NCBI GenBank assembly: GCA_025890175.1
Contig: JANPYM010000012.1
Location: 2,024,677 to 2,088,676 of the forward strand
Direction: 5' to 3'
Source of the DNA: Ciborinia camelliae
Lineage: Eukaryota; Ascomycota; Leotiomycetes; Helotiales; Sclerotiniaceae
Length of the DNA: 64,000 nucleotides
Under the pieces are notes generated by a model, which did not search any database, was not told the DNA's origin, and saw only the letters and a list, made by a program, of their open reading frames with translations. The number at the start of each line of letters is the position of its first letter. Position 1 is the first letter of the stretch. Positions 1 to 64,000 of the stretch are shown here, in pieces. The position numbers and the translations under genes are program-made.

Positions 1-876
1 ATCTTATCTACTGGAGTTGTCCCCCAAGAAAGATCATCATCGTCGAGGAGACAATGATGGCTGGACTCCCCTCCATTGGGCAGCACAGGCAGGTGACGTG
101 AAAGTTGTTGAAGAGCTTATTGCAGCGGGTGCTAGTTCGGATGCTAAGATAAAAGAATGCATTAAACAATGGACGCCACGACAAATTGCAAGTTACAATG
201 GCCATGGTGAAATTGTGGACTTACTCGAACAAATATCTATCCCCAATGAGGATCTGCCAGAAGCGGGAATGATAGACTGGGGAGTTGGATGCGATGGGTG
301 CTATTGCTATGTAAGTAAACTTAAAAATTATATTTGGATCTTTCCTGATTTGGATCTTTACTAATTTGGATGTACAAGGTTCGCGGCATTCGATATCGCT
401 GCAAATCTTGCGAAGACTTCGACTTTTGTGAGAAATGTAAGCACTCAAGTGATGAGACCCACCCAGGACATGAATTTCAGGAGTTTGGCCCAGAAAAGGA
501 TGATTCTTCAAGCGACGAAGACTCTACTCAGCAAGAGGATGTTACCCACAAGGAAGCCATTCAAGAGATTACCACCGATGATAACGCTACCACATACGAG
601 GATTCCATTCAAAAGGATACCGCCCATGAGAATGTTACCCAAGAGAATACTACACACGAAGAAACCTCACCAGAAATCATCTCAAATAGTGATATCACTC
701 ACGAAGAATCTACGCATGGAGATACCACCGAAAACCCCGTTCAAGAGGACACTACGCCTGGTGATATTTCTGTAGATGCCGACGATTCTCCAAACAAAGA
801 TGTCGAGGGGCCGGTCACAGAAGGAGTGGTGGATTTCATTTCCGTCAATCGTTTAATTTCTACACCAGTCATTTAA
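1..876 (+). CDS. Ankyrin repeat / ZZ-type zinc finger protein, 3' part (5' end outside window)
   Basis: Two exons are visible, <1-310 and 379-876, joined by a 68-nt GTAAGT...CAAG intron (311-378) in phase 0. The reading frame is open to the left edge, so the start lies outside. Exon 1 carries an ankyrin repeat (DGWTPLHWAAQAGDVKVVEE) and part of a second one. The splice rebuilds a ZZ zinc finger: CDGCYC before the intron, then a GIRYRCKSC stretch and an FCEKC pair. Splicing is required, because unspliced translation stops inside the finger. The roughly 130-residue tail is acidic and Thr/His/Glu-rich with loose THEE/TQE repeats, probably disordered. Ankyrin-ZZ combinations are common in fungal signalling and NLR-like proteins and usually mediate protein binding. 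The N-terminal part that would decide the family is not visible. Confidence 0.8.
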
Positions 877-1977
877 TTTCTCTACACAAAGTCAAGTAAC
901 AATATATTACATTCACTTCCCCAACACTACAGACTATCTCCATCATTCTTCCGTCATTCATCCTATTTTCTCTACAAGTAAAAAAACAATCAATTAGGAC
1001 AGTATGACCAAATCAATCAATATATTCAATTTATTCCCCCTCTTATCTTGACACACGAATCATATCGCTCCCTGAAAACTACTAGGCTAGGCTAGTACTA
1101 GATATCAAGTTCTCCCCCACAACCCCTCCACATTTATAAACACAATCCCTAAAGAAAGACTCGAACTAGTAGACCAATATCCCCGAGGTCCTTTCCATCC
1201 AAGCCTAAACTCCAGAGCCCTCTCATCTAATCACATGACCTCTTTCCCCTCTCCTCGCGTCCACATCACATCACATCACATCACATGATAATCAAAAACG
1301 TAATATCATACAGAATCCGATATCTCTCATCTCCCCTATCTCCTTCATCTCCTTCACATCATATTTTTTCCATTCACATATACCCGAAAAAAAAAATGAA
1401 AAAGTGGTTTCGAGAAGAGGGAAAACACTCACGTGGTCGGTAACACGAGTTTCAACCCCTGGAAGAGCGTGGAAGGGATCCATAGAGCTTGAATCGTATA
1501 TTTTCAGATCAAGTATGCTATTAATAGCGGTATAGAAGCTTTTGGAGGGGGAGGGGGATGGGGGATGCGGGCGTAAGAGACTCGGTGGAGCCTCCCGCGC
1601 TCTTTTATGCCTGAAATGAAGTGGAAGGATTTCGAAGTGTGTTATGTCATGGGATGTGATATGATATGATATAATTCCCCTAGAACAATTCGAATCTGAA
1701 TTTTCTAGTCAGGTTATCATGTTATCATGTGAGTTGGAGATACGATATCCTATTATCACGATATCATATCACATTATCACAATATCACCTTCTATGAGGG
1801 GGGAGAGATGGAGAGAGAGAGAGAGAGCATGTAAGTAAAGGAGTAAAGGATTAAAGGTGTAATCATTATATCATTAAAAAGTACGGTAACTACAAGTTAC
1901 CCTAGTACATATCCATCAAATAGCCTCACCCATCCCCCAAACCCTCTCTACGAATCCACGAATCCACCCACCAACCA
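877..1977. other. Intergenic, 1.1 kb
   Basis: The convergent 3' flanks of the ankyrin/ZZ gene and the sedolisin gene meet here. I see an (ATCAC)n microsatellite at about 1261-1287, a GA-rich tract at 1801-1832, and repeated GATATC/ATATCAC words at 1740-1790. A possible short first exon lies on the minus strand at 1433-1483 (see findings). No further gene is supported. Confidence 0.5.
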
Positions 1978-4016
1978 TTAATGAGCCCCGACCAACTTCA
2001 GCAACTCCGGGAAGTTCGGGGTACCGAAACCCGTCGCGGCATCCCAGCCCTCGGTAACCGGGAATCCGGATGTCTCACAGCCGACCGAGCTACCGCTCAA
2101 GATATCCGTGAAGCCCTTGTGTCCCACGGAATACAACCAGGGGTTGAGGAAACCGAGCGCCGGTTTGCCCTTGGCGATGAGAGCGTCGTTGACGAGAGAG
2201 ATGATGCCCGACATCAAGGGGGTCGAAGCCGAAGTGCCCGAGATGACTCCGTAGGTTTGGTTCCAGACGTAGGCGAAGTAGGAACCTTGGGCCGAGATAT
2301 CGGGATAGGCGCGACCGGCTGGAGGTGTGTTAGTATGGTTTATGAGATGATAGGAGGTATTATTCCGGGACGAGGAGAGAAAAGAGATACATACTTTGGT
2401 TGTAAAGTCCATCGTAGGTTCCATTGAGATTCTTAATATAAGCAGAAACGATCTTGTCTTGGTAAGAGGGTCTAGCAAAATAATTACTGAACCCAGCACC
2501 AGTAGACCATCCACCGTGGTAGGCGCCATTGATAGGATCAATACCCGTAGAACGGTAAGCAGCGACTTCTGGTTCAAAGAACTTGGTGGCGCCAACGGAA
2601 GTAACGTATGGACAACTGGTTGGGAATTCCGGATTGAACATTGTGGTGTTCTTTCCATCATTGGAGATACAAGTACCATTACCTCCTACTCCAGAATCTC
2701 CACTGGAGAAAAGGACGGAGATACCTCGAGCACCGAGTTGAGCGAGTTGTTCGCAAACGCGCTTGGCGTAGTATTCGGGGACGGTTTGTTCTTCGTCGCC
2801 GTAGGATGTGCTGATAACTTGGGGGATTGCTGAGTCGGGTTGTGCGAGGATGTAGTTCAACCAATCGGCATATGGTTCGTTGGTGTTGGTATCCGTACCA
2901 ATTGAGGCATTGAAAGGTGGCTGTCCACCAGTTGAGTAGGCGGTAATTGGGGTGGGGTAACTGATTCCAGAAATGGCTGCGAGATCAAGGTTGGCCTCCT
3001 TACCGGTACTATCTGCCAGTTGCTCCGCGGTAAGGGTGGTATTTTGAACCGGTCCACCATTGATTGACACGTATTCGAATTCATATGCTATTGCTACAGC
3101 CTCTGGACGGTACTTCAGTAAGAACAATGCATCATCTGCTCGAATTGGAACTTCTCCGAGGAAATTGTTGAATCCAATCTTGTTCTTGCCAGCGGATCTT
3201 GGTTTGTAATCTCCAGTTCCATAGAGAGCTTGGAAACATTTAGGTGATACTGCAGCGACATCACATACTTCCGCGAGTGTGGCATTTGATGGTGGAGTAT
3301 ATCCAGATGGAGTGTGACCTGCACTAAGTTGACCTTCAATGATGTTGTTGTGTCTTGGCATGATTTTTGACTCTCGTGGGTTATAGCTAGATCTTGGTGC
3401 AGCACGCATGAATGAAGTTGTTGGTTGGATAGCATCAATATGCCTGTGAAGATGCATGGGAAGTGACCAATTTGGAGTACGAATAATTTGACCACCTGCC
3501 TCGTGCTCGTAGATGTGATATTCGGTATTGAGCAAACGCTCAGCATCCTTGACTGGTATGGCGAGATGAATCCAATCTTTGGCGCTACTGTAGGTGAGCC
3601 TTGAAGCATCAATTCCATTGTCATGAAGCCATTCGTGAGTGGAATCGAGAGTTTGAGATGATGGGCGAACCAATTCATTGACTTCAGCAGCGGTCAAATG
3701 GTTACCGTATTTTTTATGGGAAGGATCGGAGACTGTTGCAGATATATCAGTTTCAGTTTATCTTAATGCAATGGTTCGAGAGATGCTCACCTTGATACAA
3801 TTGTCGCTCAAGTTCATCGAATTGACTCTGCTTCAATGCGATATTCAAATTAATGATACCATCAGAAGGAGCACGAGCTACTCTCTTCCATTGTCTAGGA
3901 ACGTGATGTCTTTCCTTAACTGCGTAGTTAGTTCTCGAGCGAACAACTGCACCCGCAAGAGCTGTTTGAGCAGCCAAAGCTGTAGAAATGAGAACCGAAA
4001 ACCCAACCATGATCAC
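1978..4016 (-). CDS. Secreted tripeptidyl-peptidase-like sedolisin (S53 family serine-carboxyl protease)
   Basis: Exons on the minus strand are 4016-3791, 3732-2395 and 2318-1978, giving 634 residues. Introns are 58 and 76 nt with GTGAGC...CAG and GTATGT...CAG borders, both phase 1; splicing restores VSDPSHKKYG and YNQTGRAYPD. The protein begins with a hydrophobic signal peptide (MIMVGFSVLISTALAAQ). A pro-kumamolisin activation domain follows, then the catalytic domain. The sedolisin triad is visible: Glu321 and Asp325 in KEANLD, oxyanion Asp421 in SSGDSG, and Ser551 in SGTSAS. The C-terminal DAATGFGTPNF is the usual calcium-site end. Length matches fungal Sed/Tpp enzymes, which are secreted at acid pH and release tripeptides from protein N termini. 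The next codon ATG (4010) is an alternative start. All catalytic residues are intact, so it should be active. Confidence 0.95.
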
Positions 4017-6294
4017 AGCTTCAAATAATGATGATGTGAATTGAGAATGAGTAGGATGATAGGAGGATGAATATCAAGAATATGAAAACTGGGGGAATTT
4101 GTAGTAGAAGTAAACTCTGGAGTCTCCATTAATAAGCTTTCCATCTCCTAGTACAGTCTGGTACCTCGAACGGTCGAATCCCCGCATGTTGACTTAGCTG
4201 CAGCTGTCAATGTAACTTTACCTCGAGTTCGTTACCTTGAGTGAATCCCAAATAGGAAGGTGAATATATGTTATACGACCTCACGATAAGACGTAAATTA
4301 ATTATTCATTATTGTGTAATAATGAAAGTCGTGGAAATGTTAAGATGAAGCACCTGGGCAAGTCAAGGATGACCTCGGAAGGGATTGCAATAATAGGAGA
4401 AGATTACAGAAAATCTATTAGTTTCGATGGAAGGGGATGTCGATTCAAGATCTAAACTGGGACTGCTTATAAGCAAGGTCCTGAGCTAATACTACGCTAG
4501 TCTAGTCCCTATGTGACCTGATAAATCCACCCCTGTTACTATTACCTAGGGAGGTATAAATTTATAAAGCTTTTCCCAAATTTCCATGGTCTTGGGGAAA
4601 AGTGAATGAAATCTATGGATGCTGACTAGTAAGGGACCTCCCTCGTGAATGTGTTGTGATGGGATGAGATGGGATGGGGATCCTTATCCGAGCGGTCCGA
4701 GCTCGATGGCTGACTGGTTGACGGGCTGACGGAGGACGGAGCATTACCAAATAGGAAGGTGGGGTCAGGGATGTGAGTTGTCATCCATCATAAATTCATG
4801 ATAAATCCATGATACCATCATCAATCCCGTTATTTGATAAGATTTTATACCTCCTCAATTGATAAAAGTAGGTCATATGATTGGTCAATCGTTAGAAATC
4901 CCCTGAGTCTGGTCACTTGTGTTGCTTGGGACCTTAAAACATCCATCGAAGATTCGAAGGATCCCAACCCAAGCCACTTTTCGTACCTGGCAACTTGGCA
5001 AGCCAGTCTAGTCAGGTCGATGCAACTCTGGATTTCCCATGAAGATGGGTTGAACTTGTGGGTGGTACTTCCATGTGGCGAAGAAGGGTGATTGGATAAC
5101 TTTTAAGTTATAAGAGGGTCGAATTCGGAAGGAGTTCCGGTGGACAATGTAAATGTAGGTAATATATACATAGTGCATACCTGAATACCTAATAATATGT
5201 GATATGGCGTGATGATATCTTGTAAGATTCGTAAAATTACCTACCAAGAACTTGTTGTCGGTGTCTCCAGTCGAGCTGTCGAAGATACTGTATCCACCAA
5301 GGCATTCCAATTTTCCAATGGTATCTATCACCAGTCCGGTTCTTGATTAAACCATATCTATATTACCGTTCCCGAGGGCCAAATCCCAGGTCGTTCTGGA
5401 ATGTGATAATCGATGACCCTGACCCACTCGATATTTCAACCAAGATAGCTGGAGAACTTAGAAGTGATCCTTCGGAAGGTCGCATCTCTTTGCAGACCTT
5501 CAATACTATACGCAGTAAGCAGAGCAGATTCTTGCATGATGTATCTCCCAGCCTCTATAAAATGAGCGAGCGGATCCAACTGTTAATCTTCGGCGATCAA
5601 TAAAGTATACTGCTCTAGGAACTCTACCTGATAACCCTATTCATGAAATGAGATATGTGAGTATGAATGCTTTATCGATACCAAAATTATTGAACATGGT
5701 GAGAAGTGGAGTTCTTAGGAGATGGATGGATAAGAGATAGTCCAGATGATACTAGCCACCGGGAATCGGCAGAACCTTATTCTGCCCGAAAACCTCACGT
5801 GAGCGGTGAAAGAATCACAGATTTTATTTTGTTGCACGTCTGAAAATTCTTTCATTTTTATTAAGATGAATCTTCCCAATTGGGACCAAAACTTTGGAAA
5901 GTTACATCGACTGGGAATAAGGGACACTTCTAGATCCTTATTTCCGGAGTCTTCAATTTTTTTTTTTTTTTTTTTTAAAGAACTTTACCTCACCGCCTTT
6001 GCAGATTGGGTGTGGCGGGTGGCAGAACAAATTTGAACGATCGCAATGGCAGGAAAAGGGGCGGTAAGGTTGACTTTTGGGCAATTTCCTAGGTAGGTAG
6101 GTACCTATGCTTCGATGTTGGAAAGTTTGAACTTTTCGTGATTGCAAAAACAATCCCTTGATCGTATAAGAAGTATCCCCTTGGACTTTGTGATACAGTG
6201 CGACTGCATATCATTTGAAGCTCACTCACAGACACTTCTGACCAACAGTCTTCAAAAGATTCATGGTATTTCGCATCTTTAACGAACGTTCGCA
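4017..6294. other. Intergenic, 2.3 kb
   Basis: Promoter side of the sedolisin gene. There is a T-tract at about 5957-5976 and several short open frames (for example 4834-5091 and 5343-5603) that have no domain, no splice support and no convincing start context. I see no gene here. Confidence 0.5.
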
Positions 6295-6973
6295 ATGTTT
6301 CTCAAGAACACTCAGCACCCGGTAGTGGGTCCAAGAGTGGACAGAACTGTCTCTCGCTCATGGAAGTCTCCAGTTGACGAGTCAAAGCACCTGATTGGTA
6401 GTCTTTCAATCATCTGAATGCTCTTAAGCCGTTCGACCATCTCTTCAAGTGTGCCTCGAGAGGAATGTGCAGAGAATAGTGAAGAGGGATTCCTATGTGA
6501 TAGTGAGAACCAGGAAGATGGTACCGGTGATGAATCTGTATTAAATGAAAGCAAGGAACGGAATCGTCGATACAATGATCATTTTTGCTTAAGTTTTGGG
6601 GTTAAACCTGGGAGGTGGATGAGAAAGAGGAGGTTAAGAAAGCTTTTGAGGGGTATGATGAATTAGATGCAGATGCAGATGTGGAAGAAAAACAAGAATA
6701 TGAGGAGAATAGTGTTATTCATGAGTCGATAGAATATGCGATAGCAATGTCTAGTGACAATGAAGGCGCACTTGGATACGAATTTTTTCTGAAAACGTGC
6801 CGCGTGTCTAATGACTCGGGTGCTTATGAATAGACTGAAGAGGCAATGGATACTCGAGTAAGGAGGAGGCGGAGGTCTATGATTCTCCTGCTGGGGAAAT
6901 GGCAGAGAGTTCGGTTGACGAGGATGCTATGGAGGAATCAAATAGTATTGCTGATATCGAATCGGCAGAGTAA
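6295..6973 (+). pseudogene. Decayed acidic-protein gene at the edge of the module cluster
   Basis: A frame opens with ATG at 6295, is broken by TGA at 6415-6417, and continues in frame to about 6602 with an acidic, Ser/Glu-rich composition. It is then replaced by another frame (6606-6833) encoding EVDEKEEVKKAFEGYDELDA and similar acidic sequence. A third frame carries on to a TAA at 6971-6973. No intron with good borders explains the frame changes. The KKAFEGYDELDAD segment resembles YKAFDGMDEDDES in the acidic linker of the gene at 21270-22430. It may therefore be a broken relative of that gene, but no copy of the shared module is visible in it. It could also be a real gene with introns I have missed. 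Confidence 0.35.
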
Positions 6974-7437
6974 CTTGGTTTCAAGATGTATGGGATTGGG
7001 ATTGTGGATGATTCGAGTGATCATGGAGATATTGATGGTTTGGGACGGATATTCATTGGATTTGATAACAATTGAATTTCCATCAGGGAATTCTTGCAAT
7101 ATGGTATTTGAGTAGTTGGTCGAGGGAATTGGGTGATTGGAGAGTGAAGGTTGGTTCCGAAATGCCAGGATGCACAGAATTACCCGAGGGATAGATTGAT
7201 TAAGTCAACTGAATCCAGTTGAAATCCTCCAGGGAATTTAGGCTGAGAAATTTCCAATCATAAAGTGAATCAAATCCAAATTGCAAAAGTTTGGAATTTT
7301 CATCGAGTGATGTTTTAATTCAGCAAAAATGCTTAATAACTAAATGGCCAAGTGCAAACTAAGTACCTAGGACCTAATAAGTTGGAAGGGAAAATAAATA
7401 CTAATAAGCAGAGTGATCAAACTCATCTACCGAACAA
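6974..7437. other. Intergenic, 0.46 kb
   Basis: Short AT-rich spacer holding the 3' side of the minus-strand gene that follows. No feature recognised. Confidence 0.4.
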
Positions 7438-8082
7438 TTACCAACGGTAGTTGTCGCAATTATGATAGCACTCGACACAGTCTTCTGCACCCACATTGCT
7501 ATTGTCATTACCACGATTCTCTCCCTCTCCAGTATTATTCTGGCAACCGGCTTCATGCGCATATCCATCTCCATTATTAATAGGCACACCTCCATGATTT
7601 CCACCCGAACCCCTAACCTCTTCGCCACCCGGAACAATAGTCATTAGTTCATAGGTTTCACGGGCACGAGGATCATGGTCAAGAACAACAAGATCATCCA
7701 GCATACCCGAAAATTCCTCTCCCTCATCCGCATCATTCATAATACCAGAAGATGAGCCAACACTCTCCTCACCATCGTTCTTCTTTCGTCCCGATTCTTC
7801 GCCGCCATCCTGTCCTTGATCTTCTTGTGCCGTCTCCCATCTATCGACGCTTTCCTCGCGGCCAGCTATCTCATCCTCTCTCATCCCATCAATCATCTCC
7901 CAAGCTCGCGTGATTGGCTCATTCTCATATGTGCTCAGTCCCTGCGCCTCCATAAATTCTTTCATGTTTTTGAATCCCGCATTCGTGAGTATTCGAGAGA
8001 TGGATAGCGATTGGTGGATATTGTTCGGGTGGTATGGGGTTGGATTTGATGGTCGGAAAAGACTGCCGATTGGCGATGACAT
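7438..8082 (-). CDS. Small acidic protein with one copy of the FMxxHGL module (cluster member 1)
   Basis: Single-exon ORF of 214 residues, ATG at 8082 in a CAAAATGTC context. Residues 30-70 form the shared module: GFKNMKEFMEAQGL, an acidic turn, then AWEMIDGMRED. The rest is low complexity: an acidic Glu/Gln/Gly-rich middle and a Gly/Asn-rich C terminus ending in a small Cys/Tyr patch (CVECYHNCDNYRW). There is no signal peptide or membrane segment. It is the only member of the cluster on the minus strand, divergent from the gene at 9192. I do not recognise a described family; the module is probably two helices separated by a turn. Confidence 0.7.
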   Translation of the reverse strand: MSSPIGSLFRPSNPTPYHPNNIHQSLSISRILTNAGFKNMKEFMEAQGLSTYENEPITRAWEMIDGMREDEIAGREESVDRWETAQEDQGQDGGEESGRKKNDGEESVGSSSGIMNDADEGEEFSGMLDDLVVLDHDPRARETYELMTIVPGGEEVRGSGGNHGGVPINNGDGYAHEAGCQNNTGEGENRGNDNSNVGAEDCVECYHNCDNYRW

Positions 8083-9191
8083 TTTGAAGTAGAGCGTGGT
8101 GTTTGAGGAGATGTTTGGATTAGTGGTATGATTTGAGTTGGGTATGTATTGTTCAGATTCGGGAATCTGGAGAATAGTATCAGTACGTAGGAGAAACTTG
8201 TAATTATGATTGTGTTATGTGTTATAAAGAGTTGGTGGAGGGTAAAGTGGTTGAGAGGTGGTGGTTGTGTACAATAGATGTTGGTGTGTGGGTATTTGTG
8301 ATCATGCTAGTGCATGTTTGGATAAATTAGACGGGAAAAAAAGAGAACTAGCTAAGAGAGAGAAGCCCTTGTATAAAAGAGTAGGCCAATACGGGAGAGA
8401 TGTATATAGGTATGTATACCACATGACTGAATGCCTTAGAGACATGCCACTATCACTACAGCAACATTAGTGATGAAACAGACAGTTATGGACAGCAGCT
8501 AGGGTGTTGCATGGGTACTGATGCCGTACTATGAGTGAGGGACAGAAACTGTGTTGAAAAAAAACACAAGGCATACTTGAGTAGAAAGTGACTTTGTCGA
8601 ATCTGCGGAGACATATATCAGTATAATAAATAGCTTTCGGACAAAACACGCTCAAAACATAGGTATTAGGTTCTATTGCATCTTTGGAAACGGACCTATA
8701 CTCTCTAGTCTTCTACCAAACGGCTACTTACTACTCGGTAGGTAGCTTTTAAGAGATTCCAGTAGCGAGTAAAGATCAGATAACAATCTGTCAAATTGTT
8801 GCAGATACGCAACAAAAGTTTCTTGACCAATTAGATTAAAAGAAAATGGAAAGTGAATTCAGCCTCTGGTCAAGTTGAATTCAATACTGCAGACTGTCAT
8901 ACGGTCGCAGTAACAAGGGTTGTTTTATCAAGTCACCTAAAGCACTGGTCTGCCGCAGAATTAGCTTAGGATCTTACCTATAAGTAGTCAAAATTTTGAT
9001 CTTCAATCCAAATCCCTCTTTCACGAAACACAAGGATCCATCAACTTTCAACTTCAACGCGACCAAACTTTTACACAGTTCTGAAGGGCCGGTTTAGTCT
9101 TTTTCTCCAAAGCTTTCGTCTCGGCTTCTGTTCTCTTGTCTCTTAAATCCAAACACGATAAAATCTGAGCCGGGGGATCGCAACCATCATC
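8083..9191. promoter_or_regulatory. 1.1-kb divergent intergenic region between cluster members 1 and 2
   Basis: Both flanking genes point away from this segment, so it must contain both promoters. A pyrimidine-rich run at 9098-9150 directly precedes the ATG at 9192, as often seen at fungal transcription starts. No factor site can be assigned with confidence. Confidence 0.4.
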
Positions 9192-9911
9192 ATGCAACAA
9201 ATCGACATGGCATCAACCATGGAGGAACATCCAAGCCAGAGTCTCCCTGTGAGGTTCGCCGATTTAAAAATGAATCACACGGAAACTTTCACGGAATTTC
9301 TTGATAAATTCAAGACCCTCGCCATTCGAGAGAAAATTCCGCAAATCTCTTGGGCTAACCAGCTTAGCCAAAAAGTCATTCCCGATCTATTCGCCGGCGT
9401 ATTGCCTTGGGATCATCTGTATTTCGGCTTTGACCAGTATTGCAATAAATTGCAGATGCGTTATATTGAGATACTCCGTCGCAAGTTGATTGCCAAGAAC
9501 GAAGCTCCTCCCCAAACACCCATAACGAAAGTTGATAAGTCGGACTTGGCTATCATCAGAGACGAAGGTTTCGACAATATGAAACACTTCATGGACTCTT
9601 ATGGTCTCAAACCCGGTAACTACGAAGAATTTGAGGCGGCGAAACAAATCATCAATAACATGCGACATTACAACCAATTTCACCGAAAACAAACCCCCAG
9701 CGTTTCTAGTTCTCTCTCGGATTACAAATCGACTGATCCGAGTGGTATTGTCAATGGGGATGTCGGCTCTGCCCGCGAGATCAAGAGAGATACGAATGAA
9801 GCACCAAGTTCAGACACAAATCAGCCATTCCTGGTCGCAAAGTACGGTCATCCGTTTGGCTATAATCCTTATTACAATAGCTTCATGAGTTCGTTCCAGT
9901 ATAGTAGTTGA
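9192..9911 (+). CDS. Gag-like N-terminal domain fused to one FMxxHGL module (cluster member 2)
   Basis: Single exon, 239 residues, ATG at 9192. Residues 30-100 have the spacing of a retrotransposon Gag capsid-like domain: FTEFLDKFKTLA, a Trp at 54, L/I-rich helices, then a QYCNKL segment. Residues 119-161 are the shared module: GFDNMKHFMDSYGL, then AAKQIINNMRHYN. A Ser/Thr-rich tail and a Tyr/Asn/Pro-rich end follow. The N-terminal domain resembles that of the next gene (11333-12172), which lacks the module. This suggests domain shuffling within the locus. Function is unknown; the Gag resemblance is by pattern only. Confidence 0.7.
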   Translation: MQQIDMASTMEEHPSQSLPVRFADLKMNHTETFTEFLDKFKTLAIREKIPQISWANQLSQKVIPDLFAGVLPWDHLYFGFDQYCNKLQMRYIEILRRKLIAKNEAPPQTPITKVDKSDLAIIRDEGFDNMKHFMDSYGLKPGNYEEFEAAKQIINNMRHYNQFHRKQTPSVSSSLSDYKSTDPSGIVNGDVGSAREIKRDTNEAPSSDTNQPFLVAKYGHPFGYNPYYNSFMSSFQYSS

Positions 9912-11332
9912 ACCGCGTATCAATTGCGGGAACGCTCCACGCAGGCTCCGTCACCGAACTCAGTCTAGGAGATGGCAAATTTGAGGGGCGGTTTTTGGTC
10001 GGATAGATAGTTAAGCAGCTTTGGTGGCACGGTATAAGAATTTGTGAGAATGGAAAGGTACAATGGGAATAGGAATGGTGGATATGATGCAAACTTGATC
10101 GACGATTAACGGATTTCCTAATCTGGCGTTTTGGCCGATGTGTGCTGGTTGTGCCTTGAGGACTTGACAGAGCCTCAAGAGATATTGATCGAGGAAAGGT
10201 GCTGGTATTACTTGAGCTCAGATGTAGATCTAGATCTAGGAGCCAAATATAAATAAACAACTCAATTAATCAAACAAATATCGTTCAGTAATATATTCAT
10301 ACATATTCCATGTGAAAATTCGTACATTGATCTCATCTACAACCAAAATCCATTCCTCAATTAGTCATGATAGCTCGCTAGTCAACTCCAACTCCCAGAT
10401 AGCATTTGCTGTCATTATCCACCGTCTGAAATTGATGAAGGCCTAGAAACGTGTTTCTTGATGCTTCTGCATCATTTGGAATAGGTAATACTTTGCTGGA
10501 AATCAACCGGTAGCTTTCCCCACACTGCAAAAAGTACCTCCTGCTAATTCAGCCAACGACTCGAACGGCTTTGAAATCATCGAGCTATTGAGTTTGTCCA
10601 GATTTCCCTATAGGCATAGACCAAGTTGGAACCCCTATCTGGTAAGCTTTAAACATTGGGTTTAAACTGGTTGAGGGTGTTTTTAATGACTTTGGGGTGT
10701 TTGAACCACGTAATTTGGATTAAAGAGGTGTGTGGGTAGTCAGTGGGTACTAGCCTATTGGTATGAGTCGTAGATCTTTTGATTGTGACAGCAATACGTT
10801 TGGCCTGACTGGGAAGGAATTTGAGAGTAAGAATCATGGCTGAAATGAAACTGCTATATTTTGCCAGATGTTGAAGGCATATAAAACACCATAAGTCATG
10901 AGTAATTGAGGGCAGAAACGACCGAGACCCGAGCAATTGCGCAGTTTGTGTACAAGAACAAATGAGAGGTTAGAACAATGCAGATAAGTCAATCAAGCAT
11001 AAATAGAAACTTAAATTAATTGGGAATTATAAATAAATTAGGGTGCAAAGATTATTTTTCGCAATAGAAGTTGAAGTCAAAGTTCCAACCAAGGTGGTTT
11101 ACAAATGAAGAAGTGACAACCGTATCACATTGCATTTGATGCAAGTGCCATGGCTATTTCGATGAAGATATCTTTGGAAGTCAAATTAAGAGATGTGTAC
11201 CTTCTTTATTCTGTATACTTAACTTGAGCGTCCTAAATCTATGATCCTCATTGAAAAATCTCCTCTGGTTCAAACCCTACCTTCACCTTTACAACATCTT
11301 TACCTCAAACATTACTAGACTTCCAATCCAAT
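9912..11332. other. Intergenic, 1.4 kb
   Basis: AT-rich spacer with several short open frames (for example 10649-10936 on minus) that lack any recognisable motif or start context. It includes the promoter of the gene at 11333; a CT-rich tract lies at 11265-11330. Confidence 0.4.
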
Positions 11333-12172
11333 ATGTCACTACCAACAAACTTCGATACGTACACCCGTCTTCTGATGGAAAACACAAACGTGTGGTCGAT
11401 CTCATTCAACCAATTCCTCAAAACGTTTAATAAAATGACCAAAGATGCGGAGATTTCAGCAAAAGAATGGCGTGAAAATATCTCTGCCCATCTTTCTTCG
11501 CAGACGCTGATTAACCTTGCACCCATCGATCTCCCACCAAAACGGTTGGAGAGATTTGTTACACATTGTCAGAATCTGGTGCACAAGCCAAAGTACGGGG
11601 ATAAAAAGTCGACGATAAAAGTGGTACAGGAGGGATCAATAGAAAGGACCAATATCTCGGAATACCGTGGAGGTCCAATGATCTGGGAAAAGTGTGCTGG
11701 GGGCCCTTTCAAGACTAGTCCTGGTGAAAAACCAAAATTTCATAAGGACAGGCTATTGACGAAGCCACGTGTATTTATGAATTCAAGACCAGGCGTTGCT
11801 GTATCTTCATGGAATAAGAGAGGTATTATACTATTTGGCGGTAGCAAAAGCATGGAGGTTGGCGATGAGGTTATATGTGATGCCGAGGGTAAAACTGTTC
11901 GTGTGTCGGGCTTCGAAGGAGACGGCAGACCATTCTTCGAGATTGATCCGGTGCTCGTGACACATGATCTTAACAAGAAGGAGGTTTGGAAGATGGGATA
12001 TGATGCCAATGGAAAGTGCATCGACGCCCTTTTTGATGAATGTGGGGAGCTTGAAGGCATTTATGAGGGAGGTTATGTTTGGAGCAAATCGACCAAGACC
12101 TACGATGGTTACATTCGAATTGACCAACTTGTGGACAATGATAAGGGTCTACTGGTCGATGATGTCGCGTAG
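11333..12172 (+). CDS. Hypothetical protein with gag-like N-terminal domain
   Basis: Single exon, 279 residues, ATG at 11333. Residues 20-90 resemble residues 30-100 of the gene at 9192: SFNQFLKTFNKM, a Trp at 46, P-I-DLPPK, then FVTHCQNL. The remaining two thirds contain a compact beta-rich-looking region (EVGDEVICDAEGKTVRVSGF) and an acidic end, with no family I recognise. There is no copy of the FMxxHGL module. It sits inside the module cluster and shares its single-exon structure. It may be a relic of, or a host gene derived from, a retroelement Gag, but no protease, RT or integrase follows. Confidence 0.65.
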   Translation: MSLPTNFDTYTRLLMENTNVWSISFNQFLKTFNKMTKDAEISAKEWRENISAHLSSQTLINLAPIDLPPKRLERFVTHCQNLVHKPKYGDKKSTIKVVQEGSIERTNISEYRGGPMIWEKCAGGPFKTSPGEKPKFHKDRLLTKPRVFMNSRPGVAVSSWNKRGIILFGGSKSMEVGDEVICDAEGKTVRVSGFEGDGRPFFEIDPVLVTHDLNKKEVWKMGYDANGKCIDALFDECGELEGIYEGGYVWSKSTKTYDGYIRIDQLVDNDKGLLVDDVA

Positions 12173-13700
12173 TTCATTGACTGTTGGTGCCGCTGAGGAG
12201 GAAAGATCAAAGTGCATAATTCAAGGCAAGGGTCGAGGAAAAGTATAGGATGCGAAGAGAGTTGGTTGCTTTTATGCTATTCTGTTTCATCATTAATCCA
12301 AGATAGACATTCGCTTGAATCAATATTGTACAGAGAGGAAATACATGGCTTATTAACCCGCCAGGCACAAAACCCGCCCCGCGGGTACCCGTTACGCAGC
12401 CTATCGATAGGTATTTGTATATCGACCCAAGAGATCATTTGATTGTTAGATGTAAGTTAAGATGGATTTTCAGAAATTTCATAAGGATATAAGCCTAAGA
12501 GATCCCTTAATTATCGAATCTTGCTTGGAACATTGAAGAGTTTCACAAGACATCTAAGCCTAAGAGACCATCTCCGTACAACTTCGTGATATCGACTTCT
12601 GTGATTGGTCAATAAAGCGAAAGTGGGGTGACCTCCTTTCTGTTCTTTTGCCTCCTGTTGTTATCCCTACACTTAAATTTCGTCTAATTTACACCCATCC
12701 CTCAGAAAACGAAAAATATAAAACGATGAATCAACACTACTTTCTTGCGCATGAATGGGGGTGTGACCATATTCTGTTTTATGACTTTCAGGTACCTGCG
12801 CGGGATGAACCAGAGCCATCGCATTAATCCCGGTGCCATCATCGAGTTATCCTAATCATCCAGGCTCAAATAGAAGATGGAAATGTCCAAGTGAAAACTG
12901 CTGCGGCCAAAGTTGAAGCCTCTATGGTTATTCTATCTGGCGACTGCGGAGATTTTCATCAGGATGGAGAAAGGTGAGAAGAAGGGATTCAAGGTTGCTT
13001 CGGATATGCTTGGGAGAGAATACAAGTGAGCTAATATTGATGCATTCTGGGTTAGGGAAACCGATTTTTCTCGAGATGAGAACCTGGAATTTGCAGGATT
13101 GTCGATGGAGATGATTCGGGAGTTTTTGCGCGCTTTTCTCGTGAGCATTGGGATTAGCAAGAGATGACAGGATGGATGTGAGCGCATGGATAGGAACAAT
13201 CGACTATTAACACCTATAATATTTATTTGAGCCATGATACTGGTGAAACTTCAAGTTGATAAGAAATTGTTATGAATTGGCCAGAGGAAAATTGTCGATC
13301 GAGAAAGGCAGGTGAATGGATTGAATTGGCACCATGAATATAGGGGAGAATCCAGATATTGAATAAAACGAAATCAAATAACAGCCCGATTCAAATTGAA
13401 TGGTGAGAGTGATTTGACTTGGAAGATGATTGAAGTTAGATTATGTTTCATTACACAGGTAACCTGCGAGTGTACAAGAAACCTCTCTCGTAGGAGAAGA
13501 GACCAGACACTTTGAGATGAGACGATTCTTTATGCGAGAAAAATACATATACACAATTCATCTTCCGTTTGTCGCCCAAATGCAACCAATATCTCAAATC
13601 TGAAACCCCCTTTTCACACTTTTTTTCCCGCCAAACCTGAGAATATTCGACTCTACTTATCGCACAAAACTGGTACGCAATTAATCCCAAAATACACCTC
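12173..13700. other. Intergenic, 1.5 kb, with a possible gene remnant at 12868-13170
   Basis: A GC-rich patch with CCGCCCCGCGGGTACCCG lies near 12370. At 12868-13170 (+) coding-like sequence appears in two frames. The second runs from GEKKGF to GISKR and is interrupted once by TGA, just beside a GTGAGC...TTAG pair only about 36 nt apart. I cannot tell a very short intron from decay. Nothing else is supported. Confidence 0.35.
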
Positions 13701-13734
13701 AACCATCGAAATTTCGGAATGGCTTTCGAAATAG

Positions 13735-13962
13735 GAACAAACCCGGCATTTAGTGGGAGATGCAACTTCATCAGCGCCCACCACCCAAACCGAGAAGTTT
13801 GACTATGCAAGCGTTCGCAAGGGCATGGAAGATCTCATAAAATCTTGTGGGTTAAAACTCCAAGATGAAGAGGATTATCAGCTAGTCAAGAAAATTATCA
13901 ACGATATGCGAAAACATGACAAGAAGGATCTTAACTACTGCCAAGAATACCGACGTAGTTGA
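13735..13962 (+). CDS. Short FMxxHGL-module protein lacking an in-frame ATG (cluster member 3)
   Basis: The reading frame is open from 13735 to the TAG-free stop TGA at 13960-13962 and encodes about 69 residues from the GTG at 13753. The module is clear (MEDLIKSCGLKLQDEEDY, then VKKIINDMRKHD), but the segment before MED is about three residues shorter than in other copies. No ATG lies upstream in this frame after the TAG at 13732. An ATG at 13719 in a good context (GGAATGG) is in another frame and would need a frame change of one base to join. Either a 5' exon or frameshift is missing from view, or the gene is a truncated relic. Confidence 0.5.
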   Translation, partial: EQTRHLVGDATSSAPTTQTEKFDYASVRKGMEDLIKSCGLKLQDEEDYQLVKKIINDMRKHDKKDLNYCQEYRRS

Positions 13963-14485
13963 CAGTTTAGCTCCGAGCGATGAAAAAAACCAACCATAGA
14001 GGCCATTAAATTGTCGACCCAAGCCAAATTTCCCTAATCGCACCACCTTCAAGCCATTCCATCTTATTGAGGACGCAAGAAGAATATTTCCGCTAGTTCT
14101 TGAAATCTTGGGATTGATTTTCGAATCACCATCCCGTCAATATAAAAAGAGTGACAACTTAAGAGTGACCATCACGATTGAATTATGGAAATTGCCTACG
14201 GGAAATTAATTTGCCGGCGAACAAACAAGAAGAGAATTTATCAATTTGCTTGTAGCAGATACTCATGATGGTTTCAGCGAATAAGATAAAAAGACGATCC
14301 AAAAAATATGCATGTGGGTATCCGCAGACTGCAGTAACCGCAGTAGCTTAGAGAAATGAGAACAAAAGGCGTTCTCAAACAAAACAAACGAAAATACCAA
14401 CGAACGCACCTTCCATTTTCACATAATAGATACACAACTCGACACTTCCTACTTAAGTGGGTAATCACTCGCAAGAAATTTCAAA
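13963..14485. other. Intergenic, 0.5 kb
   Basis: Spacer between cluster members 3 and 4, holding the promoter of the latter. No motif stands out. Confidence 0.4.
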
Positions 14486-15259
14486 ATGGCCCCTAAAGAT
14501 TTGCACTCCACAGGTTTGCCGCAGACAGAGCAGACCAACAACTCGGGCTATACTCTTATCCATAAGCGTGGCTTTCGCATTATGGAAAAATTCATGGAGA
14601 CTCATGGACTTAGGCCTTGGAACAACGAGAATATCGAAAAAGCCCACCAAATTATCGATAATATACGATCACGCGATACTCAAACATCTGCCGGAGGCTT
14701 TTCTCTAAACCATGACGAGATCTCAGACTATGCTATGATGCGCGAACAAGGCTTCAGTGGAATGAAGGAATTTATGGAGTCTCATGGCCTTAAGCTTGGA
14801 AATGATGAGGATGTCCAAACAGCACACCAGATTATCGACAAGATGCGAGAGTTCGACGAGGAACATAGCAATCTTCCATCCTTCGCTGAACAATCTGACA
14901 ACGCACACGGACAAATTATCGAGTACGAGACGATGCGCGTGTCTGAAAAGCATCGACAGACAATCACTTATGAAGATTTTGATGGCGATAACGAGAGAAC
15001 TGTTATGGGTGGTACAAGTCTGGCTGCGCGACAGGAGGAGGTTTCGCTTGATGTTGGAGACCACATCCCAGATGGATTGGAAGGAGACGGTATCGGCGGT
15101 AGTGATTGGTATCCCCAGGATATCGAAGAAGGTCTCAATGTCCCAGATCTCCAGGATGAAAGTGGTTACAATGGTGAAGACTTTTATGATGAATACGAAG
15201 GATATGATGAAGTTGAGGATGATGGGTATGATTATGATGATGATTATTACTACGACTGA
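14486..15259 (+). CDS. Protein with two tandem FMxxHGL modules and an acidic Tyr/Asp tail (cluster member 4)
   Basis: Single exon, 257 residues, ATG at 14486 (TCAAAATGGCC context). Module copies lie at residues 22-64 (GFRIMEKFMETHGL, AHQIIDNIRSRD) and 82-124 (GFSGMKEFMESHGL, AHQIIDKMREFD). These two copies are the closest pair in the cluster, suggesting a recent internal duplication, and they give the best consensus. The C-terminal third is strongly acidic, ending in a run of Asp and Tyr (YDYDDDYYYD). There is no signal peptide, membrane segment or known domain. Repeated helices plus acid tails suggest a binding or scaffold role, which is inference only. Confidence 0.75.
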   Translation: MAPKDLHSTGLPQTEQTNNSGYTLIHKRGFRIMEKFMETHGLRPWNNENIEKAHQIIDNIRSRDTQTSAGGFSLNHDEISDYAMMREQGFSGMKEFMESHGLKLGNDEDVQTAHQIIDKMREFDEEHSNLPSFAEQSDNAHGQIIEYETMRVSEKHRQTITYEDFDGDNERTVMGGTSLAARQEEVSLDVGDHIPDGLEGDGIGGSDWYPQDIEEGLNVPDLQDESGYNGEDFYDEYEGYDEVEDDGYDYDDDYYYD

Positions 15260-15645
15260 GGGACGTGAAAGCTCGGATGTATTTACCTGTGGTGTTGGGC
15301 TATGAAGGCTCAACAATAGGCATGGGAAACATGGGTACTTAATTAATCCTCAGCATAACATCATTTAGTGAATTAAACTTGTCTGTTGGCCATCTCAACA
15401 CACTCATCATTATTTAATGATACAAGTAGGGATATTGAATTCTTCAAATGAATGATTAATACCGTACATGCGGGGAGTGGCTACCCAGCTTGCACCTTCC
15501 CATCTACGTTTACCGACCTACTTTCTTAAAACGTTTTCCCTTCCCAACCTTTTATTCATCTCCAAACCAAGAACTCGATCCGAATCTGTCTTGATTCTTT
15601 GCAGTATTTACCTTACATACCCCGAATACAACCAATTTCGTAAAG
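15260..15645. other. Intergenic, 0.39 kb
   Basis: Spacer between members 4 and 5. A pyrimidine-rich tract (about 15525-15560) precedes the next ATG. Confidence 0.4.
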
Positions 15646-16140
15646 ATGAGCTCTTCAAACAGTACACCTACGGGTAGACTTTCCGATTCCGCTTGGCTCA
15701 AGAATGGTGGTTGGAAGTCGATGGATCACTTTATGCTTAGCTATAACCTGAGAATCTACGACGAGAAAGACTACGAAGAAGGCAAGAGAATCATCGCGGC
15801 ATTTAGAGCACACGAAGATGAGGAAAAAGAAGCCAATACAAACCAATCCACCGGTATTCAAAACACCTCCCAAAAGACGCAAACAAGCGGGGCGACCGGT
15901 CGTGATGGCGGAGATCATACGGGAAGTGGTTCTGCTAAAGGTGGAAATAATACTTCGGTGGGTAGCAGTGATACTCAGAATAAGACAAACTACAATAATG
16001 GAGGTGTTGAGTTCATGGGCACTTTGCAGGTATTGTGCCTTACACTAAAGAGGCGGTTATTATTATCTGACTCTTGGAACAGGCATACCAATCTTATGGC
16101 AATGGTGGATCGGCGAAAGAATGAAGATGGAATTACATGA
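15646..16140 (+). CDS. Small Ser/Thr/Gly-rich protein with one FMxxHGL-type module (cluster member 5)
   Basis: ATG at 15646 (AAGATGAG context). Read without splicing it gives 164 residues. A plausible 53-nt intron (16030-16082, GTATTG...ACAG, phase 0) would replace the basic tail with a short Gly/Ser-rich end and stop at 16122-16124, giving 141 residues. I favour the spliced form because its tail matches the composition before it. Residues 15-57 are the module in its GW form: GGWKSMDHFMLSYNL, then GKRIIAAFRAHE. The rest is Asn/Gly/Thr/Ser-rich and looks disordered. No known family. Confidence 0.65.
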   Translation: MSSSNSTPTGRLSDSAWLKNGGWKSMDHFMLSYNLRIYDEKDYEEGKRIIAAFRAHEDEEKEANTNQSTGIQNTSQKTQTSGATGRDGGDHTGSGSAKGGNNTSVGSSDTQNKTNYNNGGVEFMGTLQVLCLTLKRRLLLSDSWNRHTNLMAMVDRRKNEDGIT

Positions 16141-16489
16141 TCGTGGTATGGATATGATAGTCTAAAGCGGGATTAGGCAGCGGGCCAAAATTTTCAGAGT
16201 GTGATGTGAGCTAAGAGCTTGGTGCTGACACCAACAGGGTCACGAGTGGTAGATTTTTGATGGTACAAATAATGAAGGAATTATAAAAGTTAATATGAAT
16301 ACTGTATTCTTTCCTCTTTTGGCAGAACTGATCGTGACTACCCAACCCACCCGAAATCCTTACAATAGATCCGCCTCCTAGATCTCTTTCATTTTTCTTC
16401 ACAACAGTTCATTCTTTTACCAATATTTTCATTACAATTTTAACCTGTCATTTTATCATATCCTTAAACATCAAAAACACTCGTTCAAC
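16141..16489. other. Intergenic, 0.35 kb
   Basis: Spacer between members 5 and 6; T-rich stretch at 16385-16450 before the next start. Confidence 0.4.
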
Positions 16490-18043
16490 ATGTCGCTCAC
16501 CGATGCTGTACAGGAAGCTCTCTCGCACGCTCAAAACATGGTTGTCGGGCCCAGCATATACCTAATAGACCGGGATTTTATCTGGCTGGTAACTAATGGC
16601 TGGCCGAATTTACAAACCTTTGTAGCAGAGAACGGCTTTGACATCTACGATTCTGAGCAGATTGACGAAGCGGTCAAAATAATCCAACGCCTTCGATGGT
16701 CCGGTACGAGGCTGGCACGAGTAGGAAGTGTTCTACACGATCCGCTGACAAATTCGCATGTTCCTGTGCAGCTGCTGCCTGAAAGTCAAACTATCGGGCC
16801 TTCGCTTGATATCACTGGTTTTGCGTCGGGCGAAAGTCTATTTATAAAGCCTTTGTCCCATGCTCCTGCTGGCCCATCGATTATCACTCACTATAACGAG
16901 ACCTTGCTCAATGGCCCTATGGAGCCGTCGATTGGAAGTCGATATTTCGAGCCTTTGCTCAGTAATCAAGATAGGAAGGGAAAATCGATCCTAAAAGCAC
17001 CTGGAAACCCTTCACCTGTTCGAGATAGGAAGGGAAAACCGATCCTAAAAGCACCTGGAAACCCTTCAACTGTTCGAGATAGGAAGGGAAAACCGATCCT
17101 AAAAGCACCTGGAAACCCTTCAACTGTTCGAGATATGAAGGGAAAGCCGATCCTAAGAGCACCTGAAAGCCAGTTGCTGTCTTCCAGCCCTTCAATTGTT
17201 CAAGATTGGAAGGGAAAGCCGATCCTAAGAGCACCTGGAAGCCAGTTGCTGTCTTCCAGCCCTTCAATTGTCCAAGATTGGAAGGGAAAGCCGATCCTAA
17301 GAGCACCTGGAAGCCAGTTGCTATCTTCCAGCCCTTCAATTGTTCAAGATTGGAAGGGAAAGCCGATCCTAAGAGCACCTGGAAGCCAGTTGCTATCTTC
17401 CAGCCCTTCAATTGTTCAAGATTGGAAGGGAAAGCCGATCCTAAGAGCACCTGGAAGCCAGTTGCTGTCTTCCAGCCCTTCAATTGTCCAAGATTGGAAG
17501 GGAAAGCCGATCCTAAGAGCACCTGGAAACCCTTCAACTGTCCGAGATATGAAGGAAAAATCAGTACGATTCGACCTTGATGATGGGAATGAACAACCAC
17601 ATGTTGTACAAGAATCAGAAGGTGAAGAACCTGAAAGCGAAGACGGAGGTGTCTCGACTATTCCACTTCCCGATTTTGAAAGCTTCAAATTGAAAACTGA
17701 GAAAATCGAGGAGGGTAAATTTTATACATTAATTCCATCCGGAACATCCGAAACATCAAATCTACTACAAAGTTCTCCGTATTCTCCAACCACCGAACTT
17801 CAACGATCATCCCAGAGTTGTCCAAATGGAAAAGATGCACAAATGAGTCGCAGTCGAGCATCAGAACAGCAGGAACCATTCCAAGACGATTCATTGCAAC
17901 AAAAGCCTGAGAAATCTCAAAGAATTGCTTTGAAGAATTATATAGAATCAAGGAGTTCGAGTCGTAAAAGAGAATTGGATGGTGGAAAATCTGCGAATTC
18001 TTCTGTGGAAAATGCTCCCGAGATTTGTTCCGAGAGTATGTAG
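16490..18043 (+). CDS. Repeat-containing protein with one diverged FMxxHGL module (cluster member 6)
   Basis: Single exon, 517 residues, ATG at 16490. The module lies at residues 30-71 in a diverged GW form (NGWPNLQTFVAENGF, AVKIIQRLR). Residues 161-352 consist of nine tandem units built on D(R/M/W)KGKPIL(K/R)AP. Three units have 18 residues, five have 24 residues (with SQLLSSSPSIVQ), and one final unit again has 18. The units are basic and Pro/Ser-rich. The C-terminal third is acidic, then Ser/Gln-rich and disordered-looking. No signal peptide or membrane segment. The role is unknown; the KGKPIL(K/R)AP units could be short linear binding motifs. Confidence 0.7.
   Translation: MSLTDAVQEALSHAQNMVVGPSIYLIDRDFIWLVTNGWPNLQTFVAENGFDIYDSEQIDEAVKIIQRLRWSGTRLARVGSVLHDPLTNSHVPVQLLPESQTIGPSLDITGFASGESLFIKPLSHAPAGPSIITHYNETLLNGPMEPSIGSRYFEPLLSNQDRKGKSILKAPGNPSPVRDRKGKPILKAPGNPSTVRDRKGKPILKAPGNPSTVRDMKGKPILRAPESQLLSSSPSIVQDWKGKPILRAPGSQLLSSSPSIVQDWKGKPILRAPGSQLLSSSPSIVQDWKGKPILRAPGSQLLSSSPSIVQDWKGKPILRAPGSQLLSSSPSIVQDWKGKPILRAPGNPSTVRDMKEKSVRFDLDDGNEQPHVVQESEGEEPESEDGGVSTIPLPDFESFKLKTEKIEEGKFYTLIPSGTSETSNLLQSSPYSPTTELQRSSQSCPNGKDAQMSRSRASEQQEPFQDDSLQQKPEKSQRIALKNYIESRSSSRKRELDGGKSANSSVENAPEICSESM
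16970..17545 (+). repeat. In-frame coding minisatellite, nine units of 54 or 72 bp
   Basis: Units start at 16970, 17024, 17078, 17132, 17204, 17276, 17348, 17420 and 17492. The first three and the last are 54 bp, and the five in between are 72 bp. Neighbouring 72-bp units differ by only one or two bases (for example ctgtc/ctatc), showing recent unequal exchange or slippage. All unit lengths are multiples of three, so the frame is kept; for the same reason other frames also stay open across the array. Confidence 0.9.
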
Positions 18044-19452
18044 ATTGAGACATTCTTTGAAGGGATGAAAGAAAGAGCTTAGTCTTTTTATCATTGATAT
18101 CAAGGATGAGATTTCAAGTTGAAGTATATTTTGACTGAGTTGACAATAAGCGCTATGGATATAGCAGTGGGAAGTTGGAAAGGTCTTTCGTGCATAAGTT
18201 ACACTGGTGCACCGCAGCGAAAGCGAATACTTGTTAATAAGCAGAGGAAAATTAGAAAAATGAATCCCAGCGCATAAATGCGAGTATTATTACGAAAAGA
18301 GAAATAATTGAGTTTTTCAAAATCGTGAAATTTTCCGTGTATTGAATACGTTTCGAGAAATCCGAAAAACTGGTCTTCATAGTGGTATATAATTCCATCC
18401 GGTCGAGTAAGGATGCATGATTTCAAGGAAGATGAAAGTGTGCACGATCTATCTGCCCTACGCCCCAATGTGCGTGAACATTCCTTCATGCACAAGGCTA
18501 AATTGAAAAGACATTTACGCTCCCCATACTCTTTCCATTGCGAGTGTTCCATTTCAGAGGATTACCCAATTTCACTACATCCTCAAAATTTATCTACCGC
18601 ATACCACTACCGGACTTAATGTCATGATTTTTGAATCCGGGCTTCTGTGAGTAGTTGAAACGAAGATATTGTCAAAATTCAAAGGCTTCTGGCGAAGTAA
18701 CCAGCCCCTTCTGTATTCTTCTTAATAAAGGGAGTGATCTCAAACCCCACTAACTTTCGCCTGAATAAGCTTCTTTCCTTTCCATTTGTCATACATTCAG
18801 ACCCATCTACCTTCTATCGAAGACTTCCAATGTGGATAATGGTGAAATACCGGATGGTAAATTAGCCATCAGTCTATTCCTTGAAGGTTATCTGAAAACA
18901 AAATCAGGTCACACAAAATGAAGTCACGCAACAGTCTCCTACCCACAACTTTCAACTAATACGCCACAGCATATTCCATGTGTAAGATTCGCATATTCTT
19001 ATTTGTCTGGAATGGTACATCTAGCAGTAGATACCATATGTTGCCACATCGTCTGTCTATATTGTTAACAAAAATCCCGAAATTCTTGAGAAACTGCGTA
19101 CAGAAGATGACTTAGTTTTAGGAAACGATCTTGGGAATCAGAATCAATACTACATAAACTATTTCTGGTCTAGAACTATACCGTGGCAATTCTGGCATTC
19201 AACTTCTACTATTTCCATAATATCAAGATTCAAGGAACACAGATTTTATAGGATAACTAATTGGGTAGATGGTTGACTCTACGGCGATATATTACCATCT
19301 AGCATTTTTTTCTTTTTCCGAAATGCCTTCGTCTGTAAAGACCACGACCAGTATCCCCTTTGACTTCCCGCGAGAACCATTCTCATGGAACCCCTCTCGC
19401 TTAGAATTTTATCTCCCACACTGTACCAATAAGCGCATCGTTAACCGACCAC
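18044..19452. other. Intergenic, 1.4 kb
   Basis: Contains a 117-codon minus-strand open frame (18199-18552) with a hydrophobic C terminus but no recognisable motif and no splice or context support. I do not call it a gene. Confidence 0.4.
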
Positions 19453-20010
19453 TTAAACCATCGGAACCCCCTCGGAGTTCGCACACCACCACATCCACAG
19501 CCCGAACAACATGACATAACCCGTCATTCTCAACCTATACCTCAAATCTCCTAATCGCATACACCACATAGTCATCAAATCAAACACCAGTAGTAGGAAG
19601 CACCTCCCCAACACAAGAATTTCCGCTGCAATGAATCTTTTTTTGGAGCCCAACAAATAGCCGCCAATGGCACGAATGAGTTCACGTAACGCCCATCCAA
19701 AAGTGGCAACAACTATAATGGTAATCACTTCCTGGAGATCGTCTCTGGTGAAAGTCAAAATTATAGATCGGGGGGTCAGAAAGAAGTTCAACCGCGGTTT
19801 ACTGTGATTCCTGTCGGGCGGTTGACGGTTTCTGATCGCGCGTGCGTCCTGAGCTCGTTCTATGGCGAGTTCGTGAGCATATTGTGATATGGCTAGACCC
19901 AGATATCCTTGCCGGATCATACGGAGTCTATTCTCCCTGTCTTGTAGATATCCTTGCTGAGCTCTACGGATTATATTCAATCTGTGTTGCAGTTGGTGCA
20001 AGCTAGGCAT
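19453..20010 (-). CDS. Small hypothetical membrane protein
   Basis: Single-exon ORF of 185 residues with ATG at 20010. The N-terminal 65 residues are Arg/Gln-rich and probably helical, with a near-repeat of IIRRAQQGYL and MIRQGYLGLA. Hydrophobic segments at about residues 94-120, 127-150 and 162-176 predict two or three membrane spans. No family recognised and no FMxxHGL module. It lies within the module cluster but on the opposite strand. The composition argues for a real protein, but it could also be a chance ORF. Confidence 0.45.
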   Translation of the reverse strand: MPSLHQLQHRLNIIRRAQQGYLQDRENRLRMIRQGYLGLAISQYAHELAIERAQDARAIRNRQPPDRNHSKPRLNFFLTPRSIILTFTRDDLQEVITIIVVATFGWALRELIRAIGGYLLGSKKRFIAAEILVLGRCFLLLVFDLMTMWCMRLGDLRYRLRMTGYVMLFGLWMWWCANSEGVPMV

Positions 20011-21269
20011 TTTGATGAATCCTTTTTGTTTTTCGAGAGTATGTATGTTGTTTCTTCAGAAGACGTGTCTTTGGAAGGAATCTTTGTTCAATAAAACCTT
20101 AAATGCCTGTATTGACTATGTACGGCAGGAACGATCTTAGAGGTTCTTATCGAGAGCATGTCAACCGGAGTTGGTATGGTTTCCGAGAGAACGTGATAGA
20201 AGTACCACTTGGAGATGAATAATGGTATGGTCTACGGGTACAATTTACCGTAGTATCAATGTTGAAAAACAGACCACTTCGTTGTTTCAATCGCCGCTTC
20301 GTGTGCCGAAATTTCTCCACAATGCTAAGTCATTCCGATATCAAAACATAGAGTTTTATCCCCCCAAAGAACTCGGTGATTGACGCGAATATAATGAAAT
20401 GGAAGGGAGGGAGCTTCTTTAAAATAGATAAGTTGATATTGTGGCTGGTGGGCGGTTCATGAAAGTAAGGAAAGAGACTGAATCACTGAAATGAGATATA
20501 AGTATGGGAAGTAGACAAACAAATGACCAGAGCATCTATTTCATAGTACCTAAGCCCCCTCTACAATTATCATCCCTCTCACGCTATAAATCTCATCAAA
20601 CCTTTCATAATCATCCTTCACATCAAATTCCCTAATCATCAACCCTCAAATAACTGCCAATTCATTCATCACCATCTCAATGACATCATGATCTCACCAA
20701 AATAACTTCCCCCTTTGCCTACATCAGACAAATTATTACCTAAAATGATTTTGAATGCCGAATCCAAGTACTTATGAAAAAAGAAATTCTTTGCATCCTA
20801 GATCCTTAATCAGCAACCTTGAATATTCTAACAGAAAAATTGCAAAGTAAAGTGAATAATGATAATAGAAAGGAATTATAAGGGCCTCAAAATGAAATAG
20901 GGTTTTTTACTTCACTATTATAATCTACATCAATTAACACCACACTGTTTCTAATATTGTTACTTGACCATTTGTGGCCTATCATAATGCCATGAATAAT
21001 GGCAGTTGATAGCATTAAGTGAATCCAACTTCTCACTTGCTCAAACAGTCCTTCTTAATATAGAAGCGCTTCTCCATGTCGGATAACTAGGCTTCTTCCA
21101 CATCAACCTCAGATATTCACAAGATCACCAGCAATCATCTCACAATCTACTTACGATCCATGAAAGTCCTCACAGCCTTTATTATTCCCCGACAAACTTT
21201 CCAATAACAAATGAAGAAATTCAGACACCCAGAGACACCACAACAACATAGACGAAATTTTCTGCGACA
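20011..21269. promoter_or_regulatory. 1.26-kb divergent intergenic region before cluster member 7
   Basis: AT-rich spacer holding the promoters of the minus-strand membrane protein and of the gene at 21270. No specific element is recognised. Confidence 0.35.
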
Positions 21270-22430
21270 ATGAATTATACTCCCATTTACCAACTTCCAA
21301 GACTCGAATGGCTTAACAAGAGAGGCTGGGAAACGTTTCAAGACTTCATGGTGACTTATGGTTATAATCCTCTGAGCGTAGAGGACTATATGAAAGCACA
21401 TGAATTATTGTGCGATTACAGAGCCAGCGACCCGTTCGCAAATAAAGAAGAAGGAGACGAGGCAGATGAGGAAGAGCTAGAGGAGCTTGAGGAGGGTAAT
21501 GATGAATTGTACGAGGAAGAGGAAGAAGAAGAAGATGAGGAAGGGGACAAGGAAAGTGGAATGGCGGAGAGTGAGGAAAAGGAACTAAGCGAGTTTGGAG
21601 AGGTTGGCGATGGTATGAATGATGACGATAATGAGCAAGATGAAATGATGGATGTCAATGAAGAGCAATACAAGGCTTTCGATGGAATGGACGAGGACGA
21701 CGAAAGTTTTGAGGATGAAGAAGCTCGTGAGAACGAAAGACTCGAGACAATCTACAGAGTTCGCTGCGAGGATGAAGGAATCCACCAGTGGCTCACTAGA
21801 CATGGATGGCAGTGCATTGAGGAGTATATGGAATACCATGGAATGAGTATCGCGGAAGATAGCGAAGTTGAGGTGATCGGTGCATTTATTAAGGCGGACA
21901 TGAGACATGAGAAGGGCGATATTCGAACCGGACTTGAAGAGGCTGCTAATGAAATGAGCTTGGTCGACAATTTGGGTTGCGATAATGAGCAGATAGGGAG
22001 AAGCGAAGCACTGATCGAGAAAACGGAAGTTGCACGACAAGCCAATATTGTCGACATTGACGAAGGAGAAACGCTAGCAGTCCGATTTTCTATAGCGGAA
22101 ATTGCAGCGAAAATCAGGAACAGTGTTCAAGTCAAAGACTGGCTTTGCGAGAGAGGATGGTCCAACTTGGAACAGCTCATGGGTGATCATGGTTTGGATT
22201 TCTATGATGACGAATTAATTTTTGTCATGGGGCATCATATCAAAGCGGCAATTGAGGACAACAATCCACACGCACTAGAAGAGCTCGAGAAGCTATTGGT
22301 AATCGGCCACAATCAAGACCGAAACACGAATCAAAACTCACCGAATCAGACGCAAAGGTGCCAGGTAGCAGAAAGCGAAGGAATGAACCAAATGATACAA
22401 AATGGACAGGATGCAGAGATGTCGGGATAA
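21270..22430 (+). CDS. Acidic protein with three FMxxHGL-type modules (cluster member 7)
   Basis: Single exon, 386 residues, ATG at 21270. Modules in the GW form lie at residues 11-53 (RGWETFQDFMVTYGY), 171-213 (HGWQCIEEYMEYHGM) and 288-329 (RGWSNLEQLMGDHGL). The first two are separated by a very acidic linker (about 55-165) with Glu/Asp runs. The three copies are more different from one another than the two in the gene at 14486, so this looks like an older expansion. The C-terminal tail is Asn/Gln-rich. No enzyme domain, signal peptide or membrane segment is visible. It ends the cluster. Confidence 0.75.
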   Translation: MNYTPIYQLPRLEWLNKRGWETFQDFMVTYGYNPLSVEDYMKAHELLCDYRASDPFANKEEGDEADEEELEELEEGNDELYEEEEEEEDEEGDKESGMAESEEKELSEFGEVGDGMNDDDNEQDEMMDVNEEQYKAFDGMDEDDESFEDEEARENERLETIYRVRCEDEGIHQWLTRHGWQCIEEYMEYHGMSIAEDSEVEVIGAFIKADMRHEKGDIRTGLEEAANEMSLVDNLGCDNEQIGRSEALIEKTEVARQANIVDIDEGETLAVRFSIAEIAAKIRNSVQVKDWLCERGWSNLEQLMGDHGLDFYDDELIFVMGHHIKAAIEDNNPHALEELEKLLVIGHNQDRNTNQNSPNQTQRCQVAESEGMNQMIQNGQDAEMSG

Positions 22431-23291
22431 GCTATAGTGGTGGAATCGCCTAGCACTACGAGAGGTTCCCTTGTCACGCGTTTATGTATTTTTGGATTTG
22501 ATTGGATATCAGTCTTTTTGAGAAGGAATAGTAAGTTGATAGGAGGGGAGAAGGGGGTGGAGGATAATGACTACGATTTCTAAGGAGTATATCCAAATAT
22601 GTAACATTGGTCATGTTATGAATAGAGGACTGCCTATAGAGCTTCTAACCAAAATGCAGATCAGTACATAGTACTCGAGGTGCATAAATACAAAAATGAT
22701 CATCACGAATGAAAAATTTATTCGTCATACCAAGTCGTGATGCAAAGGTTTGTATGAAAACAGTAATCTATATTGATGCGGATATGGCTCCTGGCTATCA
22801 TCTCCAGCCTTTTGAACATGCAAACGATTGACTAGGTATCATGAGTTGATGAGCGCAGCTAACTAGCAGACGAAACAAATATAACAATCCACAATCCGAA
22901 AAGTTGCAATAATACATACTTAGCATATCAGATCAGCAAACAAAAACAAAAACAAAATTGCCAGATTATAAAACTCTATCTCGGCATTATTCGACACTCT
23001 ACCAGCCCTTGTTGGGTGCTCCACGCTCAGTGATAGGAGGATACAGAGTCTCCGCCGGCGGATGAAAAGTAGCTACTTTGATCGAGGTACTTGCCGAAAT
23101 TTCAGTTTCCAAGGTTGTGCTGCTTTGTACTGATATCGGGCTAATTGGTATTATGGGAAATCTCGTTTGGGGAGGTGAGATCCAGGTAAATGTTGGGTTG
23201 GATGTATGCGAGTCAGTTGTCAATGGTTTTGTTCTTCTTTCCACCTTTCGGTTAGAGTTTGAACTGGCAAAGGATGAGGATGTACTGATGC
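22431..23291. other. 3' flanks with a possible C-terminal extension of the next minus-strand gene
   Basis: On the minus strand a Ser/Thr/Pro-rich frame runs from about 23343 down to 22999 (about 115 codons, ending in GAPNKGW). It is offset by one base from the gene upstream. It has the same composition as that gene's end and could be its continuation through a frameshift or an unusually short intron. The remainder is ordinary AT-rich spacer. Confidence 0.4.
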
Positions 23292-24049
23292 TTACTCTAT
23301 ATCCTTGGAATGCTTTGGAACGCGGCGATGTATATGTGTCCGTTTAGGTAGCCTCGTTGAGGGAGGGAGAGGTTCTATTATTATGGTGGGTGGAGGGGTT
23401 GGTGTTAATGAGGCACGATGATGTGTATGTGTCTTTCTTACTTGGACTGTTATGGAAGCATCTTTTAAGGTAGAAATGGTAGCGCTTGAAGATCTTGGAA
23501 TCGATGAATCTATCGCTGTCATAGGACCTATTGAACTTGAAAATGTGTTGATTGAGCTGGATGTGCTGGAACTTGACCATTGTGGAATAGATGAGTCTAT
23601 AGCTATCAGAGGACCTGTAATACTTGACGATATCGTTGAGACTGGATTCACACTGGAAGTCGAAATGGATACGAAGCTCTGCTCGCTGATCGACCTTGAT
23701 AATAATATAGGATCCGCTCGTTTAATGTCCAGACTTTTCCCAATCAATGGCAATTTCACGCCTGGGGTTTGTGATGATTTTCGGGTATTCGTACAAGGAA
23801 TCAAGGGCAGATGAAGGGAGTTGATTTTAACATCCACGACATTGTCACCGCAGGCCACATTTACTTCTACGTTTTGTCCCAGCACTTGGACAGTGATATC
23901 GTCTACAGATGATTAGCGTTGAATTTACTGTAAGGGTAGAGACCTATCTTACGAGGCTTTCCTTCCTCGGGCTTAGGTGTAGGTCTTGAAAGTGATAGTT
24001 GTGTGAGGCAGAAAATAGCCAATATGAACGTAGCAGTAAAAAGAAACAT
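23292..24049 (-). CDS. Secreted Ser/Thr-rich protein
   Basis: Minus-strand exons 24049-23953 and 23902-23292 flank a 50-nt GTAAGA...GTAG intron (phase 1), giving 235 residues. The N terminus is a clear signal peptide (MFLFTATFILAIFCLTQLSL), followed by PTPKPEEGKP and then a short ordered-looking part (TVQVLGQNVEVNVACGDNVV). The second half is Ser/Thr/Ile-rich with an imperfect repeat, GPLIAIDSSIPQWSSS and GPMTAIDSSIPRSSS. The end is Pro/His/Arg-rich. It is probably a cell-wall or secreted protein. The TAA stop overlaps a GTAAGC donor-like sequence, so the annotated end is uncertain. Confidence 0.65.
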
Positions 24050-24545
24050 TTTGGAATAACGGATGTATGGGGCGAAATAGTTTTGGCTTTGTCTACATCC
24101 TTAATATATATAGCTCAAATTTGCCCTCCAGTTTCATCGTGTCACTTTATGTTGATCAATCGGCAAGGTTGGTGAGAGGTTTGAGGTAAAAGGAATGCAT
24201 TGCGCTTGATTATTTGATAGAGCGTGCGTACATTTTCAAAGAATGTACGCTTGGCAGGGTCTATAGACTCTATACGCCATATTGCGATAGAGAAAGCCAC
24301 ATATGTAGATTGCGACTTCTGCTTATAGAGAATTATTCTAGCTTGGGTGGCGGGTGTGAGGGAAGGGGTATCTTCGTGTATCATACCTGCAAGGGCTGAT
24401 ATAAGGGGCTGATAGGGGAGGAATGTTGGAACGGGATCGTCCGTCATGCTTTTACTCCAGCCCTCGCAAAGCTTGTTCTCAATGGCGTAATTATGCGGCG
24501 CCACTCACGGATTACGATCCGAAAAAACGTCTAGGGTATCGTATT
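24050..24545. other. Intergenic, 0.5 kb
   Basis: Lies between the RRP40 3' end and the start of the secreted-protein gene, both on minus. A 120-codon open frame (24142-24504) begins with GTG, has its first ATG some 20 codons in, and shows no motif, so I do not call it. Confidence 0.4.
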
Positions 24546-25334
24546 TCAAGCGTCGCGCCCCAGCTTTTTGGCTAGTTTCTTTTGATCTTCCGGCGAAAGA
24601 CCCTTTTCGTCCGTGTCTTGTATGGCTTTCCCAATTGCCAAGGTAGTCTTTACCTTCTTACTATCCACCCAAACTTTTCCATTCCTCCCTACAGCGATCT
24701 CAAATGGAACGCCGGCCTCCCCCAATTCCTCAAGTATCGTCAAACCACCTTGCTCAGCCGGGCGGGCCATCATCATCCGTCTTGCCATACCGAGAGATAC
24801 GTCGAAGACCATCCCTCCATTCAAAGGCCCAAGTCCTTCAGATTTGCCTGTTGAAGCTGATACACATTCCAATTCAGGGTCCATATGTTTGTTTGCCAGA
24901 GTAATTCGTGCATAAACCAGTGAGCCCTTTTCAAGCTGCGGTCGGGTCTTCTTCGTAGCTCCCTCGAACGAGAGCACTGGCAGACTGGCATCCGGTGTAA
25001 AATCGGTAATGTTTGCGTAAAAAAGATCTCCTGATGACTTTTTAATGGAAGCAATTACGAGATCTCCTACTGTTGGAATGTACTGTAAGAAATATTAGCT
25101 GTGTAGAGAAGAATATGGCATTTTCTTTTAGTCTCTTACTCTGCCAGCATTAAATTCAACCCATATCGCATTCTTCCTCGAATCTGTCCGTAATTGCCCT
25201 GCCACAGTTGGAGTTATGGTATTTGGAGGAATATGTCGTAACCCTGGGCCGAGTTTCAAAGGTAAACTTGGGTGAGATGGTAGTAATTCTGGAGCAATAT
25301 GATCGCCTGGAAGGACGAAGGTTTCTGTCGACAT
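24546..25334 (-). CDS. RRP40: Exosome complex RNA-binding subunit Rrp40 (EXOSC3 homologue)
   Basis: Minus-strand exons 25334-25140 and 25082-24546, with a 57-nt GTAAGA...ACAG intron in phase 0, encode 243 residues. The start is the ATG at 25334 (MSTETFVLPGDHI). The layout is that of Rrp40: an N-terminal beta domain with LGPGLRH, the S1 RNA-binding domain starting at YIPTVGDLVIASI and continuing with DLFYANI, and a KH-like domain from GLGPLNGGMVFDVSLGMARR to NGKVWVD. Length agrees with the family. Rrp40 is one of the three cap subunits of the nuclear and cytoplasmic RNA exosome and acts in rRNA 3' processing and RNA decay. It is divergently transcribed from SSZ1. Confidence 0.93.
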
Positions 25335-25693
25335 TATGGTGTGGTGAACAAACAACAAGGTTTCTCTTGAAATCCTATGGCAACTGTATTTCTATGGCCG
25401 TCGTTGTGGTTGTAGATATTCTTGAGTTTGTTGAGTATTGATTGTATTATTTAAGTATAAAAGTTCAAAAGGGTCTTCTCTTCTCAGCCTTGCGCCTCAA
25501 ATGTGGGGGGCTAAAATGTGGCGCTACTGTAGCGAAATTCTCGATGCGATTTTGAAAAAGCAAAAAAAAGTTCGGGATTGGTTACGTTGGACCTTTACAA
25601 AGAAATATATCAGCACTTTGATTTTGAGTCGAAGTCTTCTCTTTACATTATCCTCTTTTTATTTCGTTCCTCTCGTCTTTTATACTTTTAAAA
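25335..25693. promoter_or_regulatory. Bidirectional promoter between RRP40 and SSZ1
   Basis: Only 359 bp separate the two start codons, so both promoters must lie here. A strong pyrimidine run (about 25635-25686) directly precedes the SSZ1 ATG, as is usual for highly expressed fungal translation-related genes. Both genes serve ribosome production or translation, which makes co-regulation plausible. Confidence 0.55.
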
Positions 25694-27571
25694 ATGGCCG
25701 CTGAAGCCCCTGCATCAAACGGCACTGCTGGAGAAAGAAATGCCATTGGTATCTCTTTCGGAAACTCCAACAGTTCAATTGCCTACACGACCATCGAGGA
25801 TAAAGCTGAAGTTATTGCCAACGAGGACGGTGGTAAGTATTTGACCAGCATAGAGGGAACACATGAAACTAGGGGCAGACTGATTGACTTTGACCCCAGA
25901 TCGTCAAATTCCTTCCATTTTGTCTTATATCCATGGCGACGAATATATTGGTCAACAAGCCAAGCAACAACTCATTAGAAACGGAGGAAATACTGTTGCT
26001 TATTTCAGAGATTTCCTCGGACAAGAGTATGTGATGCATGATACATACCCTCTGGACTCCGGGTGTCTTTAAGAAATGTATGAAAGACGGCTAACATTTT
26101 GCCCCGCACCTCGCACAGCTTCAAGTCGATAGATCCTACACACTGCCATGCTTCGGCACACCCTTTGGACCACGAAGGCACAATCGCATTCAAAATCCAA
26201 GACAAGGAAGAGGGCGAACCATCGACTGTCTCCGTCTCTGAGGTAGCAACTCGTGTTATCCGCCGTCTCGCACAATCCGCCTCGGACTTCTCTGGAAAAC
26301 AAATCAACTCAGCCGTTATCACAGTCCCAACAAATTTCTCCGATAGTCAAAAGGCAGCATTGACAAAGTCTGCAAATGATGCCGGTCTCGAGGTTTTACA
26401 GCTTATCAACGAGCCCGTAGCTGCTTTATTGGCCTATGACGCAAGGCCAGAGAGCAAGCTCGCGGATAAGAATGTAATCGTAGCAGATCTTGGAGGAACT
26501 CGTTCAGATGTCGCCGTTATCGCATCAAGAGGAGGCATGTATACCATTTTGGCCACTGCACACGATTACGAATTCGCTGGTGTTCACCTGGATAAGGTTC
26601 TCATGGACCACTTTTCCAAGGAGTTTATCAAGTGGAACTCGATCGATCCCCGGGAGAATGCTCGAAGTCTCGCAAAACTAAAGTTGGAAGCCGAGGCTAC
26701 CAAGAAGGCACTTAGTATCGGAACAAACTCCAACTTCAGTGTTGAGAGCTTGGCAGAGGGCATTGATTTCTCTTCTACCATTAACAGACTTAGATATGAG
26801 ACCATCGCACGCAAGGTCTTCGATGGATTCAACAGATTGATTGAAAGCGTTGTTAAGAAGGCTGGATTGGATGCTTTGGAAATCGATGAAGTCATCCTCT
26901 CTGGTGGTACATCGCACACCCCAAAAATCGCATCCAACGTCCAATACATCTACCCCAACGCCACAGTTCTTGCACCATCTACAACTCCCACTGCAATCAA
27001 CCCCTCAGAATTGCAAGCTCGTGGAGCCGCCCTTCAAGCATCTCTCATCCAAGAATTCGACGCCTCGGATATCGAGCAATCTACCCACGCTGCTGTCACT
27101 ACCGTTCAGCATCTTACAAACGCCATTGGTGTTCTTTCAATCTCTGGAGAGACTGATAAGGGTGTGTTTACCCCAATTGTTGCTGCCGAGACTGCTGTCC
27201 CAGCTCGCCGAACTGTCGAAATTGCTGCTCCTAAAGAAGGTGGTGATGTTTTAGTCAAAATTGTTGAGGGTGGATCGCACATTAAGGTCACTAAACCAGA
27301 GCCAAAACCTAAATCAAACGGCGCCAAGGTAGAGGACGCAAACTCTGATGATTCCGAGGAAGATGACAGCGAGGAAGAGGAAGAGGAGCAACGTGAGAGA
27401 ATCTGGAAGGTCGGAAATGTTCTTGCAGAGGTCGCAATCAAGGGAGTCAAGAAGGGTGGCAAGGTCGAAGTCATGATCAACATCAGCAAGGATTTGTCAG
27501 TTACCGTAACTGCCCGTGAAGTTGGAGAGAAGGGAGGCGTTAGAGGAAACCTTCCAGCTCCTTCAAGCTAA
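25694..27571 (+). CDS. SSZ1: Ribosome-associated complex Hsp70-like protein Ssz1
   Basis: Exons 25694-25832, 25900-26026 and 26119-27571 encode 572 residues. Introns are 67 nt (phase 1) and 92 nt (phase 2), and splicing restores NEDGDRQIPSILSYIHGD and GQDFKSIDP. The Hsp70 ATPase fold is visible: GISFGNSNSSIAY at the N terminus, INEPVAALLAYD, then ADLGGTRSDVAV and LSGGTSHTPKI. The DLGGTRSD and GGTSHTPK variants, the short C-terminal part and the poor substrate-binding domain are features of Ssz1 rather than Ssa/Ssb. An acidic insert (EDDSEEEEEE) lies in the C-terminal region. Ssz1 forms the ribosome-associated complex with zuotin and stimulates Ssb on nascent chains. ATG context AAAAATGGCC. 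Confidence 0.93.
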
Positions 27572-28837
27572 TTTTCCAAATTTTATTATGATGCCAAGAT
27601 ATTAGATGGTTATTAAAGAATATAGAAAGTATGGCATTCTCTAGTTCTTGGAATTGATAGATAGAATTAAATGAGAAAAATTTACAACATTTGGGTTCCG
27701 CCAATCTTGGATGGTGCTCAGAATTCTTCTGACGATAATGAGGAGATCCATCACCTGGATAAAACCTCTGCATTCAGCTTGTGAGGTTACTCCCCTCACA
27801 AGATCTGATGACTTGAGATATTGGTCTGGCAGTATGGCAAAACAGCAAACTCAAACAAACTGCTTTTGGACACTGCCAGTCAAGCCCATGGTATCTGTAT
27901 CAGGAATAACGGCCAGTCATAGGACATCAAATGCACCACAAAAAAACTTATTGACTTTCACCCAACATCCTGGAGATATATAGCTCAACAGCCCCATGCC
28001 TACGATTATTTATTTTTCATGATTTAGAGTTGTCCTAAGCGGGTATAAAAGCATTGCTGGGACTCTTCACTTTGGCTTTGGAGGGAAGTCATCACCATTA
28101 TAGAGATGGATTCTACTCAACATGGGGAAGGTACTGGAAGAAAGACTCCCAAAGGGACGATTCTCGAACTTCCTAGTGAAAGTGTGGATCCCGCCTGATA
28201 TTGAGAATCGCCTATTTCGCGGTTATTTCTGCCCGAATATCGGATTCCGTGGCTTTGTCGAAAGATAAAAAACACGGAAATCAATTCGAAAGTTGTGGAT
28301 ATTCCGCAGTCATTGAAACTTTGGCCAAAAGCACAGAAGTTTTTGTTTTGAAAGTCATTGTTTTCAGACATGCTACAAAACCTTTTGGGGGGGGGGGGGT
28401 TGATGTTCACTGTAAACAAAATGCACTTTGGTTTCCGAGNNNNNNNNNNGTTCACTGTAAACAAAATGCACTTTGGTTTCCGAGTCACTTTTCAAGCGGA
28501 TGGGTTTCGTGTGGTATTATGGTTGGACCGGAAGAGAACATACATCTGTTCTGCATACATTTTGAGACGCCAAAGGCTGTATCCGTGGCCTGATTACCAA
28601 ATCATATGTAGCTGTTCCAATCATCATACGTATTTTCATTCAGTATGGCTGGGATTGTGAATTGGGGCATTATGAACAGCTTCTTGACTACGGCTGGTAC
28701 GGTCAAACATGACACAATGCAGAGATAGCGGTTGCTATATCTTTCAATATCCATGCTACTTGGAACTGGGTTTTCCAAGTCCTCATCAACATCAAACCCA
28801 TCAATTTTCGAGAATCCATCCAGAAACTCGTAGCACA
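27572..28837. other. Intergenic, 1.27 kb, containing an assembly gap
   Basis: No gene is supported. It includes a 13-base G run near 28387-28399 and the N gap described separately. The upstream frame of the SprT gene reaches back to 28709, but the better start is at 28838. Confidence 0.5.
28405..28484. other. Assembly gap (10 N) with a 35-nt direct duplication on both sides
   Basis: Bases 28440-28449 are N. The 35 nt before the gap (28405-28439) and the 35 nt after it (28450-28484) are identical, beginning GTTCACTGTAAACAAA. This looks like two contig ends covering the same place that were not merged; the nearby G run may have caused the break. Confidence 0.9.
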
Positions 28838-29881
28838 ATGGGTCAAGCACCTTCAAACCCATCATCTCAAGTCGAGAGAGAGTCGAGAGGATCAGTAACT
28901 GTCGATGAAAGCCTTCGTCAAGGACGACCAGATCAACACTCTTTGGAAGAAGGAGAGTTGAGGGAAGAAGAAGAGCCTGTGTATTATCCTCACGCTTCGA
29001 ACTTTCAGCAAAGCGACCCCAAGTCAAGACAAGTCCCCACTGAACCCCGTTCTTGTCGACGTTTGACCTTGGGTCGCCTCAAATATTTCGGGCACCGACC
29101 TGCAAGACTCGTTTTGGCCGTCAGGAGGTATATACAGCCTCGAAAATCCAAGTTAACCAATGTCCAAGAAGAGGCGATTAGGAAGTGGGGCGAGATAGAT
29201 ATTCTCAATTACAGAGATCAATTTCAGCACGTACCAATTCAACAGCTCCTGGAGAAATACTTTCACATATTTGATGATTTGTTCTTCCAAGGTACGCTAG
29301 AAAACCATGTCAGGATTTTCGCTTCCGAAACACCTGTCAGTATAGCTGGTTGTCAGGGTCACACGTCTCACGACTCCGATACGCACACACAAGTTAAAAG
29401 AGGCGCGACAGTAAATTGCATTTTCCCGAAGAGCACAATTACTCTCTACGCACGCGAGGAGCCGAACTTTGGAGAAATGATGGAACATTCTTTTGGTACT
29501 TTGGTCCACGAGATGTGCCATGCATTTTTCTACATTTATGGATGTATCGGAAAATGCTGTGATAACGGATCTTTGGAGCTGGGAAAAGGCGGCCACGGAC
29601 TTATGTTTCAGGAAATGGCATATGATATTGAGACGATGGCGGCAAGCAAAAGTGTGCTGGGCTTCGACTTGGACCTGGGTAGATACTATAGTCTGCTACA
29701 TGAGATACATCATGTACCCAATTGGAAGGACCAGATGGATGTGAGCAGATGGGGGTTTGATGAGGAGAAATTGACTAATGATTTAATCATATTCAACACC
29801 CGGGGACTTGATTATGTACCGTATGAGAAGCAGAAACCGACGAGGGACGGTGGTCATCGTGGTGTCATTGCACAGATTTAA
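28838..29881 (+). CDS. SprT-like zinc metalloprotease with N-myristoylation-type N terminus
   Basis: Single exon; I choose the ATG at 28838 (347 residues) over the upstream ATG at 28709 because it begins MGQAPSN, matching the MGxxxS myristoylation pattern. The first 90 residues are Ser/Glu-rich and disordered. The catalytic zinc motif HEMCH is at residues 224-228, and a probable third ligand His253 sits in KGGHGLMF, the HExxH...H arrangement of SprT-like domains. A basic patch (RPARLVLAVRRYIQPRK) precedes it. SprT-like proteins such as Spartan/Wss1 digest DNA-protein crosslinks, but fungal genomes carry many uncharacterised members. There is no SHP/VIM/UBZ motif that I can see, so the role is open. 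Confidence 0.8.
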   Translation: MGQAPSNPSSQVERESRGSVTVDESLRQGRPDQHSLEEGELREEEEPVYYPHASNFQQSDPKSRQVPTEPRSCRRLTLGRLKYFGHRPARLVLAVRRYIQPRKSKLTNVQEEAIRKWGEIDILNYRDQFQHVPIQQLLEKYFHIFDDLFFQGTLENHVRIFASETPVSIAGCQGHTSHDSDTHTQVKRGATVNCIFPKSTITLYAREEPNFGEMMEHSFGTLVHEMCHAFFYIYGCIGKCCDNGSLELGKGGHGLMFQEMAYDIETMAASKSVLGFDLDLGRYYSLLHEIHHVPNWKDQMDVSRWGFDEEKLTNDLIIFNTRGLDYVPYEKQKPTRDGGHRGVIAQI

Positions 29882-30877
29882 TTTTCAACAAATCTGAAAT
29901 TGCCTGGGCGTCTTAGATTAAATCACAATAAAGGTTAACTCAATAGTACATACTTTATGATCTTTCGTGAATGGTTCAAATTTTGCCTTGGGCACCCCAG
30001 ATATGTTTGATAAGAATCCTTATTTGATAGGTTTTCTTCAATACATTACTTTGCCAAATTTCTATGGTATAGACAAGTGTCTTCCACAATTAGGGGGAAG
30101 TTTAAATTGACGCCAAGTATGTCTGATGAGATGCAATCTTCATCAGTTCGAAGTGCATTTCAAAATGACTTTTTGATTTAGTATCTTAGCTATTTCATGT
30201 TCAACGAAATCCCATGTAGAGATGTAGGAATGTTCGCAAAATTGTGGAATGCGGTTTATCGATAGCATAACAGTATCTTATACACCAATAATTAAGTCGC
30301 CACCACTCCCAAATAACAAAATGCAAATCTGTGAGTAGCATCACAGATTATCACCTACTTCTACCTACCGAAGGACTGCGCCAACATCCTAATAGCCTAA
30401 TATCCTCACTTCAGACAATCATTCCCGACGACCTAAAGATACCCCAAACCCAAAACCTTTACCTCCGCTAAGAATTCAGACAATTTCTGCCTTGTGGATT
30501 TAATTTCTTTCTATAATGTTAGGTCAAGAATCTTTGAGTTGGTTTATTGTTCCTAACCAAAACATTACAAGTTTATAACATAACAATAGCAAATCCTCAG
30601 AATTTCGTCAATTTTCACAAAGGATTTCGAGGTTCTCGCTCTTTTCAAATAAAGATGTAGACACAAAGGAGCGGGGGAAATTTGACAACCAAGTCTATCA
30701 CTCGACACCAATATCTTCACGAACACGAAAGTCTTAACAAGCAGTGGCATATTTCCTAAAGATTTATCCCAAAATCAACCAGGCCTAAGTCAATACAACC
30801 AACTTTCAGGTAGTCGCTGACTGTAATCTCCAACGCAAAATACTAGAAATCACAGCATAGATTCTGCCAATATTCAA
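29882..30877. other. Intergenic, 1.0 kb
   Basis: AT-rich spacer between two plus-strand genes; no gene or repeat recognised. Confidence 0.45.
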
Positions 30878-32395
30878 ATGAACAGCAGATTCAACGATGT
30901 TCGGGCAGGCTTCCCGGTCCTAGGAGAGTCTAGAGAGAGTCAAACTGAAGAGGTCAGCGAGAGTCAAACTGACTTTGATTCTGAAATGGAGGAGGAAATG
31001 ATATACAATGGTCCTCTCACACCCCCCGTCACACCTCAATTCTCCAGACGTGGGTATCCCGGGCGATGGAGTCTAGGAATTCAATTACATAAATCTCCAT
31101 GGCTGAGATATGGTCTCATCATACTATGCCTCATTTTGGCCTATATTCCTTATATGGGACAATACAATCGAGGTCTCAAACCCACTATCGTTACAGAGCC
31201 ATTTGGCCCCAACAGAACATCTAAAATTCCATTATTATATAAGGATATTACGTACAATTTGTCAAGGATGGAGGGGGATTTATCTAGAGGGAACATGGAT
31301 ATATTCCCGGGTGATAGCTTTACGTTGAACCGCCGGTTCCTTAACGAGATGCCGGAATTTTCAAAACAGAAACAAGACTTCTCGGGGCTGCTCCAGCAAC
31401 TACAAATTATTTCTGATGGACTATTTCACGACTACACGGTTTATTATAAGTCTTTGCATAATCATATCGAAGACGCAATAACACTCACAAACTCGGTACT
31501 AGAGGATTTAGTCACAGTGGCAGAAGATTGGGGCAAAGAGAAATCATCCATGTCGATTTTTGGGCGTGGGCCCCGTAGAACTGACAACTTCAAAGAGTTG
31601 ATTGGAAGAAACACATATTGGTGTCAATTTGTCTGGTGCAAAGATCCATTAGATATAACTAGAGACATATACATCAAGTATTTGAGAGCACTACGGGTAG
31701 GATACACAATACCCAGAAACCGCGCATTTAACAGCCACAAAACTGTAGGACTCTTCCGACTTATCTGGATCGGCCGATGCTTGCCACAGAGATTCGAAGC
31801 AACCAAGAATACAAGCCAAGAACTTCAGTCGGCGATGAAACTCGGCATCACAGCATTGTCATCGAAAGAATTTAAAAAATCGTCTGCCTTTGTCCCTCTC
31901 TCAAAATCTAAAGATGGCACGCATAGTGGCAATGACACAATGGGGTATATGAAAAACTGGCTCGACAATGAGTTTGAGGCTGGTCGACTCGTCCGTGAAG
32001 TGAAAATCCCCACATTCATTCGCCAATTTCAGGAAGCGCTCGAGAATATCGTGGAAAGCACCAGGCGACTTCTGAACATTTTGATGCACAAAAAGAATCA
32101 CATGGACCCACTTTGCCAAATAGAATGTCATATTGAGGCAATGCAAGATGCACTGAGAGTCCTTACCTCCCATTACCGCTTCGAATCAAAATTCTCCAGT
32201 CGTATGGGTCGTCTGAAAAGAATGTGGGAGGTTAATAAACGTATGTGGACGCGTGAAGATGAGGGAGGTTGGCGCGAATTTTCTAGTTGTCAGCCGTGTT
32301 TCGAAAAAATGTCCCAGTCCGCTATTGTTGAAGAAGAAGAAAAGTCGGAAACCTCGACTTCCGAAGAATCTCCCCAAGAGAAAGATGATTTGTAG
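30878..32395 (+). CDS. Hypothetical single-pass membrane protein
   Basis: Single exon of 505 residues, ATG at 30878. Residues 1-60 are acidic with a twice-repeated ESQTxxxxES segment and a TPPVTP motif. A transmembrane helix lies at about 76-94 (LRYGLIILCLILAYIPYMGQ), followed by a long, probably helical extracytosolic or luminal region with NxS/T sites (NRTS, NLS). Cys pairs occur at CQFVWC and CQIEC. The C terminus is acidic. This layout is typical of the many fungus-specific TM proteins of unknown function; I recognise no named domain. The ORF is long and uninterrupted, so a real gene is likely. Confidence 0.75.
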   Translation: MNSRFNDVRAGFPVLGESRESQTEEVSESQTDFDSEMEEEMIYNGPLTPPVTPQFSRRGYPGRWSLGIQLHKSPWLRYGLIILCLILAYIPYMGQYNRGLKPTIVTEPFGPNRTSKIPLLYKDITYNLSRMEGDLSRGNMDIFPGDSFTLNRRFLNEMPEFSKQKQDFSGLLQQLQIISDGLFHDYTVYYKSLHNHIEDAITLTNSVLEDLVTVAEDWGKEKSSMSIFGRGPRRTDNFKELIGRNTYWCQFVWCKDPLDITRDIYIKYLRALRVGYTIPRNRAFNSHKTVGLFRLIWIGRCLPQRFEATKNTSQELQSAMKLGITALSSKEFKKSSAFVPLSKSKDGTHSGNDTMGYMKNWLDNEFEAGRLVREVKIPTFIRQFQEALENIVESTRRLLNILMHKKNHMDPLCQIECHIEAMQDALRVLTSHYRFESKFSSRMGRLKRMWEVNKRMWTREDEGGWREFSSCQPCFEKMSQSAIVEEEEKSETSTSEESPQEKDDL

Positions 32396-32594
32396 ATACC
32401 GTAGGCAAAAGAAACTTGGGAGCAGTCCGGAGGGGGGGTTTCCTTTTGGAAAAGTCATGAGATTTGGGAAAGATTTGGGAACTTGAATCGTGTTCAAAAC
32501 TGGAAGCGGTTTGGGCTCATGGCCCAACTTATGGTAATTTAGAAGCTTTTATATACAATTGAGATAGTGAAGGTCTGAATCCCGACGTCCAGTA

Positions 32595-33084
32595 CAGTAC
32601 TAGACAATGGAAAAAAGCCGAAACGTGCAAACACACCAAAAAAAGCGATTTTTCAACCTTTTCAATTAAATATAATTCTTTAACTATCGTATCGATTTAT
32701 TTCAAATTTTGTATATTTATAATTATTTATATTATAATCAATTAAAAATTAGCAAAATATTTTTAATAATTTTTTTTAGCTTGAACCAATTGATTGAAAT
32801 TGATTAATTTTAAAAGTTCAGATTTTTAATGTTTTTGTTAGCGATTTTTAACATTTTTAGAATTTTTGAAAATTTTCGATTTTAATCTTAATTATCAAGA
32901 TCAATTAAATTTTTAAAAATAAAATCTTTTATTTTTATTTAATTTAATATAAAAATGAATATATATTCGAAATTTTAAATTGATTTATCAAAGCATTATA
33001 TAAATATTTGAAAGTGAAAAGGTTGAAAAATGACGATTTTTGGTGTGTTTTTGTGTTCAGGCTCTTTTTCATTGTGGGTCACTG
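32595..33084. mobile_element. MITE-like element with terminal inverted repeats and TA target duplication
   Basis: About 490 bp, flanked by TA at 32593-32594 and 33085-33086. The left end reads CAGTACTAGACAATGGAAAA; the right end, reverse-complemented, reads CAGTGACCCACAATGAAAAA. The inverted repeat continues imperfectly for about 75 bp, including CAAACACACCAAAAA / AAAAACACACCAAAAA and a shared TTTTTCAACCTTTTCA. The interior is almost pure A/T with no ORF. CAGT ends with TA duplications point to the Tc1/mariner superfamily; the A/T-rich core fits RIP decay. Confidence 0.75.
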
Positions 33085-33439
33085 TAGTACTTTTACAGGT
33101 TCATGGGACCCTTTCAACTTTTAATTGACTCAAAGGCATCGTGAACGGGAACTCAAATGCTATACTGACACTTGCCAGTTATCTTACATAAATCTTCAAT
33201 TCTGTGTAAGTGATATATCATTCCTTATGGGTAGAATTCCTTGAGGCAAGAAACTCTCACGGCAGTATGATTTCTAACGCTGTACGCAAATAATATCCGC
33301 ATACCTGAATACACGCCTGCAAGACAAGTCGCCTGATCTGATATATTATAGATTACCCAAGAAAAGTTTGTGAACGCAAATATCCAAATTGATTATATAA
33401 CCACCACTCGTCACTTTTATCCCCAATCCTCTCGGATCA

Positions 33440-34225
33440 TGCAACACCCGTCACATATTCCTCTTCTACCATGCGTCTCCAAACCAATCCCCAAGTTCTC
33501 TCCCACAAGCTATCCATGTCTCCCATAAAGCTTTCGAGCCTGCGGCGTACTCATCAAACATATCATCCTGTCTTCTTTATCTGCCATCCTTAGTCCCCAT
33601 TGCAACCTCATTTTTCCTATTCCTTGTTTGTGGAATTCTGGGTCCACGAAACAGAGATCAAGCACTGAGGTATTTGTGAGATCTATGACATGGAAAGTCG
33701 GAGAATTATAAGAAATAGAGAGGGACAGGAGGGAACATGAGATATATATGGCGTTACTTATATCTTTCTCGGCATAAAAACCCCGTTACCTGCACCCGAT
33801 TAACCCCTCCACTTTTTGCATAAATAAATCGATATTCATTCCAGTGGGTGTCTTCCATCCCATTTCTACCTTATTATTGACTTGAACCATGAGACTTCCA
33901 TCTCCTTTCTCGCCATCAATATCTTTCTCCATGTCTAGATCTTCCATTTTGGAACCAGAAGGAGAGCATATCCCACGATCTTCCCATCGATCTCTACTTT
34001 CCACTTAGCTCTCGAAGCACTTTGCATAGGGTTCAATAATATCATCGCGGCGGGCTCATATGCACCCGGAGCTGTGTTTCCCCATATCATGGGGAATATG
34101 GCATCGCTCGCCTCAAAGGCTCTGGTGGTAATCGCGGCTAGGTGTGGCGCATCTTCTGGTTCTGCGAGTAAAAGAATGAGGGGTTGTATTTGGAGATGCC
34201 GGCTTTTATTTTTCAAAACATACAA
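33440..34225 (-). pseudogene. Broken GNAT-family N-acetyltransferase
   Basis: Three minus-strand segments together follow a GNAT domain. The first (34225 down to about 33940) encodes LAEPEDAPHLAAITTRAF through DGKIVGYALLLVP, then stops at TAG 33937-33935. The second (about 34004-33786, other frame) gives GWKTPTGMNIDLFMQKVEGL. The third (about 33676-33440) gives LCFVDPEFHKQGIGK, the acetyl-CoA binding motif A, and YGRHG followed by TAG (33512-33510), then LVGENLGIGLETHG. An intron probably lies between segments two and three (GTAACG at 33789 down to ATAG at 33683), but its phase does not fit. At least one frameshift plus a TGG-to-TAG type stop indicate decay. Assembly error is the alternative. 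Confidence 0.65.
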
Positions 34226-36220
34226 CCAAGTTATTTTATGAAATAGACTCAGAAAGGTTGTTGTTTGTTGTTTGGAAAAGGTGCTAATGCCTGGATCCCC
34301 CCCTCAGTCTAGCCAATTACCGAGAACAATTTATCTCGCTTCACAACGAATCATATACTCCCGTTCCCTCCTCTGCCACATCTGCAGCGGGTTTTCCTCC
34401 TATAAAATCTAATTGCAAGATTTTGATAGAGTTTCCTTGTTAAAGAGACTCCAACTTCATTCCTGCCAATATCATCTTTTTTCTGATGTTAACGCCGCCC
34501 TCCAGCCTGCATCTCTCACATGAAAGATGTTTGAGACAAGGGTTAAACGAGCCCGCTGACGAGGATTACACTAGACCAATCAATTTGAAGTAAGTTGAAT
34601 TCTGGTCACGGTCAATTTTCGCGACGGAATAGAATAGTCTCGCGTTATCACTTGCATATAAAACCTTCGGAGCTAGCTAAAATTAGTCGTAGGATCTTGG
34701 AAGGCCGTAGATCGCGTTGTATGTGTAGGTTGGAGCACACGTGACCATTCTAAAAATTCGGCGTGTTCGAAAGCCGGGAGATAACTGTTGGTATCGCCTC
34801 GGATGGAGATAACGAGACATCTTATGAACTGTATGGTTGTATCGATTGTTAATCTTCCAGAGCTAAGTGCTACGAGGGGCTTATATGCCCGTAGATTCAC
34901 TAGTGGAATCATATGCTAGTCACGTACCCATTCATATACCCGATTCACTTCCATCGCAACAATTACTATATAAATTTTCTTCGAATTGGATTTCTGGCAC
35001 TAGAATGATGAAGAACCTTGAGGCGTTGTTTCTCGAGTGAATTATTATTCTCTGATTCATTGCACACGGTCCAATTTCGAAACATCACCTCTCCTCATTA
35101 CTGTAACAGCTTACTAAAGTCCACACTGGCTAGCTTGTGCTAGCTCTTTCTCTTCTGTAAAAAAAAAGCCCAAGAATGAGTGAATTGACTGAAGAGACGC
35201 TAATTTTAACCGGTAGTTTCTCAGCACCGTTCCTTTGGCGATTTGGCGAATCGAGGGCTAAAGCAAGCCAATTGAAGGTTTCTTCCTGTGGCGCAAAAGT
35301 AATTCATTCACTCTTGCTAGAGAACTATCTATGTGGGTTGATATAGTATGCGGTATGATTCTACACAATTCTCTTCTGTAAATGCTTCCAAGTCATGAAG
35401 AAAACGATCGAAGGTTGTACCTTGCATTAATTCCTCCCCTTTGTTTCTGGGGTAGGGATATAAAAGCGGGGTAGCAGGCCAATGAAGGGGTATCACAAAT
35501 AGAATGTCTACTTTCAATCATATTTAGCCTCGTACGCATCTTTGCTTGAAATGCTCGGTACCTGAAAGTGCTTGATGCAATGTCTTTTGCGACTACTTAC
35601 TGTCAATACCGAGACAGATATAGAAAGTATTGAATCTGCGAACGGTTTCATGGCAGTCGATCTCGGTTATTGAGGTGGTTCACTTGATGAGTTGGGTCGA
35701 TTGTGATATTTCGTCAGGGGACCACAAAGTTGACCAAGTTTCTCAATCACAGTAGTGATTTGATCCGTTGATAGAGCTGCGACACCTGTCTAATCGTGTT
35801 TCTGCGCTCTTCTAAGCAAGAATGACGTAATCAGCGGAGATGGCAGAGTCATCAATTATATAGAAATTTACTCTCCCCAACTATTCCATAATTAGCGCCA
35901 ATTCTGCTACGGATTTGCCGCGATGCAATGCAAGAATGTCATAGAAAGCAGAATGTATATCATAACTTGAAGAGATCAAATAGGCCGTAGTGCAGATGAA
36001 TGTGCGCAAAACCCACCAGGCGTAGTACGGCATCTTCGTACTCTTAAACCATCGTGACATCTATCAACACTTACAAGAATCACTTCTTAAAAATAATTTG
36101 GTAAAAGCATTCTCAAAGTCTTCCTATACATTTAGACAACTTCCGCTTCAAACATTCCCACACGATCTTGTATACAATTCTCAATACCTACACAAAACCA
36201 TTCAATCAGAAGTAAATCCC
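34226..36220. other. Intergenic, 2.0 kb
   Basis: No gene recognised. Short open frames on minus at 34673-34912 and 35329-35517 carry no motif. It includes the promoter of the gene at 36221. Confidence 0.45.
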
Positions 36221-38252
36221 ATGGCTGCCGATCGAAGTCACCACACTGGCGTAGCCGGAAATGGGCCAGATCGCCGTGCACATGAGGTATCCCCTCAAGC
36301 ACAAACGGCTGTTTTGCAGGAAGGTTACACTGACGCGCAAAATTCTCATAACTTTTATCAGGAGCCTTTCTATCCTAGATACAGAATGGAGCAGCCATAC
36401 TACCAGAACAACTTGTCAAATAGAGAGGACAGATGCCAAAATACAGCCCCATCTCTACAGCAACAAACTTTTGACAACAGCTTTTCGACATTTCTTCCGG
36501 CGCAGATGCCTCGGACGCCCAAAATTGGTTACTTCCCAGAATTTAGGCCGATGAATAATTATCAAATGCGAACTCCTAATGGATTGGAGGGCAAAAGAGG
36601 AATTTCTGGACGTCCTGAGCATACGATTGACCCTTGCCTGCTGCCTACTGAAACTGCCACAGGACTTGAACAACTTTCAAGTCATTATGGGGCTCCAGTT
36701 ACACCCTGTCAAGAACAGGCTGCTATCTCAATTTCTCAGGCTCAGCAAAACATGGGTGGGGGCCAACACTCCATTCAGGTCCAAAATCAGACTTACTATC
36801 AAAGCAACAAGCCCCCTGCCCTGCAAAAAAGCACCGGTGTACAAGAACATTACACTCCTGTCTCCCGAAAACACGCTTCAAAGGGCCGTAAACTGGTCGA
36901 AAAAGCAAAGGTTGGCAGTGATAATGATTTCGGGGGCCTCCGTGGGGATCAAGATGGTTTTAAACCCGGTCTCAACAACCAATCTTTCACTCCAAATCAC
37001 CGTGGACCTGCTACTTTGTCGAATGCTCCCCTTGGAGACTTCTCAATTTCAGGAATCAGTACTGGAAACCTATCGACATATGCTGAATTCGGACATGCTT
37101 CACCGCAATTCAGTGTTCCACCAGCCATGGGGCCCGGCCGTTACATGAACATGTTCCAGAGTGAGCCTAGCTACATGGAATCGCAGATGTTTGATCCGCA
37201 GATGTTTGATCCGCAGATGTTCGCTCCGCAGATGCTCGATCCGCAGATGTTGCATCGTGGTGGCTTTCTTGATATGGGTCAACCACTTCCTCAATCGTCC
37301 GAGTTCCAGATGACGCAAGATTTCACAAATTATCATTTGGCATCTCCACCGCTAAATGGATATTATAGCACCATTCCGAATAGCGCAAGACTCCGGGCCG
37401 CACTGATACAGAGTACTAATCCAGGCAATGCAAATCTAGCCCCTGAAAATTCTAATCTCGATGTTAGAATTCCAGCATTCAAGAGCGCTTCTCGAAAAGG
37501 CAAAAATGGTGCCAGTAACGACGGGCAAACCGAAAAAAAGGCCAAACGTATACCCTGGTGGAAACGTCTTGAATCTCGATACCCTCGGGTCCCGATGACC
37601 TTACAAGAGTTGAAGGCTATAGACCCAGACTATGAGAAGAACCCTCGGCGAGCCTTTCAGGATATGAACGGTGAAGAAAATAGGATGAAAGCTTTCCAGA
37701 TAAGCTGGGACCAAATGGAGTTGCTTAATGCGTGAGCTTCCTTTAACTATTGTTCGCATAAGTTGTCACTAACTAGTTTCTAGAAACCGCCAAAAGGCCA
37801 GAGCTGAGGAAGAAAAGCGTCGAGCGTTCTGCCGACCAGAAGAATACATCCCCAAATACATACCTGGGAATTATAAGCCCAAAGCTAGACTTCAGCACTA
37901 CTACAATGTTTGGCTTAAAGCAAAGCAGGAGGAGAACGCAGGAGAGATGTCGGATGCCTGGATTAATAGAAAGAGACGAACTGCCGATCACAAAGTGTAT
38001 AAGCCGGCGGAAGCGAGTAAAAGTCAAAAGAATGCGTCGTTGGAGCCAATTTCTAGATCATCATCCAACGGACATTCATTTACAATGGAGGGTGGTGATC
38101 CAATCCAGGGACGTCAGGATTATGTGCAGTCACTCATGATTGCACAATTTGGAGACTTCCAGACCCAGAAGAGGAAGCGAGCCAACCATATGGAGGGATC
38201 GGGCGAGTCTGACGCAGAAGGGACCAGCACAAAGAAGACTAGACAGGAGTAA
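36221..38252 (+). CDS. Low-complexity nuclear-type protein, paralogue A
   Basis: Exons 36221-37731 and 37784-38252 (52-nt GTGAGC...CTAG intron, phase 2) encode 659 residues. The ATG at 36221 (MAADRSHHTG) is the first in frame. Most of the protein is Gln/Asn/Pro/Ser-rich and disordered, with a short MFDPQ-type repeat of five units (MFDPQMFDPQMFAPQMLDPQ). The conserved part spans the intron: IPWWKRLESRYPRVPMTLQE, then a charged helix and RQKARAEEEKRRAF. Basic clusters (RKRAN, KKTRQ) near the end look like nuclear localisation signals. It matches the gene at 39794-42406 in layout and intron position. Possibly a chromatin or transcription factor-like protein; no named domain. Confidence 0.75.
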
Positions 38253-39793
38253 GAAGTATCGGTAGAAGGAGAACCAGGCATTGCAGGGAAATGCTCTCGC
38301 TATTATTAGCCTGAGTGTGCACTCTTGTATAAGGAAGTATTTTGTATGGGCATTTCTGAGCTTTTCCTTTCTCTTATACAACCATGCATGAATTGCTTTT
38401 TTGTTTTCAATTGTTCTGGTGGACTGAGGAGAAAGGGCAGGAGATCGGAACAAACACATTCCAGCACATTCCCAACATCACAAACGCGCCTTTTTAGGCT
38501 AAAGCGAAGTAGCATTGATATTTTTGTACCTGAGACTCTGACCCAAGTTGATTGAGAATTCGAGGTTACTGCGAATAGGTCTTCTTGTCGCGGCGCGCTT
38601 CTCTCCTAGTTATGTATTGTTCCAGGATTCCCTCATATTAAGGTGAGAATTTAATGTGCCCCGAAATGGGTGAAATAATAGGCAAAACCATAATATCAAT
38701 CATACCCAAAATTCTATGCCAATTCTCCTGATATACGTGACACTCCTGATTGTAAATAGTTTGAACAAACATTTTTGAAATCTCTTCCATATGATGGTTG
38801 AGATCTTTGATATCAGATGCCTGTGAATCGTTTTGTAGATTGATCATGAGGCGCCCAATACAAGATAGAACAAACGAGAGGCAGATAGTATAAAATGCCG
38901 ATAGGTTCTCTATATACTGATAAATAAAGAACAGCCATTCTCCTGGTCAAAGATTATCATATACGGGCATAAAAGTCCAACACAGAGATCATTACTTCCA
39001 GTGGCTTTATAGTCAATAGAGGGCCTCTAATGCGTAGTTTAACCGCTGGCAAATGTCTAGACAAGCACGAATTGCCCCAATTTCTTCAAAAGCTCCTAGA
39101 TCTATAAAGCAGTACCTCCATATATATATAGACTGTGAAATATGTACTGTGAGCCAAAACACATAGCGCTTCTACTATGCACTCAAGTTCCTGTCAATTC
39201 CCATGATCGCAAACTTTGGTTCCAGAATCTACTAGTAGGGCTGATTCGGTTGCCCCTTCATTTGAAAATTCAATCTCGCTGCCGGGAGTTACCATAAATA
39301 ATGATCTAGATGACGGAAGAACACAGAAAATATTATCAAGATTCTTCCAACGGTACATTGCTATGCGGCCTGGCCCATTGATATACGATCCCTTACTGTC
39401 CAGCGATTTCCATAGCGCGTGAATCGCGGTAAACATAAATAGTGAAACTGCGTCTCATAATTTCGATCTGATATTGCGAACAGAGATTACGGCAGTATTT
39501 AACAGCCTCAACAATGTAGACAAATTGTATACTGGGTACGCTTAAATGCGGTGCATCTCAATACAGCCAGGAACTGTTGATAGGGCAGTACTGTGACGAC
39601 TTTATAGACTTCTAGACCTTTAGCGTCAATCTTCCATACGATTCTTGATAGTCTGTACAAAAGCTTTATAAGTCTTCGAACCAACTGTGAACAACTATTC
39701 AACAATCATTTCATAGTTCACGTAACAACTTCAACAATCTTCCGACAACTTTCAGAACAATCAAGTCCAACTTTCAGAATATCCAAGTACACA
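38253..39793. other. Intergenic between the two paralogues, 1.5 kb
   Basis: Minus-strand coding-like fragments exist here: 38638-38847 (69 codons) and a possible spliced pair 39557-39397 / 39305-39194 (see findings). None has a full structure I can defend as a gene. Confidence 0.4.
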
Positions 39794-42406
39794 ATGTCTC
39801 GTCCACAGAATTCTTTTGAGAGCATGAAGAAATTACACCAAACTCCTCCTCATACACCTGTAGGACCCCGAGGACAGTTTGATGCACCTAACCGCACTGG
39901 CGCGACTTTTACCAATGCGGTTTCTAGGAATAAAGTTATTGAAGGGGGAAGTCAAGTTTATACCACCCAACTAAACCCTGGGCTGAATAACGCATATGAA
40001 GCGAGGGCCGGACCGCATCAAATGTTCAATGGTATGTTACACAAAGTAAATGATCATCTTTCAGACACATCTAATGTTGCGCTAGATACCGATGAAGTGG
40101 AGCAGCTAGACACCCCGAAGTCTCTCTTAGAACAATCGAACAATGGTTCTGAGCTCCCTCAAAATCTTCATGAACAAGGACGTAACTTCGACGCTGGGTT
40201 CGACAAAGAAAGTAGATATGTTGACCAGGAGAACACCAGCAAAGACCCAGTACCATGGCACACTCCCCAGAACCAATCAACAATTGGAAATGATAATATT
40301 ATCAACAACTCGGTGGTTCGAGGTTCCGATGCATCATTCCCTCTCGCAGCATCGGATCCCCATCTGTACCTTGAGAACAACGAGCAAGACTTCACGGAAA
40401 TGGCCGCAGTGGATAATGCATGGCTTGAGAATCATGTGATGACCGCCGAGGAACTCGATCAACTTTTCAGCGGAACAATTCCCGAATTAAGCGATGAGGA
40501 TCAAAACATATGGGATAGCATGGGTGAATATAACCTGGACTCAAGCCTTCCTAGCAGTTCAAATCTAGCAGGTTTGGGAGCGACTGTATCTCAGGATGCC
40601 ATCCTTTCCCCTGTCCAGCCTCCGATTATTCATAGCACTGGGAATATTAACACCACGTACCATCCATCGCAAAATGGTACGAGCTTGTCAAAACTTTTGC
40701 CGGACAACTCCCTTCCGCTGCAACATAGTAATGGGACAATGCAATCTCCTATTGGAGTAATGCAAGGGTCAGCTTCAACAAGTGGTAATCATCCTACTGA
40801 ATACCAAAAACCCTCTTCATATCCGGCGTACCCCAACCCGTCGGCGCTCATGTACCATAATGGGCAAATTAAAAGAGGTTATGAAGCACCAACATCTCAT
40901 CCATCTGCGGCCACTGTTATGCCATTCCAGCAACCTCAACCACTTCAAAGCTTGACGGGGGCGGCTCAGAATCAATTTGAGCGCAACCCAATATATCAGC
41001 AGGCAGGAAATGGTAATTATAATGGAGGGACACAGATCCAGATCAACTTTTCGCACCAATATCCCACCATGGGACATTTGGCGAATTACAATCATTTTGG
41101 AACTGGTCTGGAAATGCAGCAGGCATACAATTACCCCATGAACACTGGAAACGAAGTTGGCGTAGCCAACAATGGGGTAGAAGACAACAATCATCAGGCC
41201 GGCAGAGGTGATGAAAGTACTGAGCAGCGTAAGAATCCACGTGATTGGTACAATCGTCCCGATAAAAACAGACCCAGAGTGTCCATGACGGAGGAGGAAT
41301 TTCAATGGCTTCGACCGGGGGCACCGGCACGAGATGTCTTCAAAACGGCAAGACAGAAGGTCACCGAGAAGAGAATCAAGGAGAGAGAAGTGGCAGATGC
41401 GATGGAGAAGGCGGGCAAGCCCAGGCCCATGCCCAAGGATATGCCCATTAAGGGGGGTGTCCACATCGAACCCGAGGAAAAAGACAGGCTGAATGAGTAA
41501 GCATTCCGCCACCCTTATTTCTTGCAGTGATCATTAATGTGCATATACTAACCATTGTGCTTTAGGCGTCGTCGTGCAGAAGGAAAAATGGGTCGAGCGC
41601 TATTTTCCGAGAAACCTCAGACCGGGAAGAGAAAGAGAGCGACGGTATCGGAGCCAGAGGCAAAGAAACAGAAACTGCCAGGGAGCGGCGGGTATGGGCC
41701 TAGCGGCAGCAAAGATGGAGTTTCGAAGCCTCTTCGGGAGCCCCATGAAAGAACCGGCACAACAAATACTGGCTATGCAGGTACCCGCACAGACTTTGTG
41801 GAGTCGTCGGGTGGACAGCAAGGGAACAATGGAATGGCCAATGGTGAATTAGGATATGGTGCTGGTCCGATTTCGGGAAGTGGAGGTGCTTATCCTTCAA
41901 TTACCAACGGTATAGGTCATCAGCGAGGCCCAGCACACATGGCACAGGGTCAATTTGGCAACAGGGAGAACATGGCAATGGCCAACGGTCAATCAAGACA
42001 AACGCCTGGAATTACGGACGGTAGAAGTATTGGGCAATTGCAAATGCCACCACACATGCGATTGCCTCAACAAATGTCATTGCCCCAACGCATGCAATTT
42101 CCTCCAGAAATGCAACCGGTGCAAAATGGCATGCATTCTCCAGTCCAACATCCTCAGCGCCGCCTACCACCAATGTTCGGCGCCCGAGTGGACATATCCT
42201 TGGGTAGGACGAGCGGACTGTCTAGACCGGATAACAGGCATCCATCAATTGAAAGAGGTGGTACTATGTCCACATCCTCGTTTGCCCGACAGGATGAACA
42301 ATTGTCTCGGCCCACCAACCCCGTTTACTCCTCAAATCACCCCAGAGGAAATCAGCAAATTTATAAAAGCCTGACTGATGATCCGAGATTTCGATCTCAA
42401 CCTTAA
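39794..42406 (+). CDS. Low-complexity nuclear-type protein, paralogue B
   Basis: Exons 39794-41496 and 41566-42406 (69-nt GTAAGC...TTAG intron, phase 2) encode 847 residues. The first exon is Gln/Asn/Ser-rich and disordered with an acidic patch (LFSGTIPELSDEDQNIWDSM). The conserved core lies just before the intron, NPRDWYNRPDKNRPRVSMTE followed by a basic helix, and matches WWKRLESRYPRVPMT of the gene at 36221. The intron sits at the same relative place and in the same phase, so the two genes are tandem paralogues. Exon 2 has basic clusters (RRRAEGK, KRKRATVSEPEAKKQK) suggesting nuclear import, and a Met/Pro/Gln-rich repeat (MRLPQQMSLPQRMQFPPEMQ). Function unknown. Confidence 0.75.
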
Positions 42407-43660
42407 GTTCCAGCATCTACAGGAACGGGGGCGAAAAATAGAGGCCTGAAGGAGGAGTGGTATAAAATTGAAAACGCTGTATGGAGGATATTTCAAGGGA
42501 GAAAAAAGCTCTGCATAGATGATTATTATTTTGTTTTTACAACTATTTTTGGTTGATGATACCCAGTAAGACTGCATGGCGTTCTGGTGTTTGATTCTTT
42601 TGTACCAAGAGCCTGCCCCTATATACGGAATACCCACGGGAATATATAGTTTATAGTTTTCATATTGCCTTTATAATGAGAATCAATTTCAAGAAAAAAA
42701 ATCTCAAATGATGTGAATGAATGCCTGCTGAACATTGGATAAAATCTTGAACCCCCATTATCCCCGTATATCAGACATGGGATGATCTTGAAGAATCATT
42801 TTCCTGGGGTACAGTCTCTTCAAGGTACAGTCTAGTCTTACAGAGAATAGGCTGTATCGTGACTGGGAACTGGGATTGTTAATACGGTATCAGAATCTGG
42901 AATCGTGACAATAGTCAAACTTGTCCATCTTCATCTTCAAGAAATCAATCAACTTTTGTTGCATATACAGAACTTGAGCCTGTGGTCTTTATACAATCCA
43001 TTCATGCTATTTTGACTAACCAAATAAATTATCGTCAAACTTTTAGATTTCTTTCGAAATCAATCAAATAATTTTCAATGGAACATCGAAGGATTTTAGC
43101 AAATATGCTATAGCTACTCAGCAGGGGGTCCTCAATGGTACCAGGGAGGCCAAAATGCTACCATTTCTCAGAGCATGGGCTAGCGCCACCACATATACAC
43201 TTGTATATATCTAGACTTCTTTCCGACTAGGCAATTCAAGACGTGACCACTGCGAAAGCGACTACAACAAGCATAGAGATCTCTTGAAAGAATCTATACT
43301 ACTTTGCGACTAGTCAATTCACGACGTAACTATTGAGAGAGCGACTACAACAAGCATAGAGATCTCTTGAAATAATCCAGCCCAGAAGACTTTTATGACG
43401 AAAGATATTTTCGATCCCTGAAATCCTATTCCTCCAATGCGGCAATAGAAACTAACGGCTTCCAGTGCGAATAAAGAGATAATGGACAGCTTATCCAAGA
43501 AAACGACAGATCACGATTTTGGGGATTGATTGATGCTGGCTTCATTCAGTTGAATTGATGGAAACCAAAGGCCGAAACTTTGCTCAGTCAATAGTTCCTT
43601 GCAAGATTTTGATATTCACCTTAAGAGTGACATTTAATACTTCAACGGGGAACACCACCA
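42407..43660. other. Intergenic, 1.25 kb, with an 83-bp tandem duplication
   Basis: No gene. Two diverged copies of an 83-bp unit lie at 43225-43307 and from 43308 to about 43380, both ending with the identical stretch GCATAGAGATCTCTTGAAA. Confidence 0.55.
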
Positions 43661-46100
43661 TTGATACATACTAGCCAATGCGACGAACAGAATAATGCTC
43701 GTTCCAACCTTCCTTCGACCGGGTCGGCACTAGCCTCAATCAAGCATGATGCCATCCGCAACAGGAATGCTCATAATGGGGTAGTCTCTAGCGATCGTGG
43801 TATCATTGACGATGTATCCAATACTGGGTTTGACTGGATTGAGTCGATAGCTTCTCAGCCCCAATCGGCAGGGGACGAAGTCAGCGCCATAGAGAAATCC
43901 TTCTAGTCATACTTCGCCAGAGAACGGAGACAGCTTCAAAGATACTAGTTATGCAGATAGCATCGCGAAGAGACCCTATCGATACTTCCTCGGGAGAAAA
44001 GCACCGATATTCACACTGTCGCAAAAGCCGAAGACCAAGGACCACCACATACCTGACTCGAGGCACAAGATAACAACACCAAAAAAGTAAGGACGACGAA
44101 CGAGCAAGTCATACGTGGGTTCAATTTACAATTTTCTGAAGATGGGACCTGGAGCTTCCAAATCCATCTAAACATCTGCCATTGACATGAGACCCCTCAG
44201 CCCGCGAAACTATTGAGTCCCCAAGATAAAAGGAATCTTCCGTCATGGCCCCTGATGGTTATACCGCCAAGATTTCGCAGACTGGCAATATCAAGACTAC
44301 TGGACAAGGACGCGATAAAGTCTGGTGCAGACTTGGTGAAAGACGATCAGAGAAATCATGGGGCACTTCGCCTTGAAGTTCTGCCTCCTGGGGTCCATAG
44401 GAATAGCCACCCAGAGAAGGCAGTCTTTTACTTTCCCAATAACTCGGTGTGCACTGCGAGTCAGCATAACTTGAGCAACAACGGCCTTGCGACTCCAACT
44501 GGCCAGCTAATCAACCTTCCTGCATTATACGTATGTACTCTATCGTTCGCAAAATAACTGGAGGGCCCCAGCCATCAACCAGAACTCAACGGATTGATTC
44601 AAAAGCCCAGTTTGCACTCCAAATCGTTTCCGATGGAAGAATACTTCTCAAATTTAAGATCTTATCAGGCAGGCGCCTTACCCCCCATTAGCAAGCTAGA
44701 TCGATGGTTTTATTCCGGGTAATCCGATTTGTGTAAGTAATCGAGGTTTCGATCCTTGTCCATGCACTATGAATCATCAAGCCCCCAATTTGCTTAAAAT
44801 TTGCCAGGAACCACCCCAAGTTACTGTAGGAGAGGGCGAGGAGGGCGAGGAGAGCGGGGGGTGGGCGGGTAGTTCCTTTAACAGTATGCCACTCTACAAT
44901 ATATCACTATTATATATGGCGGGACCTTATACTGGTGGCATTAAACAGACTGGGTTTCCGAAGGCCGAAGGTCGTCTCTACTCCAGGCACAGACAAGTTT
45001 AAGATACAGCACATGATTTCACGACTGGCACCGAAACCGGACAGCAATAAATCCTTATGAGATGGGAATCCTCGGTTACATCTGGTGAGAAGGAAAGCCA
45101 ACTTAATGGTGTTGTCGCGGCTTTGGAGAAGAAAGGCCCAAGTAAAAGTCAGAACCCTTCTATATATAGCTACCGAATGTCGCACATACAGACAATGTAT
45201 GACTCGAGGGGAAATCAAGAAAATTCGACCTGATACCGAAAGCGTGTATGCTTCATCAAGGTGGGGAAGAATGTTGAGGAGGACAGCAAGCCTCCTCGCT
45301 GACAACTTTGAATCTTCTGAGGATTAATGAATCCTATGATGCAAAGTCCGACATGTAATATTTTTATATCAATTTTCATGATCTAAAGGAGCTGAACATG
45401 TAGGCTTCCAGAGGTCTTATGGTCTACCAACTCTATTATGAGCTTCGTGCAGACTGATGTCTTCTACACTTCGTCGTAGCCCCAATCAAAAGGAGTTCGC
45501 ACCAACAACTATTACCAGGAAAGACCTGGGGATTCTTGAAGAGGCAAAAAACCCAAGACAAATGGAAACGGGTAGCGGTCGGACTACTGCCGATACAATG
45601 AAAAACGGGGAGGAACCGTGTCTTATCTGGCGCATGAAATGGGCAGGGATTGAAGACAATTAGTATCGAAGTTTTGGTGGACATGGCCAACAGCTCTTCG
45701 AGGTAGAAAAGTAACAAAATCCCGGCCAATAATGGTCTTGATGCTCTGAGAATATCAGGCAAAGACTGTGAGTAAACCCATCAAAGTTCTTGATATTGGG
45801 GCCAAGTAACATAAGATGACTATCCATTTCAGACTTTGAGCATCCACCTGTGCAGAATGGAGGATTCAATAAACTTGTGCAAGGATACTGTAAGCCATCA
45901 TCTAGTTGGATACAATAAAGGATCCGGCTATGGACATGGGCGAAGTAAACAAGTGGTAGCTCACGCCCATATGGGGAGGCTATACCAAGTGGGCAAGCAC
46001 CGTTACCGACCAAGCTGATACATCGGTCCGCGAAAGTTCAAAGACTTGATCAGCTCCCGAAGTTGGCAAAATCGAAGCCAGTGAAGCGATGGCTACTCGG
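43661..46100 (+). pseudogene. Decayed coding sequence of unknown origin
   Basis: Coding-like stretches in the same plus frame, 43661-43906 and 44213-44557, are separated by stop codons. Further coding-like pieces appear in other frames at 45085-45327 and 45457-45663. None shows a motif I can name, and no intron set links them. Composition differs from the neighbouring intergenic DNA, being less A/T-rich. It could be one or more RIP-damaged genes or a transposon remnant. Confidence 0.3.
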
Positions 46101-46453
46101 TTGACATCGGCGGGACTGAAGAAACAGTCCATATAGATGGGATAGGGCGGTTGTAAGTCTGAAGGACAAAAAGGTCCAGTGTTTTGAAGACTTTGATATC
46201 GTATTGTGAACTTTGGGTTGAGAGGAGAAAACCGTCAGGATGAACTTTTGTCGCTATGATTTGTTGGAGTGCCCGCGGTCGATTATACCCGCCGAGAGTG
46301 CATGGCATTTTGGTGTCTGAGTATTGAGAGTCCGCGATGAGGAAGAGTTACCAAACGACACGAAATAATGTCTTGTGGAAACCACTGCCCATTTCACAGC
46401 GGGCCGCCGGGTCTATAACAGTCAGTCAGTTTCTTGCCTCTTATAACGAAAAA

Positions 46454-46498
46454 AAAGGCGGCATCAACCTTGCATAATGCAAGGTTGATGCCGCCTTT
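46454..46498. repeat. Perfect 45-nt palindrome (22-nt arms, 1-nt centre)
   Basis: Left arm 46454-46475 begins AAAGGCGGCATCAACC and ends CTTGCAT; a single A at 46476 follows; the right arm 46477-46498 is its exact reverse complement. It stands in a degenerate region without a clear gene. As RNA it would form a 22-bp hairpin with practically no loop. Confidence 0.95.
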
Positions 46499-47373
46499 GA
46501 AACATTGTTCAGGGCGAATCGCCTTCCTCTCTCGAGAATCACTGATATGAAACCAGACAGTCAGTAGTCACCGTGTCTCGAAATATATTCCAAACATTTT
46601 CATTGTTTCGAAATATGCCGCCTGGCAGAAACTTCTAAGCACTGTGTCTTCTGGTCCCCGGAATTCTATCGCCACCTTCATCAACTTCCCCGATGCCTTA
46701 ATTGCCCCCGATTGCCACTGTCTCTGTTTTACTCTTGCCGATGATATGCCATGGCATGATTGCGAAGCATACGCATTCACATAAGCATTATGGCTGGGCA
46801 AGTCAGATATTTCTTCCAGAGACAACTGGTGGTGATCAGTGGGTTTCTTCAGACTCCTGCTCTACATCCCAACCACTAGATGGTTGACATCAATGTTCAA
46901 GCCGAAATTTCCTGGAAGCCCACAACTCCAACGATCACCCCATGTCTTTCTTAATATACACTTCCTTTTTGTATGCACCTCTCTCGTGTTTGTCTCTTCT
47001 TGTCTCTCAAACAACACCTTGCCCGTCTCAATAATGACGCCTTGGAAATTACCTGTATCCAACCTATCACTGCCGACCCTTGCTTTTAGTCTTGTGTTCA
47101 GCCTTGCGGCATCTTCTGTATGCTTCAGAAATCCCGCCCCAGTCCGCGACATTATACATTAGTATGTTTCGGAGACCTTTGTTTTTTTTATTCGTAATCG
47201 TAATCGAAAGGTTCCACATTGTTTCCATGTGCCGGTTACCATTTAATGGTGTGTTGGGGCGGCTGTAATTATATAGGAAGTCATCGCGCGACCTTCGGTG
47301 GAGGTATTTTTGTCAAGGACAAACGGAGTTATGAGCATGGATCTAAAGACAAAAAGGATTTAATGTTAGTACG

Positions 47374-47396
47374 TTGGGTTTAGGGTTAGGGTTTTC
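47374..47396 (+). repeat. Short telomere-like tract
   Basis: Reads GGGTTTAGGGTTAGGG followed by TTTT: two TTAGGG-type units within an otherwise unique sequence. Confidence 0.6.
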
Positions 47397-47500
47397 TTAT
47401 CATCACCTTAAGGAGTGACGGGGCATTTGAATATAATAATCCTGGAGGTAGAAGTATTCTGGTAGTTTGGGTCTTGGCTGATAAGATAAGGCCCTAAGCT

Positions 47501-47550
47501 TAGCGATCACCGATCACCGCTCACCGATCACCGCTCACCGCTCACCGCTT
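47501..47550. repeat. Tandem repeat of CGATCAC / CGCTCAC
   Basis: Seven alternating units of a 7-nt motif, ATCACCG or CTCACCG, in direct succession. Confidence 0.8.
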
Positions 47551-47663
47551 CCTCTTACAGTCGAGGAGAATCCGATTTCCCTTGTAAATATGGCATTATT
47601 CCGAACTTTCATTTCAAAGTTGTTGGGACTATGGTTTGTGGTTCTTGGGTTGTTAGTTTTTGG

Positions 47664-47785
47664 GGGTTCTAGGGTTCTGAGGGTTCTGGGGTTCTGAGGG
47701 TTCTGGGGTTCTGAGGGTTCTCGGGGTTCTGAGGGTTCTCGGGGTTCTGAGGGTTCTCGGGGTTCTCGGGGCTCTGGGGCCTCTA
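47664..47785. repeat. GGTTCT minisatellite
   Basis: About 120 bp built from GGGTTCTGA, GGGTTCTGGG and GGGTTCTCGG words. The minus-strand reading gives a Pro/Arg/Glu/Ser repeat, which I treat as a by-product of the repeat. Confidence 0.8.
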
Positions 47786-48400
47786 AGGTTAAGGGTTTGA
47801 GCCTACTAAGTACCGATCGATCTCTTTGCCATTTCCTTCGATCTAGCTTTTGTCCATGTCCTTTCAATTTATTGCTTTTTCCGCGAGTATAGTAGCTGAA
47901 ATCCATACTTCTGTCGTGTTTCGTGTTTGTATTAGATCAGGCTACTGGTGATTTTCAATCTCCTTGTGATGGCCTATATGTTGGCGTTCTAGTTCATCTA
48001 CCCTTTTGTTCAGTCAGCAATATTCTTTAAACATACTATAGGTTTTGAAACCTCATGGAGAACTCTGTTTGATGAAGAAACTAGTGTTTATGTTCTGTTT
48101 GTTGGGAGGGGGATAGTGTAAAGGTTACCTTTTTGCCCCATCTTTAAACAGTGCTTTGAATCATCGCCTAGGTACCTAGTCAGAATAGCATCCCCATTTC
48201 TGTCAGCAGCCGAACTAATACTCTACGGACAAATACTCCACTGTATAGTGAGCTAACAGTATGGCTTAAACGGAGCTCGTTAGCGCCATGAATGTTATTG
48301 TGAAGTTGGTAAAAGATTTAATTTTTTAGTCGGAGTTCTTGGTTCAAAGCCTTTTACATTAATTCTCCGCATGCTACGTACGGCTTATTTTCTGCTCAAT

Positions 48401-48640
48401 GTAAACAAAAGGTAAACAAAGGGTAAACAAAAGGCAAATATGACGGATCTCGAAAGGTAAACAGAAGGCAGTATATACTTGGAATATTGGAGTATCTCAA
48501 AAGGTCTGATTGAGGATGCTATATACGGTGTACGGTGTACGTACTTGGTGTAAACAAACGGTAAACAAGAAGTACACGAAAGTTAGGTAGTATGTACTTG
48601 GAATATGAGGATCTCGAAAGGTCTTATTATAATTGAAGCA
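48401..48640. repeat. Diverged tandem duplication rich in GTAAACAAA
   Basis: GTAAACA words occur at 48401, 48412, 48423, 48457, 48550 and 48561. The blocks AGTATATACTTGGAATAT (about 48471) and AGTATGTACTTGGAATAT (about 48590), each followed by ATCTC(A/G)AAAGGTCT, show a duplicated unit of about 120 bp. Confidence 0.65.
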
Positions 48641-49649
48641 GTAGTATCTATGGCGCGTATCAAATATCTTCGGACAAGAAATACGGCTTTTCTGATAGTG
48701 CCGTGAGCAGCATTGGTTTGAAAGGTATCTTGGAGACTTATATAGGGATCGGGACAGTCGTTACATTGGCTAGGTAACCAAATCAACATTTCATATTATA
48801 TGGTTGTATTGATATGCATTTACTTGTCTTCAACTTACCCTCTCTGAACACAGATTCTTCATGAATAAACAAGAAAAAAGCACAAGAAAAGGGTCACAAG
48901 CGAGGAAATAATTGAATATGCTTTAGACAGTGCTAAAGGAAGGGAATGACAAAGAACATGGTAAGATTACGTACGTATCTGATTGTCATTATCATTTTTC
49001 ATCCAATAGTTTCATCCAAACTAGGCGGCCTGACGAAATAGAAGGCATCCACCTCCGTAGCGGATTGAATAATAAGCGAAAAAATATTAGGTCATTAGAT
49101 TCCTCTTCAGGCAAATAGATCAGGGCTAAAATTAGAACAGGTTAATATCCGATGAAGAGATCATTTTTTACAATCTGGAAGTCCACCTCATATAGAGATA
49201 AAAGAAATACAAACAGGTCAATCAGTGTGTTTTCAGCTTTCGGCAATCTTCCACCCGTAACAGAATCATGATCGTGCGGGGAAAACACCTGCCATCATCC
49301 AGAAAATCCATTTCGTGATTACTAAGCTTTGCAAACTTCTAGCTTCCAAATATCCTCACTTATTTGCACGCTCAGCTATGGTATCCCTTCTTCAATCAAT
49401 CAAGATACTGGGTATAGTAACTGTTTTAAATTATGGGTAGAATGGTCGCATGTAACTCGGAGCATTTCAAGAAATTGAGAAGAAAGATTTGGTGGGATCA
49501 ATAACATCTGTTGTCAAGGATATAAGGAGTTTCCTTCAACCTGCTGCTTTCCATGAGTTCTTTCTTTCTCGTTTATCTGCACTCTTTCCTCCATTCATGT
49601 CTCACCTCTTCGCCTTCAAATTTTAGCCTTTTTGTACCATATCAATAAG

Positions 49650-51580
49650 ATGAATGACGAAAGTAAAAGCGAAGTGGATATTTCGTTGATCAAGTGGCAA
49701 CTGGAGACTTTATCATTGAGAGCGGAATAACTATTCATCATAGAATAAAGCCAGATCTAGAGGTACATTCTAGCTTGGACCCAAATCAATAAACCGTGAC
49801 CTACTCACGCATCGCTTTCTTCGGAGATATCTCGACGTTGTTCCAATGATGACATTCTCAGCGATGTTTCAATACTTATGGGAACCAATGACTACAACTC
49901 CCAGGACTCTATAATGGCGAATCTGTTGTCATTTTATATGGTTTGGTGGTATCTATCATTGGGAATATTGCCACAGCCTCTTCCTTTACAGAGCTAAGTT
50001 CCCTATATTAAGGGCCATACTTCCCTCTGTCATGTTTGAGAATACTGATATAACTTTGCACTCCGGTTGCAGGATCATAGTATCACTGGGCTTCTGAGTT
50101 GGCTTCTGTAGCGCGACGAATGTTATCTTTGTTGAAAGGTCAGTACCATTTGATAGTATGATGCGCCGCACAAAAAAGCGCTAACCGATTTCAGGCTGGC
50201 CAACAGTATGATTTATGTTTCTCGGTACAACTCAATCTCCATTCTCACAATATCTCCAGATATACGCGGATCATTCGATGCGCAACAACCCCCTTCCTAG
50301 TTGAAACCAAAATGCAAGGCCTGATTATATTTAATCACGAGAACTATATACCGGAATGCTGACACGAAACTCTTCTTTTCTCGGTCATCATGTTCATACC
50401 CTTCATCACCAATATATGCTCGGCGAATATTAAGATCTATTGAGTGATAGAAGGCTTCTGAATAAAGCTTCCCATTGTATCGTCCTCAAAAAAGTTCTAT
50501 TCCTTGGACAATGGAATACTTCCGACTTCGTTTAGACGAAGTTTGTAGCCGAGTTCAGTAGATGGGAAAAAAAGTTTATTCCCGGATTAGTTGGTCGACT
50601 CGGTGTAATTTTCCCTCGGGGGATTGTGCTGCGTGCCTACGATGCGGAGTTTACCAGAAAATAATCATAATAACATTCCCAATGGACAGGATATGACGGT
50701 CAGACGGTGGACACCAAATGTCTGAAGAGGCTAGACGAGCATCCGGAAATGTTACAGCTGCCATCCTACTGGATATTTCTATCAACAGTATGCTTGCATT
50801 TGGCTTATTCATTGGCGTGATTTATAGTATGGGACCTCTGGAGAACGCCACAGAATCACCTGCCGGGTATCCCATCATTGATATATCATCGAGCTACATA
50901 ATTAATCAAAAGCAGTAACCAATACCCTAGCGAGTGCTGGCATTATCATTGGCTTTTATGCTCTCTTCATTATGTTGGCGAGCGTGACAAGGTTGATTTG
51001 GGCTTTTGCTAGAAATAATGGGTTGTCATTTTCAGAATTCTTTGCAGAGGTGCGTCGATTCTGTATAGATGAGTTCAGCTCTCTTAACATATGATCAAAT
51101 ACTTTTTTCGTCAGCTAACATTGGCTATTCACTCCAGATCTCCTCCACCCACAAAATTCCTACTCGAGCCCTTTACCTCACTACAGAAATCGACCGTCCT
51201 TTGTTCCTCATCAATATCGCTTATACTGCCACCTTCTACGCAACAATCTATCTCTCAACCCTTTCAGCCTACAGCTCCCCCATTATACCGCTTGTCACCC
51301 GTCGCTTTTCCACTAAATCTACTACTCGGCCCTTCAAGATTGTACCACGGTTCAACCTACTTTTACTTTCCAGTCACAATCAAAAACTTGCAGTTTTGAG
51401 TCATCAGAAAATTAAGGGCTTTAACCTTTCTCGCTACCATTGGGCCCTCATCATACCAGGTTTGAGTGCCCGCCATTCTTTTCATTTCCGGATACTTTGT
51501 ATTCAACTACAAAACCGAACCATCAAAGATACAACTTTCTCATCCACACTTCAAATCCCTGCCATCAAACACAAACTTCA
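49650..51580 (+). pseudogene. APC-superfamily amino-acid / GABA permease pseudogene
   Basis: Pieces of a fungal permease of the GABA/choline type appear in order on the plus strand. They are NGESVVILYGLVVSIIGN (49913 onward, stop near 50010); YHWASELASVARRMLSLLK right after a TAG at 50078 (normally a codon for Gln), with an intron and GWPT following; QGLIIFNHENYIPEC then TGA at 50360 in place of the expected Trp; MSEEARRASGNVTAAILLD (50718-50918); VTRLIWAFARNNGLSFSEFF (to about 51060); and KIPTRALYLTTEIDRPLFLI (from about 51150). Several stops and frame changes make a working protein impossible. Family members carry amino acids, GABA or choline across the plasma membrane. The lesions are of the CAG-to-TAG and TGG-to-TGA kind expected from RIP. 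Confidence 0.8.
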
Positions 51581-51688
51581 ATAACCGCTCAAACCTTTAA
51601 CTAAATTTACGACATTAACGACTAAAGTTTTCGCTCATCATTGCATTAAGCGCTTAGTCGACAGTTTATCTAGTCCTCCAGTTACAAC

Positions 51689-52306
51689 ATGCATTTCTCA
51701 CACATCGCGTCCATGGTCGCTATTATGTGTGCCCTATCTCTCTCATATTCCTTCGCCATTGATCGATCCGGAATTTCTCGAGATATTCATAGCAAGAGCG
51801 TACTTCAGCCACGAAATGGTAAAAGCTTCTTCAACTCAAAACTTCAAGATTGCTTTTATTGCCAACATTCGAAAATAGACGATGGTTTTTGCGTGATGGG
51901 ATACCTACTTAATATCGACCCCAAGAAAAGCAAGAAAAACAAAACCCCTGTGGAAGTTGGAACATTTTTGCCTGACTGCGGATCTGATTACGTCCTCAAC
52001 CATGATGATGCGACGAAATATTATGGCCTTAAAGACGAGTTCACGTTCCCCACGATAGCTCCATATGCTAAGGCAATCTCGAATGCTCAGAATTACACTC
52101 TTAGAATCCAAGCATACGGCGAGTTGAAAGGGCCGGCAAGGGCTCCTGTTATAGTTATTCAAGGTTGGGAGATAGGGTTAAATTTTACAAATCTAACGAA
52201 GTTGCCATCAGACTTGGCAGCGCCGATAGATGGTAATCTAATCATGTGGGCGGCTAGGTGGCCTTGCTTCGGCTATGAGAATAGTTTCTGGGGTAATAAC
52301 AATTAG
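51689..52306 (+). CDS. Secreted protein, member A of a tandem trio (candidate effector)
   Basis: Single exon, 205 residues, ATG at 51689 (TACAACATGC). Signal peptide at the N terminus (HIASMVAIMCALSLSYSFA). The mature part contains Cys residues in DCFYCQH, GFCVMGYLLN, PDCGSDY and WPCFGY, and NxS/T sites (NYT, NFTNLT). A core pattern shared with the next two genes is visible: C, a hydrophobic strand, a short loop, P(V/L)(E/D)(V/I), then C, and a W-x(4-5)-C near the end. No known domain. Small, secreted, Cys-containing proteins in tandem are typical of effector or antimicrobial families, but function is not shown. Confidence 0.7.
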   Translation: MHFSHIASMVAIMCALSLSYSFAIDRSGISRDIHSKSVLQPRNGKSFFNSKLQDCFYCQHSKIDDGFCVMGYLLNIDPKKSKKNKTPVEVGTFLPDCGSDYVLNHDDATKYYGLKDEFTFPTIAPYAKAISNAQNYTLRIQAYGELKGPARAPVIVIQGWEIGLNFTNLTKLPSDLAAPIDGNLIMWAARWPCFGYENSFWGNNN

Positions 52307-53130
52307 AGGTAAATTTAGCGCATGTCGGAATATGATATTAGTACTGGTTTAAGATATTGATCAAGAACTTCTGAGGGAATATGATAGCAGAGGATGGATT
52401 CGATTTTGTTGGGAGGAAGCTCTCCTAAGATTCTGTTGCAGGGAGCTATGCCTATTACCCAATTATTATTGACAACAATAACATCGTTGCTTTACACAAT
52501 ATCATTTTCTTCTGCTTGTGTATAGACTATATTCAATACGCCTATCACTGTCCATTCTTTCCCAAGGTAAATAAAGATACATATAATACTTGTGAATTTA
52601 GGTGTTGCTTCATCTTGATTCAACCATTATACACAAACTGTTACTTGAAAATTACACTCCCCAACTCAGGTATCTCTTCAGGTGGTGATATTTGAAACAT
52701 TTAGGGAAGAGTCGCAATCAAACCCTGACGATTCCTACTCAACTGGGTCCCAGAAATAAACCGGACAAGGATTTAAGTATAAAATTCCACATCTGCACCT
52801 GGTCTTGTAGTTTGTATCCTACCAAAGACCATGGTGTAGCTCGGGAAATACACTGACTCTTCAACCTCGGCCCTGATACCTAATGTCATGAGATTTCCCC
52901 GGACTACTGTATGACTCTACACATTAATTGTTATCCATGATTAACTCTCGGAAACATGTCGAGTCTTTTTTTTTTAGAATTGTTCTTCCCACTTCCCATC
53001 ACGTTTATCCTCAAACTCTAAAAATTAACACGAAGTCAGAACTTCCATATTTTCTGCATCATACTTCAAACTTCCAATCATCAACAACCTACAACACAAT
53101 CAACCAAACACAATCCAAGCATAATTCATT
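52307..53130. other. Intergenic, 0.8 kb
   Basis: Spacer between secreted-protein genes A and B; AT-rich, no other feature seen. Confidence 0.45.
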
Positions 53131-53619
53131 ATGTACTGTCAATACCTCATCGCCTTGACAATCCTCATAGCTGGCATGTCCCAGCTCACTCTCAGCCTTT
53201 TTATACCAGAGTCCTTTTCACCCTCCACACCATCAAGCCTTGCTCTCAGACAAGAGGGCTACCGCTACTGCGTCTCACAACCAGTAGGAACATGTATCAT
53301 CGCATACATTGTCAACCCCCAAGCAAGCCTCCCTCTTGAAATCCTGCTTATCTCCAACGATTGCGAGATGGCCATGGGCGGTGCAAGAAATCTGGCCAGA
53401 GATGCCAGCCCTGTCGGCATGCAGACAGCTTCCCTCGTCACATCTCCTGTTACGGTATTTACGGTGGAGTACCAGACAGATGATCTGCCCGCAGAGATAA
53501 AGGCAAATGGAACGAATGTAGATTGGACCATGGCAAACAGCACAGTTAGCAGCGGACGGACGATTTGGACCGGAACTTTCTCTTGTCACTTGAAGAAGCC
53601 TCAGCCTGGAGAAGGATGA
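53131..53619 (+). CDS. Secreted protein, member B of the trio
   Basis: Single exon, 162 residues, ATG at 53131. Signal peptide MYCQYLIALTILIAGMSQLT. The mature part has YCVSQPVGTCIIAYIVN, then the shared element PLEILLISNDC, glycosylation sites (NGT, NST), and the end TIWTGTFSCHL. The spacing of the Cys, PLEI and terminal Trp/Cys elements follows the neighbouring genes A and C, although overall identity is low. No enzyme motif. A Pro/Gly-rich tail closes the protein. Confidence 0.7.
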   Translation: MYCQYLIALTILIAGMSQLTLSLFIPESFSPSTPSSLALRQEGYRYCVSQPVGTCIIAYIVNPQASLPLEILLISNDCEMAMGGARNLARDASPVGMQTASLVTSPVTVFTVEYQTDDLPAEIKANGTNVDWTMANSTVSSGRTIWTGTFSCHLKKPQPGEG

Positions 53620-54609
53620 GGAAGAGAACATATATCGTGATGCGGGCCATCACGATATGAGAGCCATGTATACGTTTTAGGATCTGGAGGTCAACAAAGG
53701 CTATTTGATACAGTTCATTATTGAGCGCGGAATATAACAATCAAACTTGTTACTTTTTGATTGTACCGTGCTCATTGGGGGGATGATCAGTTTGTGGGGG
53801 GGATGTGAGGGGTATGTATCATGATGGTGAGTATCACGATACAAAATCCATGTACATGGCATAGGTACTTCAACTGGAAGTTGATCAAGGATATGTAACA
53901 TCCCTTGGTAACTGTGGATCATAAGAATCAAACTCGTTGCTTTTACCTGATAATCCCAAGAAAGTCCACGTCGGACAAGCTTTATGAAATAATCTAGATG
54001 TGATATGTGCCTACTTTTAAACATGTGAAAGTGTTAATTGATACTGATTCGGAATGAATAATGCTGCAAAATAACACAAAATCTTGAATTCACGTTGATG
54101 ATTACTATAATTGTATCTTTCTCCACAAGCTGTCTGCTGATAATTCCATTTTGAATATGATATTGAATGTTATTAAAGATTGATGTATTTATAATACCTT
54201 TCAATATACAAATCCTTTATTTGCAATGAGCGTGTAGTTGGTGGAGCCATTCGAGTTTCAAAACAAAATCATCAATGTTTCAAAATGGTAGAAAATAGAT
54301 GGGAGATTTCTTTTCGACCATGAATATCCAGAAGTCTCTACATATTTTGATATCTTTTGTTATTGTTGTGTATTGAGCTAGTGTATGTAGAACTATTTTA
54401 TATCAACAATATCTAAAGACTGAGCTGTTATGTTGTGGGTGAATTATTTTCAACGTATGAGACACAAAATCAGCCCACAACTCCCTCGCAGGATCCGTCA
54501 CCCAAAGAGATATTTCAACTCCCAAAGCAATTACATATTAAATCTTCCGACACAACTTGAAAGCTTAAACTCAAAGCAAATATTTGCAAGCAACAGTAAA
54601 GAATCCACC
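53620..54609. other. Intergenic, 1.0 kb, with a diverged duplication of about 184-bp spacing
   Basis: Segments starting near 53634 and 53818 align over about 120 bp (for example ATCACGATA...CCATGTA and AATCAAACT(T/C)GTT(A/G)CTTTT). No gene is supported. Confidence 0.5.
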
Positions 54610-55239
54610 ATGTTTTACACCATCTTTATCTTCTGGTCATACTTTCACATCTTACTTGCTGCCTCCCGCTTCCCTCCACCCATCCCTCTCAAGCTGCACA
54701 TATTGGCACAGTCATCAACGTCACCAACACTATTCCCCTCACACAAACCACGTTCTCCCACCTCAGAAATACGCCCCTTCCCACCCTGCTCCCCCGCCGC
54801 GCAAGCACCTAAATACGCCTCGCTCTGCACTCTCTGGTTCACAGCCGCTCTCCCATCTCAAGATGACTCGCACCCACTTGACATATCCATCTTTGCACCT
54901 AACTGTGCCCTCCAACTACTCTTTCAACCCAGCCTCCCGCTCAATAGAAATATAACCATCGATACCACCAACACCAGACTTCTCGGCGAGTTCTCAATGG
55001 AAGTTGACAATTCCACTTGGCAACAAGAGACTTGGTACGAGCGTATGATTGTAGATTTTCAGCTTCCGCAGGATGATTCTGGGACGCCGTATTATCCGGA
55101 TGATTTTATGGGAAGGGTTGTGAGGTGGTCGGGGTTTCAATGTACCGTTAATCCGTGTGTGCAGAGTATGGGGACTGCACCGAGTGGAACCTGTGATCCT
55201 GAGGCGGGAATCGCGAAATTTCTTGTGAGCGGTGCATAG
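54610..55239 (+). CDS. Secreted protein, member C of the trio
   Basis: The ATG at 54610 lies in an excellent context (CCACCATGTTT), and the first residues form a signal peptide (FYTIFIFWSYFHILLAASR). I therefore start here rather than at the upstream ATG 54430. The protein has 209 residues. A Pro/Ser-rich stretch follows, then the shared core: SLCTLWFTAALPSQ, PLDISIFAPNC, NxS/T sites (NIT, NST), and VVRWSGFQCTVNPC. It fits the pattern of genes A and B. Its W-x(2-4)-C ending and two further Cys suggest disulfides. Function unknown; candidate effector or secreted defence protein. Confidence 0.7.
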   Translation: MFYTIFIFWSYFHILLAASRFPPPIPLKLHILAQSSTSPTLFPSHKPRSPTSEIRPFPPCSPAAQAPKYASLCTLWFTAALPSQDDSHPLDISIFAPNCALQLLFQPSLPLNRNITIDTTNTRLLGEFSMEVDNSTWQQETWYERMIVDFQLPQDDSGTPYYPDDFMGRVVRWSGFQCTVNPCVQSMGTAPSGTCDPEAGIAKFLVSGA

Positions 55240-55698
55240 ACAAGGAAATGCACAGGTTTTGTTTTCAGGTGGCTGGCTCGCTGAGAAATGATAATAAGTG
55301 ATGTATTGATAGTACCAGAAAAGAATATAATGCGTTGGACTTCCAAAGTCTGAAGTGCGAAAAGAATCAAGTAATGACAATCTCTAAATTCGGCTAGTAT
55401 TTCCCATAAACAACTCATACCAAATATCAATATTGGTTCATACACATGATAAATAGATGACAAATAATTCAAACCATCTAAAGATGAACTTGAGAACCTC
55501 TCCGTCACGATTTTCTTGCTCTCCGTGATATAAATATAGAGTTTCTCACACTTAAAGGGATTGGAGGGAGAAGCTTTTCTTAAGCCCACCAAAAAGAGCC
55601 CAGATATCTGCTACCCTAAAAAAACATGAAATACCACTCATATAAACAAATAGCCCGTCACTAAGTCCAAGCCTCTAAGCACAAAAACATCACGATCT
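55240..55698. other. Convergent intergenic, 0.46 kb
   Basis: 3' flanks of secreted gene C (+) and the UstYa-like gene (-). No further feature. Confidence 0.45.
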
Positions 55699-56403
55699 TC
55701 AGCCAGAGACAACATGCTCCTTATCCCCTGGCCAAACAGCACGGAACCCTTCCTCGCCAGGAGCCGTATAATCAATCTCACCATTAACCAACGGAAATGC
55801 AATGCCTATAAACTCGCATCAATTTTAATCCAGTATAAAACTATTAACTAAGATATCAAGAAAAGACTCACCATATGTAGGATTAATAAGCGATTTCTGA
55901 TCGAATATCGAGAAAGCACGCGAAGTTGCCCAGTCGTCAATGACTTGCCAGTTATTGCATGTATGCCAACTATTTTGCGTTAGTTCTGGGGCTTTTGAGA
56001 ATGAAATGGGGGGGGGAGCTGGAGAGAGATAAATACCCAGCAAAGTCAGGCATAGGTCGTCTAATACCCTCTTTCCACTCAAATGTAGTGATTGAGGTAT
56101 CAGAATGGCACATTAACGCTTGACGAATATCATCAATGCAATGATCTATCTCGTTATTAGTACAATCTCAAATCAAGAAGAAGCGAATCCAGACAGAACT
56201 TACCAACATGCATTTTCGTCGTTGGTCCCTGAGCATCGGGGTAGTAATCGGCATAAAAAGCCTCTCTCATGAATTTCTCAAATTGTCAACTACATCCTTG
56301 AGACTAGTATCCCAGGTTCCTGAGCACTTACTAGACAATGCAAATGATGATAAACACCTACTTGGCCTATTTCTCTCGCTTCTTTCACTTTCACTCGAAA
56401 CAT
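55699..56403 (-). CDS. UstYa-like (DUF3328) protein, N-terminally short
   Basis: Minus-strand exons 56403-56332, 56276-56204, 56145-56037, 55969-55872 and 55805-55699 give 152 residues. All four introns have good borders (GTAAGT, GTAAGT, GTATTT, GTGAGT; each ending AG) and phases that agree. Both UstYa HxxHC-type motifs are present: YHHLHCL, and HVDHCIDDIRQALMC after splicing, followed by the typical TFEWKEG and WHTCNNWQVIDDW. UstYa proteins act in fungal ribosomally made cyclic peptide toxins and related pathways as oxidative cyclases. The usual N-terminal membrane helix and preceding 60-100 residues are missing, and no upstream exon is obvious before the divergent gene at 56610. It may be truncated. 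Confidence 0.7.
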
Positions 56404-56609
56404 GTCCCACTTCTCTAACCACTTCACCTTATACCCATAGTTATATCATAAAAGTGAGATCCATTTAGCGCCCCGCATCGCGCCTCGAGGTTATAAGGGT
56501 CAGAATTTCTGAAGTTTCAAAACTTCGCGACCTTGGCGATTACAACACCACGATCCTCGAATTTTCACTTCACAACGATACTTCAATTTCATACATTTAA
56601 GCTTTCACC
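56404..56609. promoter_or_regulatory. Short divergent intergenic region (206 bp)
   Basis: Separates the UstYa-like gene and the coiled-coil gene. Such a short gap leaves little room for the missing 5' exons of the former, supporting truncation. Confidence 0.45.
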
Positions 56610-57503
56610 ATGCCACCAAAACCTTCAGAAGAAAAGAAGAACCTGAAATCGCCTCAGGAGATTTATGTTGAAGAAAAGATGGAAGAATTCAATCGACTCA
56701 GTGCACCGCTGAAGGAGGGTGTTAATAATTGCACTATTGGCAAGGAAGAATTGAAGAATCGTTTGGAGGAATTGAAGGAGATGTTGCAAGATGAAGAGAT
56801 CACTATCTCTCAAGCAAAGGTATACAGCCATATCCTATAGTCCATAACAAATACTTACGATTAATAGGAAAAAATAGAGAGAGGATTGGCCGCGGAGGAG
56901 CTTCGTGCCAAAAATATTCGAGCCGAGCTCAACTATCTTCGCAGAAGAAGATACAGCACCACCATCGGCCCAAGAAATCTCGCAGCATATGACGAGACAC
57001 TAGATATGGCGAAACGATTGAAAGATGAAAGCGAAGAAACGTTGAAACTGGCCGCATCCAACGAACCAGATAACATCTCCTATAAGGCCCAAATCAAGAA
57101 AATGGAGGCCCAACTAGGGGCGATTGTTATCACAAAGAAGATTGACTTGTCCAAGAAGGAGGAGGACGAGATTAGGGCCAAGATCAGCCGTGAAAAGTGG
57201 CTGGAGTTAACGGAACCAGCTTGGAAGGAATTTGAAGAGAACCATGACAATTTTTTGAAGGAAAATGGTCTACCTCCAATCGTGGTCAACCATGGATGGT
57301 TGGCAAAGGCAAGAGAGAAGAAGAAGCAAAGAGAAGCCCTTGGGGCTCAAGGTGCTGCCCTTGACAGCAGCCAAAGCTGTGGAGATACCAGTGCAGCAGT
57401 TGAAGATACGAGTATGGCGGAGGCGGAGGCGGAGGCGGAGGCGGCTCCAGCTGACCAAGAGAACTGGGAAGCATATAACCGTATCAGTTTTTATGATGAT
57501 TAG
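56610..57503 (+). CDS. Coiled-coil protein of unknown function
   Basis: Exons 56610-56819 and 56868-57503 (48-nt intron, phase 0) encode 281 residues, ATG at 56610 (CACCATGCC). The protein is charged and helical almost throughout: heptad-like Glu/Lys/Leu patterns at about 8-75 and 75-190, with a YLRRRRYS basic patch. The C terminus has an alternating Ala-Glu run (AEAEAEAEAAP) and ends in NRISFYDD. No catalytic motif, signal peptide or membrane segment. It could be an intracellular scaffold; no named family is recognised. Confidence 0.75.
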
Positions 57504-58984
57504 TACTGAGCGTGAAAGTGGATGGGGATGGGGGTGGATTTTATGCTTCGGTTCGGTTCGTTTGTTTAAGGGGGGGGGGGGTTGGAGTTAATTAGCGATG
57601 ACTTTTTTACCAATGGACTTTTTTTCCTACCTCATACTTTTTTGAACCTTCTATTGCTTACATGTGAATAATTCTACTTTTCATACGTACAATATGCCGT
57701 ACTAGATCCTCAATACGCGTCACTGTTGTAAGGTAGTATACTAAGTAGAACACTGGCGAATCTTTCTTGATATTCATCGCAATTATCGAACCCTCCTATG
57801 TATTCATATCTAGCATTTAGGCTTTAGGTTGCGGGGACCGAGGTATTACATGTCAGTCAAAATTCTCTCTATGGAATATATAGGGACGCATCCCCCGAAC
57901 GCTTTCCACTAGTGATACACAGCCTGGCAGGAGATTGAAATCAAGTCACGCAAATCGATACCTTTCAACAAAGAAACCAGTATTGTCCATGGTGAGATCC
58001 ATGGTGTAATCGCATTCCTAACTATCCGCATTGAGGACCTCTATCTACAGTTCTCAAATTCCCATCTTTGGTGGCTCTTAATCCTTCGGATGATTCATAT
58101 ATTTGCCCATTGGTTTGTCTCGATACAATGGATCCCACTACAATAGACGGATCGGCTAGCAATTTGCTTCTGTACTTCGTGACAAGAAATTATCTTAACA
58201 ACCTCTTTTGGCCGTGCAATGTAGATATCTTGTCTCCGGTAAGAAGTTGATAGTAGCTTGTCATCTTTATCGGCATACTACCACTTTCCCGAACCGTTCT
58301 AGAGGAATACTACCCGAAGCTGATACAACCCTCCCGGACAGTTTAATTCTGCATATTGTTAAAGAAACGGTTGCTTTGTAGGTTCGGTTCAGCCCAACCT
58401 AGCCAGTGTAGCGTAGCGCACGCCCGTGCGGGGCAGCGAAGCTGTATTCTACCTTAATCCAATCCTTTGCTTCCATGTCATATATCTGATCGGAGTCATA
58501 CTCTTGACACATATGCATGTATTTTACAATCAACATTCCATCAGATATACCTTCTTTTGACACATTTTCTCCACTAATTCAGGCAATGTTTCTGTATCAG
58601 AAATTCTGCATGTGCACACAGAAATCGCAAAGAAGCCTCCTCTATCAGCAAATCCACCGGATACCACCATTGAATCCTTGTAGTTATCGGTCATGTTCAT
58701 ATAGCGAACTGTCTTCTCCAGGGATTATGTCTCACATTGCATTCTCATTATCACTAGAGTCGGAATTTGGACTTGTGGACTTGAAGAACTGTGGACCTGA
58801 GGTTCGTGGAATTGAGAATTATGGACTTGAGGAATCGTGGATTTTGCAAACATTCTGTATACGGGCCCATAGTGGTAAGTTTGCTTATATTGGAAATACT
58901 AACGCAAACACTAATGCGGAATCATTTGCCAATTAGAAGCTACAGTGGGGTTTACTTAGGGTTGGGGTTAGGGTTTATAATTTA
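57504..58984. other. Intergenic up to the A/T-isochore, 1.5 kb
   Basis: A G run at about 57570-57581 and a small GC hairpin (CGCACGCCCGTGCG) near 58421 are the only structures seen. A 139-codon open frame at 58517-58936 has a short internal repeat (GGACTTGTGGACTTGAAG and variants) but no motif; not called as a gene. Confidence 0.45.
58955..58977 (+). repeat. Telomere-like tract at the left edge of the A/T-isochore
   Basis: Reads CTTAGGGTTGGGGTTAGGG then TTTATAA, with two TTAGGG units around a GTTGGG variant. A/T-only sequence begins directly after it. Confidence 0.65.
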
Positions 58985-59360
58985 GTATTAAAATAAAATT
59001 TGGAGTATGTATAATTCTATTATAATTAAATTATATTTTAATTTTTATAATTTTGATTATATATAATATAAATTTCTTTTTTTTGATTATAATTAATTTT
59101 ATAAAAAACTTAATTTATTTTATATATAATAATATTAAAAATATTATTTTATATAATTTATATATTTTGTTTTTTATATAATTTAAATATTTTCTTTTTA
59201 TAATTTAAATATTTTGTTTTATTTTTAATTAAAATATTTTATTTTTTTTCTAATTAAAATAAAATATTTCTTTTATTATTAAAATGATTTAGTTTATTAT
59301 ATATAAAATAATATTCAACTTATTTTATTTATATAATTTAAATATTTTATTTTTTTATAA

Positions 59361-61914
59361 TTAAAATATTTTGTTTTTTTTTAATTAAAATAATTTAGTT
59401 TACTATATATAAAATAATATTAAACATATTTTTTTTATACAATTTAAATATTTTCTTTATAATTAAAATATTTTAATTTATTATATATATAATAATATTA
59501 AAAATATTATTTTATATAATCTAAATATTTTCTTTTTATAATTATAATATTTTATTCTTTTTATAATTTAAATATTTCTTTTTATAATTCAAATATTTTA
59601 TTTTTTTATAATTCAAATATTTTTTTTTTTATAATTATAATATTTTTATTCCAAAAAATAAATTATTTTTATTGAAAAATATTTTTATTTAAAATAATAT
59701 ATCATTTTTATTTAACAAAAATAAATTATTTTAATTAAAAAAAATAATAATATTTTTCTTTGAAAAAATATTTTAATTAAAAACAATATAATACTTTTAT
59801 TCAAAAACAAAATCTATTTAAAAAACTAAAATATTTTTATTAAAAAAATATAATATCTTTTTTTAAAAAATAAATTATTTTTATTAAAAAAAAGATTCTT
59901 TGAAATATAAAAGATATAATATTTTTATTTAAAAAAATAAATTATATAATTAAAAAAAAGAATCTTTATTTAAAAAATAAATTATTTATATTTCAAAAAA
60001 GAATTATTTTTATTAAAAATAATATTTTTATTTAAAAAATAAATTATCTGTATTTCAAAAAAAAAATTTTTATTAAAAATAATATAATATTATTTAAAAA
60101 ATAAATTATTTTTATTCAAAAAACTTAAAATATTTTTATATAAAAAAAAAATAATATCTTTATTTAAAAAAAAATATCTTTATTTAAAAAATTAAATTAT
60201 TTTAATTAAAAGAAATATAGAATTTTTATTTAAAAAAAATATTTTTATTTTAAAAAATATCTTTATTTAAAAAATATCTTTATTTAAAAAAATATCTTTA
60301 TTTAAAAAATATCTTTATTTAAAAAATTAAATTATTATAATTAAAAAATTAAAATATTTCTATTTAAAAAAATATAATATTTTTATTTAAAAAATATAAT
60401 ATTATTATTAAAAAGAAATTATTTTAATAAAAGAAATATAATTTATTTTTTAAAAAAAGATATTATATTTTTTTAATAAAAATATTTTAGTTTTTTAAAT
60501 AGATTTTGTTTTTAAATAAAAATATTGTATTGTTTTTAATTAAAATATTTTTTCAAAAAAAAATATTATTTTTTTTTTAATTAAAATAATTTATTTTTGT
60601 TAAATAAAAATAATATATTATTTTAAATAAAAATATTTTTCAATAAAAATAATTTATTTTTTTGAATAAAAATATTATATTTTTTTAAATAAAATTGTTG
60701 GTATCAACGTGGTTTCAAAGTGTAAAGTACTTTCAATCTGTAGTATATGTTGATAATCTCTGATTTATAAAGCTATGCTAGAGTAGATAATTATATAGAG
60801 GTCTAGTGCCGTACTAGAACGTACTAAAACGCACTAGGCGTTCTAGTAGGTTCGCGATGCTAGCCGAACCGTCACGTGCCCGATCACGTGCTAGTCACGT
60901 GCAGGTCACGTGACCGGTAGGTCACATGATTTTCCCAACAAAAATAAAAATATTTCTTTTTTTTAATTATAATAATTTATTTTTAAAATAAAGATATTAT
61001 ATTTCTTTTAATTAAACAATTTATTTTTTTAAATAAAAATATTTTTTTTAAATAATAATAATTTGATTTTTTTTTTTAAAAAATAAATTTTTTTAAATAA
61101 AAATTTTTTAAATTTTTTAAATAAAAATAATTTATTTGTTAAATAATATTATTTTTATTAAAAAAAAGATTATTTTAAATATAAAAGATATAATATTTTT
61201 ATTTAAAAAAATAAATTATATAATTAAAAAAAAGAATCTTTATTTAAAAAATAAATTATTTATATTTCAAAAAAGAATTATTTTTATTAAAAAATTAAAA
61301 TTATTTTAAAAAATAATATAATATTTTTATATTAAAAAAATAAATTATCTTTATTTGAAATAATAAATTATTTTTATTTAAAAAAATAAATTTTATTTTA
61401 TTTTAAAAAAAAAAAAAATATATATATATTTTAATTATAAAAAAAAATAAAATATTTGAATTATAAAATAAATAATATATTATAATTATAAAAAAAAAGA
61501 TTTAAATTATAAAAAAATAAAATATTTGAATTATAAAAGAAACAATATATTATAATTATAAAAAGAAAGATTTAAATTATAAAAAAATAAAATATTATAA
61601 TTATAAAAAGAAAATATTGAAATTATAAAAAAAACAAAATATTATAATTATAAAAAAAACATATTCAAATTAAAAAAGAAACAAAATATTATAATTATAA
61701 AAAGAAAATATTTAAATTATAAAAGAAACAAAATATTATAATTATAAAAAAAAAATATTTAGATTATATAAAATAATATTTTTAATATTATTATATATAT
61801 AATAAATTAAAATATTTTAATTATAAAGAAAATATTTAAATTGTATAAAAAAAATATAATTTTATATATAATAAACTAAATTATTTTAATTAAAAAACAA
61901 ACAAAATATTTTAA
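59361..61914. repeat. Nested inverted repeats in the A/T-isochore
   Basis: Outer arms: 59361-59590 matches the reverse complement of about 61690-61914 nearly base for base (shared landmark TTTTTTTTATACAATTTAAA). Inner arms: 59639-59880 matches the reverse complement of about 60445-60693 (landmark AAAAACAAAATCTATTTAAA). In addition 59878-60023 recurs in direct orientation at about 61153-61290 (landmark AAGATATAATATTTTTATTT). These long matches exceed what low complexity alone would give. Confidence 0.75.
60696..60940. mobile_element. Solo LTR, probably of a Ty1/copia-type element
   Basis: A 245-bp GC-richer island begins TGTTGG and ends CCAACA, the classical TG...CA LTR ends with a 6-bp inverted repeat. 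It is flanked by the 5-bp target duplication AAAAT (60691-60695 and 60941-60945). It contains several CACGTG words (about 60872-60915). No internal region or second LTR is present. It inserted into the already A/T-rich block and has itself not been reduced to A/T, so it is the younger event. Confidence 0.8.
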
Positions 61915-61917
61915 CTA

Positions 61918-62034
61918 ACCATTACAAAAAATAGATTTTCAAACTATAAATTCAAAAAACCCTTTATTTTCTTTTTCTATATAATTATAAGATTCTTTGA
62001 ATTAATAATTTAAAAATCTATTTTCTGCGATGGT
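61918..62034. mobile_element. Small TA-flanked palindromic element (MITE-like)
   Basis: The left end ACCATTACAAAAAATAGATT and the right end, reverse-complemented ACCATCGCAGAAAATAGATT, form terminal inverted repeats of about 35 bp that continue through ATAAATTCAAA / TTAATTCAAA. TA flanks both sides (61916-61917, 62035-62036). The interior holds no ORF. It abuts the outer arm of the large inverted repeat. Confidence 0.6.
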
Positions 62035-62040
62035 TAATAA

Positions 62041-62108
62041 TATTATTAGTATTATTAATATTATTAATATTATTATTAGTATTATTAATATTATTAATAT
62101 TATTATTT
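62041..62108. repeat. ATT/ATTATT microsatellite
   Basis: Imperfect repeats of ATTATTAATATT and ATTATTAGTATT. Confidence 0.8.
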
Positions 62109-62120
62109 AATTCATTAATT

Positions 62121-62220
62121 ATTTATTTCATTTATTTCATTTATTTCATTTATTTCATTTATTTCATTTATTTCATTTATTTCATTTATTTCATTTATTT
62201 CATTTATTTCATTTATTTTA
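62121..62220. repeat. (ATTTATTTC)n tandem repeat, about 11 copies
   Basis: Perfect 9-nt units in direct succession, the last ending in TTTTA. Confidence 0.95.
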
Positions 62221-62261
62221 TTTATAAAGACAAGCCCCCAAACCCCCATTTTTCACTACAC

Positions 62262-62470
62262 TCGATTTGTAAATTCGATTTGTAAATTCGATATATAAAC
62301 TAAATAAATTCGTAGGTTTGTAAATTCGTAAGTTCGTAAATTCGTAAATTCGTAGGTTTGTAGATTCGTAGATTTGCTAAATTCGATTCAATAAATAAAT
62401 TCGTACGATTCGATAGATAGATTCGTACGTATATAGATTCGTAGGTTTGTATAATTCATAGAATAGATAG
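62262..62470. repeat. Dispersed short repeat of ATTCGTA / GTAGGTTTGTA words
   Basis: Variants such as AAATTCGATTTGTAAATTCG and AATTCGTAGGTTTGTA recur many times, giving this stretch regularly spaced CG dinucleotides inside the A/T-isochore. Confidence 0.75.
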
Positions 62471-64000
62471 GTTTGGCTAGGTTCGATTAGATAAGTTAAA
62501 TAAACTAGATAAGCTAAATAAACTAAATAAATAAACATACAATCGGAATCTTTAGTAAACCAATTAAAAGATACGAATTAATAATTATAATTATTTAAAA
62601 ACAACTTTTAAAATAATACATTTTCAAAAAATATTTTTTTATATAAATAAAACATTATATAATTATAAAAAACCAAAATTGAACAAAAAATAAAGTAACT
62701 CGAAATATACCCGAATAGAAATTAACAAATAACCACTCTACTATATTCTACAAAGTAAAATGAAAACTTTATAAAATTTTGAAAAATACAAATATACCTA
62801 ACGAGTATAATCACGTGATTTTAGAAGGTTAATATTTGAAGGAAAGATTAATATTTAAAAGGAAAGCTAATATTTAAAAGGAAAACTAATTTACTAAAAA
62901 AGTATTTAAATAAAAAACTTTGCAAAGAAAAGGTAAATAAATAAATTAACAAATAAAAGAAAATTAAAAAAATTAAAAATAAAAAATAAAAATATAAAAG
63001 AATATAAATTATAAATAAAATTTTCCGCAACGGCTAATTAAAATATATTTTAAAATAAATAATATATTTTATTAATATAAATAATATTTTTATTATTCTT
63101 TAATATTATAAATTCTTATAATATTTTTTAAAAAAATATTATTTTTTATATTATTAACATTTATAATATTTTTGATTATATAAATAATCTTTTTAATATT
63201 ATTAAAATTTTAAAATATTTTTATTATTATTATTTAAAATATATAATTTTTTTTATAATATATATATTTTCTTTAGTCTAAATAATATTTTAAAATAATA
63301 TTTATAATTAATAATATTATAATATATTAATATAAATAATTTAAAATATTTTTTGAATAAATAATATTATAAAATATTTTGAAAATAAATAATATACTTT
63401 GTTAATATAAATAATATTTCTATTATGTTTTAATATTTTTTATTTTTATAAATAATTTAAAATATTTTATAATATTAATATCAATTTTATAATATCTTGA
63501 AAAAAGATAATTTGTTTTATTATTGTTAATATTTTAAAATATTTTTTAAATAAATAATATTATAAGATATTTTAATTATAAGTATATTTCTTATTCTTTT
63601 TGTTAAATAAAATTTATATTTTAAAATAATATTTAGAATAAACAAAACTTTTTATTTTTATAGATAATTTAAAATAATTTATAGTATTAATATTAATTTT
63701 ATAATATTTTTAAAAGAAATAATTCTTTTTATTATTATTAATATTTTAAAATGTTTTTTTAATAAATAATATTATAAAATATTTTGAGATAAATAATATA
63801 TTTTATTAATATAAATAATATTTTTATTATTTTTTAATATTATAAATTCTTATAATATTTTTTAAAAGAATATTATTTTTTATATTTAATAATATTTTTT
63901 ATTATTAATAATATTATAAAATATTTTCAATATAAATAATATTTTTTTTTAATATAAATAATTTAAAATATTCTTTTAATAAATAAATTATAAAATATTT

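What the first reader, a model, noticed from the sequence alone, without database searches (positions are those of the whole stretch)
7438..22430. Cluster of seven genes sharing an undescribed module of about 43 residues (ten copies)
Genes at 7438, 9192, 13735, 14486, 15646, 16490 and 21270 share the pattern (Y/W)xxxxxxG(F/W)xxMxxFMxx(H/Y)GL, a variable acidic turn, then AxxIIxxMRxxD. Copy number per gene is 1, 1, 1, 2, 1, 1 and 3. Outside the module the proteins are unrelated low-complexity or acidic sequences. Six of the seven lie on the plus strand and all are single-exon or nearly so. Local gene birth around one recombining helical module is the simplest reading. I cannot link it to a known domain; a self/non-self, scaffold or host-interaction role is speculation.
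Basis: partly seen in the sequence, partly recalled or inferred. Interest (0 to 1): 0.88.

Follow-up and report, generated by a model that had tools for sequence, protein, structure and literature searches.

The report
Shared helical module in mould genes
A stretch of a plant-infecting mould's genome carries several otherwise unrelated genes that share one small protein building block not matched to any known domain; the block is real, old and kept by selection, but what it does is still a guess.

Summary
All ten module copies are there. Each, left out of the profile in turn, still scores 16.3-56.4 bits; no ORF outside the family exceeds 4.4 bits and no shuffled ORF exceeds 10.1. The window is from Ciborinia camelliae (Sclerotiniaceae). 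No module-bearing protein scanned reached a Pfam cut-off, and PDB profile searches gave nothing credible.

Two genes on other contigs carry the module. Probable orthologues of two cluster genes and of the C25 gene occur in other Sclerotiniaceae. Synonymous sites between window copies are near saturation while the protein is kept. The copies are old and constrained. One of the seven "genes" (13735) has no in-frame ATG before its module and is probably a remnant.

Best guess: a small helical docking or self-association module of intracellular proteins, carried by acidic cluster members and by a basic C25 protein. The fold rests on low-confidence models; the function is inference.

The parts
7438..8082 (-). 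ORF, 214 aa, acidic, one module
7870..7995 (-). module core (42 aa)
9192..9911 (+). ORF, 239 aa, one module after an N-terminal region of about 115 residues
9549..9674 (+). module core
13735..13962 (+). open frame with one module but no in-frame ATG before it; probable remnant
13798..13920 (+). module core without the G(F/W) turn
14486..15259 (+). ORF, 257 aa, two modules and an Asp/Tyr-rich tail; probable orthologues in Stromatinia, Sclerotinia, Monilinia
14552..14677 (+). module a core (missing or cut short in several relatives)
14732..14857 (+). module b core (mean pairwise identity 0.78 against 0.36 outside the modules)
15646..16140 (+). ORF, 164 aa, one module
15691..15816 (+). module core
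16490..18043 (+). ORF, 517 aa, one module, then an in-frame tandem repeat
16580..16705 (+). module core
16969..17528 (+). tandem repeats of 54 and 72 nt (18 and 24 residues) inside the 16490 ORF
21270..22430 (+). ORF, 386 aa, three modules with acidic linkers; probable orthologues in Stromatinia and Sclerotinia
21306..21431 (+). module a core (mean pairwise identity 0.82 across 5 proteins)
21786..21914 (+). module b core (43 aa, one extra residue)
   Evidence: ends reckoned by hand
22137..22262 (+). module c core

Best explanation
A module of about 45 residues, roughly (Y)xWLxxxG(W/F)xxMxxFMxxHGL...(E/D)DxxxAxxIIxxMR, is shared by a small gene family of Sclerotiniaceae fungi; I found no description of it. 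In this genome the searches found six intact cluster genes and one probable remnant in the window, and two further genes elsewhere. Shown: the window copies are homologous, old and constrained as protein; at least two cluster genes (14486, 21270) and the C25 gene have close relatives in other genera. Inferred: each copy folds as a few short helices and serves as a docking or self-association domain of intracellular proteins. The basic protein on contig C25 (Lys/Arg-rich helix, module(s), conserved C-terminal domain) may be the ancestral carrier; the cluster genes would then be duplicated carriers that put the module on often acidic, flexible chains, able to join or compete in the complexes of the C25 protein.
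For: Reality. Constraint: identity between window copies 44/59/33% at codon positions 1/2/3, 20 of 74 fourfold sites alike (28 pairs of 8 copies; 21270b and 13735 not in it). In each of three genes one module is a conserved island: 14486b 0.78 against 0.36 outside modules (8 sequences), 21270a 0.82 against 0.40 (5; P0013 dropped), C25b 0.69 against 0.48 (5; C-terminal domain not counted as outside). Spread: relatives in Stromatinia, Sclerotinia, Monilinia and Botrytis (all Sclerotiniaceae). 14486- and 21270-type genes appear to share a contig in Stromatinia (EAF04_001116/001112), S. nivalis (OCU04_003413/003420) and S. trifoliorum, judged by equal contig lengths, and by near tags in the first two. 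C25 as old carrier: it is the only type returned from Botrytis, and its two modules fall in different parts of the tree. Intracellular: no signal-peptide-like stretch in 12 of 12 proteins examined, highest 12-residue mean hydropathy 1.20. Helices: models put three helices on 3 of 4 module copies and two on the fourth.
Against: Both models are of low confidence (mean pLDDT 39.1, 43.5); Foldseek on one found nothing (best E 3.3). No interaction, localisation or expression data. The tree has 47 columns and 7 of 28 inner branches well supported; the forks that part the two C25 modules are not among them, and 21270b/c lie outside both groups, so C25 ancestry is weak. Some modules are poorly kept: 14486a 0.25, 21270b 0.50, C25a 0.13 (gaps counted as differences), and are lost in part of the relatives. 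For C25 the module and C-terminal columns did not stand out from circular shifts (702 of 2000; for 14486 49 and for 21270 34 of 2000). Weak Pfam matches under the cut-off touch the modules: E1_4HB on 14486a (17.8 bits, cut-off 25), Nup98_GLEBS on 2 of 30 copies.
Confidence: 0.35

Rival explanations
1. The module is a diverged member of a known small three-helix fold, for instance a UBA-like ubiquitin-binding domain (G(F/W) at the end of helix 1, then two more helices).
For: Similar length and helix order by eye; hhalign against 12 UBA stretches from this genome (of 13 found; one with an internal stop dropped) pairs this turn, and 1 of 100 column shuffles scored as high.
Against: hhalign probability 1.66% over 7 columns; 0.12% when forced global, with 7 of 100 shuffles as high. 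UBA is not among the 8 Pfam families listed for 30 module copies at E<=10 (HMMER's filters drop most matches above about 0.1).
Confidence: 0.12
2. The modules derive from the conserved C-terminal domain (LxxWQRLCxDVG...) with which they share the C25 protein.
For: Similar look by eye only.
Against: Profile comparison gives probability 1.15% over 11 columns in another register; at least 10 of 200 column shuffles score higher. The domain profile had only 5 sequences, so the test is weak.
Confidence: 0.05
3. Recent local gene birth by recombination of one module.
For: Seven of the nine module-bearing places found in the genome lie within 15 kb.
Against: Near-saturated synonymous sites, no long DNA repeats between the genes, relatives of two cluster genes in other genera, four module positions grouping across species.
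Confidence: 0.07
4. The proteins are secreted host-interaction effectors.
For: The species causes camellia flower blight (abstract start seen in the listing), and lineage-restricted genes are often effectors (general knowledge).
Against: No signal-peptide-like stretch in 12 of 12 proteins (simple hydropathy, no dedicated predictor); one module in each of three genes is strongly conserved.
Confidence: 0.06

Closest known systems
C25-type proteins NHQ30_006205, Monilinia fructigena DID88_005932, Botrytis fragariae Bfra_004541, B. aclada EAE96_003979: public proteins without a function name
   Same: carry one or two copies of the module
   Different: Lys/Arg-rich helix and a conserved C-terminal domain; pI 9.1-9.2 in the two computed
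UBA domain (PF00627)
   Same: about 40 residues, G(F/W) after a first helix, by eye
   Different: no profile support
Lineage-restricted orphan gene families of fungi in general (recalled)
   Same: no Pfam family, narrow spread in the searches made, low-complexity carriers
   Different: one short module is shared by otherwise unlike chains and is constrained

Membership tests
UBA (PF00627) | match to the UBA profile | tested here: not met
   not listed for any of 30 copies at E<=10; hhalign 1.66%
UBA (PF00627) | three-helix UBA topology | tested here: inconclusive
   three helices on 3 of 4 copies in low-confidence models
UBA (PF00627) | ubiquitin binding | not testable with these tools
   needs a binding assay
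C-terminal domain of the C25/C23 proteins | profile similarity | tested here: not met
   (small profile)
Secreted effector | N-terminal signal peptide | tested here: not met
   simple hydropathy, 12 of 12 proteins: 6 window ORFs and 6 of the 21 retrieved proteins
Retrotransposon Gag (considered for the 9192 N-terminal region) | Retrotrans_gag profile match | tested here: inconclusive
   no Pfam match for 9192 at E<=1; genome search with PF03732 found nothing, nor did its controls ring
Module family described here | profile match to the module | tested here: met
   10 of 10 window copies, each held out. 20 of 20 retrieved proteins (P0001 left out as a fusion) have a copy at E<1e-7; they had been fetched by similarity, and P0014, P0019 and P0021 are the window's own

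The most novel reading that the evidence does not exclude
Sclerotiniaceae invented a new intracellular recognition module within a basic protein and then spread it onto acidic carriers in one gene cluster, giving a charge-paired set of proteins that assemble with the basic protein, or hold it in check, through a fold not yet described.
Probability: 0.15. Interest if true: 0.6.

Novelty: new member of a known kind. Interest (0 to 1): 0.4.

Why it matters
It turns scattered unnamed stretches into one defined module family with a profile and a first species range, so that public proteins without a function name from several plant-pathogen genera can be grouped and tested together. If the fold proves new, it would be a case of a lineage-restricted domain spreading between unlike chains while being kept by selection.

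Tried and rejected
UBA relationship: a lead from the G(F/W) turn, not supported (one search read the minus-strand loci in the wrong orientation and was redone). Origin from the C25 C-terminal domain: looked plausible by eye, not supported. Gag origin of the 9192 N-terminus: a resemblance recalled from memory; no Pfam hit, no similarity to the neighbouring 11333 ORF, genome search uninformative. Codon usage as a coding test: not discriminating; one training gene (RRP40) itself scored low. Structure: two AlphaFold jobs of low confidence; one Foldseek search without a match; not pursued. PDB: profile searches best E 0.91 and 0.14; the C23 domain best E 0.043, to a designed protein. Literature: sequence words, locus tags and one set of topic words listed 0 papers; another set listed 3 and one search listed 12 of 19 on the species. 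I saw listings with the starts of abstracts only and opened no paper, so 'undescribed' rests on these searches. Telomere: no telomere-repeat array in the last 9.7 kb of contig C4 (0 TTAGGG, 2 CCCTAA), so I claim nothing about position on the chromosome.

Full report
What was checked. The tenth (13735) lacks the G(F/W) turn and was taken from the sequence. In the alignment of ten, four columns reach 90%: two Gly, one Ile, one Arg. To test against chance, each copy was left out in turn, a profile was built from the other nine, and all 737 stop-to-stop frames of 40 or more residues in the window, plus 20 shuffles of each, were scored. The held-out copy stood tenth, behind nine matches, in 10 of 10 runs, at 16.3 to 56.4 bits. 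The best shuffled frame over the ten runs had 10.1 bits and the best frame outside the family 4.4. The weakest copies are 21270b (16.3), 21270a (18.1) and 16490 (19.4).

Where it is. Protein NHQ30_009441 of Ciborinia camelliae (P0001) contains most of the 14486 and 15646 products without change; the species belongs to the Sclerotiniaceae. Among the flanking ORFs scanned, one on the left has a pro-kumamolisin domain, and on the right lie RRP40 and an Hsp70.

Genes. Six ORFs (7438, 9192, 14486, 15646, 16490, 21270) carry nine modules. The seventh place, 13735, has a module in an open frame with no in-frame ATG before it. P0001 joins 14486 to 15646 through an intron of about 437 nt (15226-15662, ends placed by hand). 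The 7 related proteins all end in a similar tail that such splicing would remove, so I treat them as two genes; those proteins are themselves predictions. The public model of 16490 (P0021, NHQ30_009442) begins inside the module. Acidic composition holds for 3 of 6 ORFs.

Beyond the window. Whole-genome searches found two more carriers: a gene on C12 (NHQ30_001950, two modules) and one on C25 (NHQ30_006205, two modules). Such searches score only their best candidates, so the count is a lower bound. The C25 protein has a Lys/Arg-rich stretch and a conserved C-terminal domain; its intron is visible in the DNA and agrees with the public protein. Every hit with an organism name is from Ciborinia, Stromatinia, Sclerotinia, Monilinia or Botrytis; one species of each was looked up and all five are Sclerotiniaceae. 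The searches need shared five-residue words and similar length, so relatives outside the family are not excluded. 9192, 13735 and 14486a were not in the module query (14486 as a whole was the query).

Age and constraint. Among 28 pairs of eight window copies, mean identity is 44%, 59% and 33% at codon positions 1, 2 and 3; at fourfold sites of shared residues 20 of 74 agree. Third positions are thus close to random while the protein is kept, which points to great age and to selection on the protein, also for 7438, 9192, 15646 and 16490, for which no relative of the whole gene turned up. In alignments with relatives one module per gene is best kept: 14486b 0.78 (outside the modules 0.36), 21270a 0.82 and c 0.66 (outside 0.40), C25b 0.69 (outside 0.48). 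The others are not: 14486a 0.25, 21270b 0.50, C25a 0.13, with gaps counted as differences. Circular shifts reached the observed mean in 49, 34 and 702 of 2000 for 14486, 21270 and C25, so C25 does not stand out. In a tree of 31 copies, 14486a and 21270a, b and c group across species with good support. 14486b and C25b have other copies nested in them, and C25a is weakly held. The two C25 modules fall in different parts, on forks that are not well supported.

What it might be. No Pfam family reached its cut-off for the module-bearing proteins scanned. Weak matches below the cut-off touch modules: E1_4HB on 14486a (E 0.0034, 17.8 bits against 25) and Nup98_GLEBS (E 0.014, 2 of 30 copies). In all, 8 families were listed for 30 single copies, none for more than 2. 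PDB profile searches gave E 0.91 and 0.14 at best. Two AlphaFold runs with 8 and 5 sequences were of low confidence (mean pLDDT 39.1 and 43.5); they put three helices on 3 of 4 module copies and two on the fourth, which is suggestive only. UBA and the C25 C-terminal domain were tested by profile comparison and not supported. No signal-peptide-like stretch was seen in 12 of 12 proteins. My reading is an intracellular docking or self-association module, perhaps first carried by the C25 protein; this function is inference.

Verdict. A real, old module family, found only in Sclerotiniaceae in the searches made and without a described relative in them. It is not a recent local burst of gene birth, though older local duplication is likely. 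Lineage-restricted orphan families are a known kind of thing; one constrained module shared by otherwise unlike chains is what makes this one worth a structure.

Noticed in passing
window 16969-17528: Tandem repeats of 54 and 72 nt (96-97% matches) inside the 16490 ORF, far younger than the module copies; may vary in length between strains.
   Followed up: partly
window 9192-9520 and 11333-12172: The 9192 N-terminal region and the 11333 ORF reminded me of Gag-like helical proteins; no tool supported this.
   Followed up: partly
L038 2007-2911 (G000:C23): A gene with what looks by eye like a CCCH zinc finger shares the C-terminal domain of the C25 protein (33% identity over the second exon); no Pfam family for the domain. 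I recall this domain as common in filamentous fungi; not tested.
   Followed up: partly
window 58000-64000 and the end of contig C4: GC falls to 9-12% from 60 kb on and is mostly very low in the last 9.7 kb of the contig, with no telomere-repeat array.
   Followed up: no
window 28688-29878: ORF with a match to SprT-like just under the Pfam cut-off (23.3 against 25.6 bits).
   Followed up: no
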